A stretch of DNA of 64,000 nt from Acrocarpospora corrugata (GTDB lineage Bacteria; Actinomycetota; Actinomycetes; Streptosporangiales; Streptosporangiaceae), in the NCBI RefSeq assembly GCF_009687845.1, contig NZ_BLAD01000049.1, forward strand, positions 62,001 to 126,000, read 5' to 3'. Below, in pieces: positions 1 to 64,000 of the stretch; position 1 is the stretch's first letter, and every line of letters starts with the position of its first letter. Position numbers and translations under genes: made by a program. The notes under the pieces were generated by a model. That model ran no database searches, was not told where the DNA came from, and worked only from the letters and a program-made list of their open reading frames with translations.

Positions 1-1
1 C

Positions 2-1603
2 CGGGACGTCATCGGCTTCGAAAGCGCCTGCCTGCTCGCCTTCGGCCTGGCCGCTTTCCTGGCCGCACTGGTCCTGGTCGGCCAGGCCATCATCAGGTAC
101 GGCGCCGCCAGCGCCGCCGAGTTGCGCGCGCTCACGGCGGTCGGCCTGACCCGGACGCAGGGCGTGCGCCTGGCGATCGCGGGCCCGGTGCTGGCCGCCG
201 TCGCGGGCACCGCCATCGCGGTCGGACTGGCCGTCCCCGCGTCGGCCTGGCTGCCGTTCGGCGCGGCGGCGGCGCGGGAACCCGACCCGGGCGTCGACGT
301 GGACTGGCTGGTGCTCGGCGGGTTCGCCGTGCTCATCCCGGTGCTGGTGGCGGCCGGGACGGCGGTCGCGGTCTGGGCGGGCCTGTCCGCCCCGGGCAGG
401 GTGCCGCCAGGGCGGCGTTCCGCCGTGGTCGCCGCGATGGCGGCGGCCGGGCTCCCCGTGGCCGTGGTGGTCGGGGCACGGTTCGCGCTGGAGCCGGGGC
501 AGGGGGCGCGGGCGGTACCGGTGCGGCCGGCGCTGCTCGGGGCGGTCACCGGCGTGTTCGGAGTGCTCGCCGCGTTCACCTTCTCGGCCGGGGTCGCCGA
601 CGCGGCGGCCAATCCGGCCAGGTTCGGGCAGAACTACCAGCTGATGGTCATCTTCGGCTTCGGCGGGCAGGACTTCCTGCCGCCCCGGCCGGTGCTCGAC
701 ACGGTGGCCGACGACGCCGACGTGCTCGGGGTCATCGACATGCGGGTCGCGGGCGGGCGGAGCGGCGAGCTCCCGGTGGTCACCTACACCTACGAGCCGG
801 TGGGCGCGCCGGTGCCGCTGGTGCTCACCGAGGGCCGGGCGCCGGCGGCCGACGACGAGGTGGTGCTGGCCCCGGTCAGCGCGCGGCAGCTCGGCGCGGG
901 GATCGGCGCGACCATCCCGCTGGCCGGCGACAAGGGCTCCCGCGCCCTGCGGGTGACCGGCATCGGCTTCGGCGTGGAGAGCTCCACCCGGGGCTACGAC
1001 AGCGGCGCCTGGGTCACCGGACCCGGCTACGACCAGCTGTTCACCGGCTTCAAGGAACACGGCGGCCTGCTCGTGCTGCGGCAGGGCAGCTCCCCGGACG
1101 CCGTGGCCGCCCGCCTCACCCGGGCCGCGACGGGCCCGGACGGCATCGGCCCGCTGCTCACCGAGCCGTTCGCGCCGCGCCAGTTCGGCGAGATCAGGAA
1201 CGTGCGGGTGCTGCCGCTGGTCCTGGGCGGCTTCCTGGCGCTGCTCGCCGTCGGCGCGGTCGGCCACGCCCTGATCGTCGCGGTCCGGCGGCGCGGCCAC
1301 GACCTGGCGGTGCTGCGGGCCCTCGGGATGACCCGGGGCCAGTGCCGCCTGGCGGTGGTCACCCAGGCCGGCGCGATCACCACGCTCGGCCTGCTCGCCG
1401 GGATCCCGCTCGGCATGGCGCTGGGCCGGATCCTGTGGCGGGCCGCCGCCGGGATCATGCCGTTGCAGTACCAGCCGCCCACCTCGCCGTGGACGCTGAT
1501 CCTGATCGTGCCGCTGGCGCTGCTGGTCGCGGCCCTGCTCGCGGCCGGTCCCGGCCGCCACGCCGGGCACCGCAACCTCGGCCAGGCGTTGCGAGCTGAA
1601 TAA
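2..1603 (+). CDS. FtsX-like ABC transporter permease, 5' end outside window
   Basis: The reading frame is open from the left edge, so the true start lies upstream and only the C-terminal part is seen. The visible protein alternates long hydrophobic segments with one large extracytoplasmic domain (roughly 190-390 of the visible part). It ends with three membrane helices containing [19 protein letters not shown], the coupling-helix motif typical of FtsX/MacB-type permeases. Another copy of this motif, [16 protein letters not shown], sits just inside the left edge, so this is a two-repeat permease of about 800 residues. Such proteins work with a LolD/MacB-like ATPase, probably encoded upstream. 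The exported substrate cannot be inferred. Confidence 0.85.
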
Positions 1604-1637
1604 CGCGCAATTCCGGAGATGCGGCAAAGATTGCGCG
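1604..1637. terminator. Inverted repeat after the FtsX gene
   Basis: CGCGCAAT at 1604-1611 is perfectly complementary to ATTGCGCG at 1630-1637 across an 18-base loop. It begins at the base after the FtsX stop codon. There is no T-run, so it is either a weak hairpin terminator or an operator for the following AhpD-like operon. Confidence 0.4.
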
Positions 1638-1685
1638 GGGCGAATCTGGTCAAGTCACATGATTTCGTCTGCGGAGGAGGCGTTC

Positions 1686-2240
1686 ATGCCACACATCACC
1701 CTCAACTCTGATGAGCCTGGGATCCGTGGTCTGTTTAGATTCCGGCCAGAGACCGCGCTGCCCCTGAACGAGCTGGCGGAGGTGCTCCTGTGCGGGGAGA
1801 GCACGCTCTCCCGCGGTGAGCGCGAGTTGATCGGTGCGTACGTGTCGGCGCTGAACGCGTGCCGATTCTGCTACTCCACCCACGCGGCCATCGCGGCCGT
1901 ACAGCTGGGGGAGGATCTGGTCCTGGTGGAGCGGATCCGCGCCGATGTCGCCAGCGCCCCGATCTCCGACAAGCTCAAGGCGCTGCTGGGCATCGCCAGT
2001 GCGGTGCAGGAGTCCGGCCAGAAGGTCTCCGAGCAGCACGTCACCACCGCCAAGGAGGCGGGCGCGACCGATATCGAGATCCATGACACGGTCCTGATCG
2101 CGGCGGCCTTCTGCATGTTCAACCGGTACGTCGACGGTCTCGACACATTCGCCCCAGACGACCCGGCAGTGTACGCCGCCAGGGCCCAACGCACTGACGG
2201 ATATCTGGCCGTATTGGCCGATTCTCTACGTTTGGGATAG
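1686..2240 (+). CDS. AhpD-like carboxymuconolactone decarboxylase family protein (copy 1)
   Basis: This is a 184-residue member of the CMD/AhpD superfamily, thiol peroxidase-like alpha-helical proteins. The AhpD-type catalytic pattern is visible: Glu47, then Cys59-x-x-Cys62 and His66 (CRFCYSTH). I chose ATG 1686 rather than 1659 because GGAGGAGG lies just upstream and the paralogue at 2336 starts with the same MPHI. It is followed after 95 bases by that paralogue, about 65 percent identical, and then by a flavoprotein. The three probably form a redox operon. Peroxidase activity is inferred from the intact CxxC; the substrate is unknown. Confidence 0.85.
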   Translation: MPHITLNSDEPGIRGLFRFRPETALPLNELAEVLLCGESTLSRGERELIGAYVSALNACRFCYSTHAAIAAVQLGEDLVLVERIRADVASAPISDKLKALLGIASAVQESGQKVSEQHVTTAKEAGATDIEIHDTVLIAAAFCMFNRYVDGLDTFAPDDPAVYAARAQRTDGYLAVLADSLRLG

Positions 2241-2286
2241 GACGCAATCTGCGGCATGAACGACCGGGGTTGACCGGTATGCGATG

Positions 2287-2307
2287 ATCACCCACCCTGC
2301 GGGTGAT
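2287..2307. other. Small hairpin between the two AhpD-like genes
   Basis: ATCACCC (2287-2293) pairs with GGGTGAT (2301-2307) over a 7-base loop, 18 bases before the AGGAG ribosome binding site of the second gene. It could be a processing or partial termination site that sets the ratio of the two paralogues. There is no T-run. Confidence 0.35.
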
Positions 2308-2335
2308 GGCCTCGCCTGATCGCCTAGGAGTGTTC

Positions 2336-2878
2336 ATGCCGCACATAGCGCTGGGGAACGAATCACCTGGAATCATCGGCCTGTTCGACTACCGGCCGGA
2401 GACCGCCCGCCCGATGAGCGCCCTCGCCGAGGTGCTGTTACGCGGCGAGAACTCGCTGCCCCGGGGTGACCGGGAATTGATCGCGGCCTACGTGTCCGCG
2501 CTCAACGACTGCCGCTTCTGCTACAACTCGCACGCGGCCTTCGCCGCCGCCCAGCTGCCCGAGGGCATGGACCTGGTCGAGCAGGTCCGCGCCGATCTGG
2601 GCGGCGCGCCCATTTCGGACAAGCTCAGAGCGCTGCTGACGATCGCCGGCGCGGTCCAGGAGAGCGGCCGCAAGGTCGGCGACGAGCACATCGCCGCGGC
2701 CAGGGAAGCGGGCGCCACCGACGTCGAGATCCACGACGCGGTCCTGATCGCGGCCGCGTTCTGCATGTACAACCGGTACGTGGACGGCCTGGCCGCGCTC
2801 ACCCCGGACGACCCGGCCGACTACGCGGTGATGGCGCAGTTCATCGTGGCCGCCGGATACGCCCGGGACGAGGCCTGA
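2336..2878 (+). CDS. AhpD-like carboxymuconolactone decarboxylase family protein (copy 2)
   Basis: This 180-residue tandem paralogue of the preceding gene has the same Glu...CxxCxxxH catalytic arrangement (CRFCYNSH). Strongly conserved blocks are APISDKL and the C-terminal AAFCMYNRYVDGL. ATG 2336 is favoured over 2303 because AGGAG sits 7-11 bases before it and the N-terminus then matches copy 1. Its TGA overlaps the ATG of the flavoprotein by one base, so translational coupling is likely. Paralogous CMD proteins often assemble as homo- or hetero-oligomers, and a mixed oligomer is possible here (inference). Confidence 0.85.
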   Translation: MPHIALGNESPGIIGLFDYRPETARPMSALAEVLLRGENSLPRGDRELIAAYVSALNDCRFCYNSHAAFAAAQLPEGMDLVEQVRADLGGAPISDKLRALLTIAGAVQESGRKVGDEHIAAAREAGATDVEIHDAVLIAAAFCMYNRYVDGLAALTPDDPADYAVMAQFIVAAGYARDEA

Positions 2879-4401
2879 TGCACCGGTACCTCATCATCGG
2901 CGCGGGTCCAGCCGGTCTCCAGCTCAGCTACTACCTCAAACGGGCCGGCGCGGACTACCTCACCCTCGAACGCACGGAGTCCCCCGGCGCCTTCTTCAAG
3001 GAGTTCCCCCGGCACCGGCGGCTGATCTCGCTCAACAAGGTGCACACGGTCGAGGACGAGCCCGAGATCAAGCTGCGCTGGGACTGGAACTCGCTGCTCA
3101 ACGACTCGCCGGAGCTGATGTTCCCGCGCTATTCGAGGGAGTATCTGCCGGGCGCGGACGATCTGGTGCGGTATCTCGCCGACTTCGAGCGCGAGCACGA
3201 ACTCAATGTACGTTTCATGACTCCGGTCGACCGAATTGAGAAGATCGACGACCGATTCCTGGTGCACACGCCCGGGAAAACGTACGAGGCGGAATGCGTG
3301 ATCGTCGCCACCGGCTGGGGCGGACCGAACATTCCGAACATTCCGGGCATCGAACTGGCGACCGGCTACGAGGACATGGAGGTCGACGGCGCCGCCTACA
3401 CCGGCCAGCGCGTGCTCGTCATCGGCAAGGGCAACTCCGCCTTCGAGACCGCCCAGGCGATCCTCCCGCACGCCGCCATCGTGCACCTGGCCAGCCCGCA
3501 CGGCGTCCGCCTGGCGTGGAACACCAAACACCCCGGCGACGTGCGCGGCCAGTACGGCGCCTTCCTGGACAGCTACTGGTTCAAGACCCTGCACGGCGTG
3601 CTCGAATGCGACATCAACCGGATCTGGCGCGAGGACGACCACTTCAAGGCCGCCATCACCTACACCCTCGCCAACGGCGAGCAGGCCCTGCTGGAATACG
3701 ACTCCGTCCTGCGCTGCACCGGTTTCACCATGGACCGGAGCATCTTCGACGAGTCCTGCCTGCCCGCCATGGCCCCCAACGGCCGCATTCCGGCGATCCG
3801 CCCCGACTGGCAGTCCGCCAACGTGGACGGCCTCTACTTCGCCGGCACGCTCATGCAGGCCCGCGACTTCAAGCAGGCGTCCTCGGCGTTCATCGACGGC
3901 TTCCGCTACAACCTGCGCACCCTGACCGCGCTGCTCGCCGAACGCTACGAGAACACCCCGCTGGACCGCCAGGTGATCCCGCTCGACCACGAGAAGCTCG
4001 GCGCCACCATGCTCGACCGGGTCAACTGGAGCTCCGCGCTGTGGACCCAGTTCGAGTACCTGTGCGACGCGTACGTGGTCGACCGCGCCACCGGGCAGAT
4101 CCAGCAGTACCAGGACCTGCCCGAGGACTACGCCGTCGAACGCTTCGGCGACCAGGCCGAGCTCTTCACCATCACGCTCCGCTGGGGCCGCCAGAACTAC
4201 GGCGACGTGTTCAACATCCAGCGCGACCCCACCCCCGGCATGGCCCACGAGAGCGCGTTCCTGCACCCGGTGATCCGCAGCTGGCGGCACGGGGAGCAGG
4301 TCGCCGAGCGGCACCTGCTGGAGGACCTGCTGGCCGTCTGGCGCAACCCGGTCCGCCACGTGGAGCCGCTCTACGCGTTCCTATCCGAGCAGCTGAGCTG
4401 A
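2878..4401 (+). CDS. FOXRED2-like FAD-dependent oxidoreductase
   Basis: This is a 507-residue flavoprotein with two Rossmann motifs: GAGPAG at residues 8-13 for FAD and IGKGNSA at 182-188 for NAD(P)H. An FMO-type ATGWGGPNIP linker lies between them. The N-terminal half (FFKEFPRHRRLISLNK, then LRWDWNSLL and FPRYSREYLP) closely resembles the eukaryotic ER flavoprotein FOXRED2/ERFAD as I remember it. There is no signal peptide or ER-type tail, so it is cytosolic. It overlaps the second AhpD-like gene by one base, which suggests it supplies or uses reducing equivalents with the CxxC proteins (inference). Its 3' end overlaps the convergent YbdK gene by 21 bases. Confidence 0.8.
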   Translation: MHRYLIIGAGPAGLQLSYYLKRAGADYLTLERTESPGAFFKEFPRHRRLISLNKVHTVEDEPEIKLRWDWNSLLNDSPELMFPRYSREYLPGADDLVRYLADFEREHELNVRFMTPVDRIEKIDDRFLVHTPGKTYEAECVIVATGWGGPNIPNIPGIELATGYEDMEVDGAAYTGQRVLVIGKGNSAFETAQAILPHAAIVHLASPHGVRLAWNTKHPGDVRGQYGAFLDSYWFKTLHGVLECDINRIWREDDHFKAAITYTLANGEQALLEYDSVLRCTGFTMDRSIFDESCLPAMAPNGRIPAIRPDWQSANVDGLYFAGTLMQARDFKQASSAFIDGFRYNLRTLTALLAERYENTPLDRQVIPLDHEKLGATMLDRVNWSSALWTQFEYLCDAYVVDRATGQIQQYQDLPEDYAVERFGDQAELFTITLRWGRQNYGDVFNIQRDPTPGMAHESAFLHPVIRSWRHGEQVAERHLLEDLLAVWRNPVRHVEPLYAFLSEQLS

Positions 4402-5529
4402 GAAGTCCCTGACCAGCGCGTCGACCACGTCCGCCGCCGAACCCCGGCGGGCGTGGGCGGCGGCTTGGCGGGCCGCGCCGGTGCCGATCACCTGCAACCG
4501 GGCCAGCCGCTCAGTCACCAGGCTGAGATCGCCGGTCTCCTCCAGCGCCGGGCGCAGCTGCCGCAGCAGTTCGGCGACCTGCTCGGACGCCGGGGACAGC
4601 CGCCCGGTGACCGGGTCGATGGCGTCCCCGGCCAGGCCGTCCCTGGCCGCCTGCCAGTACGCGGCCCTGAGCAGCTCGCCGCGCAGCACAGGCCCGGGGT
4701 CGCCGCGCTCCACCCGGCCCAGCGCGGTCACCACCAGCCCCCGGACGATCGCGGCCAGCAGCGCCGACTCCCCGGCGGTGGCCGGCACGTCGGTTACCCG
4801 GATCTCCAGGGTGGGGAGCCGGGCCGAGGGCCGGATGTCCCAGAAGATGGTGCCCGGGTCGACCAGCACCTTGGCCTCGGTCAGTTTGCCGATCACCTCG
4901 TCGTACTCGGCGGCCGAGGCGAAGTACGGCGGCGGCCCGGCCACCGGCCACTTGCCCCAGGACAGGGTCCGCCAGCTGGCGTAGCCGGTGTCGCGCCCGC
5001 ACCACAGCGGCGAGTTGGCCATCAGCGCGATCAGCGTCGGCAGCCACGGCCGCAGGTGGTTGCTGACCAGCACGGCGCGTTCCCGGTCGGGCAGGTGCAC
5101 GTGGACGTGGCCGGCGCAGATGCTCTGCTCGTCGTGGAGTGAGCGGTAGTTGGCGATGCCGATGCCGTACCGGGGGTGGTCGGTGATGAGCGGCGGCACC
5201 ACGTCGCCGAGCACGGCGGTGCCGGAGGCGACCATCCGCAGCCCCTCGTCGGCTGCGGCGGACGCGACGGCGGCGCGCATGCGGCGGAGCTGGCTCTCCA
5301 GTTCGGCGGTCCCCGCGCAGGGGCGGGTCTTGGCCTCGACCTGGTAGCGGGTGATCTCGGTGCCGACCTGCTCGCCCAGCACGGCCGCCGCCCTGGCGAC
5401 CACGGCGGCCGACTGGGGGGACGCCTCCCGGGTCTCGGGGTCGACGACCAGGTATTCCTCTTCCACTCCGACGAGGGGACAGGCCGCGTCGTAGGGCACC
5501 ACTTGCTCGATGTCGGCGGTGGCAGTCAT
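4381..5529 (-). CDS. YbdK-family carboxylate-amine ligase (glutamate-cysteine ligase type 2)
   Basis: This 382-residue protein has the family N-terminal signature VGVEEEYLVVDPETRE and the GHVHVHLPD and LEIRVTDVPAT blocks of the ATP-grasp-like GCS2 fold. Enzymes of this family join a carboxylate to an amine using ATP. E. coli YbdK has weak gamma-glutamyl-cysteine ligase activity, but the physiological substrate in actinobacteria is unclear, since these bacteria make mycothiol rather than glutathione. The length is normal for the family. It is transcribed divergently from the exporter gene at 5675. Confidence 0.88.
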   Translation of the reverse strand: MTATADIEQVVPYDAACPLVGVEEEYLVVDPETREASPQSAAVVARAAAVLGEQVGTEITRYQVEAKTRPCAGTAELESQLRRMRAAVASAAADEGLRMVASGTAVLGDVVPPLITDHPRYGIGIANYRSLHDEQSICAGHVHVHLPDRERAVLVSNHLRPWLPTLIALMANSPLWCGRDTGYASWRTLSWGKWPVAGPPPYFASAAEYDEVIGKLTEAKVLVDPGTIFWDIRPSARLPTLEIRVTDVPATAGESALLAAIVRGLVVTALGRVERGDPGPVLRGELLRAAYWQAARDGLAGDAIDPVTGRLSPASEQVAELLRQLRPALEETGDLSLVTERLARLQVIGTGAARQAAAHARRGSAADVVDALVRDFSAQLLG

Positions 5530-5661
5530 GCCGCTCCTTGGCTCCGTACCTATGACGCGCGTAGGTTATCCACGCCTTCCCGGCTGACGGGCGGAATCTG
5601 GCGGAGGTGCGCACAAATTAGTGGTCCGAAAATTGCGGTGCATACCGACATATCGGGCATC

Positions 5662-5674
5662 TATCGTCAGGGCC
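5662..5674 (+). promoter_or_regulatory. Possible -10 element giving a leaderless exporter mRNA
   Basis: TATCGT at 5662-5667 matches the TANNNT pattern of actinobacterial -10 boxes and lies 7 bases before the ATG at 5675. No good ribosome binding site precedes that ATG. Together these suggest a leaderless transcript. No clear -35 was seen. Confidence 0.35.
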
Positions 5675-6556
5675 ATGAACAAGACCGTGACGATGGTGGA
5701 CAGACGGGCGCTCGCCGCCGCCGGAGTCACCCTGGTGTTGTGGGCTTCGGCCTTCGTGTCCATCCGCAGCGCGGTGGCGTCCTACTCGCCCGGCGCGCTC
5801 GCGCTGGGGCGGCTGCTGGCCGGTTCCGTCACGCTCGTGGTCATTCTGCTGCTGCGCGGCGAACGGCTGCCTCCGAGGGCGGCCTGGCCGGGGATCGGGG
5901 TGGCGGGGGTGCTCTGGTTCGGGGTCTACATGGTCGCCCTGAACTGGGGGGAGCAGGAGGTGGACGCGGGCACGGCGGCGATGCTGGTCAACATCGGGCC
6001 GATCATCATCGCGCTGCTGTCCGGGTTCGTGCTCAAGGAGGGCTTCCCGCGCCCGCTGCTGGCCGGGCTGGCGGTGTCGTTCGGCGGGGCGCTGCTGGTC
6101 GGCTACTCGATGTCCGGCGGGGGGTCCTCGTCGGTGCTCGGCGTGGCGCTCTGCGTGGTGGCGGCCGTGACGTACGCGATCGCGGTCGTGGCGCAGAAGC
6201 CCGCGCTGGCGCACGCGTCCGCGCTGCAGGTGACCACGTTCGGCTGCGTGATCGGGACGGTGGTCTGCCTGCCGTTCGCCGGTCAGCTGGTCGAGCAGGC
6301 CGCGACCGCGCCGCTGTCGGCCACGCTCAACCTGCTCTACCTGGGCGTGTTCCCGACGGCGCTGGCTTTCACCACCTGGGCGTACGCGCTGGCCAGGACC
6401 ACCGCCGGCAAGCTCGGCGCGACCACCTACCTGGTGCCCGCCATGGTCGTGCTGATGGCCTGGGTGTTCCTCGCCGAAGTGCCCGGCTGGCTCACCCTGG
6501 CCGGGGGCGCGCTCTGCCTGGTCGGCGTCGCGATCGCCCGCAGGCGGCCGTCATAG
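5675..6556 (+). CDS. EamA/DMT-family transporter
   Basis: This is a 293-residue, ten-helix inner-membrane protein made of two EamA repeats. The first repeat starts ALAAAGVTLVLWASAFVSIR and the second follows the midpoint at about residue 150. The C-terminal ATTYLVPAMVVLMAWVFL is typical of RhaT/YdcZ-type metabolite exporters. The start is placed at ATG 5675, because the frame upstream reads through likely promoter sequence. The substrate is not predictable. The 3' end overlaps the convergent paoC-like gene by six bases. Confidence 0.88.
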   Translation: MNKTVTMVDRRALAAAGVTLVLWASAFVSIRSAVASYSPGALALGRLLAGSVTLVVILLLRGERLPPRAAWPGIGVAGVLWFGVYMVALNWGEQEVDAGTAAMLVNIGPIIIALLSGFVLKEGFPRPLLAGLAVSFGGALLVGYSMSGGGSSSVLGVALCVVAAVTYAIAVVAQKPALAHASALQVTTFGCVIGTVVCLPFAGQLVEQAATAPLSATLNLLYLGVFPTALAFTTWAYALARTTAGKLGATTYLVPAMVVLMAWVFLAEVPGWLTLAGGALCLVGVAIARRRPS

Positions 6557-8803
6557 CAACTTGTCCAGCGTGATCGGCAGGTCCCTGATCCGCTTTCCGG
6601 TGGCGTGGAAGACCGCGTTCGCGACCGCGCCCGCCACCCCGGTGACGCCGACCTCGCCGATGCCGACCACGCCCAGCGGCATCGTCGGGTCGGGATCGTC
6701 CAGGTAACGCACGTCGATCACCGGGATGTCGGCGTGCACGGGCACGTGATACTCCGACAGGCTGGCGTTCACGATCCGGCCGTTCCGCGGATCGACCAGC
6801 GTCTCCTCGGTCAGTGCCAGCCCGATGCCCATCACGATCCCGCCGCGCAGCTGGCTGGCCGCGGTCTTGGCGTTGACCACCCGGCCGACGTCGAAGACGC
6901 CGAGCCAGCGGGAGATCCGCGTCTCGCCGGTGTCGGAGTCAACCAGGACCTCGCAGAACTGCGCGCCGCAGGCCGCCTTCACCCAGCGCCGCCGGTCCAG
7001 CAGGAACTTGGACATGGACCTGACCTGGTCGGCGATCTCGCCGAGCCGGGTGTCCGCGCCGACCCGGGCCTCGACCGACGCGCGGCCGGCGCGGCGCAGG
7101 ATGTCGTGGTAGCTCTCGCCACGCGAGCCGTTGTAGAGGCCGCCGTCCCTGGCCGTCACGTCGGCCCGGCGCAGACCGCGCAGCGGGGAACCGGGGGTCT
7201 TCCTGGCCAGCGTGAACACGGCGCGGTCCAGTTTGGCGCAGGCGGCGAGCAGGCTGGCGGTCACGCTGGCGGTCTGCGAGGACGCGCCGGCGGTGGTCGT
7301 GTCGGGCAGGGCCGTGTCGCCGTACGCGACCGTGACGGCCGCCATCGGGACGCACAGGGCGTCGGCCGCGATCTGCGAAACAGCCGTGGCCGAGCCCATG
7401 CCCATCTCGTGCAGGCCGCACCGGATCAGGACGGTTCCGTCGTCCGACAGGCGTACCGTCAGGTTGGCGGGGAAGCGCCAGGCCGGGTGGTAGGCGGCGG
7501 CCACGCCCATGCCGATCAGCCAGCGGCCGTCCCGCATCGAGCCGGGCTCCTGCGGGCGGCCGGCCCAGCCGAACTCCTTGGCGCCCTCCTCGAAGCACTC
7601 CATCAGCAGGCGGTGCGAGAACGCCTTGCCGTCCAGCGGGTTGCGGGCGGGCTCGTTGCGGGCGCGCAGCTCGATCGGGTCCAGGCCCAGCTCGTACGCG
7701 AGCTCGTCCACGGTGGCTTCGAGCGCGAACGAGCCGATCGACTCGCCGGGAGCGCGCATGATCGTGTTGGCCAGCAGGTCCATCCCGACCAGGTTCTGCT
7801 GGACCTGGATGTTGGCGGCGTCGTACAGGTGGCGGGAGACCGAGGTCACCTGCTCGCTCCAGCCGCCGGTCCGGCCGACCTGGCAGACGCTGGTGTGGAT
7901 GAGCGCGGTCATCGAGCCGTCGAGCTGCGCGCCGATGGCCACCCGCTGGATCGACGGGGTGCGCCCGCCGACCGTGCGGAACACGCCCTCCCTGGTCAGC
8001 ATCATCCTGACCGGCCGCCCTGTCACCTTCGCGGCCAGCGCGGTGAGCACGGTCCCCGGCCACACGAACGACTTGCCGCCGAACGCGCCGCCGACGAACG
8101 GGGAGATCACCCGGACGTTCTGCTTGGGCAGGTCGAACCGGATCGCCAGATGGTCGCGCACCCAGGCGACGTTCTGACTGCCCTCGTGCAGGATCAGGTG
8201 GTCGCCGTCCCAGTAGGCCGTGGTGGAGTGGGGTTCGATGGCGTTGTGGTTGACCTGGGCGGTGGTGTAACGCAGGTCCAGCGCGAACGGCGCGTCCGCC
8301 AGGGCCGCCTCGGCATCGCCCTTCCGGCCGTCGGCCTCCGACAGCATGGTCGACTTCTGCGGCCGCGCGTTGCCCTCCTCGGCGGCGAAGTCCACCGCGG
8401 CCGGATACTCCGCGTACTCCACCTCGATCAGGTACGCGGCCTCCCGCGCCACGTCCAGCGTCTCCGCCACGACCACCGCGACCGGCTGCCCGTTCCAGTA
8501 CACCTCGTCGGTGTTCAGGTAGTTGACCGAGGTCGCGGCGGCGAGCGTGCTCATGTCGAACTGGTTCGGCTTCGGCGCGGGCTTCATCTCGGGCGCGTTG
8601 CCATGGGTGATCACCGCCAGCACGCCGGGCGTCTTCCGCGCCGTCCCCGTGTCGATCCTGGTGATCCGGCCCCGGGCGATGGTCGCGTGCACCAGCGCGG
8701 CATAAGCCAGATTGGGGTACGGATACTCCGCCGAGAACCGGGCCGCCCCCGTGGTCTTGGCGACGCCGTCGAGCCGGTCGATCGGCTGCCCGACATACCT
8801 CAT
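6551..8803 (-). CDS. paoC: PaoC-like molybdopterin-binding subunit of an aldehyde/xanthine dehydrogenase family enzyme
   Basis: This 750-residue large subunit has the opening MRYVGQPIDRLDGVAKTTGAARF and the substrate-pocket block FVGGAFGGKSF. Its C-terminus, GIGEVGVTGVAGAVANAVFH...RIRDLPITLDKLL, closely follows E. coli PaoC (YagR) as I remember it. The predicted catalytic base is Glu717 in GIGEVG. It oxidises an aldehyde or heterocycle at a molybdenum-cytosine-dinucleotide centre. The ATG at 8803 overlaps the stop of the FAD subunit (ATGA). A much longer frame upstream is out-of-phase coding sequence of the FAD subunit. Confidence 0.92.
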   Translation of the reverse strand: MRYVGQPIDRLDGVAKTTGAARFSAEYPYPNLAYAALVHATIARGRITRIDTGTARKTPGVLAVITHGNAPEMKPAPKPNQFDMSTLAAATSVNYLNTDEVYWNGQPVAVVVAETLDVAREAAYLIEVEYAEYPAAVDFAAEEGNARPQKSTMLSEADGRKGDAEAALADAPFALDLRYTTAQVNHNAIEPHSTTAYWDGDHLILHEGSQNVAWVRDHLAIRFDLPKQNVRVISPFVGGAFGGKSFVWPGTVLTALAAKVTGRPVRMMLTREGVFRTVGGRTPSIQRVAIGAQLDGSMTALIHTSVCQVGRTGGWSEQVTSVSRHLYDAANIQVQQNLVGMDLLANTIMRAPGESIGSFALEATVDELAYELGLDPIELRARNEPARNPLDGKAFSHRLLMECFEEGAKEFGWAGRPQEPGSMRDGRWLIGMGVAAAYHPAWRFPANLTVRLSDDGTVLIRCGLHEMGMGSATAVSQIAADALCVPMAAVTVAYGDTALPDTTTAGASSQTASVTASLLAACAKLDRAVFTLARKTPGSPLRGLRRADVTARDGGLYNGSRGESYHDILRRAGRASVEARVGADTRLGEIADQVRSMSKFLLDRRRWVKAACGAQFCEVLVDSDTGETRISRWLGVFDVGRVVNAKTAASQLRGGIVMGIGLALTEETLVDPRNGRIVNASLSEYHVPVHADIPVIDVRYLDDPDPTMPLGVVGIGEVGVTGVAGAVANAVFHATGKRIRDLPITLDKLL

Positions 8804-9792
8804 GCCGCACCCCCCGGCAGGTGCAGCTGCCGCAGCGTCGCCGTGACCGCCCGCCTGGCCAGCTCGATCTTGAAAGCGTTCTGGGACTGCGCCACCGCGC
8901 CCGCCAGCTCCGCGTCCGCCGCCCGCCGGAACGACTCCTCCGTCGCCGGCGCGCCCATCAGCGCCCGTTCGGCCGCGTGCGCCCGCCACGGCCGCGACGC
9001 CACCCCGCCGAGCGCCAGCCGCGCCTCGGTCACCACGCCGTCCCGCACCTCCAGCGCGGCGGCCACGCTCACCAGCGCGAACGCGTACGACGCGCGGTCC
9101 CGCACCTTGCGGTACCTGGACCGGGCCGCGACCGGCAGGTCGGGCAGCTCGATCGCGGTGATCAGCTCGTCCGCCGCGATCGCGGTCTCGTGCTGCGGCG
9201 CGTCCCCGGGCAGCGCGTGGAACCCGACCAGGGGGAGCCGCCGCACGCCGCGCACGCTCTCCAGCTCGATCGTCGCGTCCAGCGCGGCCAGTGCCACGCA
9301 CATGTCGGACGGATGCGTCGCGACGCAGCTCTCCGACGCGCCGAAGATGGCCGCGTTCCGGTTGAAACCGCCGATCGCGTCGCAGCCGGAGCCGGGCTCG
9401 CGCTTGTTGCAGCGCGCGGCCAGATCCACGAAGTAGGGGCAGCGGGTGCGCTGCAGCACGTTGCCGCCGACCGTGGCCATGTTCCTGAGCTGGCCGGACG
9501 CGCCGGCCAGGAGCGCCTGGGCGAGCATCGGGTAGCGGGTGCGGATCAGCCGGTGCGCGGCGAGCGCGCTGTTGCGCATCATCGCGCCGATCCGGATCCG
9601 GCCGTCAGGGAGTTCCTCGACGCGGTCCAGCGGGAGACGGGTGATGTCGACCACGGTGTCGGGGCGTTCGACGTTCTGCCGCATCAGGTCGACCAGGTTG
9701 GTGCCGCCGCCGAGGAACTTGGCCCCGGGTTCGGTGATCGCGCGGACGGCGGTGGCGACGTCGGGGGCGCTGACATAGGCGAAGTCCTTCAT
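8800..9792 (-). CDS. paoB: PaoB-like FAD-binding subunit with an extra Fe-S cluster loop
   Basis: This is a 330-residue CO-dehydrogenase-type FAD subunit. GGGTNLVDLMR at about residues 28-38 and TVGGNVLQRTRCPYF around 107-121 bind FAD. Four cysteines (118, 128, 137 and 156) fall in the pattern RCPYF...RCNKR...GSGC...SESC, matching the [4Fe-4S] insertion characteristic of E. coli PaoB and absent from ordinary xanthine dehydrogenase FAD subunits. The start at 9792 overlaps the 2Fe-2S gene stop as ATGA. It passes electrons from the iron-sulfur subunit to an acceptor such as oxygen or ferredoxin. Confidence 0.92.
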   Translation of the reverse strand: MKDFAYVSAPDVATAVRAITEPGAKFLGGGTNLVDLMRQNVERPDTVVDITRLPLDRVEELPDGRIRIGAMMRNSALAAHRLIRTRYPMLAQALLAGASGQLRNMATVGGNVLQRTRCPYFVDLAARCNKREPGSGCDAIGGFNRNAAIFGASESCVATHPSDMCVALAALDATIELESVRGVRRLPLVGFHALPGDAPQHETAIAADELITAIELPDLPVAARSRYRKVRDRASYAFALVSVAAALEVRDGVVTEARLALGGVASRPWRAHAAERALMGAPATEESFRRAADAELAGAVAQSQNAFKIELARRAVTATLRQLHLPGGAA

Positions 9793-10277
9793 CGGATGCC
9801 CTCCTCGATGGCGGCCACGATTCCGTTGTAGGCGCCGCAGCGGCACAGGTTGCCGCTCATGCGCTCCCTGATCTCCTCGGCGGTCAGTTCGATCTCCATG
9901 GTGGCCAGGTCGCCGGTCACCGCGCTGGGCGCGCCGGCCGCGTGCTCGGTCAGCATGCCGACGGCGGAACAGATCTGGCCCGAAGTGCAGTAACCGCACT
10001 GGAAGCCGTCGTGGCGGACGAACGAGCGCTGGAGCGGGCTGGTGACGCCCTCGATGGTGGTGATGTCGCGGTCGGCGTACTGGACGGCCAGCGCCAGGCA
10101 GGACACGATCCGCTCGCCGTCGGCCAGCACCGTGCACGCGCCGCACGCGCCCTGGTCGCAGCCCTTCTTGGTGCCGGTCAGCCCGAGGTGTTCGCGCAGC
10201 GCGTCCAGCAGGCTCACCCGTGGTTCCACGTCGAGTTTCTCGATCGAGCCGTTCACTCGCATACGGATGTCGGCCAC
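9789..10277 (-). CDS. paoA: PaoA-like 2Fe-2S subunit
   Basis: This 162-residue small subunit has a plant-type ferredoxin cluster (Cys40, 45, 48 and 60; GCDQGACGACT) and the helical second cluster (Cys94, 97, 145 and 147; QCGYCTSG and NLCRCGAY). It is the first gene of the three-gene operon. Unlike E. coli PaoA, it has no Tat signal and starts straight into the ferredoxin fold, so this enzyme is predicted to be cytosolic. The start is ATG 10277 with GAGGAA upstream on the minus strand. Confidence 0.93.
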   Translation of the reverse strand: MADIRMRVNGSIEKLDVEPRVSLLDALREHLGLTGTKKGCDQGACGACTVLADGERIVSCLALAVQYADRDITTIEGVTSPLQRSFVRHDGFQCGYCTSGQICSAVGMLTEHAAGAPSAVTGDLATMEIELTAEEIRERMSGNLCRCGAYNGIVAAIEEGIR

Positions 10278-10346
10278 GAGGTTCCTCCGATCGAATCCCC
10301 CTTCGACGCACGTTAACGGAACGCCGCTCTCTTAACAAGATTCAAA

Positions 10347-10359
10347 AGAACAGTGTTCT
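10347..10359. promoter_or_regulatory. Palindromic operator candidate, AGAACA-N-TGTTCT
   Basis: A perfect 13-base odd palindrome sits between the divergent paoABC-like operon (start 10277) and the TetR gene (start 10387). It is the only strong symmetric element in that 109-base gap. TATGCT at 10372-10377 could be the -10 box of the TetR gene. The palindrome is the obvious TetR autoregulatory and operon-control site. Confidence 0.55.
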
Positions 10360-10386
10360 GTTAATTGACTGTATGCTGGCGGGGAC

Positions 10387-11031
10387 ATGGCACAGGTGAC
10401 ATTCATCCGGGCTCGGCGGCCGGAGCAGAAGCAACTCCGGCGTGAGGCGATCCTCCGGGCCGCGCGCGAGCTCGCCCTGGAAGTGGGCGTCCAGCAGGTG
10501 AGTCTGGGCGGTGTGGCCGCCGCGGTCGGGCTGGCCAAGTCCAATGTGATCCGCTATTTCGGGACCCGCGAGGAGATCTACCTCGAACTGGCGGCCGATG
10601 CCTGGCGGGAGTGGGCCGACGCCGCGATCCCGCTGCTCCGGGCCGGCGGCGACCCGATCCAGGTGCTCAGCGAGACCCTGGCCGCCCGCCGTCTCTTCTG
10701 CGACCTGCTCGGTCAGACCGCCGGCACTCTGGAGCACAATGTCTCGCTGGCCGCCGCGCGGACGTTCAAGCAGGTCATGCTTCAGGCCGTCGCCGAGCTG
10801 GGGGCCGAGGTGGGCGCGGCCCATCCCGGCCTGACCGGGAGCGAGGGCGTTGAACTGGTCATGGCCGCCGCCGCGCTGGCCGGAACGCTGCACCCGGTGG
10901 TCAACCCGTCGCCGGTGCTGATCGAGCTCTACGCCCAGGAGCCGGAGCTCGCCGCGGCCTGCCCCAGGATGATCCCCACCCTGGTGCGCACCCTTGCCGC
11001 GCTCGCGATCGGCCTGCCCGCGCTGCGGTGA
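10387..11031 (+). CDS. TetR-family transcriptional regulator
   Basis: This 214-residue protein has an N-terminal TetR helix-turn-helix at about residues 18-62 (REAILRAARELALEVGVQQVSL...SNVIRYFGTREEIY) and a C-terminal ligand/dimer domain. Its divergent position next to the molybdenum hydroxylase operon, with a shared palindrome between them, makes it the probable repressor of that operon. An aldehyde or similar substrate may be the inducer (inference). It ends one base before the convergent trkA gene. Confidence 0.88.
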   Translation: MAQVTFIRARRPEQKQLRREAILRAARELALEVGVQQVSLGGVAAAVGLAKSNVIRYFGTREEIYLELAADAWREWADAAIPLLRAGGDPIQVLSETLAARRLFCDLLGQTAGTLEHNVSLAAARTFKQVMLQAVAELGAEVGAAHPGLTGSEGVELVMAAAALAGTLHPVVNPSPVLIELYAQEPELAAACPRMIPTLVRTLAALAIGLPALR

Positions 11032-11032
11032 G

Positions 11033-11695
11033 TCAGGGCAGTTCGGCGAAGCGTTCCAGCGATTCTGTGGGGCCGGAGACGATGATGATGTCGCCGTAGG
11101 AGAGCTCGGTGTCGGCGGTGGCGTAGGTGAACTTCTCCCCCGGGCTCTTCACGGCCACGATCGTGACGCCGTACTTGCGTCTCAGGTTGGAGCTGCCCAG
11201 CGGCATCCCGACGTACTCCTTCGGCGGGTGCGTCTTGGCCAGCGCGAAGTCCTCCTCCACCTGCATGAAGTCCAGCATCCGGCCGCTGACCAGGTGGGCC
11301 ACCCGCTCGCCCATGTCGTGTTCGGGGAAGACGACATGGTGGGCGCCGATCCGGCGCAGGATCTGGCCGTGCTGGACGGTGACCGCCTTCGCCCAGATGT
11401 CGTTGATCTCCAGTTCGACCAGCAGCGAGGTGGTCAGGATGCTGGCCTCCAGGTCGCCGCCGATCGCCACCACCGCCCGGTAGAAGTCGGACACGCCGAG
11501 CTGGTGCAGCGCCTCCAGGTCGGTCGAGTCCGCGCTGGCGATCTGGGTGATCCGCCCGGCCAGCCCCTGCACCACCTTCGGCCGGCGGTCGATGGCCAGC
11601 ACCTCGGTGCCCCGCCGGGTGAGCTCCAGCGCCAGCGCGGTGCCGAACCGCCCCAGACCGATCACGACGACGGGATCGCTCGACTTCTCAACCAA
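11033..11695 (-). CDS. trkA: TrkA/KtrA-type RCK potassium channel regulatory subunit
   Basis: This 220-residue cytoplasmic gating protein has an RCK_N NAD-binding domain (VVVIGLGRFGTALALEL, Asp at the end of beta-2) and a C-terminal RCK_C domain from about residue 135. It forms a ring that gates the TrkH/KtrB pore in response to nucleotides. The start is TTG 11695, eight bases inside the trkH stop, with GAGGAGAGGG upstream, so the two are coupled. The length fits the KtrA/CeoC class rather than the double-length E. coli TrkA. Confidence 0.9.
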   Translation of the reverse strand: MVEKSSDPVVVIGLGRFGTALALELTRRGTEVLAIDRRPKVVQGLAGRITQIASADSTDLEALHQLGVSDFYRAVVAIGGDLEASILTTSLLVELEINDIWAKAVTVQHGQILRRIGAHHVVFPEHDMGERVAHLVSGRMLDFMQVEEDFALAKTHPPKEYVGMPLGSSNLRRKYGVTIVAVKSPGEKFTYATADTELSYGDIIIVSGPTESLERFAELP

Positions 11696-13046
11696 CGATG
11701 ACCCTCTCCTCGGGCAACTCGTAACGGCGGGTGCGCTCCTTGAGCGCGAGCGCGGAACCCAGGGTCAGCGGGCCGATCCGGCCCACGAACATCAGCATGA
11801 GCAGCAGAATGTGCCCGGCCGGGGAGGTCTCCACGGTGACCCCGGTGGACAGCCCGTTCGTGGAGAACGCCGAAATCGCTTCGAACAGCACCCGATCCAG
11901 ACTGTACGGCGTGAGCACCAGCAGCGCATACGTCGAAACCGCCACCAACCCCACCGACACCAGCGTGATCGTCACCGCCTGCCGCTGGGTGGCCTCGGGC
12001 AGCCGCCGATGCCCCACGTTGACCCGGTTCTCGCCGCGCAACTCGGCCCAGATGATGAAGGCCAGCAGCCCGAACGTGGTCACCTTGATCCCGCCGGCGG
12101 TGCTGGCGCTGCCGCCGCCGATGAACATCAGCACGTCCATGACGAGCATGCTGGACGGATTCAGGGCGGCGATGTCCACCGTGTTGAACCCGCCCGAGCG
12201 CGGCATCACGGCCGCGAAGAAGCTGGCCATCACCTTGCCGCCGTCGTCCAGCGGGCCCATGGTCCGCGGGTTGTGCCACTCGGTGGCCAGGAAGACGAGC
12301 GTGCCGACGGCGATCAGGATGATGCTCACGCCGACGGTCACCCGGGTCAGCACCGACCAGCGGCGCGGCGTCCGCCACGAGCGGGCCAGCTCGAACACGA
12401 CCGGGAAGCCCAGGCCGCCGACGACGACCGCGGTGGCGATCGGCAGGCAGATCCAGGCGTCGTTCACGAAGCCCATCAGATTGTCCGGCCAGAGGGCGAA
12501 GCCGGCGTTGTTGAAGGCGGAGATGGCGTGGAAGGCGCCCAGGTAGAGGGCCTCGCCGAAGGGCTCGCCGTACCCGATCATGAAGCGGGCGGTCAGGATG
12601 ACCGTGGTGATGGCCTCGCCGGCCAGCGCGAAGAGCACCACATTGCGGACCACCCGCCGCACGTCGGAAATGCTCAGCGACTTGGTCTCGGTCTGCAGGG
12701 CGATCTTGGCGCGCAGGCCGAGCCGCCCGGACAGCAGGACGGTGAACAGGGTGGCCAGGGTCATGATGCCCAGCCCGCCCACCTGGATCAGCCCGGCGAT
12801 CACCACTTCGCCGAACAGCGACCAGTGCGTCGCGGTGTCCACCACCACCAGTCCGGTGACGCAGACCGCCGAAGTGGCGGTGAACATCGCCGTCACAAGG
12901 CCCGCCGATTCACCCGTGGTGGTGGCCATCGGCAGGGCGAGCAGCACCGACCCGAGCAGGATGACAGCCCCGAAGCCGGTGGCGACCACCTGCGTCGGGT
13001 GATGGAACCGGTCCAGCAGAACGGAGCCCCAACCGCCCCGTTTCAC
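11688..13046 (-). CDS. trkH: TrkH/KtrB-family potassium uptake pore
   Basis: This membrane protein of about 450 residues has the four P-loop selectivity motifs of the family: AVCVTGLVV, SAFNNAGFAL, STAGGIKVTT and FSTNGLSTGVT. I favour the GTG at 13046 (VKRGGWG...), which has AAGGG nine bases upstream. An in-frame GTG at 13106 would add a Cys-containing, non-hydrophobic tail not usual for the family. It forms one operon with trkA. With kdp at 20-28 kb, the window therefore holds a constitutive-type and a high-affinity potassium system. Confidence 0.88.
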   Translation of the reverse strand: MKRGGWGSVLLDRFHHPTQVVATGFGAVILLGSVLLALPMATTTGESAGLVTAMFTATSAVCVTGLVVVDTATHWSLFGEVVIAGLIQVGGLGIMTLATLFTVLLSGRLGLRAKIALQTETKSLSISDVRRVVRNVVLFALAGEAITTVILTARFMIGYGEPFGEALYLGAFHAISAFNNAGFALWPDNLMGFVNDAWICLPIATAVVVGGLGFPVVFELARSWRTPRRWSVLTRVTVGVSIILIAVGTLVFLATEWHNPRTMGPLDDGGKVMASFFAAVMPRSGGFNTVDIAALNPSSMLVMDVLMFIGGGSASTAGGIKVTTFGLLAFIIWAELRGENRVNVGHRRLPEATQRQAVTITLVSVGLVAVSTYALLVLTPYSLDRVLFEAISAFSTNGLSTGVTVETSPAGHILLLMLMFVGRIGPLTLGSALALKERTRRYELPEERVIVG

Positions 13047-13118
13047 GACCGAAGACCCTTGCAACTCACAGAGAGACGGTAGAGCACATGTGTGCTGCTT
13101 CGTCACCCTTGCTGATGG

Positions 13119-14132
13119 CTACCGGCGGGGGTCGAGGTGGATTTTCGGGGCGTGACCCCAGGAGGTGGGGCGGGCGCCGGACAGGACGGGGGCGAGTTCG
13201 TCCAGGCCGAGGGTGGCGGCGACCAGGGGGCGGGGGTCGACGGAGCCGGCGGCGTACAGGTCGATGGTTTCGGCCAGGCCGCCGGAGGCGCTGAGCACGC
13301 CGGCGACGGTGACCTCCTTGAGCACGGCGGTCCGGGTGTCGATCAGGCTGGGGTCGCTGGAGATGCCGATGCAGACCACTCGGCGGCCGGGTTCGACCAG
13401 GTCCAGGGCGAGGGCGGGCAGGTGTTCCGCGGTGGCGGCGTCGATGACGGCGTCCCAGCGGAGGGCGGGCAGGGTGTCGGCGGTCCAGACGTGAGTGAAG
13501 CCGAGAGAGCGGGCGAAGTCGAGGGAGGGCAGGTCGCGGCCGAGCAGGTGGACCTCGATCCCGCGGGCGGCGGCGATCTGGGCGGTGAGCAGGCCGATCG
13601 TGCCGGGGCCGAGGACCAGAACCCGTTCCCCCGCGACCACCTGGGCGGCCCGGACGGCGCGCAGGGCGTTGCCGCCCGGCTCGACCATCGCGCCCTGGAC
13701 GGCGTCGACGGTGTCCGGCAGCGGGTGCAGGGCGACGGCCGGAACCGGGAGCTGTTCGGCCAGCGCGCCGGGCCAGCCGCCGCGGATGCCGATCTCGTAC
13801 CGGTCGGCGCACAGGTACTGGCGGCCCGAGGCGCAACGGTCGCAGCGGCGGCAGCCGAGCATGGTGTCGCCGGTCACCCGCCGGCCGATCCAGCCGGGAT
13901 CCACCTCGTCGCCGACGGCGGAGACCACGCCCATCCACTCGTGGCCGATCCGCATCGGGTACGGCGCATGCCCCGAATGGGTGTAGGCCATCTCACCCGA
14001 GAAGAACTCGGCGTCGGTCCCGCACACACCGGCCCGCTCGACGTCCACGATCACGTCGCCGTGGCCGGGGACGGGGGGCTCGACCTGCTGGACCTCGGCG
14101 GTACGCGGTCCGGTGATGACGAAGGCTCGCAT
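13119..14132 (-). CDS. Zinc-dependent medium-chain alcohol dehydrogenase
   Basis: This 337-residue MDR enzyme has the catalytic-zinc region GVCGTD and IGHEWMGVV. A structural-zinc loop with four cysteines spaced 3, 3 and 8 residues apart follows (GCRRCDRCASGRQYLC), and the nucleotide fold starts at VLVLGPGTIGLL. It resembles glucose or threonine dehydrogenase-like enzymes that oxidise a sugar or polyol with NAD(P). The substrate is not assignable. The start ATG 14132 follows a 100-base gap holding a perfect inverted repeat. Confidence 0.88.
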   Translation of the reverse strand: MRAFVITGPRTAEVQQVEPPVPGHGDVIVDVERAGVCGTDAEFFSGEMAYTHSGHAPYPMRIGHEWMGVVSAVGDEVDPGWIGRRVTGDTMLGCRRCDRCASGRQYLCADRYEIGIRGGWPGALAEQLPVPAVALHPLPDTVDAVQGAMVEPGGNALRAVRAAQVVAGERVLVLGPGTIGLLTAQIAAARGIEVHLLGRDLPSLDFARSLGFTHVWTADTLPALRWDAVIDAATAEHLPALALDLVEPGRRVVCIGISSDPSLIDTRTAVLKEVTVAGVLSASGGLAETIDLYAAGSVDPRPLVAATLGLDELAPVLSGARPTSWGHAPKIHLDPRR

Positions 14133-14177
14133 TTACCGCGAACTGTGGATGATCTGGGGCACACGTGTACCGTATAC

Positions 14178-14192
14178 GTTTGATCATCAAAC
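14178..14192. promoter_or_regulatory. Inverted repeat GTTTGAT-c-ATCAAAC upstream of the dehydrogenase
   Basis: A perfect 15-base odd palindrome lies 46 bases upstream of the dehydrogenase ATG at 14132. A second palindrome, ACACGTGT, is at 14161-14168. The region is AT-rich compared with its surroundings. Candidate operator; no regulator gene is adjacent. Confidence 0.5.
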
Positions 14193-14232
14193 TGATAGTT
14201 GGGCGCCGAATGGCCGAATTGCGCGGCTCCGG

Positions 14233-15186
14233 CTAGCTCTCGCGGCGTGCCTTGGCGCGGCGTTTGCCCTCGTGCATGGCCTGGACTCGGGCGACCGGGA
14301 TGGTGTGGCCTTCCTCGATCAGGTCTGCCGGGAGTTCCTGCGGTTCTGGCATGCGGTCAGCCCAGGGATCGCTGTCGCCGAGTAGGCCCGGTGCGGTGTG
14401 GATGGTGAAGTCCGCAGGGACGATTCGGTCCAGGTCATCCCAGGACACCGGGAACGACACGGGGGTGCCGGGTCGGATGCGGGGGCTGTAGGCGGCCACC
14501 ACGGTCGCGCCGCCCGCTCGGGTGGAGTCCAGGAACACTTTGCCGGCGCGGTCCTCGCGGATGAACGCGGTCGTGGCCAGTTCGGGGTCCACCCGTTCGG
14601 CGCGGGCGGCCAGGGCGCGGGTGGCGGCGGCCAGGTCCTCCATCGGGATGCCGGGGACGACCGGGATGAAGATGTGCACGCCCTTCGCGCCGCTGGTCTT
14701 CACCGCGCCGGAGAGGCCGGAGTCGTCCAGAGCTTGCCGTACCAGGCGGGCGGCTTGGACGACCAGCGGGAACGACTCGCCCTCCGGGGGGTCCAGGTCG
14801 AGGATCAGGTGGGTGAAGTGGGTGTCCCGGATGAGGGCCGGGTGGTATTCGACCGCGCGCTGGTTGCCGAACCAGAGCAGGGTCTGGCGGTCGTCGCAGA
14901 GGGCGTAGGAGATCTCCCGGTGGGAGGCTTCCGCCCAGACCTGGGCGGTCTTCACCCAGGACGGGGTGTATTTGGGCAGGTTCTTCTGCATGAACGGGGG
15001 CTGGCCGGGCCGTACCCGGATCACGGACAGCGGACGGGCCCGCAGGGCGGGGATGATCCGGTCGTGTACGGCGTCCAGGTAGTCGACCAGATCCCGTTTC
15101 GTCGCGTTCGATCCGTCGAACAGCGGCTGATCGAGGTTGGTCAGCGACACCCCGTCCCGCGTCTCATCGCTGGTCACCCTGTCCAC
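14233..15186 (-). CDS. LigD-type polymerase/primase domain protein (stand-alone)
   Basis: This protein of about 315 residues corresponds to the LigD polymerase domain of bacterial non-homologous end joining. It has the metal-binding LILDLDPPEG motif, SGAKGVHIFIPV, and the helical start DLVDYLDAVHDRIIPAL...RARPLSVIRVR...FMQKNLP. Ligase and phosphoesterase domains are absent and no Ku gene is in the window. Split LigD-Pol proteins are known in actinobacteria. Either GTG 15186 (sharing a base with the upstream stop) or GTG 15177 could be the start. Confidence 0.88.
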   Translation of the reverse strand: MDRVTSDETRDGVSLTNLDQPLFDGSNATKRDLVDYLDAVHDRIIPALRARPLSVIRVRPGQPPFMQKNLPKYTPSWVKTAQVWAEASHREISYALCDDRQTLLWFGNQRAVEYHPALIRDTHFTHLILDLDPPEGESFPLVVQAARLVRQALDDSGLSGAVKTSGAKGVHIFIPVVPGIPMEDLAAATRALAARAERVDPELATTAFIREDRAGKVFLDSTRAGGATVVAAYSPRIRPGTPVSFPVSWDDLDRIVPADFTIHTAPGLLGDSDPWADRMPEPQELPADLIEEGHTIPVARVQAMHEGKRRAKARRES

Positions 15187-16067
15187 TATGCCACCGAGTG
15201 TGTGATCTTTCCGGTGTAAGTCCCGGCGACCGCGCCGGAAGGCAGGTTGACCACAATGTGCGGATTCCACCGGGCTGTGTCGTTGCCTGCGCCGAGGGTG
15301 CGCGTGAACGCGGTGACGGTGCTCCTCATCGGGGCCGCCAGCAGGGCGGTGAGCTGGCCGGGGGTGAAGACGCCGGTGCCGGTCGTCCGCGTGGCCGGGC
15401 CGGACCAGTAGGAGAGCCGGGGCTTCAGGCTCGTCTCGGCCGCCGTGCCCGCGCCGGTCTTGAAGTCGGTCGCCGTGGCCTGCGCGACCCAGGCCGCGGC
15501 GAGCGCGCCCCTGGTGTCCTCCACGAGGACCGGCCCGAGCTGGGCGGTCACGGTCTGGCCGGCCGTGCCGCCGCCCAGCTGCACGGTGCCGGGCGCGCTG
15601 ACCGACAGCGTGCCGGCGCGTTTCAGCCGCCTCGGCTTCCGCGTCACCCACGGAGCGGGAAAGGCCGACCGCGAGACCGACGGCGACGGCGAAGGTGTCG
15701 GCGACGGCACGGGCGACGGGGACGCGGCGGGCGGCGGTGGCGGCGACGGCGGGGGCGGCGAAGCGGATGGGGACGGCGACGGCAGCGGCGACGGCGACAG
15801 GTACTGCGTGGGTTCTTCCGGCGCCGAGGGCCTTTCGGGTGGCAGGGGCTTCTCGGGTGGCAGGGGCTTCTCGGGCGGCGAGAGCTTTTCGGAGGGCTTT
15901 TCAGAAAGCTTCTCGGAGTGCTTTTCGGAAGGCTTTTCGGTGGGCGCTGGCGACGCCGGGATGGTCAGATCCTCGGCGGCGGCGAGTCGCATCGGCTGCG
16001 ACGGGAGGAGCGCGCTCATGAACGCCCCTGCGAACAGGAGGACGGCGAGCGCCAAAGGTGGCTTCAT
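15186..16067 (-). CDS. Secreted WxL-like surface protein with Pro/Ser/Glu/Lys-rich stalk
   Basis: This 293-residue protein has a signal peptide (MKPPLALAVLLFAGAF...). Next comes a low-complexity stalk at about 35-140, made of SEK/PEK repeats (PPEKPLPPEKPLPPERP) and then Pro-Ser repeats. The C-terminal domain is about 150 residues long. Its end, ARWNPHIVVNLPSGAVAGTYTGKITHS, resembles the terminal part of WxL cell-surface domains, although the WxL tripeptide itself is not present. It lies directly downstream of a DUF916-like gene, the usual partner of WxL proteins. Role: probably a non-covalent wall-attached complex (inference). Confidence 0.7.
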   Translation of the reverse strand: MKPPLALAVLLFAGAFMSALLPSQPMRLAAAEDLTIPASPAPTEKPSEKHSEKLSEKPSEKLSPPEKPLPPEKPLPPERPSAPEEPTQYLSPSPLPSPSPSASPPPPSPPPPPAASPSPVPSPTPSPSPSVSRSAFPAPWVTRKPRRLKRAGTLSVSAPGTVQLGGGTAGQTVTAQLGPVLVEDTRGALAAAWVAQATATDFKTGAGTAAETSLKPRLSYWSGPATRTTGTGVFTPGQLTALLAAPMRSTVTAFTRTLGAGNDTARWNPHIVVNLPSGAVAGTYTGKITHSVA

Positions 16068-16109
16068 GGAGTTCCCGCGGAGATCGAGGGTGATTGGGGC
16101 ACGTGCGGG

Positions 16110-16132
16110 TCCCGGACGGAATCCGTCCGGGA
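16110..16132. terminator. Strong hairpin between the DUF916-like and WxL-like genes
   Basis: TCCCGGACGG (16110-16119) pairs perfectly with CCGTCCGGGA (16123-16132) over a 3-base loop, five bases after the DUF916-like stop on the minus strand. With no T-run it may be an attenuator or mRNA-stabilising element rather than a full terminator. Confidence 0.5.
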
Positions 16133-16136
16133 TCCG

Positions 16137-17150
16137 CTATTTGTTCGCGCGGAATCTGTTCGCGCGGAAGCGACGGAACACGGCGAAGCCCACCATCAGC
16201 ACCACCGCGACACCCCCGGCGGCCAGCGCGCCGTTGCGTGGGGTCATGGCCACGGACGTGCCGAGGATGCCGGTCAGCTTCACCACCGGAGCCTCGCCCG
16301 CCTTGGGGAAGGTGATCGTGTCGTCGGCGCTGCGCTGCGTGCTGCCGCTGGCCAGCGAGAGGGAGGCCCGCCACGGCCCGTCCGGCAGGCGCGTGTCCAG
16401 CGGAACCACGACGCGCCCCCGCCCGCCGGGCGGGAGGGAGATGCCCTGGTCGACCTGGAACGGGCCCGCGCTCAGGCCGCCAGGACCCTCCGTCAGCCGG
16501 AGCGTGCCGGACATGTCCACCGCGCGCTGGCCGCTGTTGTGGACCACCGCCCGGAACTGTGGACGCCCGTCCACGCCGCGCATCGCGATCAGCTGTTCGA
16601 TCCGGAAGTCCGTCGGCGGCTCGCCGCCCGCCCCGATGTCCAGATACATCCGGACTCCGACGCGGTTGACGATTTTGACGTTGCCGCGGCCGGCGGCGGG
16701 TTCCGCCTCCGCCCACAGCACGCCGTACCGTTCGCCCCGCCAGGCCGTGCGCGGGACCTTGATGGTGGCCTTGACGATCGCGCTGCCGTGGGCCGGCAGT
16801 TCGACCGTCGACCTGTCGAACTTGACCCACTTGGTGAGTTCGTTCCCGGCCCGGTCGGGCGCGAAGACGAAGCGGTGTTTGCGCACGTCGGCCGCGCCCG
16901 GGTAGAGCTGGAGCCGCTGCGGGTGCGCGGAGGTGCTGGTGAGCTGGACCCGGCGGCGGATCGTGCTGCCCGGCGACAGGTGGTCGACGATGTAGATCCG
17001 CGCCCGCGGATCGCCGCGCCGGGTGGCCGGCGCGTCCATCAGCCGAATGCCGATCAGGCCGGGGTCGGAGCCCTGTTCAGCCCAGGCCGGGCTGACGCAC
17101 AGGGCTCCGACGGCCACCAGCAGCACAAGCAAGGGGCGGCTAAGCGACAG
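16137..17150 (-). CDS. DUF916/WxL-associated membrane-anchored surface protein
   Basis: The protein of about 330 residues has a signal peptide ending SPAWA. Beta-rich domains follow (IYIVDHLSPGSTIRRRVQLTS, then the AVVHNSGQRAVDMSG block of the host-binding half). It ends with one membrane helix (GALAAGGVAVVLMVGFAVF) and a basic tail RRFRANRFRANK containing a duplicated RFRAN. This matches the WxL-protein peptidoglycan-binding architecture. The start is unclear: TTG 17132 has no ribosome binding site, while CTG 17150, with GGGACGG nine bases upstream, would give a normal MSLSRPLLVLLV signal peptide. Confidence 0.72.
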   Translation of the reverse strand: MSLSRPLLVLLVAVGALCVSPAWAEQGSDPGLIGIRLMDAPATRRGDPRARIYIVDHLSPGSTIRRRVQLTSTSAHPQRLQLYPGAADVRKHRFVFAPDRAGNELTKWVKFDRSTVELPAHGSAIVKATIKVPRTAWRGERYGVLWAEAEPAAGRGNVKIVNRVGVRMYLDIGAGGEPPTDFRIEQLIAMRGVDGRPQFRAVVHNSGQRAVDMSGTLRLTEGPGGLSAGPFQVDQGISLPPGGRGRVVVPLDTRLPDGPWRASLSLASGSTQRSADDTITFPKAGEAPVVKLTGILGTSVAMTPRNGALAAGGVAVVLMVGFAVFRRFRANRFRANK

Positions 17151-17201
17151 AATGGGTCACCGTCCCGGTGTACCCCACTAGATTGCTGAAGGTTCGCAAC
17201 T

Positions 17202-17275
17202 CAACGCCCCCGAGGCCAGAGATGTGGACATGTCTGGACGAGCGTAAGAAGCCGCGCCTGGCCTATCTCGGGGGG
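17202..17275. other. Long imperfect stem-loop between the CopD-CtaG and DUF916-like genes
   Basis: On the plus strand CGCCCCCGAG plus GCCAG near 17203-17218 is complementary to CTGGCC, two unpaired bases and CTCGGGGGGCG near 17259-17275. This encloses a loop of about 40 bases. A second small hairpin, CCGGC/GCCGG, lies between it and the CopD-CtaG stop. It may be a terminator, a leader RNA of the DUF916 operon or a small RNA. I recognise no known riboswitch class. Confidence 0.4.
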
Positions 17276-17301
17276 CGCTCCGGCACTTAGCCGGAAAATG
17301 A

Positions 17302-19014
17302 CTAATTGACGATGGCGTGCACGGCCCGGATCTCCGGCTCGGGGACGGGCGCCTCCTTGGCGGGGCGCTGGGTGAGGGTCAGCAGGGCGACCAGCGCGAG
17401 CCCGGCATGGAGCAGCAGCCCGAGCCGCTGGTCGGCCGCCGCCGAGGGCAGCCAGTCGAGTTCGAGCCCCGGGAACCAGGCCCGCCCTTGGATCCCCCCG
17501 GCCAGCAGCTGTACGGCCAGCGCCGCCTGGACCGCGCCGACCACCGCCACCGCCGCCCACGGCCGGACCACGACGAAGAACACCACGCCGGCGGCGACCA
17601 GATAGAGCACCACCACCAGCCGAACCGCCAGCACAGATTGCGAAATTTCGTACAACGGCGTTAGGAAGAGCAGCGGAAACGGCGCCACATACGCGACCGC
17701 CGCGACCACCGGACTGACCCGCCGATACGGCATCAGCGCGAGCGGCGCCCCCAGCGCGAGCAGCACCGGCCCGACCGTCCCGATCAGCGCGTACTGCACC
17801 ATGTGCACCGAGAAGATGGCCCGCGCGTACACCCCGACGCCCCCCACCATCCCGTACGCGATGACGAGCAGCCCGGCGAACCACGCGACCGTCCGCCAGC
17901 GCGGCCACGACCCCATCCGCCGCACCCCGGCCAGATACGCGATCCCGGCCGCCACCACGACCAGCAGCAGCAACGGATCCAGCCGCATCTCGGTCACCAG
18001 CCGCCCGGCCGCGAACGGCGCCAGATCGAACCCGAGCACCGCGTGCGTGGAGTCGCCGCCCGGCGGCGGAGGCGTCCGCGACAGCGCGACCGCCAGCCCC
18101 ATCCCGGCCGCCATCAGCACCAGTTCACCGCCGGCCAGCCGCAGGAACGGCGCCCGCGCCCCGGCCTCCATCGCCGCGATGGTCGAGCGCCGATGCCGCC
18201 ACCCGAAGAACCCGAGCACGACCAGCGCGACCACCTTGCCCAGCACCAGCAGCCCGTACCGCGACCCGAACAGCTGGGACACCGACCCGAGCCGGACCCA
18301 CGCGTTCACCGCGCCGGAGATCGCCACCGCGCCGTAGCAGCAGAGCGCGATAGTGCTGAACCTGCGCACCGCCGCGAGCGGCCGGTCGGCTCTGCGCAGG
18401 AACACCAGCAGCCCGAACAGGCCGCCCACCCACAGGGTGACGGCCGCCAGGTGCAGCATCAGGCTGGAGATGGCGAAGTCGTGGTCGTTGGCCGACGCGG
18501 AATGCCCGGCGTAGGCGGGCGGCAGCAGCGCCAGCAGCGCGAGCCCGAGCAGGAACCTCGGCTTGGCGCGCAGGAAGGTGAGCAGGGTGATCGCCAGGGT
18601 CAGGCCGTACACGGTCAGGAACGCCAGGCCCTGCGGGACGTAGAGCACGAACGTGGACAGCGCGCCCGACCTGAGCGCCTCGCCGATCGGCACCCCGACG
18701 AAGTCGGACAGGGTCAGCAGCACGGTCACGGCCGCGGTCGCCGCCCAGGCCAGCGCCCAGCGCGGCACCGCGCGGCGCATGATCGAACGCCCGTCCTGGC
18801 CGAGCAGCACCGCGGCCAGTAGCGATCCGGTGGTGGCCACCGCGCACAGGTCGTGCAGCAGCCGCACCACCGGCAGTCCCCACGAGGTCAGCGGCCCCGG
18901 CGACGGCAGCCCGCGGATGGCCGGGAGGTCCCGGTCCCCGCCGAACCAGAAGGCGATCAGCAGCACCCCGAATCCGGCGAACAGCACGCCGAATCCGACC
19001 AGTCGAGCCCTCAT
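17302..19014 (-). CDS. CopD-CtaG fusion membrane protein (copper handling)
   Basis: This 570-residue polytopic membrane protein carries an N-terminal CopD domain (residues about 40-330, starting near VVRLLHDLCAVATTGSL, with HSASANDHDFAISSLMLHLAAVTLWVGG). The C-terminal domain is CtaG/caa3-assembly type (AIFSVHMVQYALIGTVGPVLLALGAPLAL, then SVLAVRLVVVLYLVAAG). Such fusions are common in actinobacteria and serve copper import or delivery to cytochrome oxidase. The start is ATG 19014, two bases after the stop of the secreted protein gene. Any longer frame is the shadow of that gene. Confidence 0.87.
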   Translation of the reverse strand: MRARLVGFGVLFAGFGVLLIAFWFGGDRDLPAIRGLPSPGPLTSWGLPVVRLLHDLCAVATTGSLLAAVLLGQDGRSIMRRAVPRWALAWAATAAVTVLLTLSDFVGVPIGEALRSGALSTFVLYVPQGLAFLTVYGLTLAITLLTFLRAKPRFLLGLALLALLPPAYAGHSASANDHDFAISSLMLHLAAVTLWVGGLFGLLVFLRRADRPLAAVRRFSTIALCCYGAVAISGAVNAWVRLGSVSQLFGSRYGLLVLGKVVALVVLGFFGWRHRRSTIAAMEAGARAPFLRLAGGELVLMAAGMGLAVALSRTPPPPGGDSTHAVLGFDLAPFAAGRLVTEMRLDPLLLLVVVAAGIAYLAGVRRMGSWPRWRTVAWFAGLLVIAYGMVGGVGVYARAIFSVHMVQYALIGTVGPVLLALGAPLALMPYRRVSPVVAAVAYVAPFPLLFLTPLYEISQSVLAVRLVVVLYLVAAGVVFFVVVRPWAAVAVVGAVQAALAVQLLAGGIQGRAWFPGLELDWLPSAAADQRLGLLLHAGLALVALLTLTQRPAKEAPVPEPEIRAVHAIVN

Positions 19015-19016
19015 CG

Positions 19017-19466
19017 TCAGGAATGCCCGCCGTGGTCGGTGTTCTCCACCCGGCCGCCGAGTTTGGCTTCGAGCGGTTCCACCATCTCGGGCAGGCCGAC
19101 CACCACCCATCGGGCGCCGATCAGGTAGGTCCCGCCGTAGGCTTCCGCCGCCGTCAGCCAGTCCTGCTGGCCGCCGTCGGTGTCGAACGAGACCATGGTC
19201 AGCGGGCTGCCGGCGCCGGCGCACGAGCCCTGCCGCATGTCCTTGCCCTTGCCCTGGATGGACAGCGTGCAGCCGACCTTGCCGGCCAGCTCCTCCAGCG
19301 TGGCGGGGCCGCCGGCGGGCGCCGCCTGGTGGTGCTGGTGCGGCCCGGCGGGTAACTGGGCGGTGGCGCTGCTGTTCCCGCTGAGGGATCCGGCGATCAA
19401 GGGCACCGAGCCCACCAGCGCCACCGTCCAGGCCAGCCGGCCGACCACCTGGCGAAGAACCGTCAT
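19017..19466 (-). CDS. Secreted small His-containing protein, partner of CopD-CtaG
   Basis: This 149-residue exported protein has a signal segment (LAWTVALVGSVPLIAGSL). A histidine-rich PHQHHQAAP stretch follows it. Two cysteines (GCTLS and GSCAG) sit 20 or so residues apart, probably a disulfide, and the terminus is DHGGHS. I do not recognise a named family. It overlaps functionally with the CopD-CtaG gene, starting the same operon with a two-base gap, so a periplasm-side copper-binding role is plausible (inference). Confidence 0.7.
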   Translation of the reverse strand: MTVLRQVVGRLAWTVALVGSVPLIAGSLSGNSSATAQLPAGPHQHHQAAPAGGPATLEELAGKVGCTLSIQGKGKDMRQGSCAGAGSPLTMVSFDTDGGQQDWLTAAEAYGGTYLIGARWVVVGLPEMVEPLEAKLGGRVENTDHGGHS

Positions 19467-19537
19467 GAGATCACTTCCCTGCGCGGGACAGCGTTCGGGC
19501 CCCGCGCTGGAAGGTACGGCCCGTCAGCGCCTGGCGT

Positions 19538-20017
19538 TCACCCGCCGTTGAAGTAGCGCGCCACCACCTGCGTGTGCAGCGGGAACGCCAGCTCCTGGGC
19601 CTGGTCGATGACCAGGAACTCGGTCGCCTCGGCGGTGGCGGCGACCGGCGGCAGCGCGGTGGAGGGCGTCCACGCGGCCAGCCCGAAGATCAGCACGGTT
19701 CCGTCGGGGGCGCTCAGCGCGTCGAACAGGCGCACCCCGGCCACGTCGGTGCGCACGCCGGTCTCCTCGCGGAGCTCCCGGACCGCCGCTTCCTGCCAGG
19801 ATTCGCCCACTTCGATGAACCCGCCGGGCAGGGCCAGCTCGCCCCGGCGCGGCTCGATGTCGCGCCGCTGCACGAGCAGGCCCTCGTCCACCGGGAGCAG
19901 GATGACCGCGACCGGAAGTGGGTTGCGGTAGCTCGTGTTGCCGCAGTCGGCGCAGGCCCTCGGCCAGGGCTGGTCCGGCGCGAATGCCGTACCGCAATAG
20001 GAGCAGTGGGTGTTCAC
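19538..20017 (-). CDS. Nudix hydrolase with N-terminal zinc ribbon
   Basis: This 159-residue protein has two CxxC pairs (CSYCGTAF and CADCGNTSYRNP) forming a zinc ribbon. A complete Nudix box follows (GGFIEVGESWQEAAVRELRE, continuing into ETGV). The arrangement resembles NudC/ADP-ribose pyrophosphatase-like housekeeping hydrolases that cleave nucleoside diphosphate conjugates. The start is GTG 20017. It is divergent from the kdp operon. Confidence 0.9.
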   Translation of the reverse strand: MNTHCSYCGTAFAPDQPWPRACADCGNTSYRNPLPVAVILLPVDEGLLVQRRDIEPRRGELALPGGFIEVGESWQEAAVRELREETGVRTDVAGVRLFDALSAPDGTVLIFGLAAWTPSTALPPVAATAEATEFLVIDQAQELAFPLHTQVVARYFNGG

Positions 20018-20030
20018 GGAGAGCAGGGTA

Positions 20031-20071
20031 GCGTCAAGACTTGAGGGGAAGCGGTATGGTGCGCGTCAAGA
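20031..20071 (+). promoter_or_regulatory. Direct repeats GCGTCAAGA upstream of kdp
   Basis: GCGTCAAGA occurs at 20031-20039 and again at 20063-20071, exactly 32 bases apart, or three DNA turns. The first copy is part of a small palindrome TCAAG-A-CTTGA. Two in-phase copies upstream of a response-regulator-controlled operon are a candidate KdpE binding region. Confidence 0.4.
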
Positions 20072-20096
20072 TGAGCGGTCCCGCCTGATTCACCGT

Positions 20097-20132
20097 CTTT
20101 GCTGGTCGAGTACATGATCTGACCTAGCAAAG
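20097..20132 (+). promoter_or_regulatory. Hairpin overlapping the first kdp ribosome binding site
   Basis: CTTTGCTGGTC (20097-20107) pairs with GACCTAGCAAAG (20121-20132), with one bulged base and a 13-base loop. Its 3' arm contains AAAGG of the sequence preceding the ATG at 20141. If transcribed, it could hide the ribosome binding site of the operon; alternatively it is a DNA operator. Confidence 0.45.
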
Positions 20133-20140
20133 GACCGGGG

Positions 20141-20224
20141 ATGGCCGACGTGATCTTCCTCGCCCTGACCGTCGCGATCTTCGTGATCCTCGGGTTCGTG
20201 GTGACAGCGGTGGAGCGGCTGTGA
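20141..20224 (+). CDS. 27-residue membrane peptide at the head of the kdp operon
   Basis: The ATG is preceded by AAAGGACCGGGG. The peptide ([19 protein letters not shown], then VVTAVERL) is a single membrane helix with a short basic end. Its stop overlaps the GTG of kdpF (GTGA). Similar small ORFs precede kdpF in other actinobacterial kdp operons as I recall, but their role is unknown. Confidence 0.65.
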
Positions 20225-20310
20225 GCGCCGTGAACGCCGCCGGACTGGGCGGCGCCATCCTGCTGGTGATCTTCATGGTGGTCGCGCTGCTCTTCCCCGA
20301 GCGGTTCTAG
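20221..20310 (+). CDS. kdpF: KdpF, small stabilising subunit of the KdpFABC potassium ATPase
   Basis: This is a 29-residue peptide with one membrane helix ([19 protein letters not shown]). The terminal PERF/PEKF motif is diagnostic of KdpF. The GTG start overlaps the previous stop, and its TAG is immediately followed by the ATG of kdpA. KdpF packs at the KdpA-KdpB interface and stabilises the complex. Confidence 0.88.
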
Positions 20311-21944
20311 ATGCTCGTCCTCGCCTCGCTCGTCGTCGCGCTCGTCCTGGTCCACCGGCCGCTGGGCGACTACATGTACCGCGTCTACACCGGCCCGCCC
20401 GGCCGGGAGCGGGCGCTCTACCGCCTGCTCGGCGTGCGGCCGGACACCGAACAGCCGTGGCCGGTGTACGCCCGCGCGGTGCTCGCCTTCGCGCTCGTCT
20501 CGGTCCTGGTCGTGTACGGCCTGCAGCGTCTGCAGAACTGGCTGATCCTGTCCCTCGGTTTCGACGCCGTCCCCGCCCCCGTCGCCTGGAACACCGCGAT
20601 CAGCTTCGTCACCAACACCAACTGGCAGTCCTACGCCGGCGAGAACACCATGGGCCACCTGGTCCAGATGTCCGCCCTGGCGGTGCAGAACTTCGTCTCC
20701 GCGGCGGTCGGCATGGCGGTCGCGGTGGCCCTGGTCCGCGGTTTCACCCGGCGCGGCAGCGACACCGTCGGCAACTTCTGGGCGGACCTGATCCGGGGGA
20801 CCGTACGGATCCTGCTGCCCATCGCCTTCGTCGGCGCGCTGATCCTGGCGGCCGCCGGCGTGGTGCAGAACTTCACCGCACCGCACGAGGTCGCCACCAT
20901 CGCCGGCGGCACCCAGCACCTGACCGGCGGCCCGATCGCCGGCCAGGAGGCCATCAAGGAACTCGGCACCAACGGCGGCGGCTTCTACAACACCAACTCG
21001 GCCCACCCGTTCGAGAACCCGGGGCCGGGGACGAACTGGTTCGAGATCTTCCTGCTACTGCTGATCCCGTTCTCGTTCCCGCGCACCTTCGGCCGGATGG
21101 TCGGCCAGCCCCGCCAGGGTCACGCGATCGTCGCGGTGATGGCCACCCTGGCCCTGCTCAGCGTCATCCTCACCAACGTCTTCGAACTCAGCGGCGACGC
21201 CACCGTCCCGCACGCGGTCGGCGCGGCCATGGAAGGCAAGGAGGTCAGGTTCGGCGTATCCGACTCGGCCACTTTTGCGGCGGCGACCACGCTCACCTCC
21301 ACCGGCGCGACCAACTCCGCCCACGACTCCTTCACCCCGCTCGGCGGCATGATGACGCTGCTCAACATGATGCTCGGCGAGGTCGCCCCCGGCGGCACCG
21401 GCTCCGGCCTGTACGGCATGCTCATCCTCGCCATCCTCACCGTCTTCATCGCCGGCCTGATGGTCGGACGAACCCCCGAATACCTGGGCAAACGCATCAG
21501 CGCCCGGGAGATCAAACTGGCCTCCCTCTACTTCCTGGTCACCCCCGTCCTGGTGCTCACCGGCACCGGCCTCGCGATGGCCAACCGATCCGGCCTGGCC
21601 GCCATGCACAACACCGGCCCGCACGGCTTCTCCGAGATCCTCTACGCCTTCACCAGCGCCGCCAACAACAACGGCTCCGCCTTCGCCGGCATCACCGCCG
21701 ACACCCCCTGGTACGAGGTCGCCCTCGGCCTCTGCATGGCCTTCGGCCGATTCCTGCCGATCATCTTCGTGCTCGCCCTGGCCGGTTCCCTGGCCGCCCA
21801 GAAACCCGTCCCGGCTTCGGCGGGCACCCTGCCCACCCACCGCCCGCAGTTCGTCGGCATGGTCGTCGGCATCACCGTGATCCTGGTCGCGCTCACCTTC
21901 CTGCCCGCCCTGGCACTCGGCCCACTCGCCGAAGGAATCCACTG

Positions 21945-21945
<1 letters not shown>
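20311..21945 (+). CDS. kdpA: KdpA, potassium-translocating subunit
   Basis: This 544-residue SKT-superfamily pore has the conserved filter segments [45 protein letters not shown] and [13 protein letters not shown]. It binds potassium at micromolar affinity and passes it to KdpB. Its TGA overlaps the kdpB ATG by one base. Full length, no defects seen. Confidence 0.97.
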
Positions 21946-24001
<2,056 letters not shown>

Positions 24002-24002
<1 letters not shown>

Positions 24003-24835
24003 TGAAACGCCTGCCACGCTGGGTTCGTACGCATCTGGCCGCCGTCCGGGCGGTCGCGGTGCTGACCCTGATCACCGGGGTGCTCTATCCGCTGGTCGTG
24101 ATGGGCGTCGCCCAGGTCCTGTTCCCCCGGCAGGCGAACGGATCTCTCGTCGAGAAGAACGGCAGGACCGTGGGGAGCGCGCTCGTAGGTCAGCTGTTCA
24201 CCGGCCCGGACGGCAAGCCGATCCCGGGGTACTTCCAGAGCCGCCCATCGGCGGACGCCTACGACATGCTGTCCACGACGGCCAGTAACCTGGGACCTGA
24301 GGACGTAGTGGACACCCTTCCCGCACCAGGAAAAACCGGCACAAAAAGCCTGCTCACCCAGGTCTGCGCCAGGAGCCGTTCCGCAGGGGAGCTGGAGGGT
24401 GTCTCAGGCGCGCGGCCCTACTGCACGAGCGAGGGGGTGGGTGCGGTGCTCAAGGTCTTCCCCAACCGGGTGGTGAGCGTCAACCAACCCTGCCCCACCA
24501 CCCCCTTTATCCCGAAATATCAGGGCATGGTGGTGGAGTGCGCCCGGCCGGGCGAGGACTACGCGGCCGGCCGCACGGTCCCCGTCCGCGGCGACATCCG
24601 CAACCCCGCCGTCCCCCCGGACGCGGTCACCGCCAGCGGCTCCAGCCTAGATCCCGATATATCCGTCGAATACGCCCGCCTCCAGGCCCCCCGGATCGCC
24701 CGCGAACGCGGCCTCCCCCTCGACCGCGTCCACGCCCTCATCCAGGACCACACCACCGGCCGCACCTTCGGCTTCATCGGCGAGCCCGCCGTCCAAGTCC
24801 TCCCCCTCAACCTGGCCCTCGACCAGGCCAGATGA
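24002..24835 (+). CDS. kdpC: KdpC, accessory subunit with long actinobacterial insertion
   Basis: This 277-residue KdpC has the N-terminal membrane helix (AVLTLITGVLYPLVVMG) and the blocks FQSRPSA, ASGSSLDPDISVEYARLQAPRIA and PAVQVLPLNLALD. E. coli KdpC is about 190 residues. The extra length is an insertion at about 95-185 containing four cysteines (CARS, PYCT, QPCP, VECA). I recall similar insertions in other actinobacteria. It stabilises ATP binding by KdpB. The ATG overlaps the kdpB stop; GTG 23999 is an alternative. Confidence 0.95.
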
Positions 24836-27366
24836 GCACCATGATCCGTGGCCGCCTGCGCGTCTACCTCGGCTCCGCACCCGGAGTCGGCAAGACCTAC
24901 GCGATGCTCGACGAGGGCCGCCGCGGCGTCGAACGCGGCCGCGACGTGGTGGTCGGCCTGGTCGAAACCCACGACCGCCCGCGCACGGCCGCGCTGCTCG
25001 ACGGACTGGAGATCATCCCGCGCCGCGACATGATCCACCGCGGCGCGGCCTTCACCGAACTCGACGTGGACGCGGTCATCCGCCGCGCCCCCAAGATCGC
25101 CCTGATCGACGAACTGGCCCACACCAACGTCCCAGGCTCCCGCAACGTGAAGCGCTGGCAGGACATCGAGGAACTCCTCGAAGCCGGCATCGACGTCATC
25201 TCCACGGTCAACATCCAGCACCTGGAGTCCATCAACGACGTCGTCCAGGCCATCACCGGCGTACCGCAGCGGGAGACTGTACCCGACGAGGTCGTCCGCC
25301 GCGCCGACCAGGTCGAACTCGTCGACATGGCCCCCGAGGCGCTGCGCCGCCGGATGGCCCACGGCAACGTGTACGCCCCCGAGAAGGTCGACGCCGCCCT
25401 GTCGAACTATTTCAGGGTCGGCAATCTGACCGCGTTGCGGGAACTCGCCCTGCTCTGGGTCGCCGGAAAAGTCGACGAACAACTCGACCGCTACCGCGCA
25501 GAACACGGCATCGCCGGAACCTGGGAAGCCCGCGAACGCGTCGTCGTCGCCCTCACCGGCGGCCCGGAAGGAGAGGTGCTCATCCGCAGGGCGGCCAGGA
25601 TCGCCGACCGTTCCAAGGGCGCCGACCTGCTCGCCGTGCACGTCACCCGGGCCGACGGCCTGGCCGACGCCGACCTGGCCACCCTGGTCCGGCAGCGCAC
25701 CCTGGTGGAGAGCGTCGGCGGCACCTATCACCAGGTCGTCGGCGACGATGTGCCCGGCGCGCTGCTCGACTTCGCCGGTGGCGTGAACGCGACCCAGCTG
25801 GTGCTCGGCGCGTCCCGGCGGGGCCGGTTCGCCCAGCTGTTCTCGCGCGGCGTCGGCATGGAGACCACCTCGCGGTCCGGCACCATCGACGTGCACATGG
25901 TCACCCATCCGCACGCCAGGCAGGGCAGGTCGGGCGCGCGGCAGCGGGCGGCGCTGACCCGGGCGCGCCGGATCGGCGGCTGGGTGCTGGCCCTGCTCGG
26001 CCTGCCCCTGCTCAGCGCCGTGCTGTTCCCGTTCCGGGAGACGCTGGCGCTGCCGAGCGAGATCCTGCTGTTCCTGCTGCTGGTGGTGGCGGTCGCGCTG
26101 GTCGGCGGGATGTGGCCGGCGGTGACGGCCGCGGTCCTCGGCTTCCTGCTGCTCAACTACTTCTTCACGCCGCCGACCAACCGGCTCACCATCGCCGATC
26201 CGGAGAACCTGCTCGCCCTGTCCGTGTACGTGCTGGTGGCGATCATGGTCAGCATGGTGGTGGACGTCGCGGCTCGCCGTACCAGAGAGGCGGCCCGAGC
26301 CAGCGCCGACGCCGAGGCCCTGTCGGCGCTGGCCGGTTACGTGCTGCGCGGTGAGGCGGCACTGCCCTCGCTGCTCGGACGGCTCCGCGAGATGTTCGGC
26401 CTGACCTCGGTGACCCTGCTGGAACGCGGGGCGGCGATCGCCCCCGACGACCAGGGCGACCCGGCCGCCTGGCGGATCGTGGCGACCTCGGGCGGTGAGC
26501 CGGCCACCTGCCCGGCGCTGGCCGAGACCGATGTGACGATCGACGAGGACCTGGTGCTGGCCGCGCGGGGCCGGCTGCTGGACGCCGCCGACCGGCGCAT
26601 CCTGGAGGCGTTCGCGGCCGAGGCCGCCGTCGCGCTCCGGCAGCAGCGGCTGACCGAGCAGGCCGAACGGGCCAAGCCGCTGGCCGAGGCCGACCGGATG
26701 CGTACCGCGCTGCTGGCCGCCGTCAGCCACGACCTGCGCACGCCGCTGGCCTCCGCGAAGGCGGCCGTGGAGAGCCTGGGCAACACCGGGATCGACTGGT
26801 CGCCGCAGGACCGCGCGGAACTGCTGGCCACCGCGGACGAGTCGCTCGCCAAGCTGGACCGGCTGATCGCCAACCTGCTCGACATGAGCCGCTTGCAGGC
26901 CGGGGTGCTGGGCGTGGTGCTGCAACGGGTGGCTTTGGAGGACGCGGTGCCGCGTGCCGTCGACGATCTGGGGCCGCTGCGCGAGCGGGTGGAGGCGGAC
27001 GTCTCGTTCGACCTGCCGGAGATCATGGCCGACCCCGGCCTGATCGAACGGGTGCTGGTCAACCTGATCACCAACGCGGTCCGGTTCAGCCCGCCGGACG
27101 CCAAGGTCCTGGTCACGGCCAGCTCACACGGCGAACAGGTGGAGATCCGCGTCATCGACCGGGGGCCCGGCCTGCCGCCCGACGCGCACGAGCGGGTCTT
27201 CCTGCCGTTCCAGCGGATCGGCGACCGCGACAACCACAGCGGGGTCGGCCTCGGCCTGGCCCTGTCCCGCGGCCTGACCCAGGCCATGGGCGGCGAACTG
27301 ACCCCCGACGAGACTCCGGGCGGAGGGCTCACGATGATCCTGACCATGCCGATGGCGACCCCGTGA
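24832..27366 (+). CDS. kdpD: KdpD, turgor/potassium sensor histidine kinase
   Basis: This 844-residue kinase has an N-terminal KdpD domain with a Walker A-like GSAPGVGKT at residues 14-22 and the ELAHTN block. A universal-stress-protein-like domain follows at about 210-345, with four membrane helices near 370-480. The kinase core carries His633 in AAVSHDLRTPLAS, an N box VLVNLITNAVRFSP, and G boxes. It phosphorylates KdpE. It starts in ATGA overlap with kdpC and ends in GTGA overlap with kdpE. Confidence 0.96.
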   Translation: MSTMIRGRLRVYLGSAPGVGKTYAMLDEGRRGVERGRDVVVGLVETHDRPRTAALLDGLEIIPRRDMIHRGAAFTELDVDAVIRRAPKIALIDELAHTNVPGSRNVKRWQDIEELLEAGIDVISTVNIQHLESINDVVQAITGVPQRETVPDEVVRRADQVELVDMAPEALRRRMAHGNVYAPEKVDAALSNYFRVGNLTALRELALLWVAGKVDEQLDRYRAEHGIAGTWEARERVVVALTGGPEGEVLIRRAARIADRSKGADLLAVHVTRADGLADADLATLVRQRTLVESVGGTYHQVVGDDVPGALLDFAGGVNATQLVLGASRRGRFAQLFSRGVGMETTSRSGTIDVHMVTHPHARQGRSGARQRAALTRARRIGGWVLALLGLPLLSAVLFPFRETLALPSEILLFLLLVVAVALVGGMWPAVTAAVLGFLLLNYFFTPPTNRLTIADPENLLALSVYVLVAIMVSMVVDVAARRTREAARASADAEALSALAGYVLRGEAALPSLLGRLREMFGLTSVTLLERGAAIAPDDQGDPAAWRIVATSGGEPATCPALAETDVTIDEDLVLAARGRLLDAADRRILEAFAAEAAVALRQQRLTEQAERAKPLAEADRMRTALLAAVSHDLRTPLASAKAAVESLGNTGIDWSPQDRAELLATADESLAKLDRLIANLLDMSRLQAGVLGVVLQRVALEDAVPRAVDDLGPLRERVEADVSFDLPEIMADPGLIERVLVNLITNAVRFSPPDAKVLVTASSHGEQVEIRVIDRGPGLPPDAHERVFLPFQRIGDRDNHSGVGLGLALSRGLTQAMGGELTPDETPGGGLTMILTMPMATP

Positions 27367-28031
27367 CCCGCATCCTGGTCGTCGACGACGAACCCCAGAT
27401 CCTCCGCGCGCTCCGGATCAACCTGGTCGCCCGCCACTACGAGGTCGCCCTGGCCGCCGACGGCGCCGCCGCCCTGCGCGAGGCCGCCCAGTGGCACCCC
27501 GACCTGGTCCTGCTCGACCTCGGCCTGCCCGACCTGGACGGCGTGGACGTGATCCACGGCCTGCGCGGCTGGACCGAGGTCCCGATCGTGGTGCTGTCCG
27601 GCCGGGCCGGCAACCAGGACAAGATCGAGGCCCTGGACGCCGGCGCCGACGACTACGTCACCAAGCCGTTCAACATCGAGGAACTCCTGGCCCGGGTCCG
27701 CGCGGTCACCCGCAGAACCCGCGTCCAGCAGGCAGACCTCGCCTCGGTCCAGCTCGGCGACCACACCGTCGACCTGACCGCCAAGACCGTCTCCGGCGGG
27801 GTACGGCTCACGCCCACCGAATGGCACATCCTCGAAATCCTGCTCCGCAACCCCGGCCGTCTGGTCAGCCAGCGCCAGCTGCTCACCGAGGTCTGGGGCG
27901 AGAAGTACCTGAAGGAGACCCACTACCTGCGGCAGTACATGGTGCAGCTGCGCCGCAAGCTCGAACGCGACCCCGCCCACCCGGTGCACCTGATCACCGA
28001 ACTCGGCATGGGCTACCGCTACCTGCCCTGA
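27363..28031 (+). CDS. kdpE: KdpE, OmpR-type response regulator
   Basis: This is a 222-residue response regulator. Its receiver domain has Asp8/Asp9, phospho-acceptor Asp52 (VLLDLGLPD) and Lys in VTKPF. The winged-helix DNA-binding domain runs from about residue 128, with LVSQRQLLTEVWG and HYLRQYMVQLRRKL. It activates the kdp operon. The GTG start overlaps the kdpD stop, and it is the last gene of the operon, followed by a strong terminator. Confidence 0.96.
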   Translation: MTRILVVDDEPQILRALRINLVARHYEVALAADGAAALREAAQWHPDLVLLDLGLPDLDGVDVIHGLRGWTEVPIVVLSGRAGNQDKIEALDAGADDYVTKPFNIEELLARVRAVTRRTRVQQADLASVQLGDHTVDLTAKTVSGGVRLTPTEWHILEILLRNPGRLVSQRQLLTEVWGEKYLKETHYLRQYMVQLRRKLERDPAHPVHLITELGMGYRYLP

Positions 28032-28060
28032 GGGGGCGTGCCGGTTCGCGGCACGCCCCC
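28032..28060. terminator. Bidirectional terminator after kdpE
   Basis: An 11-base perfect stem, GGGGGCGTGCC (28032-28042) with GGCACGCCCCC (28050-28060), has a 7-base loop. It lies between convergent kdpE and the glycosidase gene, whose stop is at 28066. Confidence 0.85.
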
Positions 28061-28065
28061 GGAGG

Positions 28066-31000
28066 TCAGCTTCCGAACGCCCTGACCTCCAGCAATCCGA
28101 CGGAACTGGTCCCGTTTCCGGTGAGCACCACCCGCAACCGGGTCGTGCTGGTCGCCGTGAACGTCACGTTGTTGAACGCGTTCTTGGTGAGCGGGTATCC
28201 GCTCGCCCCGGGCACGTCCACATACGCGGTGCCGTTCCACGACTGCAACTTCCACGACGCCGGCATGTCGATGCCCTGCTCGTCGTCGAAGAAGTACACC
28301 TCGGCCCGGTTCAGCGACTGCGCCGAGGACCAGGTCAGGTCCACCCACTGCTCCCCGGTCTGCGGCCAGCAGCCCCAGCGCGGGTTCACCGTGTCGTTGG
28401 AGGACGGCGGCTGGATGCCATCGTTGACCGCGGCCACGCTCTCCCAGGCCGAAGTGAACGACGCCGACGGCACGGCGGACAGGGCCAGGTTGCCCGTCGG
28501 CGGCTGCACCACCCCGCCCCGGTTGAAGATCTTCACCTCGGTCAGGCCGCTGCGCGACCCGGACGCGTTGGTGGTCACGATCCGGACCCGCTGCGCGCTG
28601 ATCGCCGGGAACTGCACCAGGTTGTAGTTGGCCCGGGGCGCGGCCGGGGTCTTGGTCTGGCTCGGCACGTTCGTCCAGGTGCTGCCGTTGAGGTACTGGA
28701 TGTTGTACGACGCGGGCGCCCGGTAGGTGGCGTTCGCCGGGCGGCTGTCCTTGAAGTGCACCCGCAGCTCGTTGAACGTCCGCGCGGCCCCGAAGTTCAC
28801 CTCGTACCAGTCGGTCGCGGCCGTGTTGCCGCCCCAGAACGGTTCGTTGGTCGGGAACCCGTCGATCGCCCCGGCCACGTTGCTGCCGGACGCGGTCGAG
28901 GACGCCGTGGCGGTCGCCCCTGCGGCCAGGTTGGTGAGGTTGGCGGTCAGGTCCACGCCCGCCTTGGCCAGCATGTCCACCATCCGGGCGCTGGACTGGG
29001 TGACCTGGGTGGGCGTCTGCAGGCTCGGGAAGGCCGCGTTGAAGCCGACCGTGCCGGTGGTGGTGACGGCGCCGGTGGCGGCGTCCCAGGTGAAGGGCAC
29101 CAGCGAGTTGACGGTCGCCACCCGGGTGCCGTTGAGGAAGATCGAGTAGCCCTGCGGCACGCCCGGGTAGCGGGTGATCCCGTCCGCCGGGTCGTCCCAG
29201 ACGATGGTCAGGTCGGCGTTGCGGTAGCGCAGGTTGTCGACCATGAAGTGGGTCCAGCCGATGTTGATCGGCGAGAGCTCCACCTTGGCGTCACTGCGCG
29301 GGCGCAGCCCGGCCACGTCCTCGATCACGGTCCAGTTCGAGCTGCCCAGGATGTTGTGGTGGATCCAGGACCGGTAGTTGATGGACGAGCCGTTCCAGTC
29401 GGCCCAGAACTCGTTGGCGTCCGGCCACTGGGTGTTGCCGCCGACGTACTGCGCCCAGGCGTTCCAGTAGAGCAGCTTCTTGTAGTCGGTCGCGTTCATC
29501 CACGCGTTCGGGTAGTTGCGCAGCACCGAGGAGTAGAGCCGGAACTGCACGGTCGAGTTGATGGTGGAGAAGTTGTTGGAGCCCGGGTTCCCCGCCGCCG
29601 CGGCGGCCGCCTTGTCGACCTGGTTGGCGGTGTAGTACGGGAAGATCGGGTATTCGGCCGGGCTGTCGTAGAGCCGCAGGGCCTGCCGGTAGGTCGCCGT
29701 GTTCGGGATCGCGCCGACCGCGAACGGGTAGTAGTTGTTGATCTCCTTCCACGGCACCCACTCGTTGGTGGACTTGAGCCGGTGCTCGAACAGCTGCCGG
29801 TTCGGGTTCCACAGCACGTTGACGATGGCGTTCTGGATCTGGGTGGCCAGCGTCCGCATCTCGGTGCCCTTGGCGGTGTTCCCGATCGCCTCGTACGCCT
29901 GCGCCGCCGCCAGCGCCCCGCTGTACTGGTACGCCGACTCGGCCCGGTCCATGTTCCCCGGCTTCCAGTGGAACGACACCGCGTCCGCGTCGTTGCCGGT
30001 CAGGGCGCCCCAGTCGTACTCGATCAGCTTGTTGTTGTCGTGGTCGTAGAAGGACAGCTGGCCCTTGACGTCCTGCTCGGCGTAGCGGGCCAGGTTGCCG
30101 GCGATGCCCGGCTGGCCGCCGTGGATCTGGTAGCTCTTCCAGGCCGCCTCGGCGATGTACTGGGTGTAGCTGTTGGACCAGTTCTCCGGATCACCCGGAT
30201 TGTCGAGGAACCGGCCGTTCTTGGAGATCTGCCCGACGCTCAGCCAGTCGCCGTACGCGTAGATGGGATTGCGCAGGTACTTGAGGTCGTCGATGTGCAT
30301 CGGCTGGGTGAGCGCGATCGCGTTGTTGTAGCCGAGCACGCCCTCGGTGGACGTCGGGAACTGGAACGTCTGCCCGGGAATGTCGGCGTCCAGGTTGTTG
30401 AAGCGCATCAGCCACCAGCGGTAGTAGATGTTCTTCTTGATGGCCGGTTCCGGCACGTCGATGTAGGGCACGTTCTGCGCCCACCACAGGTTGTAGGCCC
30501 GGACGTGCGTCGTGAACGCGGTCGCGTTGCTGTAACCGGCGTAGGCGTTGTACTCGGTCAGCGACTCGGGGATCTCGTTGGTGACGAACCCCATCACCAC
30601 CTTCGCGGTCACCGTCGCCCCGGCGGCCACCGTCACCGACCGGTTGAGCCCGCCGCTGGTCACGGTGAACCCGTCCCCGGTCAGCCTCGGGAACAGCGTC
30701 GTCAGGTTGTTGTACGCGTTGACCTGGCCGGTCAGCGTGTTCCCGGTGCCGCTCGTCGCGTACGGCGAGGTCGCCCGCAGCTGCAACGTGGTCGACGCCG
30801 ACCCGTTGTTGGTGATCGACAGGTTGGCCACGGCCACGTTGTTGTCGGTGATGAACTTGGTCTGGTTGACCGTGACGGACCCGCTGGTGTGCACGCTCCG
30901 CCAGTAGCTCGGCGCCTGCCAGCGGGAGGCCACCTGCTCGGTGAAGGCGCCCGGCGTGATCGCGACCGTGAACGCGCTGTTGTTGCTGATGCTCTCCCAG

Positions 31001-31302
31001 TACGCGACCTGCCCGGCGAACCCGAGCGTGCCCGGAGTGTGGGTCTTCATGAAGACCGCCCGGCCGCGGGTCATCAGCCAGGTCCCGGCCGGGTCGTTGC
31101 CCGGCCGGGCCAGCAGCCGGTCCATCCAGAAGTCGGTCCCGCCGCTCTCGGCGTTGTAGATGGCCTGCATCGAGTTGGCGGGCGCGGCCGGGATGGCCGG
31201 GCCGCTGAAGGTGGGGAAGCCGATGGTCTGCGCGGCCGACGCGGGAGGCCCCGCGACGATCAGGCCCGCGACCAGGAGTAAGGCGGCGCTGATCCGCTTC
31301 AT
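28066..31302 (-). CDS. Secreted (alpha/alpha)6-type glycoside hydrolase with two C-terminal discoidin-like domains
   Basis: This 1078-residue exported protein starts with a signal peptide ending ASAA. A beta-rich N-terminal region follows, then an MGH1/trehalase-like (alpha/alpha)6 domain around 280-680 (YYRWWLMRFN, GYNNAIALTQPMHI, PDANEFWADW). The C-terminus carries F5/8-type carbohydrate-binding modules at about 835-960 and 965-1078; the second is homologous to the module on the neighbouring GH43. The GH family number is not assigned; an acidic residue in the PDANEFWAD block is a catalytic candidate. The ATG overlaps the GH43 stop (ATGA), so both act on one polysaccharide, probably arabinose- or rhamnose-containing (inference). 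Confidence 0.8.
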   Translation of the reverse strand: MKRISAALLLVAGLIVAGPPASAAQTIGFPTFSGPAIPAAPANSMQAIYNAESGGTDFWMDRLLARPGNDPAGTWLMTRGRAVFMKTHTPGTLGFAGQVAYWESISNNSAFTVAITPGAFTEQVASRWQAPSYWRSVHTSGSVTVNQTKFITDNNVAVANLSITNNGSASTTLQLRATSPYATSGTGNTLTGQVNAYNNLTTLFPRLTGDGFTVTSGGLNRSVTVAAGATVTAKVVMGFVTNEIPESLTEYNAYAGYSNATAFTTHVRAYNLWWAQNVPYIDVPEPAIKKNIYYRWWLMRFNNLDADIPGQTFQFPTSTEGVLGYNNAIALTQPMHIDDLKYLRNPIYAYGDWLSVGQISKNGRFLDNPGDPENWSNSYTQYIAEAAWKSYQIHGGQPGIAGNLARYAEQDVKGQLSFYDHDNNKLIEYDWGALTGNDADAVSFHWKPGNMDRAESAYQYSGALAAAQAYEAIGNTAKGTEMRTLATQIQNAIVNVLWNPNRQLFEHRLKSTNEWVPWKEINNYYPFAVGAIPNTATYRQALRLYDSPAEYPIFPYYTANQVDKAAAAAAGNPGSNNFSTINSTVQFRLYSSVLRNYPNAWMNATDYKKLLYWNAWAQYVGGNTQWPDANEFWADWNGSSINYRSWIHHNILGSSNWTVIEDVAGLRPRSDAKVELSPINIGWTHFMVDNLRYRNADLTIVWDDPADGITRYPGVPQGYSIFLNGTRVATVNSLVPFTWDAATGAVTTTGTVGFNAAFPSLQTPTQVTQSSARMVDMLAKAGVDLTANLTNLAAGATATASSTASGSNVAGAIDGFPTNEPFWGGNTAATDWYEVNFGAARTFNELRVHFKDSRPANATYRAPASYNIQYLNGSTWTNVPSQTKTPAAPRANYNLVQFPAISAQRVRIVTTNASGSRSGLTEVKIFNRGGVVQPPTGNLALSAVPSASFTSAWESVAAVNDGIQPPSSNDTVNPRWGCWPQTGEQWVDLTWSSAQSLNRAEVYFFDDEQGIDMPASWKLQSWNGTAYVDVPGASGYPLTKNAFNNVTFTATSTTRLRVVLTGNGTSSVGLLEVRAFGS

Positions 31303-32684
31303 GAGTGTGCCGTCCATTCGAGCACGCCGGTCGAGAAACCGGTCCTGGAGGTGATGTTGAGTCGCAGGCGGGTCGTGCTGACGGGGGTGAACGTGGTCGA
31401 GTTCGCGGTGTTGGCGGCCACGCCGCAGGCCGACTGGCCCGGCACGTTCACGTACGCGGTGCCGTTCCAGTACTGCACCTGGCAGGAGGCGGGCAGGTCG
31501 ATGCCCTGGTTGTCGTCGAACCAGTACGTGGTGACCCGGCGGACGCTCTGCGCGGTTGGCCACCGGTACTCGATCCATTCGGTGCCCTGGTGGTTCCAGT
31601 TGCCGTACGCGCCGTGGCTGTGGTCGGCCGAGCTGGTCGGGGTGAACCCGTCGTTGATCGCGCCGAGGGTCTCCCACGGGGAGACGTAGGAGGTCGAGGC
31701 GGTCGCGCTGAGCGCGAGGTTGCTGCCTCCGGTGCCGCCGCCGGTGGTCTGCACGACCTTCTGCATCGTGCCGTCGGCGTTCCAGAACAGCTTGTCGATG
31801 GTGACCGAGCGGCGGAAATTGCCGCCGCCGGGGGCCGCGGCGTTGTGGTAGACCATGTACCACTGGCCCTTGAACTCGATGATCGCCGGGTGGTTGGTGG
31901 TCGAGCTGACCTGGTCGAGGACCACGCCGCGGTGCGTCCACGGGCCGAGCGGGTTGCCGGCGGTGGCGTACCGGATGCACGCGTAGCCCGGCGCCGAGCA
32001 GGCCGAGTCGTTGGCGGCGTAGGCCAGGTAGTAGGTGCCGTTGCGCTTGAACATCCAGGGCGCCTCCCAGAAGTTCGAGACGCCGGTGGGGGTGACCACC
32101 GAGCCCACGGTCTGGGTCATGTTGGCGTTGAGGCGCACCGCGCGCAGGCCGTAGTAGGAGCCCCAGTACATGTAGACCTGGCCATCGTCGTCGCTGAACA
32201 CGGTCGGGTCGATGTTCAGTGGCGAGGAGTTCGGGGTGCTGTCGCTGATCAGCGGGCCGCCCCTGGCGTCGGTGAAGGGGCCGGTGGGGGAGTCGCCGAC
32301 GGCGACGCCGATGTCCATCCAGCCGGCGCCGTTGCCGTTGACCGGGACGTACCAGTAGTACCGGCCGTTGGCGCCGCGCTCGACCTCGCCGGCCCAGGCG
32401 TCGAGCCCGGCCCACGGGAAGTTGGCCAGCGACAGCCGGGCGCCCTGGTCGGTGAAGGTGGTGGCGTCGGTCGAGCTGAACACGTGCCAGTCACGCATGA
32501 CGAAGTTTCCGCCGCCGGCGGGGGCCTCGTCGTGGCCGGTGTACAGGTAGAGGGTGTCTCCGACGACCAGGGCCGACGGATCGGCCGTGTAGATCGCGGT
32601 GGTGATGGGGGCGGCCGCTATCGCCGGGCTCCCGCTGGTGAGGATGAGGACAACGGTCGCCGCTAAGGCCCATCGTCTTTTCAT
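31299..32684 (-). CDS. Secreted GH43-like glycosidase with discoidin-like module
   Basis: This 461-residue exported enzyme has a signal peptide (ALAATVVLILTSGSPAIAAA). A five-bladed propeller catalytic domain follows, with the three expected acids: Asp in YTADPSALV, Asp in NIDPTVFSDDDGQ and Glu in NFWEAPWMF. After a GGGTGG linker comes a carbohydrate-binding domain (NLALSATAST...DLPASCQVQYWNGTAYVNV). GH43 enzymes remove arabinofuranose or xylose units. It is the first gene of a two-gene operon, with GAGGAG before the ATG and a LacI-type operator just upstream. Confidence 0.87.
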   Translation of the reverse strand: MKRRWALAATVVLILTSGSPAIAAAPITTAIYTADPSALVVGDTLYLYTGHDEAPAGGGNFVMRDWHVFSSTDATTFTDQGARLSLANFPWAGLDAWAGEVERGANGRYYWYVPVNGNGAGWMDIGVAVGDSPTGPFTDARGGPLISDSTPNSSPLNIDPTVFSDDDGQVYMYWGSYYGLRAVRLNANMTQTVGSVVTPTGVSNFWEAPWMFKRNGTYYLAYAANDSACSAPGYACIRYATAGNPLGPWTHRGVVLDQVSSTTNHPAIIEFKGQWYMVYHNAAAPGGGNFRRSVTIDKLFWNADGTMQKVVQTTGGGTGGSNLALSATASTSYVSPWETLGAINDGFTPTSSADHSHGAYGNWNHQGTEWIEYRWPTAQSVRRVTTYWFDDNQGIDLPASCQVQYWNGTAYVNVPGQSACGVAANTANSTTFTPVSTTRLRLNITSRTGFSTGVLEWTAHS

Positions 32685-32701
32685 GGGGGGGACTCCTCAG
32701 G

Positions 32702-32717
32702 ATGTTAGCGTTAACAT
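32702..32717. promoter_or_regulatory. LacI-family operator, ATGTTAGCGTTAACAT
   Basis: The 16-base near-palindrome has ATGTTA/TAACAT arms and a central CG, the classic actinobacterial LacI/GalR operator form. It sits 18 bases upstream of the GH43 start and downstream of the predicted transcription start, so a bound repressor would act as a roadblock. Confidence 0.8.
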
Positions 32718-32760
32718 TCTTGCGGAGGGACATGAAGGAGTGGGAGTAAAGGTTTTCGGA

Positions 32761-32789
32761 AACATAAACTTTACTTGGGAGACTGTCAA
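32761..32789 (-). promoter_or_regulatory. Promoter of the glycosidase operon
   Basis: Reading the minus strand, TTGACA (plus positions 32784-32789) is followed after exactly 17 bases by TATGTT (32761-32766). This is a near-consensus sigma-70-type promoter pointing at the GH43 gene. A GTAAAGGTTTT direct repeat occurs nearby at 32745-32755 and 32803-32813. Confidence 0.75.
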
Positions 32790-32811
32790 GAGAGACGGCT
32801 ACGTAAAGGTT

Positions 32812-33822
32812 TTAGGCCCGTACCGTCGACTCGCGAATGACCAGGCGGCACGGCATTAGGTGCACACCGGAAGTGGCTTTTCCGTCTATGGCCGCAAACA
32901 GGTGCTGCGCGGCCGTCCGCCCCAGCCGTTCCAGGTTCGTGTCGATCGTCGTCAACGGGGGCCTGGTCTCGGCGGCCAGCACCTCCCAGTTGTCGTAGCC
33001 GACCACCGCGATGTCGTCAGGAATCCGCTTCCCGCGATCCCTGGCCGCCTCGATGAACCCCGCCGCGATCTGGTCGCTGCCGCACATCACCGCGTCCACG
33101 TCCAGCTTCAGCACGATCTCGGCCGCCTGCCGTCCCCACCGCTGCGACCACACCCCGAACATCGGCTCCCCGCCGACCAGCTCCAGCCCGGCCTCGGCCA
33201 GCGCCGCCCGCGTCCCCTCGGCCCTGTCCTGCGCCGCCCGGTAGTGCGTCGGCCCTGTGACGTGCGCGATCCGCCGCCGACCCATCGTGACCAGGTGTTG
33301 TACGGCGGTTCGCGCCCCCGCCACGTCGTCAGGCACGAACGACACGTCGTCCGGATCCTCGGAGGGCCCGTAGGCGTACACCACCGGCACGGGCAGGTTC
33401 CGGCTGATCGACGGTCGCGGGTCGGTGCTCTCGCCCACCACGATCAGCCCGTCGACCCGGCGCGCTAACAGTGTCCGTAAATGGTGCTGTTCGCGGATCG
33501 AATCCCCGCGCGCGTCGCACAGCATCACCGCCATCTCGCCGGCTCCGAACGCGTCCTCCGCGCCGAGCAGCACCGGGATGCCGAACCGGCCCACGCTGTC
33601 GCTGGTGAGCAGCCCCACCGTCTTGGTCTGCCCTGAGATCAGGCTTCTGGCCAGCGCGTTCGGCTGGAACGAGAGCTCCTCGGCGGCCTGTAATACTCGC
33701 CGCCTGGTCTCATCCTTGACCTGCCCGCGCCCGTTGAGCGCCTTCGACGCCGTCGCGATGGACACCCCGGCGAGCGTGGCCACGTCGGTGAGCGTGGCCG
33801 CTCGGGGCCGCTGGGAAACCAT
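32812..33822 (-). CDS. LacI-family transcriptional regulator of the glycosidase operon
   Basis: This 336-residue regulator has an N-terminal LacI helix-turn-helix (LTDVATLAGVSIATASKALN) and hinge (PNALARSLISGQTKTVGLL), followed by a periplasmic-binding-protein-like sugar domain. The C-terminus (YDNWEVLAAETRPPLTTID) is typical. The ATG at 33822 is used because earlier codons run into an intergenic sequence. It lies directly upstream of the GH43/GH pair, which carries a matching operator, so it is their probable repressor with an oligosaccharide inducer (inference). Confidence 0.9.
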   Translation of the reverse strand: MVSQRPRAATLTDVATLAGVSIATASKALNGRGQVKDETRRRVLQAAEELSFQPNALARSLISGQTKTVGLLTSDSVGRFGIPVLLGAEDAFGAGEMAVMLCDARGDSIREQHHLRTLLARRVDGLIVVGESTDPRPSISRNLPVPVVYAYGPSEDPDDVSFVPDDVAGARTAVQHLVTMGRRRIAHVTGPTHYRAAQDRAEGTRAALAEAGLELVGGEPMFGVWSQRWGRQAAEIVLKLDVDAVMCGSDQIAAGFIEAARDRGKRIPDDIAVVGYDNWEVLAAETRPPLTTIDTNLERLGRTAAQHLFAAIDGKATSGVHLMPCRLVIRESTVRA

Positions 33823-33825
33823 CAG

Positions 33826-33963
33826 CGAAAGCCTTTTCTGTTGGTCCGGAATTGTTATGGGAACGGTTTTTTCGGACGATTCCGCAGAACATATCCTTGA
33901 CTGTCCGCAGAGGCAAGCGAAGGATGTTTTCCGCATTGCGATGAGGTTTCCGAAAGCCTTTTT
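33826..33963. repeat. 12-base direct repeat CGAAAGCCTTTT upstream of lacI-like gene
   Basis: Copies lie at 33826-33837, overlapping the ribosome-binding region of the regulator, and at 33951-33962. The intergenic stretch 33823-33992 is AT-rich and otherwise without a gene. This is a possible autoregulatory site or a small duplication. Confidence 0.35.
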
Positions 33964-33992
33964 ACCGTGCATTACCGGATAAATGCGAAATA

Positions 33993-34460
33993 TCAGCTCT
34001 CGCGGGCCGGTTCCGCGATCAGGTTGTGGATCCAGGAAAGATGCCCCTGGATGTCGGCCCGCCGCCGATCCGCGTGGTGCCGACGCTCCTCCAACTCGCG
34101 AACATGCTCCTGATGGCTCTCGGTGAGGATCTCCGCCGCCTGGCGCAGCCGTTCGCGCAGCTCACGATCGAGCTCCCGGGCGTGCGCCTCGGCCTCGGCG
34201 ACGATCGCCTCGGCCTGCTGCTGGGCCATCGAGATCACCTGGGTCGCGCCCTGCCAGCCGGGCGCGAACGCGGTGCTGCACAGGCCGCAGCGCGCCTTCA
34301 ACTGGTTGAACTCCCGGTGCAGGATGCTCAGGCTGGTCTCCACCCGGCTCAGGAACACGTCGACCTCGGTCAGGTCGTAGCCCTCGCGGAGCCGGCCGGT
34401 CGAGAAGACCTGGTTGCGGACGTCTTCAGCGGTCAGCACGCGGTCGTGCCCTTCGCTCAT
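33993..34460 (-). CDS. DivIVA-domain coiled-coil protein
   Basis: This 155-residue protein has the DivIVA-type N-terminus LTAEDVRNQVFSTGRLREGYDLTEVDVFLSRV in its first 40 residues. A long charged coiled coil runs from about 75 to 150 (AEAEAHARELDRELRERLRQAAEIL). One CGLC pair sits at about 58-61. DivIVA proteins localise to curved membranes at poles and septa. This is a short paralogue, much smaller than the essential DivIVA/Wag31, so its role is uncertain. ATG 34460. Confidence 0.8.
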   Translation of the reverse strand: MSEGHDRVLTAEDVRNQVFSTGRLREGYDLTEVDVFLSRVETSLSILHREFNQLKARCGLCSTAFAPGWQGATQVISMAQQQAEAIVAEAEAHARELDRELRERLRQAAEILTESHQEHVRELEERRHHADRRRADIQGHLSWIHNLIAEPARES

Positions 34461-34483
34461 GGTTGATCACCTTTCGAGGAGCG

Positions 34484-35599
34484 CTACGACAGTTCCGCCA
34501 GCAGGCCGGCCCGCTGCCGCTCGTCCAGATCGCCGACCAGGTTCCGGTCGCCGACGCCGACGGAGTGCAGCAGATCGGCCAGGAAGTCCTGGTCGTAGCC
34601 CGGATGCGCGTTCAGCAGCCAGGCCACCCTGGTCCGCCTGGTCAGCCGGTCGGTCCTGGCGAACACCTGCGCCAGGCTCAGCGCGCCCGACGCGAAGGCG
34701 ACCCGCAGGTGCCGGCGGTTCCGCAGCGGGAGCGGGGCGTCGGACGGGACGGGGCTCGGCGAGGCGCGCGGCCGGACCAGGACCCGCCCCAGCACCGCCT
34801 GTTTCTCCGCGCCAGGCGGCTGCCCGGGGATCCACTGCAACGCGCTGATCCCCAGCGCCACCGTGGCGGCGATGCCGGCCGCGGTCAGCACATGCGCGCG
34901 GGGCACCCGTCTGGCCTCGTGCCGGAGCGCCGCCAGCTTCACGCCCAGCACGGCCGTACGCAACAGGATGCCGGTGGCGACCGCGAGCAGGATGGGCACG
35001 ATCCGGCTGGGCATCGGGCTGAACGTGCCGATCACCATGCCGACCACCGGGCTGACGCAGGCCACCACCAGCAGCGGGGCCAGCCGCTGCCCCGCCATGT
35101 CCAGCAGCGCCACGATGGCCAGGCCCTCGCTGGCCGAGTGCACGATCAGCACCACCACGACCACGGTCGAGGCGCTCAGCGCCAGGGTGGCCCCCTCGAT
35201 CGCGCGGTGCACGGTGAGGGCCGCCGCCGTGCCGACCCCGCCGAACAGGGCGGCGCTGGCCATCTCCGTGACCCGCCGGTGCAGGCCAGGCGCGTGCCGC
35301 CGGGTGAGCCCGTTGCTCACCTGCGCGTGCTCGTTCCGGGTGAAATAGGTCACCACCATGAACCCCAGCCCGATGGCCACCCCCATCACCCACAGCGGCA
35401 CGCCCTTTTCGACCGCCTCCCGCCAGGCGTCGGGCAGCACGTCCACCAGAGCCGTGATCAGCATCAGCGCCGAGGCGATCGCCAGCCAGATGGTGACCCG
35501 CCGGGCATGCCGCCTGGCCAGCCACGCGCCGACGAGGGTGGACAACGAGACCAGGGCGACGGCCACCCACGCCGCTGCCCCCGGCGATCCCCCCTCCAT
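34484..35599 (-). CDS. ZIP-like metal transporter fused to an IHF-like (H2TH) C-terminal domain
   Basis: This protein of 371 residues has about eight membrane helices up to residue about 255. ZIP-type metal signatures are seen in two helices: HRAIEGATLAL and HSASEGLAIVAL. After a Pro/Ser linker, the last 75 residues (ASGALSLAQVFA...TRVAWLLNAHPGY...VGDRNLVGDLDERQR) resemble the DNA-binding actinobacterial integration host factor with its helix-two-turn-helix. The start ATG 35599 has GGGGGAG upstream; a TTG at 35635 is less likely. A metal-responsive role is inferred. Confidence 0.65.
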   Translation of the reverse strand: MEGGSPGAAAWVAVALVSLSTLVGAWLARRHARRVTIWLAIASALMLITALVDVLPDAWREAVEKGVPLWVMGVAIGLGFMVVTYFTRNEHAQVSNGLTRRHAPGLHRRVTEMASAALFGGVGTAAALTVHRAIEGATLALSASTVVVVVLIVHSASEGLAIVALLDMAGQRLAPLLVVACVSPVVGMVIGTFSPMPSRIVPILLAVATGILLRTAVLGVKLAALRHEARRVPRAHVLTAAGIAATVALGISALQWIPGQPPGAEKQAVLGRVLVRPRASPSPVPSDAPLPLRNRRHLRVAFASGALSLAQVFARTDRLTRRTRVAWLLNAHPGYDQDFLADLLHSVGVGDRNLVGDLDERQRAGLLAELS

Positions 35600-35644
35600 T
35601 CCACTCCCCCCAACCTTTACCTGTTCCACCTGCAATGATTACGC

Positions 35645-35659
35645 AGAGTAGATATCCAG
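35645..35659 (-). promoter_or_regulatory. Shared 15-base element AGAGTAGATATCCAG upstream of the ZIP-like gene
   Basis: The identical 15-mer occurs at 63967-63981 upstream of the His/Cys-rich peptide gene, in the same orientation relative to its gene. Read on the minus strand, both copies fit GTGTRA-N16-TATCTA, a possible shared promoter with TATCTA as the -10. Otherwise the gap 35600-35815 holds only the start signals of the flanking genes. Confidence 0.5.
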
Positions 35660-35815
35660 CCACGCGGGTTTCACACCCACGCCGCGCGCCTTGACTGAGA
35701 CGTGATCGGGCCGTTTTGAGAGCGGAGCCCTGGCCGTGCCAGACTCGATTTGCCGAGGCCGGAGCATTCCGACATCCTCGGTAGGAAATCCCGCGTAGGT
35801 CCCCCGGAGGCCACT

Positions 35816-36697
35816 TTGTCCCGTTCCGCACTGTTCCTGGCTGCCGGTGCCCTCGCCCTGGCGGCCGTCGCCTGCGCCCCCGAGCCGCAGCCGCCGACCG
35901 CCACCGCCACCGGCGCGGCCCCCGCCAGCCCGTCGGCCTCGGCCACCTGCGCGAAGGACCAGCTCAACCTGCTCACCCCGGGCAAACTCACGATCGGGAC
36001 GGACAAGCCCGCGTTCGAGCCGTGGTTCAAGGACGACAACCCCGCCAACGGCCAGGGCTTCGAAGGCGCGGTCGCCGCGGCCGTCGCCACCACCCTCGGC
36101 TTCACCCCCGCCGAGGTCGCCTGGGAGGTCGTGCCGTTCGACTCCTCGTTCGCGCCCGGCCCGAAGAAGTTCGATTTCGACATCAACCAGGTCTCGATCA
36201 CCCCCGAGCGGGCCAAGGCCGTCGACTTCAGCGACGGGTACTACGCGGTCAAGCAGGCCGTCGTCGCGCTCGAAGGATCGGACTTCGCCGGGGCGACCAC
36301 GCTGGCCGCGCTCAAGTCGGCCAAGATCGGCGTACAGGTCGGGACGACCGCGCTGTCGGCCGTCCAGGACGTGGTCAAGCCCGAGAACGATCCGAGCGTC
36401 TTCAACCAGCAGATCGACGTGGTCAACGCGCTCAAGAACAAGCAGATCGACGCCATCGTGCTCGACCTGCCCACCGCCTTCTACGTCACCGCCGCCCAGA
36501 TCGAAGGCTCCAAGATCGTCGGCCAGTTCGCGGCGAGCTCCGGCGCGCCCGAGGAGTTCGGCCTGCTCTTCGAGAAGGACAACCCGCTGGTCGGCTGCGT
36601 CAACCAGGCGCTCGCCACCCTGAAGAGCTCCGGCGAACTCGCCAAGATCGAAGCCGAGTGGCTGACGTCCACGGCGGGCGCCCCCGAACTCTCGTGA
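35816..36697 (+). CDS. Amino-acid ABC transporter substrate-binding lipoprotein
   Basis: This 293-residue SBP_bac_3 family lipoprotein has a signal peptide ending at a lipobox cysteine (ALALAAVAC). A Thr/Ala/Pro linker leads into the ligand-binding fold (LTIGTDKPAFEPWF, FDFDINQVSITPERAKAVDFS, KIGVQVGTTAL). TTG 35816 is chosen because GGAGG lies five bases upstream and the signal peptide then begins correctly. It binds a polar or basic amino acid (type not resolved). The stop overlaps the permease GTG. Confidence 0.9.
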   Translation: MSRSALFLAAGALALAAVACAPEPQPPTATATGAAPASPSASATCAKDQLNLLTPGKLTIGTDKPAFEPWFKDDNPANGQGFEGAVAAAVATTLGFTPAEVAWEVVPFDSSFAPGPKKFDFDINQVSITPERAKAVDFSDGYYAVKQAVVALEGSDFAGATTLAALKSAKIGVQVGTTALSAVQDVVKPENDPSVFNQQIDVVNALKNKQIDAIVLDLPTAFYVTAAQIEGSKIVGQFAASSGAPEEFGLLFEKDNPLVGCVNQALATLKSSGELAKIEAEWLTSTAGAPELS

Positions 36698-37539
36698 CCA
36701 CCGACTGGGTCAAGAGCGACCGCCAGCTGGCCCGCGAGACGCTGCTGCGCGCCCGCGGCCGGCGCTCGCTCTCCGCCGCCACGACCTCCACCGTCATCGT
36801 GGTCGTCGTGGCGGCCGTGGCGATCACGGCCTCGCCCGGCTGGCCCCGGGTCCAGGAGACCTTCTTCAACTGGGACGCGCTGGTCAACTCGCTCCCGGAC
36901 GTGCTGCGCGGCTTCCTGCTCAACGTCATGCTCTTCATGATCGCCGAGCCGATCGTGCTCGTCCTCGGCCTCGGCGTCGCCCTCGTCCGCGGCCTGCGCG
37001 CCCCCGTGTTCTTCCCGCTCCGCGCCCTCGCCGTGCTCTACACCGACATCTTCCGCGGCATCCCCGTCATCCTGCTCATCTACCTGGTCGGCTTCGGCGT
37101 CCCCGCCCTGCAACTCCAGGGCGCCCCCGCCGACCCGTTCACCCTGGGCATCATCGCCCTGGTCCTGTCCTACACCTCCTTCGTGGCCGAGGTGTTCCGC
37201 TCCGGCATCGACTCCATCCACCCCAGCCAGCGCGCCGCCGCCCGCTCCCTCGGCCTCTCCCACGGCCAGACCATGCGGTACGTCGTGGTCCCCCAGGCCA
37301 TCCGCCGCGTCGTCCCGCCCCTGCTCAACGACTTCGCGTCACTGCAGAAGGACACCGCCCTGGTCGCCCTGCTCGGCCCGCTGGAAGCCCTCCGCCAAGC
37401 CCAGATCCACGTCGCCAAAACCTTCAACTACACGCCGTACGTGGCCGCCGCGCTGCTGTTCATCGCGCTCACCGTCCCGATGGCCCGATTCACCGACCAC
37501 CTCGCCGCCCGGGCGGCCCACCGGCGCGGAGGCGGCTGA
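36694..37539 (+). CDS. Amino-acid ABC transporter permease
   Basis: This 281-residue HisM/GlnP-type permease has one helix near the N-terminus (STVIVVVVAAVAI) and a five-helix core. The EAA coupling loop is present (AARSLGLSHGQTMRYVVVPQAIRRVVPPLLNDF). The GTG start at 36694 overlaps the binding-protein stop (GTGA), and its TGA overlaps the ATPase ATG. A single permease probably forms a homodimer. Confidence 0.93.
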   Translation: MTTDWVKSDRQLARETLLRARGRRSLSAATTSTVIVVVVAAVAITASPGWPRVQETFFNWDALVNSLPDVLRGFLLNVMLFMIAEPIVLVLGLGVALVRGLRAPVFFPLRALAVLYTDIFRGIPVILLIYLVGFGVPALQLQGAPADPFTLGIIALVLSYTSFVAEVFRSGIDSIHPSQRAAARSLGLSHGQTMRYVVVPQAIRRVVPPLLNDFASLQKDTALVALLGPLEALRQAQIHVAKTFNYTPYVAAALLFIALTVPMARFTDHLAARAAHRRGGG

Positions 37540-38261
37540 TGGCCCTGCTCACCATCGACGGCGTCTGGAAGCGCTACCAGGACCACAGCGTCCTGCGCGG
37601 CGTCGACCTCACCGTCAGCTCGCACGAAGTGGTCTGCCTGATCGGCGCCTCAGGCTCCGGCAAGTCCACCCTGCTCCGCTGCGTCAACCTGCTCGAAACC
37701 GTCGACGACGGCGCCATCCACCTGGACGGCCAGGAGATCACCGACGTCCGCGCCGACCCGGACGACATCCGCAAACGCATCGGCATCGTCTTCCAGGCCT
37801 ACAACCTGTTCCCGCACATGACCGTCCTGGACAACATCACCCTCGCCCCCCGCAAGGTGCACGGCGTCCGCCGCGCCGAAGCCGAATCCCAGGCCCGCGA
37901 CATCCTCACCCGCTTCGGCCTCGCCGACAAGGCCGCCACCTACCCCGACCGCCTCTCCGGCGGCCAGCAGCAACGCGTCGCCATCATCCGCGCCCTCGCC
38001 ACCCACCCCCGCCTGCTCCTCCTCGACGAGGTCACCTCCGCCCTCGACCCCACCCTCGTCAACGAGGTCCTCGGCATCATCCGCGAACTCAAACAGACCG
38101 GCATGACCATGATCCTGGCCACCCACGAAATGACCTTCGCCCGCGACATCGCCGACACCATCTGCTTCCTCGACCAGGGCACCCTCGTCGAACACGGCCC
38201 CCCCGCCCAGATTTTCGACGCCCCCCAGAACCCCCGCACCCGCGAATTCCTGTACGGCTGA
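37539..38261 (+). CDS. Amino-acid ABC transporter ATP-binding protein (GlnQ-like)
   Basis: This 240-residue ATPase has Walker A GASGSGKST, Q-loop VFQAYNLFPHMTV, signature LSGGQQQRVAIIRALA, Walker B LLLLDEVTSALDP and the H-loop ATHEMTFARDIAD. The set is typical of the polar amino-acid (GlnQ/HisP) class. It is the last gene of a three-gene operon with one- to four-base overlaps. Confidence 0.95.
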   Translation: MALLTIDGVWKRYQDHSVLRGVDLTVSSHEVVCLIGASGSGKSTLLRCVNLLETVDDGAIHLDGQEITDVRADPDDIRKRIGIVFQAYNLFPHMTVLDNITLAPRKVHGVRRAEAESQARDILTRFGLADKAATYPDRLSGGQQQRVAIIRALATHPRLLLLDEVTSALDPTLVNEVLGIIRELKQTGMTMILATHEMTFARDIADTICFLDQGTLVEHGPPAQIFDAPQNPRTREFLYG

Positions 38262-38263
38262 CG

Positions 38264-38325
38264 CGCATCGGGACGTGCCGGTCGGCGTCGATGACCATCG
38301 GGATGTGCCGGGCGGTGTCGATGGC
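38264..38325. repeat. Two 31-base tandem repeats between glnQ-like and nSTAND1 genes
   Basis: Units 38264-38294 and 38295-38325 share CATCGGGA-y-GTGCCGG-k-CGG-y-GTCGATG with five or six differences. They fill almost the whole convergent junction. They could be a terminator-like element or a decayed duplication. Confidence 0.55.
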
Positions 38326-38337
38326 CGCGGCGGCCCC

Positions 38338-39948
38338 TCAGGCGATCGACTTCATCCCGCCGAGCCCGTCCAAGATCTCCGCCCGCAACGCGACCGCCTC
38401 CGGCGGCGGCTGCGCGGCCAGATCCACCACCCCGTCCAGCACCGCGAGCGCGTCCCGCACCCGCCCCGCCCGCCACAGCGCCTGCCCGAGCGCGAGATGC
38501 ACCGAAACGCTGTTCGCGTCCCAGTCCAGCGCCGACTTGAGCACACTCACCGCCTTACGCGGCTGCCCCTGCGCGATCCACACCCGCCCATCGGCCGCCA
38601 GCACCCTGGCCACCGCGTCGAACCGCTGCATCGCCGCGAACGAGTTGGCCGCCTCAGCCAGCAACCCGTGCGCGGCCTCGGCCTGCCCCAGCGCAGCCGC
38701 CGCCTCCCCCATGATCGCCTTCCCCTGAGCGTGCACCCAGGTCGCCTCCCGCCCCGCAGCCTGCATCGCCACCAGCGCGAGCCCACGCGCGAGGTCCCAG
38801 TTGCCCTGCGCCAGCTCGGCCTCCGCGTCACCCAGCAGCGTCACCGGATTCTCCGCCTTGCGGATCGCCAGGCCCAGCCGCTGGTGCTGGAGCTCATACC
38901 ACCGCACGCCCAGCCGCTGCTCGGTCCTGAGCAGATGCCGCTCCGCCAGCGCCCTGGCGATGGCGTTGGGAATGCCCGCAGTCGTCGGGTATCCCTCCGA
39001 CACGGAGATGCCCGCGCTGTGGTCGGTGACGAACACCTCGTGCAGCCATATCAGGATGGTGCCGCCCGAGACGCCCTGCTCTTCGGCGACCTCGCCGATC
39101 ACCTGACGGCAGAACCCGGCGAGGAACCGGTCCACCTCCACCAGACCGGGCACGTGCTCCAGCGTGATCTCCCGGACATCCGCCGGCAGCGATTCCCACA
39201 GAGCCGAACACACGATCTGCAACTGGCCCGGCTCGAACTCCGGTCCGGACTCGTCGGAACCCCGCAACACACCCGAGGCGTCGACCACCGCCTCGGCCGC
39301 CCCCGGCCCGAACACCCGGCCACTCGCTTCAACCGGCCGGGTCACCGCGGCCAGCGCGGCCTCCCGGCCGAACGGCCGCAGGTGCAACCGCCCGCGCGAA
39401 CCCTGCCCGAGCAGCCGCTCATGCGGCAGCACAGCCGCCAGAAACTCCTCGCGAACACAGAGCAGCAGATGAAGACCATGATGCCGGACGACTGCGCTCG
39501 CCAGCTGCTTTAGGCATTCTTCCCGCTCCCTCCGCCATTTCGGCGGCCCGCCGAACAGCTCCTCCGCCTGGTCGATGGCGATCAGCACAGAAAGCGGATC
39601 CCCGTATTCGTCGAACCTGTCCACCCGCCGATCCAGGAACTCACTGATCGTCATGTCGGCCGGCCGGCCCGGCGCCCAAGCGGCCAGCAGACTCGCCACA
39701 TAGGGATTCCCCGCCGCCGCCTCACGCCGCGCTTCGGCGACCGGCAGCACGTCGGCCGATTCGGCCTCGATTCTGGGCAGCACTCCCGCGTGCAGCAGCG
39801 ACGTTTTGCCCACCTTCGCCGGGCCGAACACCACCGTCAATCCGGTCCCCTGCCAGGAGGTGGCGACATCCTGCGCCTCCTGCTCCCGCCCGAAGAACCA
39901 CCCGTGCTCCGCCGACCGGTACGGCCGAAAGCCCACGTAGGGCGTCAC
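38338..39948 (-). CDS. nSTAND1 ATPase with C-terminal TPR-like repeats
   Basis: This 536-residue protein opens with the nSTAND1 signature YVGFRPYRSAEHGWFFGRE. Walker A GPAKVGKTS is at residues 42-50 and the Walker B/sensor LSVLIAIDQAEELF near 122-135. A winged-helix region spans about 290-370, and helical TPR-like repeats run from about 385 (WVHAQGKAIMGEAAAALGQAEAAHGLLAEA). STAND ATPases are NLR-like switches that oligomerise on sensing a trigger through their repeats. The ATG overlaps the SIR2 gene stop as ATGA, so the two are co-translated. Defence role inferred. Confidence 0.82.
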   Translation of the reverse strand: MTPYVGFRPYRSAEHGWFFGREQEAQDVATSWQGTGLTVVFGPAKVGKTSLLHAGVLPRIEAESADVLPVAEARREAAAGNPYVASLLAAWAPGRPADMTISEFLDRRVDRFDEYGDPLSVLIAIDQAEELFGGPPKWRREREECLKQLASAVVRHHGLHLLLCVREEFLAAVLPHERLLGQGSRGRLHLRPFGREAALAAVTRPVEASGRVFGPGAAEAVVDASGVLRGSDESGPEFEPGQLQIVCSALWESLPADVREITLEHVPGLVEVDRFLAGFCRQVIGEVAEEQGVSGGTILIWLHEVFVTDHSAGISVSEGYPTTAGIPNAIARALAERHLLRTEQRLGVRWYELQHQRLGLAIRKAENPVTLLGDAEAELAQGNWDLARGLALVAMQAAGREATWVHAQGKAIMGEAAAALGQAEAAHGLLAEAANSFAAMQRFDAVARVLAADGRVWIAQGQPRKAVSVLKSALDWDANSVSVHLALGQALWRAGRVRDALAVLDGVVDLAAQPPPEAVALRAEILDGLGGMKSIA

Positions 39949-40823
39949 GACAGGTCCCTCGTTCGCGCTTCCAGTTCCGCGCAGAAGTCAGTCGCCGTGC
40001 CGAAGAAGGTGGATATATTCCAGCCGTGCAGATAATGCGCCAGATAACGCTCGGCCTTCGCTTCCACATCGGTCGCGGAGTCGTTCACTCCCGGCATGAT
40101 CTGAACACTTACGTGACGTCGATGATTGCTACGCGGCGTGCTTCGTGCCAATCCATGGAAGAGCACGCGGAAGGTCCAATCCTGGAGGCTGTAGCCGAGA
40201 AAGAGCAGCGGTTTCATGGTCAGCGCGCGCAGTACCGGAGTCGGCAGCGGGAAACGCCCGGTATACGCGGACGCGTCGACCATGTTGACCAGGTAATTCA
40301 GATAGTCGGCCTCGGTGAGCACCAACGACCGGGGCATCGCCCAGCTTCCATGCAGATAATATACGAGCGGTTTCTCCCAATCAGGGGTCGCTACCACCGG
40401 GACGTCGGTGGAGCCGCCTTCCCACCAGGCCGAAACTTCCTCAGTCGGCTGTTTCCCGCGGCGGCGCAGCGCCTCGGCGAGGAAGTTGTCATAGTTGGTG
40501 GTGAGAAAGGTATCCAGCGGAAACCGGGCCAGAACTGCATGCGGATCGTTCGGGCCGGCAGACCGAGTCCGGCCGCACTCCTGCAGGTACTCACATACTC
40601 GGGTTTTAAGGTCAACCGAATCGCGTAATTCCGCGGCTGCGTATTGCATGACCCGCGCGAGATTGTGATCGTCCGTAAAGGGATATCCATGCTCGATGGC
40701 ATAGCGAGTGCTGAGCTCGGTTCCGGTGGGAAGTGCGCCGACGCACGCGCCCGCGCCGAGGAAAGGCGTGCAGTCACCCCGGCGGAGCTGGCTGGTCAGC
40801 CTTTGCCAGTCCGCCTCGTCCAC
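39945..40823 (-). CDS. SIR2-domain protein (candidate NADase effector)
   Basis: This 292-residue SIR2-like protein has the NAD-binding residues GAGAC at 23-27, TTNYD at 108-112, catalytic His158 in YYLHG and LGYSLQD at 209-215. This set is seen in antiphage NADases of the Thoeris/DSR/Avs5 type. In those systems activation depletes NAD and stops growth. It is coupled to the nSTAND1 ATPase gene and lies 75 bases downstream of fxsA in the same direction. The GTG start is preceded by GGTGGTGG. Whether it cleaves NAD is inferred. Confidence 0.8.
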   Translation of the reverse strand: MDEADWQRLTSQLRRGDCTPFLGAGACVGALPTGTELSTRYAIEHGYPFTDDHNLARVMQYAAAELRDSVDLKTRVCEYLQECGRTRSAGPNDPHAVLARFPLDTFLTTNYDNFLAEALRRRGKQPTEEVSAWWEGGSTDVPVVATPDWEKPLVYYLHGSWAMPRSLVLTEADYLNYLVNMVDASAYTGRFPLPTPVLRALTMKPLLFLGYSLQDWTFRVLFHGLARSTPRSNHRRHVSVQIMPGVNDSATDVEAKAERYLAHYLHGWNISTFFGTATDFCAELEARTRDLS

Positions 40824-40898
40824 GCCACCACCACGACAAGTGAAATAGAATGCGTTAATTCACTGTATATGTCGTGTGAGGATGTGTCACAGTAAAGT

Positions 40899-41075
40899 TC
40901 AGAGTGCCGCGTCGAACGCGGCGATCGCCGTCGCGTCCCGGTCGTCGCGCATACGTTCCAGCGCATGATCCAGCGCCGCGTCGCCAACACCCATGCTCAG
41001 CCCGGAAAGACTGAACTCGCTGAGGTCGATAAGGCCCTTTCCCCGCAGCGCCTTTACCTCGACTGTGTCAGCCAT
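40899..41075 (-). CDS. fxsA: FxsA-like precursor peptide of an FxSxx-COOH RiPP system
   Basis: This 58-codon gene has AGGGAG five bases before ATG 41075. The peptide carries the FxsA-type core LIDLSEFSLSGL (residues 15-26), then a charged helix (DHALERMRDDRD), and ends ATAIAAFDAAL. The terminal FDAAL aligns with the FxSxx-COOH signature except that Ala replaces Ser. The radical SAM enzymes of these systems crosslink the terminal three-residue aromatic motif, so Phe54 and Ala56 are the predicted site. It is divergent from fxsT and in line with the SIR2/nSTAND genes. Identification rests on this context plus the sequence. Confidence 0.78.
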   Translation of the reverse strand: MADTVEVKALRGKGLIDLSEFSLSGLSMGVGDAALDHALERMRDDRDATAIAAFDAAL

Positions 41076-41240
41076 GCAACTCCCTTGACGGTCTCACTGG
41101 GGCTGACACACGAAACAGCCTCAGCCGATCCCGGCCATCTTCCCACGGCGTCCTCCACCTGTCCGCCACCGGGGGGTAAACTTGACCCACTCGAGACGAA
41201 TTCTGCACGTTGGAGACTAGAGCCACTCAAAGGGCGTCGT

Positions 41241-43772
41241 ATGTCGATTTCGTCAGGGCGACCCCGGCTGCCTGGGAACGTGCCCGCGGTCTGGGGAAAG
41301 GTGCCTACCCGCAACAAAAACTTCACCGGGCGTGATGAACTCCTGCGCGAACTACACGCGGATGTCCGCTCGCATATTACCGCGGTCGTTCCGCATGCGC
41401 TGCATGGCATCGGTGGAGTGGGCAAGACGCACGTGGCGATCGAGTACGCATGGCGCTATCGCCACGAATACGACATCGTGTGGTGGATTCCAGCAGATCA
41501 GCCTATTTTGGTGCGTTCGTCATTGGCTGGATTGGCGCCCCACCTCGGCCTCGCCTCACCGGCGAGTGTGGGCATTGAGGAAGCGTCCGCCGCGGTACTC
41601 GACGCGTTGCGGCGGGGGGACCCGTACACGAGATGGCTGCTTATCTTCGACAACGCGGACCAGCCTGCGGAGATCAACGAGATGCTCCCGAGCGGCGGTC
41701 CGGGACAGGTGCTCATCACCTCGCGGGACCACACCTGGCAGGCGAGGGCCGCCACAGTGGTGGTCGACGTGTTCACCCGGCAGGAGAGCATCGATTTTCT
41801 CCGCAAGCGGGTGTCCGCCGCCATCCCGGACGCGGATGCCTCGCGGCTGGCCGAGGCGCTGGGGGATCTTCCGCTCGCGCTGGAGCAGGCCGGGGCGCTC
41901 CAGGCTGAGACAGGCATGTCCGTGCAGGAGTACGAGCGGCTCCTGAACGTTCAGGCGGCGCACCTCCTCGGCGCGAACAAGCCGCCCGACTACCCGCTTT
42001 CGATGACAGCCGCCTGGTCGCTGTCGGTATCCCAACTGGCCGAGAAATTGCCCGTCGCGCTCGAACTCCTGAGATGCTGCGCGTTTTTCGGTCCCGAACC
42101 CATCCCGCGGATGGTCTTCGAGTCGCTGACCGAGAGCCAGTTGGCCAAGTCCAAGCTTCGCGCACTGCTGTCCGACCCCATCATGTTGAGCAAGGCGATC
42201 GGGGTGCTGGCCCGGTTCGCCTTGATCCGCATCGACGCCGACACTCGTACGATCCTGGTGCACCGGCTGGTCCAGACGTTGCTGCGGAGCGAGTTGTCGG
42301 CCGAGGAACGGACAAGTTTCCGTGCGGAGGCACATCGGCTGCTGGCTGCCGCCTCGCCTGACAAAGCAGACGACAACGCGACATGGCCGCGCTACGCCGA
42401 ACTGCTCGGTCATGTGGGGCCGTCAGAGCTGAGCGAGTCGACGGAGCCCGAGATCCGGCATTTCGCATTGTCGATCGTGCGTTTCCTGTTCTCCTCGGGT
42501 GAGCCGAAGTCCGCACTCGACCTGGTCAGGAAGTTCATCGCCGCCTGGGCGACCGATGACAAGCCCCCGACCAAGGACGTCCTGGAGGCTAGGCGCCATC
42601 ACGGGACGATCCTGTTTCAGCTGGGCGACTACAAGCAGGCGTTCGAGCTGAACCGCGAGACGCTCGCCCTCATGCGCGACATTCTCGGCCCTGACGACAA
42701 CGAGACGCTCGCGCTCACCAATGTCCACGGTGCCGACTTCCGTGCGCGGGGCGACTTCACCACCGCGCTTGAGCACGATCTCGAATCGCTGCGTCAGCAT
42801 GAGGCCAAATTCCAGGACCCACCCAGCCAGCGGACACTTCGGGCGATGAACAATCTCGCGGTCGACTATCTCCTGCTCGGCGACTACGCCAAGGCACGCG
42901 AGCATTACGAGCGGACCATTCGGCTCTCGCGCACGGTCAACGCCAACCAGAAGAGCCTGCTGATCTGGAAGAGCGGTCTGGCCCGGGTGGTCTGCCTGAG
43001 CGGTGACTATGCAACCGCCTGCGACATCGGCGAGGCGGCCCACGCGGACGCGGTCGCGGACCTCGGCCCCAACCATCCGACGACATTGCGCATTCTCAGC
43101 GACCTGTCCATTGCCAAACGCCGGGCCGGGATGATCGACGAGGCGTACGAGTTGGCCGAGTTGGCCTTTGAGCGGCAGCAGGGGAGTTTTGGCCGGGACC
43201 ATCCAGATTCGCTGGCTGCCGCGTTGTGCCTGGCGAACGCGCAGCGTACGAGGGGGGAGACCGCTGAGGCGCTTGTTCGGCTGCGGGACACGGCTGTCCG
43301 GTTCCCTGATGTCTACGGGGAGCGGCATCCGTTCAAATATGGCTGTGACACTAACCTGGCGCTGCTGCTGCGGGTCAACGGGGATGTGGCGGCGGCGCGT
43401 GATCTCGACCGGCAGTGTCTCGAAGGGCTGGCGGACGCGCTGGGGCACGACCATCACTACGCACTGACCTGTGCCATCAATCTGGCCAGCGACCTGGCCA
43501 CGCTCGGCGACATCGGGGCGGCCAGGGAGCTCGGTGAGCAGACCCTCGCCACCCTTCGGGAGGCACTCGGTCCCGAGCATCCGCTGACCCTCGCCTGCGC
43601 GGCCAACCTGATCCTGGACCTGCGCTCTCAGGAGGACGTCGAGGAGGCCGAAATTTTGGAAAGGGACACCTTCGAACGCTACGAGCGGGTGCTCGGCCAT
43701 GATCACCCCGATGTGCGGGTGGCGCATGACCGGCAGCGTCTCGACTTCGACTTCGATCCGCCGCCGCTCTGA
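41241..43772 (+). CDS. fxsT: FxsT: NB-ARC and TPR protein of the FxSxx-COOH system
   Basis: This 843-residue protein starts with the block PAVWGKVPTRNKNFTGRDELL that is typical of this family. An NB-ARC ATPase follows, with Walker A GIGGVGKT at 56-63, Walker B WLLIFDNAD, and GDLPLALEQAG (the GLPLA equivalent). More than ten TPRs run from about 410 to the end (DYKQAFELNRETLALMRDILGPDDNETL and similar). It is a STAND-type sensor or scaffold linked genetically to FxsA/FxsB. ATG 41241 is chosen because the frame upstream runs over fxsA; AGGGCG lies nearby. Convergent with the HEXXH gene. Confidence 0.88.
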   Translation: MSISSGRPRLPGNVPAVWGKVPTRNKNFTGRDELLRELHADVRSHITAVVPHALHGIGGVGKTHVAIEYAWRYRHEYDIVWWIPADQPILVRSSLAGLAPHLGLASPASVGIEEASAAVLDALRRGDPYTRWLLIFDNADQPAEINEMLPSGGPGQVLITSRDHTWQARAATVVVDVFTRQESIDFLRKRVSAAIPDADASRLAEALGDLPLALEQAGALQAETGMSVQEYERLLNVQAAHLLGANKPPDYPLSMTAAWSLSVSQLAEKLPVALELLRCCAFFGPEPIPRMVFESLTESQLAKSKLRALLSDPIMLSKAIGVLARFALIRIDADTRTILVHRLVQTLLRSELSAEERTSFRAEAHRLLAAASPDKADDNATWPRYAELLGHVGPSELSESTEPEIRHFALSIVRFLFSSGEPKSALDLVRKFIAAWATDDKPPTKDVLEARRHHGTILFQLGDYKQAFELNRETLALMRDILGPDDNETLALTNVHGADFRARGDFTTALEHDLESLRQHEAKFQDPPSQRTLRAMNNLAVDYLLLGDYAKAREHYERTIRLSRTVNANQKSLLIWKSGLARVVCLSGDYATACDIGEAAHADAVADLGPNHPTTLRILSDLSIAKRRAGMIDEAYELAELAFERQQGSFGRDHPDSLAAALCLANAQRTRGETAEALVRLRDTAVRFPDVYGERHPFKYGCDTNLALLLRVNGDVAAARDLDRQCLEGLADALGHDHHYALTCAINLASDLATLGDIGAARELGEQTLATLREALGPEHPLTLACAANLILDLRSQEDVEEAEILERDTFERYERVLGHDHPDVRVAHDRQRLDFDFDPPPL

Positions 43773-43775
43773 CGG

Positions 43776-45086
43776 TCAGCTGTTCCTGGCCCGCCAGCGG
43801 GTGCGGTGCTGGTCGGCGCGTTCCCAGGAGAGCAGGCGCGCGTCCTCGGGCACGGACTCGTCGGCCCACGCGTCCAACTGGCTGATCATCTGGGCGACGA
43901 ATCTGTCCCCCCATTCGGTGAGGCGACCGCTGTCCAGGATCGTGCCCGCGACCATCCGGGACGCCGCCCGCCACCGGGCGAACTCCGCGTTGGCGTGCAC
44001 CTCGGCCGGCCCGGTTTCGACGGTGCGCTGCCGCCGCCAGAAGTCGGTCACGCCCAGGTGCGCGTAGACACCCTGGAGCAGGCCGGGAACCGGCCGAGGG
44101 TCTTCGCGCCAGGGCGCGTAGTAGCGCGATCCGTCGTCGGGCTTGGTCAGGTCCATGATGTCGAGCAGGGCGGAGAGTTTGGCGTGCGCGACCTCGTGCG
44201 CCAGTGTCAGCGCCAGCCAGCAGGCGTCGGGCGGGGTGGACAGCGCCACGCAGCCGAACGTCTCCCGGGAGGTGGCGCTGACCAGGCCGTGCGCGGGCGC
44301 GGCCAGCGGGGTGAGCACGGAGATGGCGCCGGCGACGTCGTCGGCCACCCCGGTGTGGTGCTCAACCAGGAGCTCCCACATCGGCGGCAGCACGGCCTGC
44401 CACTGCGCGAACTCCGCCGCGCTGAGCCGTCCGGCCAGGTTGGGCGAGCCCGGCATGCGGAAGGGGTCCAGGTCGTCGACCGTGAAGCGGATGGGCGTGC
44501 CGCTCGACTCGGTGGTCAGGGTGCGCAGTCCGCGCCAGCCGGGAGCGTCGCCGCCGGGGTTCGCGGGGATCCTGATCACGGTGCCCGCCGCCGAGATCTC
44601 GGCCCCGGCCGGGTGGGAGTGCACGGTCGCGGTGGTCACCGTGGGCGGCAGCATCGCCTGGCCGAGCGACGGCAGCGTGACCACGCCCTCCGGCGCGGGG
44701 ACGTCGATGTCGCATTCGGTGCCGGAGACGATGGCCGCGGTCGCCGCGATGGCGGCGAGCTGGCCGGGGTTCGCGCCGGCCCGGCCGGTCTCCAGCGCGT
44801 CCACCGTGTGCCGGGCCCAGGCCCCCACGGACGGGTGGCGGAGCGCCCGGTCCACCGAGGCGGGGTCGCTGTGCTCGATCGCGGCGAGCAGGTCGAAGGC
44901 GCGCCTGGCCAGGCCGGCGTCGGGGTGGCCGGTGGCGCGGGCGGTGGTCATCACGCCGCGGACCAGCAGGACGTGCTTACTCCGCTGCGCGGCGGCCAGC
45001 TGGGTGATTACGGCGGGTCCGCCGCCGCCCGAGGCCAGCTCGTCGAAGACGTCGGTGGAGACTTCGTGCATCCGAAGCTCTGTCAT
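43776..45086 (-). CDS. HEXXH-motif protein of the FxSxx-COOH cassette
   Basis: This 436-residue protein has a zinc-type motif HEVAH at residues 297-301, in LALTLAHEVAHAKLSALLD. The conserved FGCVALSTPPDA precedes it and YYAPWREDPRPVPGLLQGVYAH follows. This matches the HEXXH-domain family (TIGR04267 as I recall) that accompanies radical SAM peptide-modification enzymes. It could be a leader protease or a further modifying enzyme. Its ATG overlaps the fxsB stop (ATGA), so production is coupled. Confidence 0.85.
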   Translation of the reverse strand: MTELRMHEVSTDVFDELASGGGGPAVITQLAAAQRSKHVLLVRGVMTTARATGHPDAGLARRAFDLLAAIEHSDPASVDRALRHPSVGAWARHTVDALETGRAGANPGQLAAIAATAAIVSGTECDIDVPAPEGVVTLPSLGQAMLPPTVTTATVHSHPAGAEISAAGTVIRIPANPGGDAPGWRGLRTLTTESSGTPIRFTVDDLDPFRMPGSPNLAGRLSAAEFAQWQAVLPPMWELLVEHHTGVADDVAGAISVLTPLAAPAHGLVSATSRETFGCVALSTPPDACWLALTLAHEVAHAKLSALLDIMDLTKPDDGSRYYAPWREDPRPVPGLLQGVYAHLGVTDFWRRQRTVETGPAEVHANAEFARWRAASRMVAGTILDSGRLTEWGDRFVAQMISQLDAWADESVPEDARLLSWERADQHRTRWRARNS

Positions 45087-46279
45087 AGCCCCTCGGATCG
45101 GGCCGCAAGGTCGGCCTCGACGGTGTCTTTGATGTGGTGGATGAAGCGGAACAGATCCCGGCAGTAGATCGACGGGTTGGCGAAGCCGTTTTCTTCCTTG
45201 TAGCGGTGGGCGTACAGGCCGGCGCCGCAGACCGTGTGCACCGGGCAGTCGAGGCAGGTCGCGCAGAGCGCTTCGACGCCGATCTGGCGGGCCGCGATCG
45301 ACGGGAGCTTCAGCACGTCGTCGAGTGAGTCCCGGCTGACGTGCAGCCCGGTGTACGGCGCGCCCTCGTACGCCGACTTGAGCAGGTCGGACTGCTCGAT
45401 CGAACCGTCGGTCTCGATCACCACCATGGCCACGGGCGAGATCCCAATCTGCTCGGTACGGGACGCCCCACCCAGCAGCAGATGAATGATCTCCCCGAAC
45501 AGCCGCACGTAGGTGGCCCGCCGCGGACTGCCGTACCAGCGATCGAAGATCGGAATCAGCCAGTCCGCGTACGGCGTCGCCGTCGAAGCGGGATATAGCG
45601 AGGGCGGCGGCACCACCCAGTTGCCGTGCGGAAGCAGGAAGTCGATCGCCGGCGGCCCGAACTCCAGCAGCGCCTGATAGGCCCCGACCGGATCATTGCG
45701 CAGATCGACCGTGCAGAGCAGCCCGCTGAACAGATGCCGGTACCCCTCGGTCAGCCGGGTCAGCGCCGCCATGACGTCACCATGGCTCCCCCGGCCGTTG
45801 GCGCGCTTCCTGCTGCGATCGTGCATGACCTGGTCACCGTCCAGGCTCACCCCGATCCGCACGTCCAACTCGTCCAGCACCCGCAGGAACCCGTCCGTCA
45901 GCAGGACGGCGTTGGTCTGCAGGGTGACCTTGACCCGGACCTTGTCCCCGGCTGCGGCGCGGACCCGGCTGACGATGCTCCGAATCCGGTCCTGACCGGC
46001 GAGAAGCGGTTCACCCCCGTGCAGGATGACCTCGATGTCCCGGAGGCCGTGGCGCGCCGCATGCTCCCCGATCCGCACGGCTGCCGCGTCAATTGTCGCG
46101 TCGTCCATATAGAGCGGACGACCCCGCCAACTGGAATCGGCCATTTCGTACATATAGCAGTAATCGCACGCAAGGTCGCATCTGCTATAGATCTTCAGAA
46201 TGAACTGCCGGAACGGCGTCGGCTGCCAGCCGCCCGTCATCAGCCTGGTGACATCCAGGGTGGACGGCCACTCGTGCAC
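45083..46279 (-). CDS. fxsB: FxsB: radical SAM/SPASM peptide-modifying enzyme
   Basis: This 398-residue enzyme has the radical SAM cysteines 34, 38 and 41 (CDLACDYCYMYE). Other features are the GGEPLL loop, SLDGDQVMHD, and a C-terminal SPASM domain with cysteines in CATCLDCPVHTVCGAG and NPSIYC. The N-terminus (STLDVTRLMTGGWQPTPFRQFILK) is the FxsB form. Family members join an aromatic ring carbon to the beta-carbon two residues later in the precursor tail. The GTG start has GGAGG ten bases upstream and TATTCT as a possible -10. The first gene of a two-gene operon. Confidence 0.92.
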   Translation of the reverse strand: MHEWPSTLDVTRLMTGGWQPTPFRQFILKIYSRCDLACDYCYMYEMADSSWRGRPLYMDDATIDAAAVRIGEHAARHGLRDIEVILHGGEPLLAGQDRIRSIVSRVRAAAGDKVRVKVTLQTNAVLLTDGFLRVLDELDVRIGVSLDGDQVMHDRSRKRANGRGSHGDVMAALTRLTEGYRHLFSGLLCTVDLRNDPVGAYQALLEFGPPAIDFLLPHGNWVVPPPSLYPASTATPYADWLIPIFDRWYGSPRRATYVRLFGEIIHLLLGGASRTEQIGISPVAMVVIETDGSIEQSDLLKSAYEGAPYTGLHVSRDSLDDVLKLPSIAARQIGVEALCATCLDCPVHTVCGAGLYAHRYKEENGFANPSIYCRDLFRFIHHIKDTVEADLAARSEGL

Positions 46280-46319
46280 CGTTGATCAGCCTCCAAACGT
46301 GGACTCCAGAATATGAGGG

Positions 46320-46393
46320 TCCAGCGGGCTGGGCGGGCGATTTCCTTTGTTGAGGCATTGTCGAGCGCATGATTCCGGTGTGCACCCGCTGGA
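46320..46393. promoter_or_regulatory. Divergent fxsB/desaturase promoter region with split inverted repeat
   Basis: TCCAGCGGG (46320-46328) is the exact reverse complement of CCCGCTGGA (46385-46393), 56 bases apart, in the 184-base gap between the divergent starts. It could bind one regulator controlling both genes by looping. TATTCT on the minus strand nearby may be the fxsB -10. Confidence 0.4.
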
Positions 46394-46463
46394 ATACATT
46401 GATCACTTGGAGCGACCGTCCGGGGCTCGGGGCGATTTGCCGCAAGTGATGAGGAAGAGGCCC

Positions 46464-47402
46464 ATGACGATTACTGACAGGCGCTCGATCGACTATGACG
46501 GCGCGTCGCCGTTCCCCGGGGCCGCCGAGTTGGCGCCGGTCGGCCGGGTGCGGGCGGGGCTGACGGCGGCGATCGTGGTGCTGCCGTTCTTCGCGCTGGG
46601 GGCGGGGATCTGGCTGAGCGGGGTCACGGCCGTCGATCTCGTGCTGGCCGGGGTCTGCTACGTGGTCACGGGGCTGGGGGTGACGGTCGGGTTCCATCGG
46701 CTGCTCACCCATGGGTCGTTCCGGGCGCCCCGGTGGCTGCGGGTGATGCTGGCGGTGGCCGCGTCGATGAGTTTCCAGGGCAATGTGGTCGACTGGGTGG
46801 CGGTGCATCGCCGCCATCACGCGTTCACCGACCGGCCGGGGGATCCCCATTCGCCGTACCGGTACGGCGCCGGCTGGCGCGGGCAGCTGCGCGGGCTGGC
46901 CCACGCGCACCTGGGCTGGCTGTTCACCGACGCGCAGAGCCCGCCCGCGCGGTATGCCCCTGACCTGCTCGCCGACCCGGCGATGGTGCGGATCGCCCGC
47001 GCCTTCCCGGCGCTGTGCGCGCTCTCGCTGCTGCTCCCGTCCGCGGCCGGCTGGCTGATCAGCGGCAGCCTGTACGGCGGTCTGACCGCCTTCATCTGGG
47101 CGGGCCTGGTCCGGGTCGCGGTGCTCCAGCACGTCACCTGGAGCGTCAACTCGCTCTGCCATCTGGTCGGCAGCCGCCCGCACGCCACCCGCCGGCACGA
47201 CCGGTCGACCAACCTGTGGCCGCTGGCCCTGGCCTCGTTCGGGGAGAGCTGGCACAACGGCCACCACAGCGAGCCCACCTGCGCCCGGCACGGCCGGGGC
47301 CGCCTCCAGATCGACCTGTCGGCCAATCTGATCGCCCTGTTCGAGTGGCTGGGCTGGGCCAAGGACGTCCGCTGGCCGGACCCGAAGCGCACACCCCGAT
47401 AG
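46464..47402 (+). CDS. Acyl-CoA/acyl-lipid delta-9-type desaturase
   Basis: This 312-residue membrane di-iron enzyme has the three histidine boxes HRLLTH, HRRHH and HNGHH, and four or so membrane helices. It inserts a double bond into fatty acyl chains using oxygen and an electron donor. ATG 46464 is preferred since AAGAGG lies just before it; ATG 46449 is in frame. Such desaturases often respond to temperature; no regulator is adjacent. Confidence 0.92.
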   Translation: MTITDRRSIDYDGASPFPGAAELAPVGRVRAGLTAAIVVLPFFALGAGIWLSGVTAVDLVLAGVCYVVTGLGVTVGFHRLLTHGSFRAPRWLRVMLAVAASMSFQGNVVDWVAVHRRHHAFTDRPGDPHSPYRYGAGWRGQLRGLAHAHLGWLFTDAQSPPARYAPDLLADPAMVRIARAFPALCALSLLLPSAAGWLISGSLYGGLTAFIWAGLVRVAVLQHVTWSVNSLCHLVGSRPHATRRHDRSTNLWPLALASFGESWHNGHHSEPTCARHGRGRLQIDLSANLIALFEWLGWAKDVRWPDPKRTPR

Positions 47403-47467
47403 CGGCATTCCGGTGGCCTCATGCTGCAATGGAGTGATTGCGCAGCGTGAGGGAATCGGGGGCGGCG

Positions 47468-48478
47468 ATGGCGGGCACGATGCGGGTGGTCGGATTTCGG
47501 GAGAACCTGCCGGTGGGGGATCCTTCGTGTCTCATCGACGCGGAGGTCCCCATTCCGCGGGCCACAGGGCGGGATCTGCTGGTCCGGGTGAAGGCGGTCT
47601 CCGTCAATCCCGTCGACGTGAAGGAGCGGATGAGCCGCCCGGCCGGCGGCGAACTGCAGATTCTCGGGTACGACGCGGCGGGGGTCGTCGAGGCCGTCGG
47701 GGACGAGGCCGGGCTGTTCCGGGTGGGGGACGAGGTGTACTACGCGGGGTCCATCGCCCGCTCCGGGAGCAACGCCGAGTTCCAGCTGGTGGATGAGCGG
47801 CTGGTCGGGCGCAAGCCGTACATTCTGGACTTCGCGGAGGCGGCGGCGATGCCGTTGACGGCGATCACCGCCTGGGAGACCCTGCACGACCGGTTCCGGC
47901 TCACCAAGGACAGCGAGGGGACGCTGGTCGTGGTGGGCGCGGCGGGGGGCGTCGGGTCGATGATGCTGCAGCTGGCGCGGCGGCTGTGCCCGGACCTGAC
48001 CCTGATCGGTACGGCGTCGCGGGCCAAGTCGCGGGTGTGGGCCGAGGAGATGGGGGCCCAGCACGTGGTCGACCACCACGGCGATCTCGCGGCGGCGGTG
48101 CTCGCGGTGTCGCCAGAAGGGGTGGACTACATCCTCAGCCCGTATTCGGCGGCGAACCTGGAGGCGTACCAGAAGATGCTGAAGCCGGGGGGTCAGGTCA
48201 CGGCGATCGACGACCCGCACGGGCTGGACATCTCGGGGCTGAAGAGCAAGAGCCTGACCTGGCACTGGGAGTTCGTGTTCACCCGGCCGTTGTACGCGCC
48301 GCACGACACCACCCACCATGACCTGCTCAACGTGGTCGCCGAACTGGTGGACGGGCAGCAGGCGCGGAGCACGCTGACCCAGCGGATGCGGCCGATCAAT
48401 GCCGCCACGCTGCGGGAGGCGCACGCGACGCTGGAGCGGTCGGGGACCATCGGCAAGGTCGTCGTGGAGGGCTGGTGA
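47468..48478 (+). CDS. Zinc-free MDR oxidoreductase (quinone reductase-like, TIGR02817 type)
   Basis: This 336-residue NADPH-dependent medium-chain reductase has MRVVGFRENLPVGDPSCLID, KAVSVNPVDVKERM, ILGYDAAGVVEAVG and the Rossmann motif VVGAAGGVGSMMLQLA. No structural-zinc cysteine cluster is present. It belongs to the Zn-ADH-like/quinone oxidoreductase group that reduces enones or quinones. ATG 47468 has GGGGGCGG upstream; ATG 47480 matches the family N-terminus equally well. Ends at a strong bidirectional terminator. Confidence 0.88.
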   Translation: MAGTMRVVGFRENLPVGDPSCLIDAEVPIPRATGRDLLVRVKAVSVNPVDVKERMSRPAGGELQILGYDAAGVVEAVGDEAGLFRVGDEVYYAGSIARSGSNAEFQLVDERLVGRKPYILDFAEAAAMPLTAITAWETLHDRFRLTKDSEGTLVVVGAAGGVGSMMLQLARRLCPDLTLIGTASRAKSRVWAEEMGAQHVVDHHGDLAAAVLAVSPEGVDYILSPYSAANLEAYQKMLKPGGQVTAIDDPHGLDISGLKSKSLTWHWEFVFTRPLYAPHDTTHHDLLNVVAELVDGQQARSTLTQRMRPINAATLREAHATLERSGTIGKVVVEGW

Positions 48479-48482
48479 CCAG

Positions 48483-48515
48483 CGGCCGCACCGCCGGGTG
48501 ACGGCGGTGCGGCCG
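48483..48515. terminator. Bidirectional terminator, 13-base stem
   Basis: CGGCCGCACCGCC pairs with GGCGGTGCGGCCG around a 7-base loop, between two convergent genes ending at 48478 and 48526. Confidence 0.85.
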
Positions 48516-48525
48516 GATCGGCAGG

Positions 48526-49380
48526 TCAGTCGCCGAGGTCGATGGAGCCGAGGACTTCGGACGGGAGGGTGAGGGAGGTCGTCAGGTCTTCGACCAGGCG
48601 CTCGTCCGGCGCGTAGATCCAGACCTGCTTGCCCCAGTTGGTGAGGTAGGTGTCAGAGCTCAGCTGGAGCCTGAACGGCTTGACCTTGCCCTCGGGATCG
48701 CGCATGAGGATGTTCTCGTTCGAGGCGATCCGCCGGATCAGGCCGTCGGAGTTGCCGATCCACAGCTTCCAGTTCACCTTGAAGCTGACCTTGAAGCCCA
48801 GCAGATCGGTACGGAACAGGTTGGATCCGCTGTACACCGTGGTGGGCACGCCGTCGACGACGCCGCCGGCCTTCTTGACGTCCACGTCGGCGAGCAGCAG
48901 CTTCAGCTCGCGCGGGGAGAGCACGTTGATGGCCGAGCCGCCGAGCCCGGCCTGGGTGCCGAAGCCCTTGGACTTCAGCCAGGTCTTGCCCGGGGGCAGC
49001 AGGATGTCGGTCAGGCCACCGGAGATGTAGCTGGTGTCCTTGATGGTGATCGTGTGGGTCGGGCCGGTGAGCTTGTCCGGCTCCAGGCCGAGGAGCTCGG
49101 CGACATCTTCGGTCACCCGGGTGGAGACGCCGTAGTCGATCGTGCTGATGATGCTGCTGGCCGCCACCTGGGAGCGGCCGAACTGCAGGTCACCGTACGA
49201 GCGGGTTTTGATGCCGTAGCTCGGGTTGGTTTTCGAGACGGACGTGAAATGCACGCCGTGAGCGCTTTTTAACTGTTTTGCGAGGGCGGCGACGGGATCT
49301 GCTGCCCGCGCCTGAGCCACTCCCGATGTCAGTGCGGCGGTTACCGCCACGCACATGAGCACCGTGATCAAACGCCTCAT
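48526..49380 (-). CDS. Secreted protein of unknown function (LppX/LolA-like fold possible)
   Basis: This 284-residue exported protein has a clear signal peptide (MRRLITVLMCVAVTAALTSG...AQARA). The body is beta-rich, with alternating strands such as THTITIKDTSYISGG and FKVSFKVNWKLWIGNSDGLIRRI. That last block resembles the half-barrel lipid-carrier proteins LppX/LprG and other actinobacterial LolA-like proteins, but no lipobox cysteine is present. GGAGGG precedes ATG 49380. Function not assigned. Confidence 0.65.
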   Translation of the reverse strand: MRRLITVLMCVAVTAALTSGVAQARAADPVAALAKQLKSAHGVHFTSVSKTNPSYGIKTRSYGDLQFGRSQVAASSIISTIDYGVSTRVTEDVAELLGLEPDKLTGPTHTITIKDTSYISGGLTDILLPPGKTWLKSKGFGTQAGLGGSAINVLSPRELKLLLADVDVKKAGGVVDGVPTTVYSGSNLFRTDLLGFKVSFKVNWKLWIGNSDGLIRRIASNENILMRDPEGKVKPFRLQLSSDTYLTNWGKQVWIYAPDERLVEDLTTSLTLPSEVLGSIDLGD

Positions 49381-49615
49381 GTGAGGCCCTCCGTGTGAGA
49401 TCCGGTTTCCCCGTGGATGCCCGCAATTCGGGCATCTTGCGAAACTGTGACCTATGCCCGGATGGCCTGACAAGCGGTTCACCGATCTTGCGACCGTTTT
49501 GAAAGGAAGCGTTCCTTACGGCGCCGGGCGGCGCAGAGGGCGGGTGGGGGCATACCGGTCCTCGTTGATCAAAGTGAAATCGGCCCCCGATCCCGGGCTT
49601 TTGGGGCATGCTCGG

Positions 49616-50602
49616 GTGGTGCTCGACGTGGCTGATGTGACTGCTCCGTCCCTGGCGGAGCCGAGACGGCGTTGGGTGAGCGTGCTCGTCTGGCTCGGCG
49701 TGGCGCCGTTCGGGCTGTGGGCGGTGCTGCGGATCTGGCCGCACGACCTGGACTTCCTGTGGGTGCAGCTGGTCGCGTTCACGCCGGCGGTCGTGGTGGT
49801 TTCGCTGGTCGCGCCGCTGGTCGCGCTGGTGACGCGGCGGTGGATCGCGCTCGTGGTGGCCGTGGCGGTGTCCGGGATGCTGGCGGCGGAGGTGCTTCCC
49901 CGGGCGATTCCGGGAACGAATACCGCCGTGTCAGGGCAGCCGCTCCGGGTGCTCGCGTCGAACTCTGAAGTCGGCTCGGTGCCGCCGGAGGCGTTGGTCG
50001 GGTTGGTGGCCGAGTTGCGTCCTGATGCTCTCGCGCTGCAGGAGTTGACGCCGCAGGCTGTGGAAGGGCTCAGGACGGCCGGGTTGGGGCAGGCCCTGCC
50101 GTTCTACGCGGGTGAGGCGCGGGAAGGGGCCGGCGGATCCGGCATCTATGCGCGGTTCCCGGTGAAAATGACCAACAACCTGGATTACGGTGGATTCGGC
50201 CAGGTCAAGGCGACGGTGGACAGGCCCGGCGGTGCGTTCGACGTCGTTTCGGTGCATCCGTGCGCGCCTGTTGAGAAATCCCGCCACTGGTGCTGGGCGA
50301 CCGGGCTCGACACGTTGCCCGCGCCGGACAACACGATTCTGCTGGGCGACTTCAACGCCACCCTGGACCATGCCGGGATGCGGCAACTCCTCAACCTCGG
50401 CTACCGGGATGCCGCCGACACCACCGGCGACGGCCTCGCTACCACCTGGCCGGTCACCTGGGATTTCCGTGGGCTGCCCATTCCGGCCGTGACGCTCGAC
50501 CACATCCTCGTCGACCAGCGGACCGCTGTTCACGGGTTCAGCACGCACGTTCTTCCTGAGACCGACCATCGAGCCGTGTTCGCCGTTGTCACGACTTTCT
50601 AG
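49616..50602 (+). CDS. Membrane-anchored endonuclease/exonuclease/phosphatase family protein
   Basis: The protein of about 328 residues has three N-terminal membrane helices (WLGVAPFGLWAVLRIW, LVAFTPAVVVVSLVAPLVALV, WIALVVAVAVSGMLAAEVL). An extracytoplasmic EEP domain follows, with ALQELTPQ, GDFNATLDH, LDHILVD and the terminal ETDHRAV. Such actinobacterial proteins are secreted or membrane-bound phosphodiesterases; the substrate is unknown. The start is uncertain: GTG 49616 is used, while the frame stays open to ATG 49454 over sequence that looks intergenic. Confidence 0.8.
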   Translation: MVLDVADVTAPSLAEPRRRWVSVLVWLGVAPFGLWAVLRIWPHDLDFLWVQLVAFTPAVVVVSLVAPLVALVTRRWIALVVAVAVSGMLAAEVLPRAIPGTNTAVSGQPLRVLASNSEVGSVPPEALVGLVAELRPDALALQELTPQAVEGLRTAGLGQALPFYAGEAREGAGGSGIYARFPVKMTNNLDYGGFGQVKATVDRPGGAFDVVSVHPCAPVEKSRHWCWATGLDTLPAPDNTILLGDFNATLDHAGMRQLLNLGYRDAADTTGDGLATTWPVTWDFRGLPIPAVTLDHILVDQRTAVHGFSTHVLPETDHRAVFAVVTTF

Positions 50603-50603
50603 G

Positions 50604-50813
50604 TCATTTGCGTACGTCTACGACCATGCTGACGACGAAGAATGTGAACAGTAGGACCGCGCCGAGGATGATCAAGAGGGGTCCGGTCAGCAGTCCGGTC
50701 GTCAGGGCGACTGCGGTGATCGCCAGGGCCGTGACCACCGCTGTCGCGATCTTCCAGTCGTCGCCGATGACGAAGTCGTACCAGAACCGTACGAAGCCCT
50801 TGAGGTACTTCAT
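50604..50813 (-). CDS. Small two-helix membrane protein
   Basis: This 69-residue protein begins MKYLKGFVRFWYDFVIGDDW and has two membrane helices (ATAVVTALAITAVALTTGLL and GPLLIILGAVLLFTFFVVSMV). The FWYDFVIGDDW opening is found in small actinobacterial membrane proteins encoded beside ILT-type transporters, as I recall. The ATG overlaps the stop of the upstream gene (ATGA), so it is a likely partner subunit. Function unknown. Confidence 0.75.
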   Translation of the reverse strand: MKYLKGFVRFWYDFVIGDDWKIATAVVTALAITAVALTTGLLTGPLLIILGAVLLFTFFVVSMVVDVRK

Positions 50814-51580
50814 CGGGTCACCTCATTTCGCAGTCTGGGCAGGGTGGCGACGAGGATTCGGGAGAGCAGGAGCCAGGCGGCCAGTAGGACCAGGATCGCC
50901 AGGTCGCCGCCGGGCCATTCCAGGCTGTGGTGCTCGGTGGTGAGCACGCCCAGGCCCTCGACCGCCCAGTAGGCGCCGAACGCGGCCAGTAGTAGGCCGA
51001 CGCCGTACTTCAGGGTGTTCTCCGGGATCATCGAGAGTGGGCGGTGCAGCAGTGCGCCGAGCAGGAGCACGATGGCGCCGGCCGAGGCCGCGCCGAGGAC
51101 GGCGCCGGTCATGTCGTCGGCGCTGAGGCCGAACGTGATGACGATGAAGACCACTTCGACGCCTTCGAGGAAGACGCCCTTGAAGGAGACGGCGAAGGCG
51201 AAGGAGTCGAAGCCGAAGCGCCGGCGGGTGCCCGCGGCCTGGGCGGCGGCGGTCTGGCTGGCGAACTCCTCGGTTTCGTCGTGCATGGCCTTGAGGCCGC
51301 CGGCGCGCAGGGTGGCCTTGCGTAGCCACTGCAATCCGAAGATCAGCAGCAGGGTGCCGACCACGAGTTGGAGCGCGGCCTCGGGGAGCCAGGTGGTCAG
51401 CGCGTAGCCGACCGCGATGGTGAAGGCGGTCAGGGCGATCAGCGCGGCCACCGTGCCCGCCAGGGCGGATCGCCAGCTGCGGGTGAAGCCCATGGCCAGC
51501 ACGATGGTCAGCGCTTCGACGAACTCGACGAACGAGGCGAGGAAGGTGGAGCCGACCAGACCGAGGGTCGTCCCTTGCAC
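50810..51580 (-). CDS. COG4280/FTR1-like membrane protein (putative metal transporter)
   Basis: This 256-residue membrane protein has six or seven helices. ExxE motifs occur in two of them: SFVEFVEALTIVLAMG and FLEGVEVVFIVITFG. This resembles the REGLE-type iron-binding ExxE motifs of the FTR1/ILT superfamily. The GTG start has GGGAG six bases upstream and a good upstream promoter. Co-translated with the 69-residue protein. Substrate (iron, lead or other divalent metal) not determined. Confidence 0.75.
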   Translation of the reverse strand: MQGTTLGLVGSTFLASFVEFVEALTIVLAMGFTRSWRSALAGTVAALIALTAFTIAVGYALTTWLPEAALQLVVGTLLLIFGLQWLRKATLRAGGLKAMHDETEEFASQTAAAQAAGTRRRFGFDSFAFAVSFKGVFLEGVEVVFIVITFGLSADDMTGAVLGAASAGAIVLLLGALLHRPLSMIPENTLKYGVGLLLAAFGAYWAVEGLGVLTTEHHSLEWPGGDLAILVLLAAWLLLSRILVATLPRLRNEVTR

Positions 51581-51618
51581 CGTTGACTCCCTACTGATGT
51601 ATCAAGTGTTTCATTGGG

Positions 51619-51648
51619 ACCATAGTTACAGTGTGCTCGGCATGTCAA
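51619..51648 (-). promoter_or_regulatory. Promoter of the COG4280-like operon
   Basis: On the minus strand, TTGACA (plus positions 51643-51648) is followed after 18 bases by TATGGT (51619-51624). The same gap contains TAGCCT at 51656-51661 on the plus strand, seven bases before the ChrB-like GTG, consistent with a leaderless divergent transcript. Confidence 0.65.
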
Positions 51649-51667
51649 CGGCTGCTAGCCTGGGCCG

Positions 51668-52228
51668 GTGGCGAAGGATTCCGAGGCCGAGCGGCGGTGG
51701 TTGCTGCTCATCTACCGTGTGCCTTCCCAGTCCTCCAAGGCGCGCGTCGCCGTCTGGCGCGATCTCAAGCGGCTCGGGGCGCTCTACCTTCAGCAGGCGG
51801 TCTGCGTGCTGCCGGACCGCGAGGAACTGCGGGCCGCGCTGGATCGGGTGCGGGAGCGGATCGCCGAGCTGGAGGGGTCCAGTCACTTCTTCGTGCTGGA
51901 TGACGTGGACGAGCGCGAGCAGCGGCAGATCACCGACGGCTTCCGCGCCAACTCCGCGAAGGAGTATGACGAGATCGTCGAAGAGTGCGAGACGAAGTTC
52001 TTCAAGGAGATCGAGTTCGAGCGATACCGGGAGAACTACACCTTCGAGGAGGCTGAGGAGATCCGGCAGGATCTGGAGAAGCTCCGACGGTGGCTGCGCA
52101 AGGTGGAGGCCAGGGACTGGATGGGTGCTCCCGGAAGGGAACACGCCCATGACCGGGTGGCCGAGTGCGAGCGCTTGCTGGAGGAGTTCGAGATCACTGT
52201 CGCCGAGCGGGTGGGCGAGGCGGGCTGA
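51668..52228 (+). CDS. ChrB N-terminal-domain protein
   Basis: This 186-residue protein has the ChrB N-terminal block RRWLLLIYRVPSQSSKARVAVWRDLKRLGALYLQQAVCVLP and a long charged helical C-terminus (EEAEEIRQDLEKLRRWLRKVEARDW). In chromate-resistant bacteria ChrB regulates or assists the ChrA chromate exporter. No ChrA is present here; instead an ILT-like transporter is divergent, which suggests a metal-linked regulatory role (inference). The GTG start is possibly leaderless. Confidence 0.82.
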   Translation: MAKDSEAERRWLLLIYRVPSQSSKARVAVWRDLKRLGALYLQQAVCVLPDREELRAALDRVRERIAELEGSSHFFVLDDVDEREQRQITDGFRANSAKEYDEIVEECETKFFKEIEFERYRENYTFEEAEEIRQDLEKLRRWLRKVEARDWMGAPGREHAHDRVAECERLLEEFEITVAERVGEAG

Positions 52229-52229
52229 A

Positions 52230-52325
52230 ATGGCTTCCTGTGCGGCCGATATGGCCGAGTTGTGGCGTCCGTCCTATGTGGCTGGAATGGCCGAACTATC
52301 GTGCCCGCCCAGTGCGGTGGCCTGA
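52230..52325 (+). CDS. Possible upstream ORF with decayed copies of the threonine-synthase N-terminus
   Basis: ATG 52230 follows the ChrB-like stop by one base, and a TGA at 52323-52325 ends one base before the ATG at 52327. The peptide contains MAELWRPSYVAG and MAELSCPPSAVA, two variants of the MAELWCPSCSMA start of the next protein. It may couple translation of the two genes or be a non-functional duplication. Confidence 0.35.
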   Translation: MASCAADMAELWRPSYVAGMAELSCPPSAVA

Positions 52326-52362
52326 TATGGCTGAGTTGTGGTGCCCGTCCTGTTCGATGGCT
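52251..52362 (+). repeat. Three degenerate copies of the first ~12 codons of the threonine-synthase-like gene
   Basis: Copies start at ATG 52251, 52287 and 52327, sharing ATGGCnGArytrt and the following CCGTCC-like block, with spacings of 36 and 40 bases. The first two lack one or both of the zinc-ribbon cysteines present in the functional copy. Confidence 0.65.
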
Positions 52363-53397
52363 CAGGAGCCGCTCGCTTGGCGTTGCGCGCGTTGTGGCGG
52401 CGTAATCGAGGTGACCTCGGCCCCTGCTGATCCGCTCATTTCGGACGGGCAGGGGGTCTGGAGGTATCGCGGGTGGCTGCCCGTGGACACTCCGATCTCG
52501 CTTGGTGAGCCGACCACGCCGCTGCTCCGCCAGACCTGGCACGGCTTGGATGTCGGTTTCAAGCTGGAGGGCGCTCTGCCCACCGGTTCGTTCAAGGATC
52601 GTGGCGTCGCCGTACTGGCGAGTTGGCTGGTTCAGCACGGCGCTCGGGCCGCCGTCATCGACTCCTCCGGTAACGCGGGCGCGTCCCTCGCCGCCTACTG
52701 CGCCAGAGCCGGACTGGCCTGCCACGTCTTCGCCCCCCAGTCGGCCTCACCTGGCAAACTCCGCCAGATCGCCGCCTACGGCGCGGAACTCCACTCGATC
52801 GCCGGCTCCCGCCAGGACGTCTCCGACGCCGCCCTCGCCCACGCCCTCGCCACCGGCGACGTCTACGCCTCCCACGCGTGGAACCCGCTCTTCCTCGCCG
52901 GCACCCAGACCTTCGCCTACGAAGCCTGGGAACAACTCGGCGGCACGGCCCCCGACGCGGTCGTGCTCCCCGTCGGCGCGGGCACCCTGCTCCTCGGCAT
53001 CATCCGCGGCTACGCCGCCCTCCACACCGCCGGCCTGATCGACCGAATTCCCCGCGTGTACGGCATCCAGTCCACCGCCTGCGCCCCCCTCGTCACCGAC
53101 ACCACCGAACCTGCCCCTGTCACCGTGGGCGACACCGCCGCAGAAGGCATCCGAATCGCCCGCCCCCCACGCGGCCGATCGATCCTCAGCTCCGTACGCG
53201 ACACCGGCGGCCAGATCATCGCCGTCGACGACGAAGCCCTCTGGCGCGCCCACGACGAACTCCGCCTATCCGGCATCTACGTCGAACCAACCTCCGCCAT
53301 CGCGGTCGCCGGCCTGGCCAGCCTGACCAATCAGCTCACCCCGGGCACCACCGTCCTGGTGCCGATCACCGCCACCGGCCTGAAGTCACCAGCCTGA
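52327..53397 (+). CDS. Threonine synthase-like PLP enzyme with zinc ribbon
   Basis: This 356-residue fold-type II PLP enzyme starts with a zinc ribbon (CPSC at 6-9 and CARC about 15 residues later). The PLP lysine is in LPTGSFKDRG, followed by SSGNAGASLAAYCARAGL and a glycine-rich phosphate loop PVGAGTLLLGI. It resembles threonine synthase, which converts O-phosphohomoserine to threonine. A paralogous role is possible because no other threonine genes are nearby. ATG 52327 is next to a short upstream ORF. Confidence 0.85.
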   Translation: MAELWCPSCSMAQEPLAWRCARCGGVIEVTSAPADPLISDGQGVWRYRGWLPVDTPISLGEPTTPLLRQTWHGLDVGFKLEGALPTGSFKDRGVAVLASWLVQHGARAAVIDSSGNAGASLAAYCARAGLACHVFAPQSASPGKLRQIAAYGAELHSIAGSRQDVSDAALAHALATGDVYASHAWNPLFLAGTQTFAYEAWEQLGGTAPDAVVLPVGAGTLLLGIIRGYAALHTAGLIDRIPRVYGIQSTACAPLVTDTTEPAPVTVGDTAAEGIRIARPPRGRSILSSVRDTGGQIIAVDDEALWRAHDELRLSGIYVEPTSAIAVAGLASLTNQLTPGTTVLVPITATGLKSPA

Positions 53398-53490
53398 TGA
53401 CGACGGCCTCGACTCACCCGCAGAGCCTCTTCGTCAGCTGCCCCTCAGCCAAGTGGCCCCCGCGCCCGGCTCCGGGGCAAACTTGCGGAC

Positions 53491-53973
53491 ATGAGTTACC
53501 GGGTGACCTTTGTGTGTACGGGGAACATCTGCCGGTCCCCGATGGCCGAACACATCCTGCGCCGACACGTCTCGGAAGCAAATCTGGACGTTCTCGTCGA
53601 CAGTTCAGGAACCGGCGGCTGGCACGTCGGCGACCCCGCTGACAAACGCACAGTCGCCACACTCCGACGCCACGGCTACACCTCAAAACACACAGCCCAA
53701 CAGTTCCGGCCCCTGTGGTTCAACCGATACGACCTGATCATCGCGCTCGACCAGGGCCACTATCGCGACCTCCGTTCAATGGCCCCCAATCCCGAGGACC
53801 GAGAGAAGGTCCGCCTGCTGCGCGAGTTCGACACGGCAGCCGACGGGCTTGACGTCCCGGATCCGTACTACGGCGGTCGCGCCGGCTTCGAACTCGTCCG
53901 AGACCAGATCGAGGCCGCCGTACCAGGCTTGCTCGAAGAGATCCGCAAGAACCTTCCGGCAGGGAGGGTCTAG
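53491..53973 (+). CDS. Low-molecular-weight protein tyrosine phosphatase
   Basis: This 160-residue phosphatase has the catalytic P-loop VCTGNICRSPMAE (Cys9, Arg15) and the general-acid region DVPDPYYGG. Length and motifs are complete. It dephosphorylates tyrosine, or in some bacteria arginine, residues. No kinase or exopolysaccharide genes are adjacent. Confidence 0.93.
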   Translation: MSYRVTFVCTGNICRSPMAEHILRRHVSEANLDVLVDSSGTGGWHVGDPADKRTVATLRRHGYTSKHTAQQFRPLWFNRYDLIIALDQGHYRDLRSMAPNPEDREKVRLLREFDTAADGLDVPDPYYGGRAGFELVRDQIEAAVPGLLEEIRKNLPAGRV

Positions 53974-54095
53974 GCCAGGTCTAGGCCCTGGAAGTTGGAA
54001 ACGGGAAACACTCTTGTGCACTTTGTGGAGCCTCTGAATCCTGACAAACTCTGATTGGCGGCGGCGCACCGGACGTCCTTGAGACGGAGCCAGTA

Positions 54096-55289
54096 GTGAC
54101 CTATCCGAACAGTTTTGGAGCCGTGCTCCATGAGCTGCGCGGAAAGGCGGACTGGACGCTCTCTCGGCTGGCCCGTGAGGTGTACTACAGCAAGGGACAC
54201 CTCAGCAAGATCGAAAATGGGCTAAAGGTGCCGTCGCCGGATCTGGCACGCCGATGCGATGCCGTACTGAAGGCCAATGGGGCGCTTATCGCGCTGGCGG
54301 CGAACGACGTCTCCGACCCCATCGAATCAGCCACGGCCGCGATTCGGCCGTTCGCGATTTCGATGTCGGTTACGGGGGCGGATATGCACACGGGTGAAGA
54401 GGCGGAAGGCGCGTCCCTCAGATTCTTCAGAGCGGCCTTCGACAGTGTCCGGCTGCTTGGCCAGACCGCTCATCCTCGGCTGGTGCTGCCCCTCGTGGTG
54501 ACCCAGACGGAGGCGTTGCAGGCTCTGGCAGGGCAGGCCGGAGGCCGTACCAGATTGGAGTGGTTGGCGCTGGCCGCGCGGTTCGCGGAGTATGCCGGGT
54601 GGATGGCGCAGGAGTCGGGGGACAACGAGGCCGCGCTGAGCTGGACCGAGCAGGCAGTGGCGATGGCGGCCCCCGGACCGGATCGGGACCTGGAGTCGTA
54701 CGCCAAGATTCGCCGAGCCCTGATCACCTTCTACAACAATGACGCCGCTCAGACGGTGGCCTTGGCCCGCCAGGCACAGCTGGGCACCAACGCTGCCAGA
54801 ATCCGCGGATTGGCCGCCCAACGTGAGGCGCAGGGCCACGCCCTCGCCGGCGATTACGACGCCTGCTTCCGATCACTGGACCAGGCCCGGGAACTGCTGG
54901 CCGACGCCGAGCAGTCCGAGGCGCCCGTCCTCGGCACGACGAACCTGCCGGATTCGGTCGCAATGATCACCGGTTGGTGCCTATACGACCTGGGCCGAGC
55001 CCGCGAAGCGGCCGAAGTGCTCGACCGCGAGTGCGCGCGACTGTCCCCGCACGCTCTGCGCACCCACGCCAGGTACGGCGTGCGCCGGGCCCGGGCCCAC
55101 GCCGCCGTCGGCGAGATCGACCACGCCTGCCAACTGACCGCGGAACTGCTCGACACAGTACGGCTGGTGCGATCGGCCACGATCGGCACCGACCTGCGGC
55201 AACTCGCGCACACCTTGCTGCGCTACCAGCAAAGTCCTTCGGTGCGGGCCCTGCACTCGCGACTCATGTCGTCGCTACGCCTGTCCTAA
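54096..55289 (+). CDS. XRE-family HTH regulator with TPR-like C-terminal domain
   Basis: This 397-residue protein has an N-terminal helix-turn-helix (SFGAVLHELRGKADWTLSRLAREVYYSKGHLSKIENGLKVP in the first 50 residues). Helical repeats follow from about 140 to the end (NEAALSWTEQAVAMAA...). This is the common actinobacterial transcription-factor type that senses peptides or partners through the repeats. GTG 54096 has GGAG nine bases upstream. It is followed after 35 bases by the TIR gene and may control that cassette (inference). Confidence 0.85.
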   Translation: MTYPNSFGAVLHELRGKADWTLSRLAREVYYSKGHLSKIENGLKVPSPDLARRCDAVLKANGALIALAANDVSDPIESATAAIRPFAISMSVTGADMHTGEEAEGASLRFFRAAFDSVRLLGQTAHPRLVLPLVVTQTEALQALAGQAGGRTRLEWLALAARFAEYAGWMAQESGDNEAALSWTEQAVAMAAPGPDRDLESYAKIRRALITFYNNDAAQTVALARQAQLGTNAARIRGLAAQREAQGHALAGDYDACFRSLDQARELLADAEQSEAPVLGTTNLPDSVAMITGWCLYDLGRAREAAEVLDRECARLSPHALRTHARYGVRRARAHAAVGEIDHACQLTAELLDTVRLVRSATIGTDLRQLAHTLLRYQQSPSVRALHSRLMSSLRLS

Positions 55290-55324
55290 ACGCATCTGAA
55301 TTCTCGATCCGAGGAGGATCCGTC

Positions 55325-55975
55325 ATGCCTGCTGTCTTCATCAACTACCGGACCGGTGACGGCGAGGACGTCGCCGTCACGCTGGACACCTATTTGTCCA
55401 ACAGGTTCGGTACCAACCTGATCTACCGGGCGAGCAAATCCATCGAACCCGGGCAGCGATACCCGATCCATCTGATCACCAATGTGCGTCGGAGTTCGGT
55501 CCTGCTGGCCGTCATCGGCTCCCGCTGGCTGACCGCACGGGCGGAGAACGGCAGGAGCCCCCTGTTCGACCCCGAGGACTGGGTCCGGACCGAGATCCTG
55601 GAGGCGTTCGCGCACAAGGTGACGGTGATCCCCGTTCTCGTCGGCAGGACCACCCGGCTCAACCCCGCCGATCTGCCGGACGAACTGGTGGACCTGGTCG
55701 AACACCAAACTGTGAAGTACGAGTCGACCAGCGCGGACGTGGACCTCGCCACGATCGCGGAACGGTTGATGCGCCAGATCCCGGAACTGGCTGACCGGAC
55801 TGCGGTGGACGACTCGCCTGGCCATCAGGCGACTGGCCAGCGCGGCGGAATCACCAACTTCGGCGACAACTCAGGAACGATCATGAACGAACCTACCGGT
55901 GTGTTCCATACAGGGAGCGGGTCGATGTACAACGCCCTTCCACCGGACTTCGACCTGTTCCGGCGCAGGACCTGA
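55325..55975 (+). CDS. TIR-domain protein with C-terminal amyloid-like signalling motif
   Basis: This 216-residue protein has a TIR domain at 1-160: FINYRTGDGED, the IYRASKSIEPGQRY loop, VLLAVIGSRWL, and catalytic-type Glu90 in WVRTEI. A linker (about 160-175) leads to a glycine/asparagine-rich tail, GGITNFGDNSGTIMNEPTG continuing into VFHTGSGSMYN, near residues 175-203. The segment PTGVFHTGSGSMYN recurs as PTGMFHTGPGSQFN at the start of the next protein. GGAGGATC precedes ATG 55325. Probably an NADase effector recruited by the neighbouring P-loop protein (inference). Confidence 0.82.
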   Translation: MPAVFINYRTGDGEDVAVTLDTYLSNRFGTNLIYRASKSIEPGQRYPIHLITNVRRSSVLLAVIGSRWLTARAENGRSPLFDPEDWVRTEILEAFAHKVTVIPVLVGRTTRLNPADLPDELVDLVEHQTVKYESTSADVDLATIAERLMRQIPELADRTAVDDSPGHQATGQRGGITNFGDNSGTIMNEPTGVFHTGSGSMYNALPPDFDLFRRRT

Positions 55976-55988
55976 ACTGGCGGACACG

Positions 55989-57905
55989 ATGGAATCCCAT
56001 CTCAACAACCCGACAGGGATGTTCCACACCGGCCCGGGGTCGCAGTTCAACTACTCGACGTACATCATCGAATCGGACGGCCGCCTGACCAGAAAATCCC
56101 GGCGGTTCACTGCGGAATATCTCAATTGGCTACAGCCGCGGTTTGTCCGCCCTCCTGGCTACGGCGCGGCCGAAACGCGATTGATCGATTCTCGCGCTGT
56201 GGTGGTGATCGGCCCTCCCGGCAGCGGGCGGCGAAGCGCAGCGTTACTGCTGCTCCACGGGCTGGAGAGATTCTCGGGCCCGCTAAAGGAGTTCACCCCG
56301 ATCGGCAAGGACGACATCGACCAATGGGACATGAAGATCGAGCCGGGGGACCGGATGCTACTCGACTTCACGAACTTCGATGAGGATGGATTCGCAGTAG
56401 TCCAGGACAAGCTGTCCTCGTCCCACGCCGCAGTGATCGAGAAACAGGCGTACATGGTCGCTGTGCTGCCGTACGGGATGGATGCGCCATTCCAGGCGGA
56501 ACTGATCCGGCTGATCAGTCGGATTGAGCGGCCATCCCCGATGATGGTCTTCCGGCGGCACCTCAGAGTTGATGGGATCAAGCCCGATGATGCCGCGACC
56601 GCCGAGATCGAGGCGGAGTTGCGCAGCTGGGAGATGCGGCGGGTGGACCGGCTGGCAGGTCTCGTCAGAGACGCACGTGCGGGCGCACCTGATCAAGCCC
56701 TGGGGTTCTGGCTCGCGCAAGCGATGGCTGCACTGACTGCGGGGAACAGCACGGTCTCGAATGCGGTCAAGTCGATCAGGTCGGGCTTGCTCCGTGCGTT
56801 GCTGCTATCAGCGGCGATGCTCCACGGGGCACACGCCGATGTCGTGTTCCATGCGGCTCAGCGCCTTCTCGCGGGGACCGACTATCCCGACACCGGTACT
56901 CCGGCGCTGGACGAAAGCGGCCTTACCGAGCATTTCGGGGAGCTGAAGATCGCCAGGCTGCCCGATGGCGCGGTCCGTTTCGACGCACTCGGCTACGACG
57001 CGGCGGTGCGCGCCTACTTCTGGCGCGACCATCTCAAGATGCGCGAGGCGCTGCGCGATTGGGTTGGCGACCTGATCAGGCTGACCGGCCTGACCGGAGG
57101 AGATCGTCAGCGCCTGGTCACGCGCTTCGCTGAACAGTGCCTGGAGGTGGCACAGCCAGGCGACCTGATCTGGCTGGTCGAACGCTGGACGTCGCGCGGA
57201 AGCCCGGCCTGGCTGCTGCCGTATGCCGCGCAGGCACTGGAACTGGGGTTGCGGCACGAGCGGTTCGGCATCAGTTTCCGCCGGAAGGCACTGGAATGGG
57301 GGAAGCTCCCGCGGCTGGCCCCTGAACTCGGACGGGTACTCGTCGCGACCTGCGCCACAGTGGTCTCCGATACGCACCCTGAGCAGGCCCTGACCCGCCT
57401 CCATCACCTGGCCCGCCAGTCCGATGACAGCATCGCGGCGATGGCACGGACGTCGCTGTCGCTACTGACCCAGGATGTCCGGCTGCGCAAGGAGCTGTTC
57501 CGCCGCCTTTCGGTGGGCAAGCTATCGGCGAAGGAAGCCGACTTCGAGTTGTTCCTGGTCGCGGCCGAACCGGTCGTGATCGTGTCCGTACTCGCGGACG
57601 AGAACGGGAGAGCTTGGGTCGTCGAATGCTGGCGCTCCATGATGACCACGAAGTCACCGGCCTACTGGCGTGAGCTGGTCCATCACTGGCTGGCCGCGTC
57701 AGGCACCGACCTCGACGGAGAGCGGCTTCTGGACACGCTCGTCCTGGCGGCAACTCAAGCCGGCAGGGCACTCGGGGACCTGTACGGCATTGCCCTCCGC
57801 TGGGCGTACCTTCGCGGCCCGGAAACCGCCCGCAGACACGAGATCGCTACCCGGCTCTGGCGGAAGATCGATGCCGCTCAGGGCGTGGACGTCGTCACGG
57901 GATGA
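55989..57905 (+). CDS. P-loop NTPase-like protein with N-terminal amyloid-like motif
   Basis: This 638-residue protein starts MESHLNNPTGMFHTGPGSQFN, sharing its motif (residues 8-21) with the tail of the TIR protein. A P-loop-like VVVIGPPGSGRRS lies near 75, where Arg-Arg replaces the usual Gly-Lys, and RMLLDFTNFDEDG serves as a Walker B-like segment. The C-terminal 350 residues are helical without a recognised repeat family. The position, 13 bases after the TIR gene, suggests a STAND-like sensor for the TIR effector. The ribosome binding site is weak; ATG 55989 is chosen because it includes the motif. Confidence 0.72.
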   Translation: MESHLNNPTGMFHTGPGSQFNYSTYIIESDGRLTRKSRRFTAEYLNWLQPRFVRPPGYGAAETRLIDSRAVVVIGPPGSGRRSAALLLLHGLERFSGPLKEFTPIGKDDIDQWDMKIEPGDRMLLDFTNFDEDGFAVVQDKLSSSHAAVIEKQAYMVAVLPYGMDAPFQAELIRLISRIERPSPMMVFRRHLRVDGIKPDDAATAEIEAELRSWEMRRVDRLAGLVRDARAGAPDQALGFWLAQAMAALTAGNSTVSNAVKSIRSGLLRALLLSAAMLHGAHADVVFHAAQRLLAGTDYPDTGTPALDESGLTEHFGELKIARLPDGAVRFDALGYDAAVRAYFWRDHLKMREALRDWVGDLIRLTGLTGGDRQRLVTRFAEQCLEVAQPGDLIWLVERWTSRGSPAWLLPYAAQALELGLRHERFGISFRRKALEWGKLPRLAPELGRVLVATCATVVSDTHPEQALTRLHHLARQSDDSIAAMARTSLSLLTQDVRLRKELFRRLSVGKLSAKEADFELFLVAAEPVVIVSVLADENGRAWVVECWRSMMTTKSPAYWRELVHHWLAASGTDLDGERLLDTLVLAATQAGRALGDLYGIALRWAYLRGPETARRHEIATRLWRKIDAAQGVDVVTG

Positions 57906-57912
57906 GGATGAC

Positions 57913-58956
57913 ATGACGACCCGTACAAAGAACGTGTCCTTTGCCTCGCTTGTGGCAGGGATGTCATTGCTGCTGATCGCCAGCCTGATCTTCAGCTGGC
58001 CGCTGTGGGCCTGGTTGCTGCTCGTCGGGGGGCTGGCCCTTCTCGCCGTCGTGTCCTTACGCCGGCCCGCGTATGATTCGCGCTCTGAGCGTGGTCCTGA
58101 GGAAGAGGTCATCCCGCCGCCGTTGCCGTACGAGCAGCAGACGATCGAGCGGGTGTCGTTGCCGAGCGCGGTACCGCACTACAGTTTCCACTTCTCCGCC
58201 ACCGTGTATCATCGTGGGACGGAGCGGGCGGTCGGCGTCTTTCGGCCGAGCCTGGCCGCGCTGGCTCTGGACGATGTTCTTTCCCGCGCCCGTGCGACAG
58301 CCGAGAACGAAACACCCGAAAAGTACTCGTTAGTCCGTCAGCAGCTCACCCACCGGCTCGGTGTTCCGCGAACCGATCGCACCGGTCTCGTGGAGATCGT
58401 GGTCACCGACATCACCCTGGTCCTCTCCGACTCTGACACCGCCAGGCTCGAAGCCATGGCGGATGTGCGCAAGGACGAGGAACTTCACGAACTCCAGCGC
58501 CAACGGGAGATTCGCGACCGGAGCTACCTCAGTGACGACGTCCTGAAGAGTCCTGGGGCGGCCGTGGTGTGGTGGCTGACGAAGAACGCGAACCAGGTCG
58601 ACACCGCGGTCAATCTGATCGGCACTCTCGCGCAACTTTCTGCGGCAGCCAACGACGACGACGTTTCCGCGCCATTCCTCCACATGGCACCCTTTCCGCC
58701 ACCAACCGTTGAGCTCAACGGGTCCTCCGCACCCCCACCGCCCAAGACCTTGATTGACAGCCTTCGAGAGCTGATGAGGCAACTGGACTTGGACCCTGAG
58801 GCCGTCGAACCCTTCGTGCACCGGTTCGCCCAGTACGTCCGGGCGGCTGGTCGAGCAGACGAGGCTGATCAGATTCTGAAGGAGTTCGATCTGCTCCCGG
58901 ATCCGGAGGACTGGGAAACCGAGGACGATCCCGCCGAGCCGGAGGAAACCGACTGA
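57913..58956 (+). CDS. Two-helix membrane protein of the TIR cassette
   Basis: This 347-residue protein has two N-terminal membrane helices (SLVAGMSLLLIASLIF and LWAWLLLVGGLALLAVVSL). A cytoplasmic domain follows, with a band-7/SPFH-like appearance (TDRTGLVEIVVTDITLVLSD, then LHELQRQREIRDRSYL), and an acidic end EDWETEDDPAEPEETD. It starts seven bases after the P-loop gene, so it belongs to the same operon. Family not recognised; it may anchor the system at the membrane. Confidence 0.65.
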   Translation: MTTRTKNVSFASLVAGMSLLLIASLIFSWPLWAWLLLVGGLALLAVVSLRRPAYDSRSERGPEEEVIPPPLPYEQQTIERVSLPSAVPHYSFHFSATVYHRGTERAVGVFRPSLAALALDDVLSRARATAENETPEKYSLVRQQLTHRLGVPRTDRTGLVEIVVTDITLVLSDSDTARLEAMADVRKDEELHELQRQREIRDRSYLSDDVLKSPGAAVVWWLTKNANQVDTAVNLIGTLAQLSAAANDDDVSAPFLHMAPFPPPTVELNGSSAPPPPKTLIDSLRELMRQLDLDPEAVEPFVHRFAQYVRAAGRADEADQILKEFDLLPDPEDWETEDDPAEPEETD

Positions 58957-58976
58957 TTCTGATGTGAGAACGGGCG

Positions 58977-58995
58977 TGACACCCAACTGGTGTCA
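58977..58995. terminator. Short hairpin at the convergent junction
   Basis: TGACACC and GGTGTCA pair across a five-base loop, and the right arm includes the stop codon of the minus-strand gene. A weak shared terminator is likely. Confidence 0.45.
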
Positions 58996-59547
58996 GGCGG
59001 TGGTGACGGCTCCTGGGGGTCCGCGCCTGCGTAGCGCGTACTGGAGCAGGACCGGATGGAGGATGTCCGGTTCGGTGCGCGGTGTCGCGGTTGGGTGCTC
59101 GGGGAACCGCTGGGCGGAGAGGATGACGAGCGTCAGTCGTACGAGCAGGCGGCGGAGGAGCTCCCACAACACGCGTTCGCCGCGGGCCAGCCAGAGCGCG
59201 GTCAAGCCGGCGGCCCAGCCGTGCAGGACGAGCATTCCCAGACCGGGCACCAATCCGGCGTGGGCGTGGTGCGCGCCGGGGATCGCGTGCGCCAGCGAGA
59301 ACATCACATGCAGCACAGCCTGCAGACCGACGAGCAACGGGAGGATCACGCCCAGCGTGTGCTCGCGCCCAGCCAGCGGAAGCGCCGTCAAACAGCCCAG
59401 GCCCAGCGCGATCACGAGCATGGGACCGGAGACCGAGCCCCCGGCGAACAGGTGCGCGAATGCCGCCAACCCCGTCGACACCACAGCAAAGACCGCTGAG
59501 CGGACGAGCCGGAATGACGGAGAGACGGCCATGATGCGGACAATCAT
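58993..59547 (-). CDS. Small polytopic membrane protein, function unknown
   Basis: This protein of about 184 residues has four or five membrane helices and a histidine cluster on one loop (SLAHAIPGAHHAHAGLVPG), then a helix and a basic cytoplasmic tail. Similar proteins occur near copper-related genes in actinobacteria, as I recall, but no assignment is possible. ATG 59547 is chosen; ATG 59532 (MAVSPSF) is the alternative. Confidence 0.6.
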   Translation of the reverse strand: MIVRIMAVSPSFRLVRSAVFAVVSTGLAAFAHLFAGGSVSGPMLVIALGLGCLTALPLAGREHTLGVILPLLVGLQAVLHVMFSLAHAIPGAHHAHAGLVPGLGMLVLHGWAAGLTALWLARGERVLWELLRRLLVRLTLVILSAQRFPEHPTATPRTEPDILHPVLLQYALRRRGPPGAVTTA

Positions 59548-59615
59548 TCCACGACGACCCCGCGCCTTCCAATCCGCCAGGTGGGCGGACTCGCCAAAGG
59601 CGGAATGGTGAAATT

Positions 59616-59969
59616 TCAGGCTTCGCGGGCGTCGAGGAGTTCGTCCCAGTGGTCTTCGGTCCAGGCGCACATGGCCGCGAGGGGTTCGAGAATGCTGCGG
59701 CCGAGGGGTGTCAGGTCGTATTCGACTCGCTGAACTGGGGTGGTGTGGACGTGGCGGAGGATGAGGCCGTCGCGTTCGAGGGTTCGGAGTGACTGCGTGA
59801 GGACCTTTGCGGTGATGGTTCGCAATGGGATTCGCAGTTCTGAGAAGCGGCGTGGGCCGTGTTCAAGGCATCGAATGATCATGCCAGCCCATTTGTCGCC
59901 GATGCGAAATGGCACGACTTCCGACGGGCAGATCTCATCGAACATGTCCGGATCAAGAGGTTCTCTCAC
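59616..59969 (-). CDS. HxlR-family transcriptional regulator
   Basis: This 117-residue winged-helix protein has the HxlR pattern MFDEICPSEVVPFRIGDKW, RRFSELRIPLRTITAKVLTQSLRTLERDGL and YDLTPLGRSI. The single cysteine in DEICPS is the redox or aldehyde-sensing residue in many members. The GTG at 59969 is taken as start; ATG 59945 is an alternative. It is divergent from an NmrA-like reductase, and a near-palindrome lies between them. Confidence 0.87.
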   Translation of the reverse strand: MREPLDPDMFDEICPSEVVPFRIGDKWAGMIIRCLEHGPRRFSELRIPLRTITAKVLTQSLRTLERDGLILRHVHTTPVQRVEYDLTPLGRSILEPLAAMCAWTEDHWDELLDAREA

Positions 59970-59995
59970 GGTTTCACGGTAGCCGGTATCCCGTC

Positions 59996-60009
59996 GGTAA
60001 CCGGTTGCC
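59996..60009. promoter_or_regulatory. Near-palindrome GGTAACCGGTTGCC, candidate HxlR operator
   Basis: A 14-base palindrome with one mismatch lies midway in the gap between divergent HxlR and NmrA-like genes. A related GGTAGCCGGTA sequence is just upstream at 59978-59988. Confidence 0.5.
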
Positions 60010-60054
60010 CGGATAGCTTCCGAGGCACTGAATCCAGCTGCGGAGGTACGCGAG

Positions 60055-60678
60055 ATGGGGAAGATCGTAGTTTTCGGCGCGGGGGGCCGAGCGGGGGGCG
60101 CGGCCGTGCGGGAGGCTCTGCGGCGCGGCCATGCGGTCACCGGAGTGGTCCGCGATCCTGCGAAAGCCGCGGACGGCATGCGGATTGTCGCCGGTGACGT
60201 CACGGACGCGGAGAGCGTTGCCGAGCATGCCAAGGGCCATGACGCCGCGATCTGTGCGGTCTATGACGCCAACGTGGAACCTGAGATCTTCTACGCGGGC
60301 ACCTCGCGTGCGCTGGTCGAAGGGCTCGATCAGGCGGGCGTCGGTCGGCTGGTGGTCGTGGGCCTGGCGTCGATCCTGGAGACCGCGTCAGGCGCGCTTC
60401 TGATGGATACGCCCGACTACCCGCAGGCGTACCGAACCTTTTATCTGGGCCACGCCGCGGGCACGGCTGTTCTTCGGGAGAGCACCACCGCACTCGACTG
60501 GCTGGTCCTCAGCCCGGCGGGCGACTTCGATCACACCAACGTCGACGCGGGCAGCTACCGCGTAGCGCCGGCCGACGCCGGCAGCCGCATCTCCTACGCC
60601 ACCCTCGCCACCGCAATCCTGGACGAAATCGACAACCCAACCCACCACCGAACCCACATCGGCATCGAGACCGCCTGA
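60055..60678 (+). CDS. NmrA/SDR-like NAD(P)-binding protein
   Basis: This 207-residue atypical short-chain reductase has the Rossmann motif VVFGAGGRAGGAAVREALRRGH and an NADP-type VVRDPAK, followed by GDVTDAESV. The family (YwnB/BlvrB-like) reduces flavins or quinones, or acts as a redox sensor. The divergent HxlR gene is its probable regulator, a common pair. ATG 60055 with GGAGG upstream. Confidence 0.88.
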   Translation: MGKIVVFGAGGRAGGAAVREALRRGHAVTGVVRDPAKAADGMRIVAGDVTDAESVAEHAKGHDAAICAVYDANVEPEIFYAGTSRALVEGLDQAGVGRLVVVGLASILETASGALLMDTPDYPQAYRTFYLGHAAGTAVLRESTTALDWLVLSPAGDFDHTNVDAGSYRVAPADAGSRISYATLATAILDEIDNPTHHRTHIGIETA

Positions 60679-60750
60679 AGCGACGATCATCCACCGCCCC
60701 CCAGCAGCGGCACCGCATGCGGGTGCGCGAGCAGCATCCGCCACAAGAGT

Positions 60751-61782
60751 TCAGCGTAGGTCGAACAGCCACCACGCGCGCGCCGCCCGGAGTGCACGCT
60801 CGACGAGCAGGCAGGAGGCCACGAGCAGCGCCGTCACGACGACCGGGTATGTCACCGCGAGTACGGTCTGCGCCGCAGGTCCGGCCTGGGACATCGGCCC
60901 GGACACGGCCACATGCAGCAGCGCCAGCAGCGGCATGTGGATGACGTAGATCGGGAGCGTCCGCCGGCCCAGCCAGGCCAGGGCCGTGCCGACGCCCTGC
61001 CACCGGGCGACCAGCGGGGCCGCGCTGAGGCCGAACACCATCGCGATCAGCGAGACCATCGGCCACACCGTCGGGATGTGCTGGCTGGCGGTGACGACCA
61101 TGGCCAGCAACGCGACGCCGTACACCGCGCCGATGGCGCCCACTCGCCGCCACGTCGCGGCGGCGATCAGCCGCTCGGCGTGCGGGCGCAGATGTAGTCC
61201 GAGCAGGAAGAACATGAAGTTCTGGAGCAGCGATCCCCGGTTGCCCGGCGTGGCGATCAGTTCGGCGGCGGCCACGACCGCCAGCACGGCGGCGGCGCCG
61301 AGCATGATCGGGACGGGGATGCGCTTCAGCGCCTTGGCGACCACGAAGTAGAGGGCGAGCGCGTACAGGTACCACAGGTTGGGTGGTGTGATCGTGAGCT
61401 GTTCCACGAACTGGCCCACGCTGTGCGCGCTGAGGGTGTCGAAGCTCGGCGTGAACCACGTGATCGCGGTGTGGATGACCATCCAGACCAGGTAGAGGTA
61501 CAGGAACTTGGCGACCCGCGAGCGGACGACCACGCGCCAGGGGCGGTGGAAGGCGTTCAACGCGAACATGCCGGAAATAGTGAAGAACAGCGGCATCCGC
61601 AGCGTCATCAGCTGGTCCCCGACGAATCCCCACGCGGCCGGGATCGGCGCGTCGATCCGCCAGTCCACCTGGAGGTAGTGCTTGTTGACCGCGTGCCAGA
61701 GCACCACGAGCAGGATGCAGACACCTTTTGCGACATCGGCCCACATCGCCCTGGACACCTTGACGCTTGCCGTCGTTGCCAT
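60751..61782 (-). CDS. Acyltransferase-3 family membrane protein
   Basis: This 343-residue protein has about ten membrane helices and the family opening WADVAKGVCILLVVLWHAVN, where the His is the catalytic residue. Other features are FTISGMFA, PPNLWYLYALALYFV and LPIYVIHMPLLAL. OafA/WecH-type enzymes move acetyl or succinyl groups to surface sugars or peptides. The substrate is unknown. GGGCGGAG precedes ATG 61782. Confidence 0.88.
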   Translation of the reverse strand: MATTASVKVSRAMWADVAKGVCILLVVLWHAVNKHYLQVDWRIDAPIPAAWGFVGDQLMTLRMPLFFTISGMFALNAFHRPWRVVVRSRVAKFLYLYLVWMVIHTAITWFTPSFDTLSAHSVGQFVEQLTITPPNLWYLYALALYFVVAKALKRIPVPIMLGAAAVLAVVAAAELIATPGNRGSLLQNFMFFLLGLHLRPHAERLIAAATWRRVGAIGAVYGVALLAMVVTASQHIPTVWPMVSLIAMVFGLSAAPLVARWQGVGTALAWLGRRTLPIYVIHMPLLALLHVAVSGPMSQAGPAAQTVLAVTYPVVVTALLVASCLLVERALRAARAWWLFDLR

Positions 61783-61957
61783 CTCCGCTCCGCCCTTCCT
61801 GGCTGGTTAGGGCAACTTTGTGCTGGTACGGCGGCGATGAGGATGGCGGCATACGCAGTGCGGAAAAATGCACGCCCGGGGAGCGATGAGTTCGGCGGAG
61901 CGCCGGGATCTGTCTGGATGAGTGGCCGCACCCGCGGCCCTGGATCCGGAGGACACC

Positions 61958-62554
61958 ATGCACCAGAACCACCCCGCGCCGATCAGCGGACTGCTGGAGC
62001 GCGGCTTCGAGACCACCACGTCCCTGCTGGCCTCAGTCCCGGCGGACGGCTGGGACCGGCCGAGTCCCTGCGCCGACTGGACGGTCCGCCAGGTCGGCAA
62101 TCACCTGGCCGGCGGGCTCACCCTGCTGGCGCGGGTCGCGAACGGGGAGCCGGTCGCGCCCGAGGAGCACGACCCCCGGCTGACGTCCGGCACCGACCAC
62201 CTGGGCAGTGATCCCGCGGCGTCGTTCGCGGCCGTTGCCGAACGCTGCCTCGCGGCCTTCGGCGCCCCCGGCGCACTGGAGCGAATCGTCTCGTTCGCGG
62301 CCGGTCCCGTCCCCGCGGCGGTGCTGGCCGACGTCTGCCTGCTGGAGTCACTGGTGCACGGCTGGGACATCGCGTCCGGCGCACAGGTCTCCTTCAAGCC
62401 CGAGGACGCGGTGCTCGACGCGGTAACCGCCTTCAGCCAGCGAGCCATCGGCGCGGAAAACCGCGCCAACGGCCAGTTCGGACCCGCCCTAACCGCGGCA
62501 CCGGCGGACCCACCGCTCACGAGCCTGCTGGCCCACCTGGGACGACAGGCCTGA
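61958..62554 (+). CDS. TIGR03086-type DinB/mycothiol-dependent-like protein
   Basis: This 198-residue protein of the maleylpyruvate isomerase N-terminal-like group has TVRQVGNHLAGGLTLLARV and a second half with LESLVHGWDIASGA. The family is mainly actinobacterial and related to mycothiol S-transferases. The metal-binding histidines of the DinB fold are partly present (NHLAG, VHGWD). GGAGG precedes ATG 61958. The 3' end is part of the repeat that continues downstream. Confidence 0.85.
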   Translation: MHQNHPAPISGLLERGFETTTSLLASVPADGWDRPSPCADWTVRQVGNHLAGGLTLLARVANGEPVAPEEHDPRLTSGTDHLGSDPAASFAAVAERCLAAFGAPGALERIVSFAAGPVPAAVLADVCLLESLVHGWDIASGAQVSFKPEDAVLDAVTAFSQRAIGAENRANGQFGPALTAAPADPPLTSLLAHLGRQA

Positions 62555-62760
62555 CTTCGGGTAGTCCGAAAACCGGGGCAGGGCGGACCCGCCACTCATG
62601 GGCAACCTGGGCCGAGGGCGCCTGATCTCGGGCAGTTCGAAGAACAAAACGGACCCGTCACTCACGGGCCTGTTGGCAGAAGGGCCTGCTCGAAGAAGCG
62701 GAACAGGGGTGGACCCGCCGCTCACGGGCCGGGCCTGACCTCTGGTAGTTCGAAGAACTG
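62504..62760. repeat. Four degenerate tandem copies of a convergent-gene junction
   Basis: A unit containing GGACCCRCCRCTCAYGRGC begins at about 62505, 62584, 62650 and 62710. A GCCTGA-YYTC-GGTAGTTCGAAGAAC-like block follows in copies around 62550, 62609, 62674 and 62734. The first copy lies in the end of the TIGR03086 gene and the last in the end of the sigma gene. Confidence 0.7.
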
Positions 62761-63687
62761 GAACAGGGTGGGGTCGGGGAAGCCCGTGATCGAGTCGATC
62801 CCGCCCGGCGTGAAAGTGAGGACGATCACTCCGTACGCCCGGTAAGGCGCTGTGTCCTTGCCGGGCAAGTACGCGGCCACGGCAGGGTGGCCGTTCGCGC
62901 GGGTGACCGTCAGCGGGATCCGGTCGAGGCGGCCTTCGGCCGGGACGGTGGCGAAGAAACCGGCGACCTGATCGCGGCCCCGGATCACCGCCTCCTCTGG
63001 CGGCATCCGGAGGACCGCGTCCTCGTGTAGCAGTGCGGCCAGCGCCGGGATGTCACAGCGCTGCCAAGCCTGCACGAAACGGCCGAGAACGTCCTCGTCG
63101 CGCCGATCCAGCGATCGCGGGGAGCCCGGAGTGCCTAGTGTGCCGCGGGCTCGCTGCAGGGAGCTGTTGACGGCGGGCACGCTGCTTTCCAGCAGGTCGG
63201 CGACCTCAAGTGCGCTCCAGCCCAGCACATCCCGCAACACCAGCGTCGCTCGTTGGGTGGCGGGCAGCCGTTGCAACGCGACGACGAAGGCCAGCGCGAC
63301 GCTCTCCCGCGTCTCGGCGACCATCGCCGGGTCGCCTTCGGTCAACTCGTCCAGCAGCCGGTCCGGATAAGGCTCCAGAAACGCGACCTCGCCGGCGATA
63401 ACCGGCTGCCGCCCGCTGCGTTCGATGGCTTTGAGACAGGTCGTCGTCGTGATGCGGATCAGCCAGTGCCGGAGCGGCGCACGCCCTTCAAAGGAATCCA
63501 GCGCCCGCCAGGCCCGCAGCAGCACCTCCTGCGAGGCTTCCTCGGCGTCGTGATACGACCCCAGCATGCGGTAACAGTGCACGTGCAGCGCCCGCAGATG
63601 CGGCCCCACCAGATGCCGGAACGCCTCCCCGTCACCCTGCCGCGCGGCGGAGAGCCACGCCGCCTCGACCGTCACCACTCCATCCAC
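62722..63687 (-). CDS. ECF sigma factor with SnoaL-like C-terminal domain (SigG/SigJ type)
   Basis: This 321-residue sigma-70-family factor has region 2 (HVHCYRMLGSYHDAEEASQEVLLRAWRAL), region 4 (LPATQRATLVLRDVLGWSALEVADLLESSVPAVNSSLQRAR) and a C-terminal SnoaL/NTF2-like domain from about 200 (DIPALAALLHEDAVLRMPP). In this class the extra domain modulates activity and no anti-sigma gene is needed. The GTG start lies at 63687. The last codons (FFELPEVRPGP) are part of the junction repeat. Confidence 0.9.
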   Translation of the reverse strand: MDGVVTVEAAWLSAARQGDGEAFRHLVGPHLRALHVHCYRMLGSYHDAEEASQEVLLRAWRALDSFEGRAPLRHWLIRITTTTCLKAIERSGRQPVIAGEVAFLEPYPDRLLDELTEGDPAMVAETRESVALAFVVALQRLPATQRATLVLRDVLGWSALEVADLLESSVPAVNSSLQRARGTLGTPGSPRSLDRRDEDVLGRFVQAWQRCDIPALAALLHEDAVLRMPPEEAVIRGRDQVAGFFATVPAEGRLDRIPLTVTRANGHPAVAAYLPGKDTAPYRAYGVIVLTFTPGGIDSITGFPDPTLFQFFELPEVRPGP

Positions 63688-63742
63688 GCCGCCAACATAC
63701 CCAACGCCTACGACAGAAATGAGGACCCGCCGATGACAGAGA

Positions 63743-63771
63743 GGGACCGCCGATCCAAGACCGGCGGTCCC
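63743..63771. terminator. Terminator after the His/Cys-rich peptide gene
   Basis: GGGACCGCCG (63743-63752) pairs perfectly with CGGCGGTCCC (63762-63771) over a 9-base loop, ten bases after the stop of the minus-strand small gene and before the sigma-gene start. Confidence 0.8.
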
Positions 63772-63780
63772 CCAGGAGAG

Positions 63781-63888
63781 CTACTCCGCGGCGCAGCAGG
63801 TGTCAGTCGCGTTGTCCGCGCACTGCTCGTGGCTGGAACAGTCCTCGGCGCTCTCGTGCTCGTGGTGAACGTTGTGGTGATTTGTCAT
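63781..63888 (-). CDS. 35-residue His/Cys-rich peptide, candidate metal-binding
   Basis: ATG 63888 has a strong GGAGG six bases upstream and TAG at 63781-63783, followed by a hairpin terminator. The peptide has a histidine-rich front (MTNHHNVHHEHESAEDCSSH) and cysteines at 17, 23, 31 and 32, ending TCCAAE. Six histidines and four cysteines in 35 residues suggest a small metal chelator or, less likely, a RiPP precursor. It shares an upstream 15-mer with the ZIP-like transporter gene. No known family recognised. Confidence 0.65.
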   Translation of the reverse strand: MTNHHNVHHEHESAEDCSSHEQCADNATDTCCAAE

Positions 63889-63963
63889 GGCAACCTCCAG
63901 ATTGTGATGGTCGACTCGACGGCCATTCCGGGTCACGGCATGGCCGCTAATCTGCGTTTATTT

Positions 63964-63991
63964 CAGAGAGTAGATATCCAGTTACTCTCTG
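63964..63991. promoter_or_regulatory. Inverted repeat CAGAGAGTA/TACTCTCTG containing the shared 15-mer
   Basis: Two perfect 9-base arms flank a 10-base centre (gatatccagt), 75 bases upstream of the small peptide ATG. The 15-mer AGAGTAGATATCCAG (63967-63981) matches 35645-35659. This is an operator candidate, or a promoter with TATCTA as -10 on the minus strand. Confidence 0.55.
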
Positions 63992-64000
63992 CTTACACGC

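Follow-up and report, generated by a model that had tools for sequence, protein, structure and literature searches.

The question raised by this locus is what becomes of a small FxsA-like peptide in which the Ser of the F-x-S-x-x C-terminus is replaced by Ala, and what the genes around it might do with the product. The locus lies in a stretch of 64,000 nucleotides from Acrocarpospora corrugata (hereafter the window, in which all coordinates are counted). A sequence-only reading had pointed to a 58-codon gene ending in FDAAL at 40899–41075, and this gene is indeed present, on the minus strand. It is an open reading frame with an ATG start and a GC content by codon position of 0.73/0.46/0.75, and directly 5' of the ATG is AAGGGAG, a Shine-Dalgarno-like site at the fxsA end of the intergenic region (41076–41240) between fxsA and the divergent fxsT. 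The core codons for FDAAL occupy 40902–40916 on the minus strand, where Phe-Asp-Ala, with the Phe placed from the alignment, is the predicted cyclophane site. A promoter scan returned 2 sites against 0.7 expected and a terminator scan 2 against 2.8 expected; a plasmid search with the cassette DNA gave no match.

Is this peptide an FxsA? TIGR04268, the only NCBIfam family listed for it at E ≤ 1, covers residues 17–58 with 23.1 bits and an E-value of 6.7e-5, so the similarity that the first reading proposed to look for in a profile search was found, though under the curated cut-off of 28 bits. The Phe and the length of the tail fit the family, and the Ser is Ala. Such a score is weak when taken alone because the short model also gives sub-cut-off matches in 8 of 14 control genomes scanned whole (none of the 14 has one above the cut-off). 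The curated model misses the Ala forms, none of the eight scored (the window's and seven others) passing and two having no match at all, though two of the three Ser-type peptides scored fail as well. The assignment as FxsA therefore rests on the relatives and on the cassette that the gene shares with fxsB and fxsT, rather than on the profile score.

The enzymes of that cassette are clear members of their families. The predicted cyclophane-forming radical SAM/SPASM maturase, FxsB (45083–46279, minus strand), scores 468.1 bits with TIGR04269, for which the cut-off is 370, carries the CxxxCxxC motif as CDLACDYC, and aligns over residues 25–386 with ChlB (PDB 9gm3) at 252 bits; PADLOC found only distant viperin models for it. 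MscB belongs to the FxsB family too. The neighbouring gene (43776–45086, minus strand) encodes a predicted aKG-HExxH-type peptide beta-hydroxylase, with 173 bits for TIGR04267 (cut-off 40) and the motif as HEVAH. FxsT, an NB-ARC (AP-ATPase) NTPase with TPRs, is encoded on the plus strand at 41241–43772; it is 843 aa long from the chosen ATG and exceeds the cut-off of NF040586 with 979 bits, scored on the longer frame 40965–43772. The first reading had called these three proteins the full supporting set, which holds for their presence but left out two genes downstream of fxsA on the same strand. The first is a gene with a SIR2_2 domain (39945–40823, minus strand, 292 aa), and the second encodes an nSTAND1 NTPase with C-terminal TPRs (38338–39948, minus strand, 536 aa; PF20703, 2.6e-31), the GTG start of which lies within the end of the SIR2 gene, with an overlap of 4 bases at its stop.

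Can FxsB act on a tail with Ala at the third position from the Phe (X3)? In 126 distinct FxsA tails, with the Phe placed by profile alignment without restriction on the X3 residue, X3 is Ser in 72, Asn in 30, Ala in 18, and Gln in 6; because the tail was part of the profile used to gather them, odd forms may have been missed, and the seed of that profile contained the window peptide, the score of which is thus circular. This is the count of Ser against Ala that had been proposed as a check, and its result is that FDAAL is neither rare nor unique: Ala, thought at first to be unusual, is a recurrent minority form. X3 is one of four residues in all 126 tails, each with an unbranched beta-carbon, which makes Ala a reasonable acceptor, as had been suggested; the middle position of the tail is Thr, Val, Ile, or Gly in 18 of the 126. 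The Ala forms are scattered on a quick tree of FxsB (88 rows, 17 without an FxsA label being left out of the count), where 7 changes are needed, 5 of them forced by starred branches, and 122 of 500 shuffles are as low as 7. The FxsBs of L074 and of the second cassette of L032, which are 95% identical, serve both Ser and Ala forms. Moreover, HaaB and ScaB are described as using Ala as the acceptor in the accessible part of a paper on triceptides (PMC11002830), which also describes MscB. Since Ala recurs and has this precedent, a Phe-Asp-Ala crosslink in FDAAL is plausible by analogy, and the idea of a variant product class did not hold up.

One could also suppose that FDAAL stays uncrosslinked and that its Ala is the sign of a precursor that has decayed or is left unmodified. 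All eight Ala-type peptides scored, the window's among them, do fall short of the TIGR04268 cut-off, and the tolerance of the window FxsB for Ala is argued by analogy because the nearest Ser-type FxsBs are only 69–71% identical to it. However, the failing Ser-type peptides show that a low score does not mark the Ala forms alone, the frame is open behind its Shine-Dalgarno-like site, the whole cassette is retained, and the recurrence of Ala in 18 of 126 tails, the forced changes on the tree, and the use of Ala by HaaB and ScaB (PMC11002830, in the part available) all speak against decay, which we consider improbable.

The next step would be taken by the HExxH enzyme, which matches 22nu at 156 bits and ChlH (8s5f) weakly, at 23.8 bits. 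According to the accessible part of PMC12636437, ChlH hydroxylates Asp and His and needs a preinstalled cyclophane, while the HEXXH enzymes PflC and PosC carry out an oxidative backbone cleavage at the Ala of ARMD, with small residues favoured. Cleavage at Ala to give a C-terminal amide, in place of Asp hydroxylation, is therefore conceivable here, but PflC and PosC act on other precursors and the window enzyme has its matches with 22nu and, weakly, with a hydroxylase that acts after the cyclophane; this outcome seems very unlikely.

The SIR2 protein resembles NADases of defence systems. It matches PF13289 (5.5e-26) and the PADLOC model for ThsA (5.7e-20), PADLOC giving no match for the FxsT, nSTAND1, HExxH, or FxsA proteins of the window cassette. 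It has GAG, TTN110YD, and LH158G motifs; N110 and H158 are invariant in 18 of 18 aligned sequences, H158 aligns with H146 of KomC, and 85 of 92 relatives retain the active-site motifs. N110 and H158 are the presumed catalytic Asn and His. All 50 listed PDB matches to its predicted structure are ThsA, Kongming KomC or KomBC, or DSR2 entries (TMq 0.51–0.71), at only about 20% identity. The predicted fold and active-site residues are thus those of a SIR2 defence NADase, although, unlike ThsA (Thoeris), KomC (Kongming), and DSR2, the window protein is a single SIR2-domain protein beside STAND and peptide genes.

Does the SIR2 gene belong to the cassette? Among 297 genomes drawn from the order, 58 carry relatives of it, which number 92 distinct genes after merging those with identical last 150 residues. 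An FxsA gene is directly upstream of 75 of the 92 (66 with a profile E-value below 1e-3, 3 at about 0.23–0.24, and 6 by tail pattern), an nSTAND1 gene is downstream of 86, and FxsT is on the opposite strand in 85. One further SIR2 locus (L260) has FxsA beside HExxH/FxsB, and in eight others HExxH adjoins an FxsA-like precursor of the Trp type; three of these eight precursors seeded the Trp-type profile, and their own scores are circular. Altogether, 84 of the 92 are in a cassette with FxsA or an FxsA-like precursor. In another family, f19 (related only at the level of the class; nine loci taken of 10 genes found), FxsB, HExxH, FxsT, SIR2, and nSTAND1 occur together in all nine loci and FxsA is beside FxsB in eight, in a changed order, so the linkage survives rearrangement. 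In L178 and L189, an FxsT-type NB-ARC region is fused to a C-terminal SIR2 domain. For eight of the 92 SIR2 genes, the stretch examined contains nothing like FxsA; one of the eight belongs to the window's own genome (C95, L181), where it forms a pair with nSTAND1. Of 80 loci centred on FxsB, 58 lack a SIR2 relative within the stretch examined, so SIR2 is dispensable for the cassette in general. These exceptions might suggest that SIR2 and nSTAND1 merely adjoin the cassette as unrelated neighbours; the association in 84 of 92 speaks strongly against chance, its persistence through the f19 rearrangement points the same way, and we give this reading hardly any weight.

When the count starts from FxsB, 64 of 75 FxsA genes have an nSTAND1 match after them, with a profile built from seven proteins that include the window's and with three of the 64 in one locus (L058) sharing a single match. 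No FxsA was recognised in 16 of the 80 loci nor in the first cassette of L028, which has nSTAND1; for the 18 loci where the precursor was missing or weak, a pattern search turned up candidates of the FDN type in L088, L101, and L104, and frames that look like chance in L063, L082, and L110. Of the 11 FxsA genes without an nSTAND1 match, five are followed by an MFS transporter gene (L046, L047, L052, L055, and L086), and others by an NB-ARC/TPR protein gene (L044), an aminoglycoside N-acetyltransferase-like frame (L051), or a frame without family assignment (L048).

These MFS genes, together with an ABC transporter near the window cassette (36022–38261), would also fit an exported peptide. An ordinary triceptide cluster would then make an exported signal or toxin, with SIR2 and nSTAND1 serving self-protection or regulation. 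The cassettes of the window's genome have different tails (FDAAL, FDSAI, FQNSIEVAP, and FQSSL), as expected of specific signals, and Kaur et al. (2020, PMC7159879, accessible part) themselves predicted a toxin or signal role. On the other hand, the five cassettes with an MFS gene have no nSTAND1 match, and in the two of them examined further (L046 and L052) the MFS gene is followed by an EAD2-VMAP gene, then in L052 by an AAA_5 protein gene, the conflict system predicted by Kaur et al. thus occupying the place of nSTAND1. No transporter is found among the six window cassette frames scanned, and the conservation of the SIR2 active site also speaks against this reading, which seems rather unlikely.

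The locus can be set beside systems already described. It shares with FxSxx-COOH/Fxs cassettes (TIGR04268, TIGR04269, NF040586) the helical leader, the Phe near the C-terminus, FxsB, FxsT, and HExxH, and differs in its Ala, its sub-cut-off score, and the SIR2 and nSTAND1-TPR genes that follow. ChlB and ChlH are likewise related to the window's enzymes, but here these are separate proteins, and the HExxH protein is closer to 22nu than to ChlH. In the Haa/Sca triceptides, as far as the accessible part of PMC11002830 describes them, Ala accepts at its beta-carbon in a three-residue cyclophane, as predicted here, but the ring residue is His and not Phe, and the window maturase is, at 468 bits, of the FxsB family. 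The VMAP-ternary systems of Kaur et al. (accessible part of PMC7159879) have in common an FxSxx peptide, HExxH, radical SAM/SPASM, NB-ARC/TPR, and a predicted conflict role, whereas the partner here is nSTAND1-TPR with SIR2; no VMAP, vWA, or MoxR domain was found among 18 window frames scanned (34467–50602, the six of the cassette included), and the text of that paper contains none of the terms SIR2, sirtuin, and nSTAND. A literature search on FxsA peptides found no tested biological role, one joining cyclophane with SIR2 returned chemistry papers only, and one joining nSTAND1 with SIR2 returned, in the parts of the sources available, nothing on peptides of the FxsA kind.

Gene content, gene order, co-occurrence, and active-site motifs can be read in the DNA itself, and together with a SIR2 fold that is predicted they make it probable that the six genes form a conflict system in which a triceptide is coupled to STAND and SIR2 proteins, the Fxs cassette being joined to SIR2 and nSTAND1-TPR genes. 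In FDAAL, FxsB would join the ring of the Phe to the Ala, two positions further along, at its beta-carbon; the HExxH enzyme would then hydroxylate the tail, most likely at the intervening Asp. So modified, the peptide would act as a ligand and determine the threshold at which the FxsT and nSTAND1 switches respond, and these, once tripped by phage or another stress, would unleash the SIR2 protein, which would destroy NAD and stop the cell. The exchange of Ser for Ala, one of four residues seen at the acceptor position, may serve to tune the peptide or to tell it apart from others. More tentatively, the locus could belong to an unrecognised class of immune or conflict systems, in which a ribosomal peptide holds or trips a STAND pair controlling a SIR2 effector that destroys NAD. 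The peptide would be crosslinked, or modified in another way, at a tail that changes fast (FxS, FxN, FxA, or FxQ, or a Trp core without a nearby radical SAM gene), and a genome with several cassettes that differ in their tails would thereby have as many specificities.

More telling than the odd tail, then, is that relatives of FxsA accompany genes for SIR2-like proteins of the NADase type and for switches. The conserved association of a peptide and its maturases with a pair of STAND NTPases and a SIR2 protein of the defence type leads to a testable proposal, namely that a modified peptide may gate a response that destroys NAD.

The gene at 40899-41075 (minus strand), proposed in the sequence-only reading as an FxsA-like precursor ending in FDAAL, is confirmed; an AAGGGAG site precedes its ATG, and TIGR04268 matches it at 23.1 bits (E 6.7e-5), below the curated cut-off of 28 bits. 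This model is short, and in whole-genome scans it gave sub-cut-off matches in 8 of 14 control genomes and above-cut-off matches in 0 of 14. In the window's own genome, only the C39 precursor exceeds the cut-off; among those scored, 0 of 7 other Ala-type and 1 of 3 Ser-type FxsA pass. The supporting genes expected around the precursor are also present, all three above their family cut-offs: fxsT (41241-43772, plus strand) diverges from fxsA and converges with the HExxH hydroxylase gene and the radical SAM gene fxsB, both on the minus strand and overlapping by 4 bases. After fxsA, again on the minus strand, come a SIR2_2 gene (39945-40823; PF13289, 5.5e-26) and an nSTAND1-TPR gene (38338-39948; PF20703, 2.6e-31); the latter starts at a GTG overlapping the SIR2 stop codon.

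Counting Ser against Ala showed that the Ala in the window is real but not rare. An iterated profile recovered 75 FxsA from 80 loci found with the window FxsB and from own-genome loci (FxsA was unrecognised by it in 16 of the 80), with a third tail residue of S in 44, N in 20, A in 8 and Q in 3. Adding the FxsA beside SIR2 relatives gave 126 distinct peptides (S 72, N 30, A 18, Q 6), collected with a profile that covers the tail and may therefore have missed other tail forms. Since only these four residues occur, the third position is restricted to residues with an unbranched beta-carbon, which is what a beta-carbon crosslink would presumably want. The first residue is F in 123, H in 2 and Y in 1, and the middle one includes T (11), V (5), I (1) and G (1). 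Ala tails in same-genus relatives include FDASL, FDASI and FQAAL. The sequence-only interpretation is partly supported, and the Ala tail is a minor, recurring variant. Separately, six loci bear FxsA but show no HExxH gene (L043, L050, L070, L075, L083 and L104); these loci, few and partly related, all have F-x-N tails.

On a quick-method FxsB tree (88 rows, 71 labelled), Ala requires seven changes, five forced by starred branches, and clusters no more than shuffled labels do (122 of 500 as low). The second cassette of L032 is Ala-type, and its FxsB is 95.3% identical to that of Ser-type L074; that of L045 (Ala) is 92.2% identical to that of L053 (Ser); the window FxsB shares 69-71% with its nearest Ser-type relatives. 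Because closely similar enzymes serve both tails, FxsB, whose family presumably includes MscB, seems to need little change to take Ala. According to a review (PMC11002830), the link made by HaaB and ScaB runs from His to the Ala beta-carbon, and that made by MscB from Phe to Ser.

The linkage to SIR2 and nSTAND1 is a more interesting result than the Ala variant. Of the 80 FxsB-found loci, 22 carry a SIR2 relative, as do the own-genome loci L029 and L031; a search begun from SIR2 gave a relative in 58 of 297 genomes drawn from the order. Around 92 distinct SIR2 genes, FxsA lies directly upstream in 75, nSTAND1 downstream in 86 and FxsT on the opposite strand in 85. Larger stretches add one SIR2 gene with FxsA beside HExxH and FxsB (L260) and eight with a Trp-type precursor, so that 84 of 92 have FxsA or an FxsA-like peptide. 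A wider draw of 394 genomes of the class gave 20 with a SIR2 match: 11 in the window's family, 8 in family f19 and 1 in f21. Family f19, taken to be another order because its label is that of the same class, has ten SIR2 genes in its 8 genomes. All nine stretches fetched there contain FxsB, HExxH, FxsT, SIR2 and nSTAND1, and FxsA adjoins FxsB in eight, the ninth stretch ending at that point. This gene content, kept despite an altered order, argues for the cassette, SIR2 and nSTAND1 being a single functional unit.

Two other arrangements were seen: a SIR2-nSTAND1 pair at L181 (C95:20850-28710 of the window's own genome) has no FxsA recognised nearby, and L032, L033, L034 and L036 (both halves) carry two Fxs/SIR2 cassettes head-to-head at one place, with differing FxsA tails.

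FxsT and SIR2 are also found fused. In L178:1228-3921 and L189:3231-5831, an FxsT-type NB-ARC region carries at its C-terminal end a SIR2 domain instead of TPRs; L186:3102-5741 and L180:9094-11664, compared over the C-terminal part, have the domain in the same position in frames of similar length, and L079 and L081 have a single frame matching both proteins. L180, L186 and L189 also contain an FxsA/SIR2 cassette.

Every one of the eight cassettes fetched whose FxsT is distant (32-34% identity) has SIR2, nSTAND1 and a Trp-core FxsA-like precursor (LWQSD, LWQED, LWQKN or RWNKSD) adjoining HExxH (L257:4753-5115, L258:13099-13299, L259:14351-14626 and L261-L265); their profile was seeded with three of these eight precursors. 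In the stretches containing them (13-19.5 kb each), blastp found no FxsB relative, and ORFs of at least 220 aa contained no CxxxCxxC. An own-genome cassette (C51, L028:1-6545) has FxsB, FxsT and nSTAND1, with FxsA, HExxH and SIR2 unrecognised; it may be decayed, since a short frame at 4357-4521 resembles, by eye, a SIR2 fragment. Another (L028:7646-11566 and 13663-16002) has FxsB and HExxH matches in one frame and a ParA-TIR-NB-ARC-TPR protein.

An nSTAND1 match lies downstream on the same strand for 64 of the 75 FxsA (three from one locus). Among the other 11, an MFS transporter comes next in L046, L047, L052, L055 and L086, followed in L046 and L052 by an EAD2-VMAP protein and in L052 then by an AAA_5 protein, an arrangement like the association described by Kaur et al. 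2020 (PMC7159879), in whose text, figures aside, SIR2, sirtuin and nSTAND have no match. The remainder are L044 (NB-ARC/TPR protein), L051 (aminoglycoside N-acetyltransferase-like frame), L048 (frame without a family), the second L028 cassette (FxsT a TIR-NB-ARC protein), and two FxsA whose flank is shorter than 3 kb, that of L069 and the second one of L108.

Of the 92 SIR2 genes, 85 retain the whole set of GAG, TTN-x-D and LHG type motifs, and all 18 aligned sequences have N110 and H158. PDB sequence matches of the SIR2 protein include ThsA and KomC; counted on the alignment, H158 corresponds to KomC H146, which the mutant entry 9xvc names. The predicted model (pLDDT 82.9, from 18 sequences) has 50 listed matches, which are ThsA, Kongming (KomC, KomBC, HAM-SIR2) or DSR2, with TMq 0.51-0.71 at about 20% identity.

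From the observed gene content, linkage, motifs and predicted fold, we infer a mechanism. FxsB would form a Phe-to-Ala cyclophane in FDA, after which the HExxH enzyme would hydroxylate the peptide. Its likeliest target would be the Asp of FDAAL, by analogy with ChlH, which hydroxylates Asp and His with the cyclophane already present (PMC12636437). The modified peptide would then be a ligand of the STAND proteins, either holding or tripping the switch, and SIR2 would be the effector.
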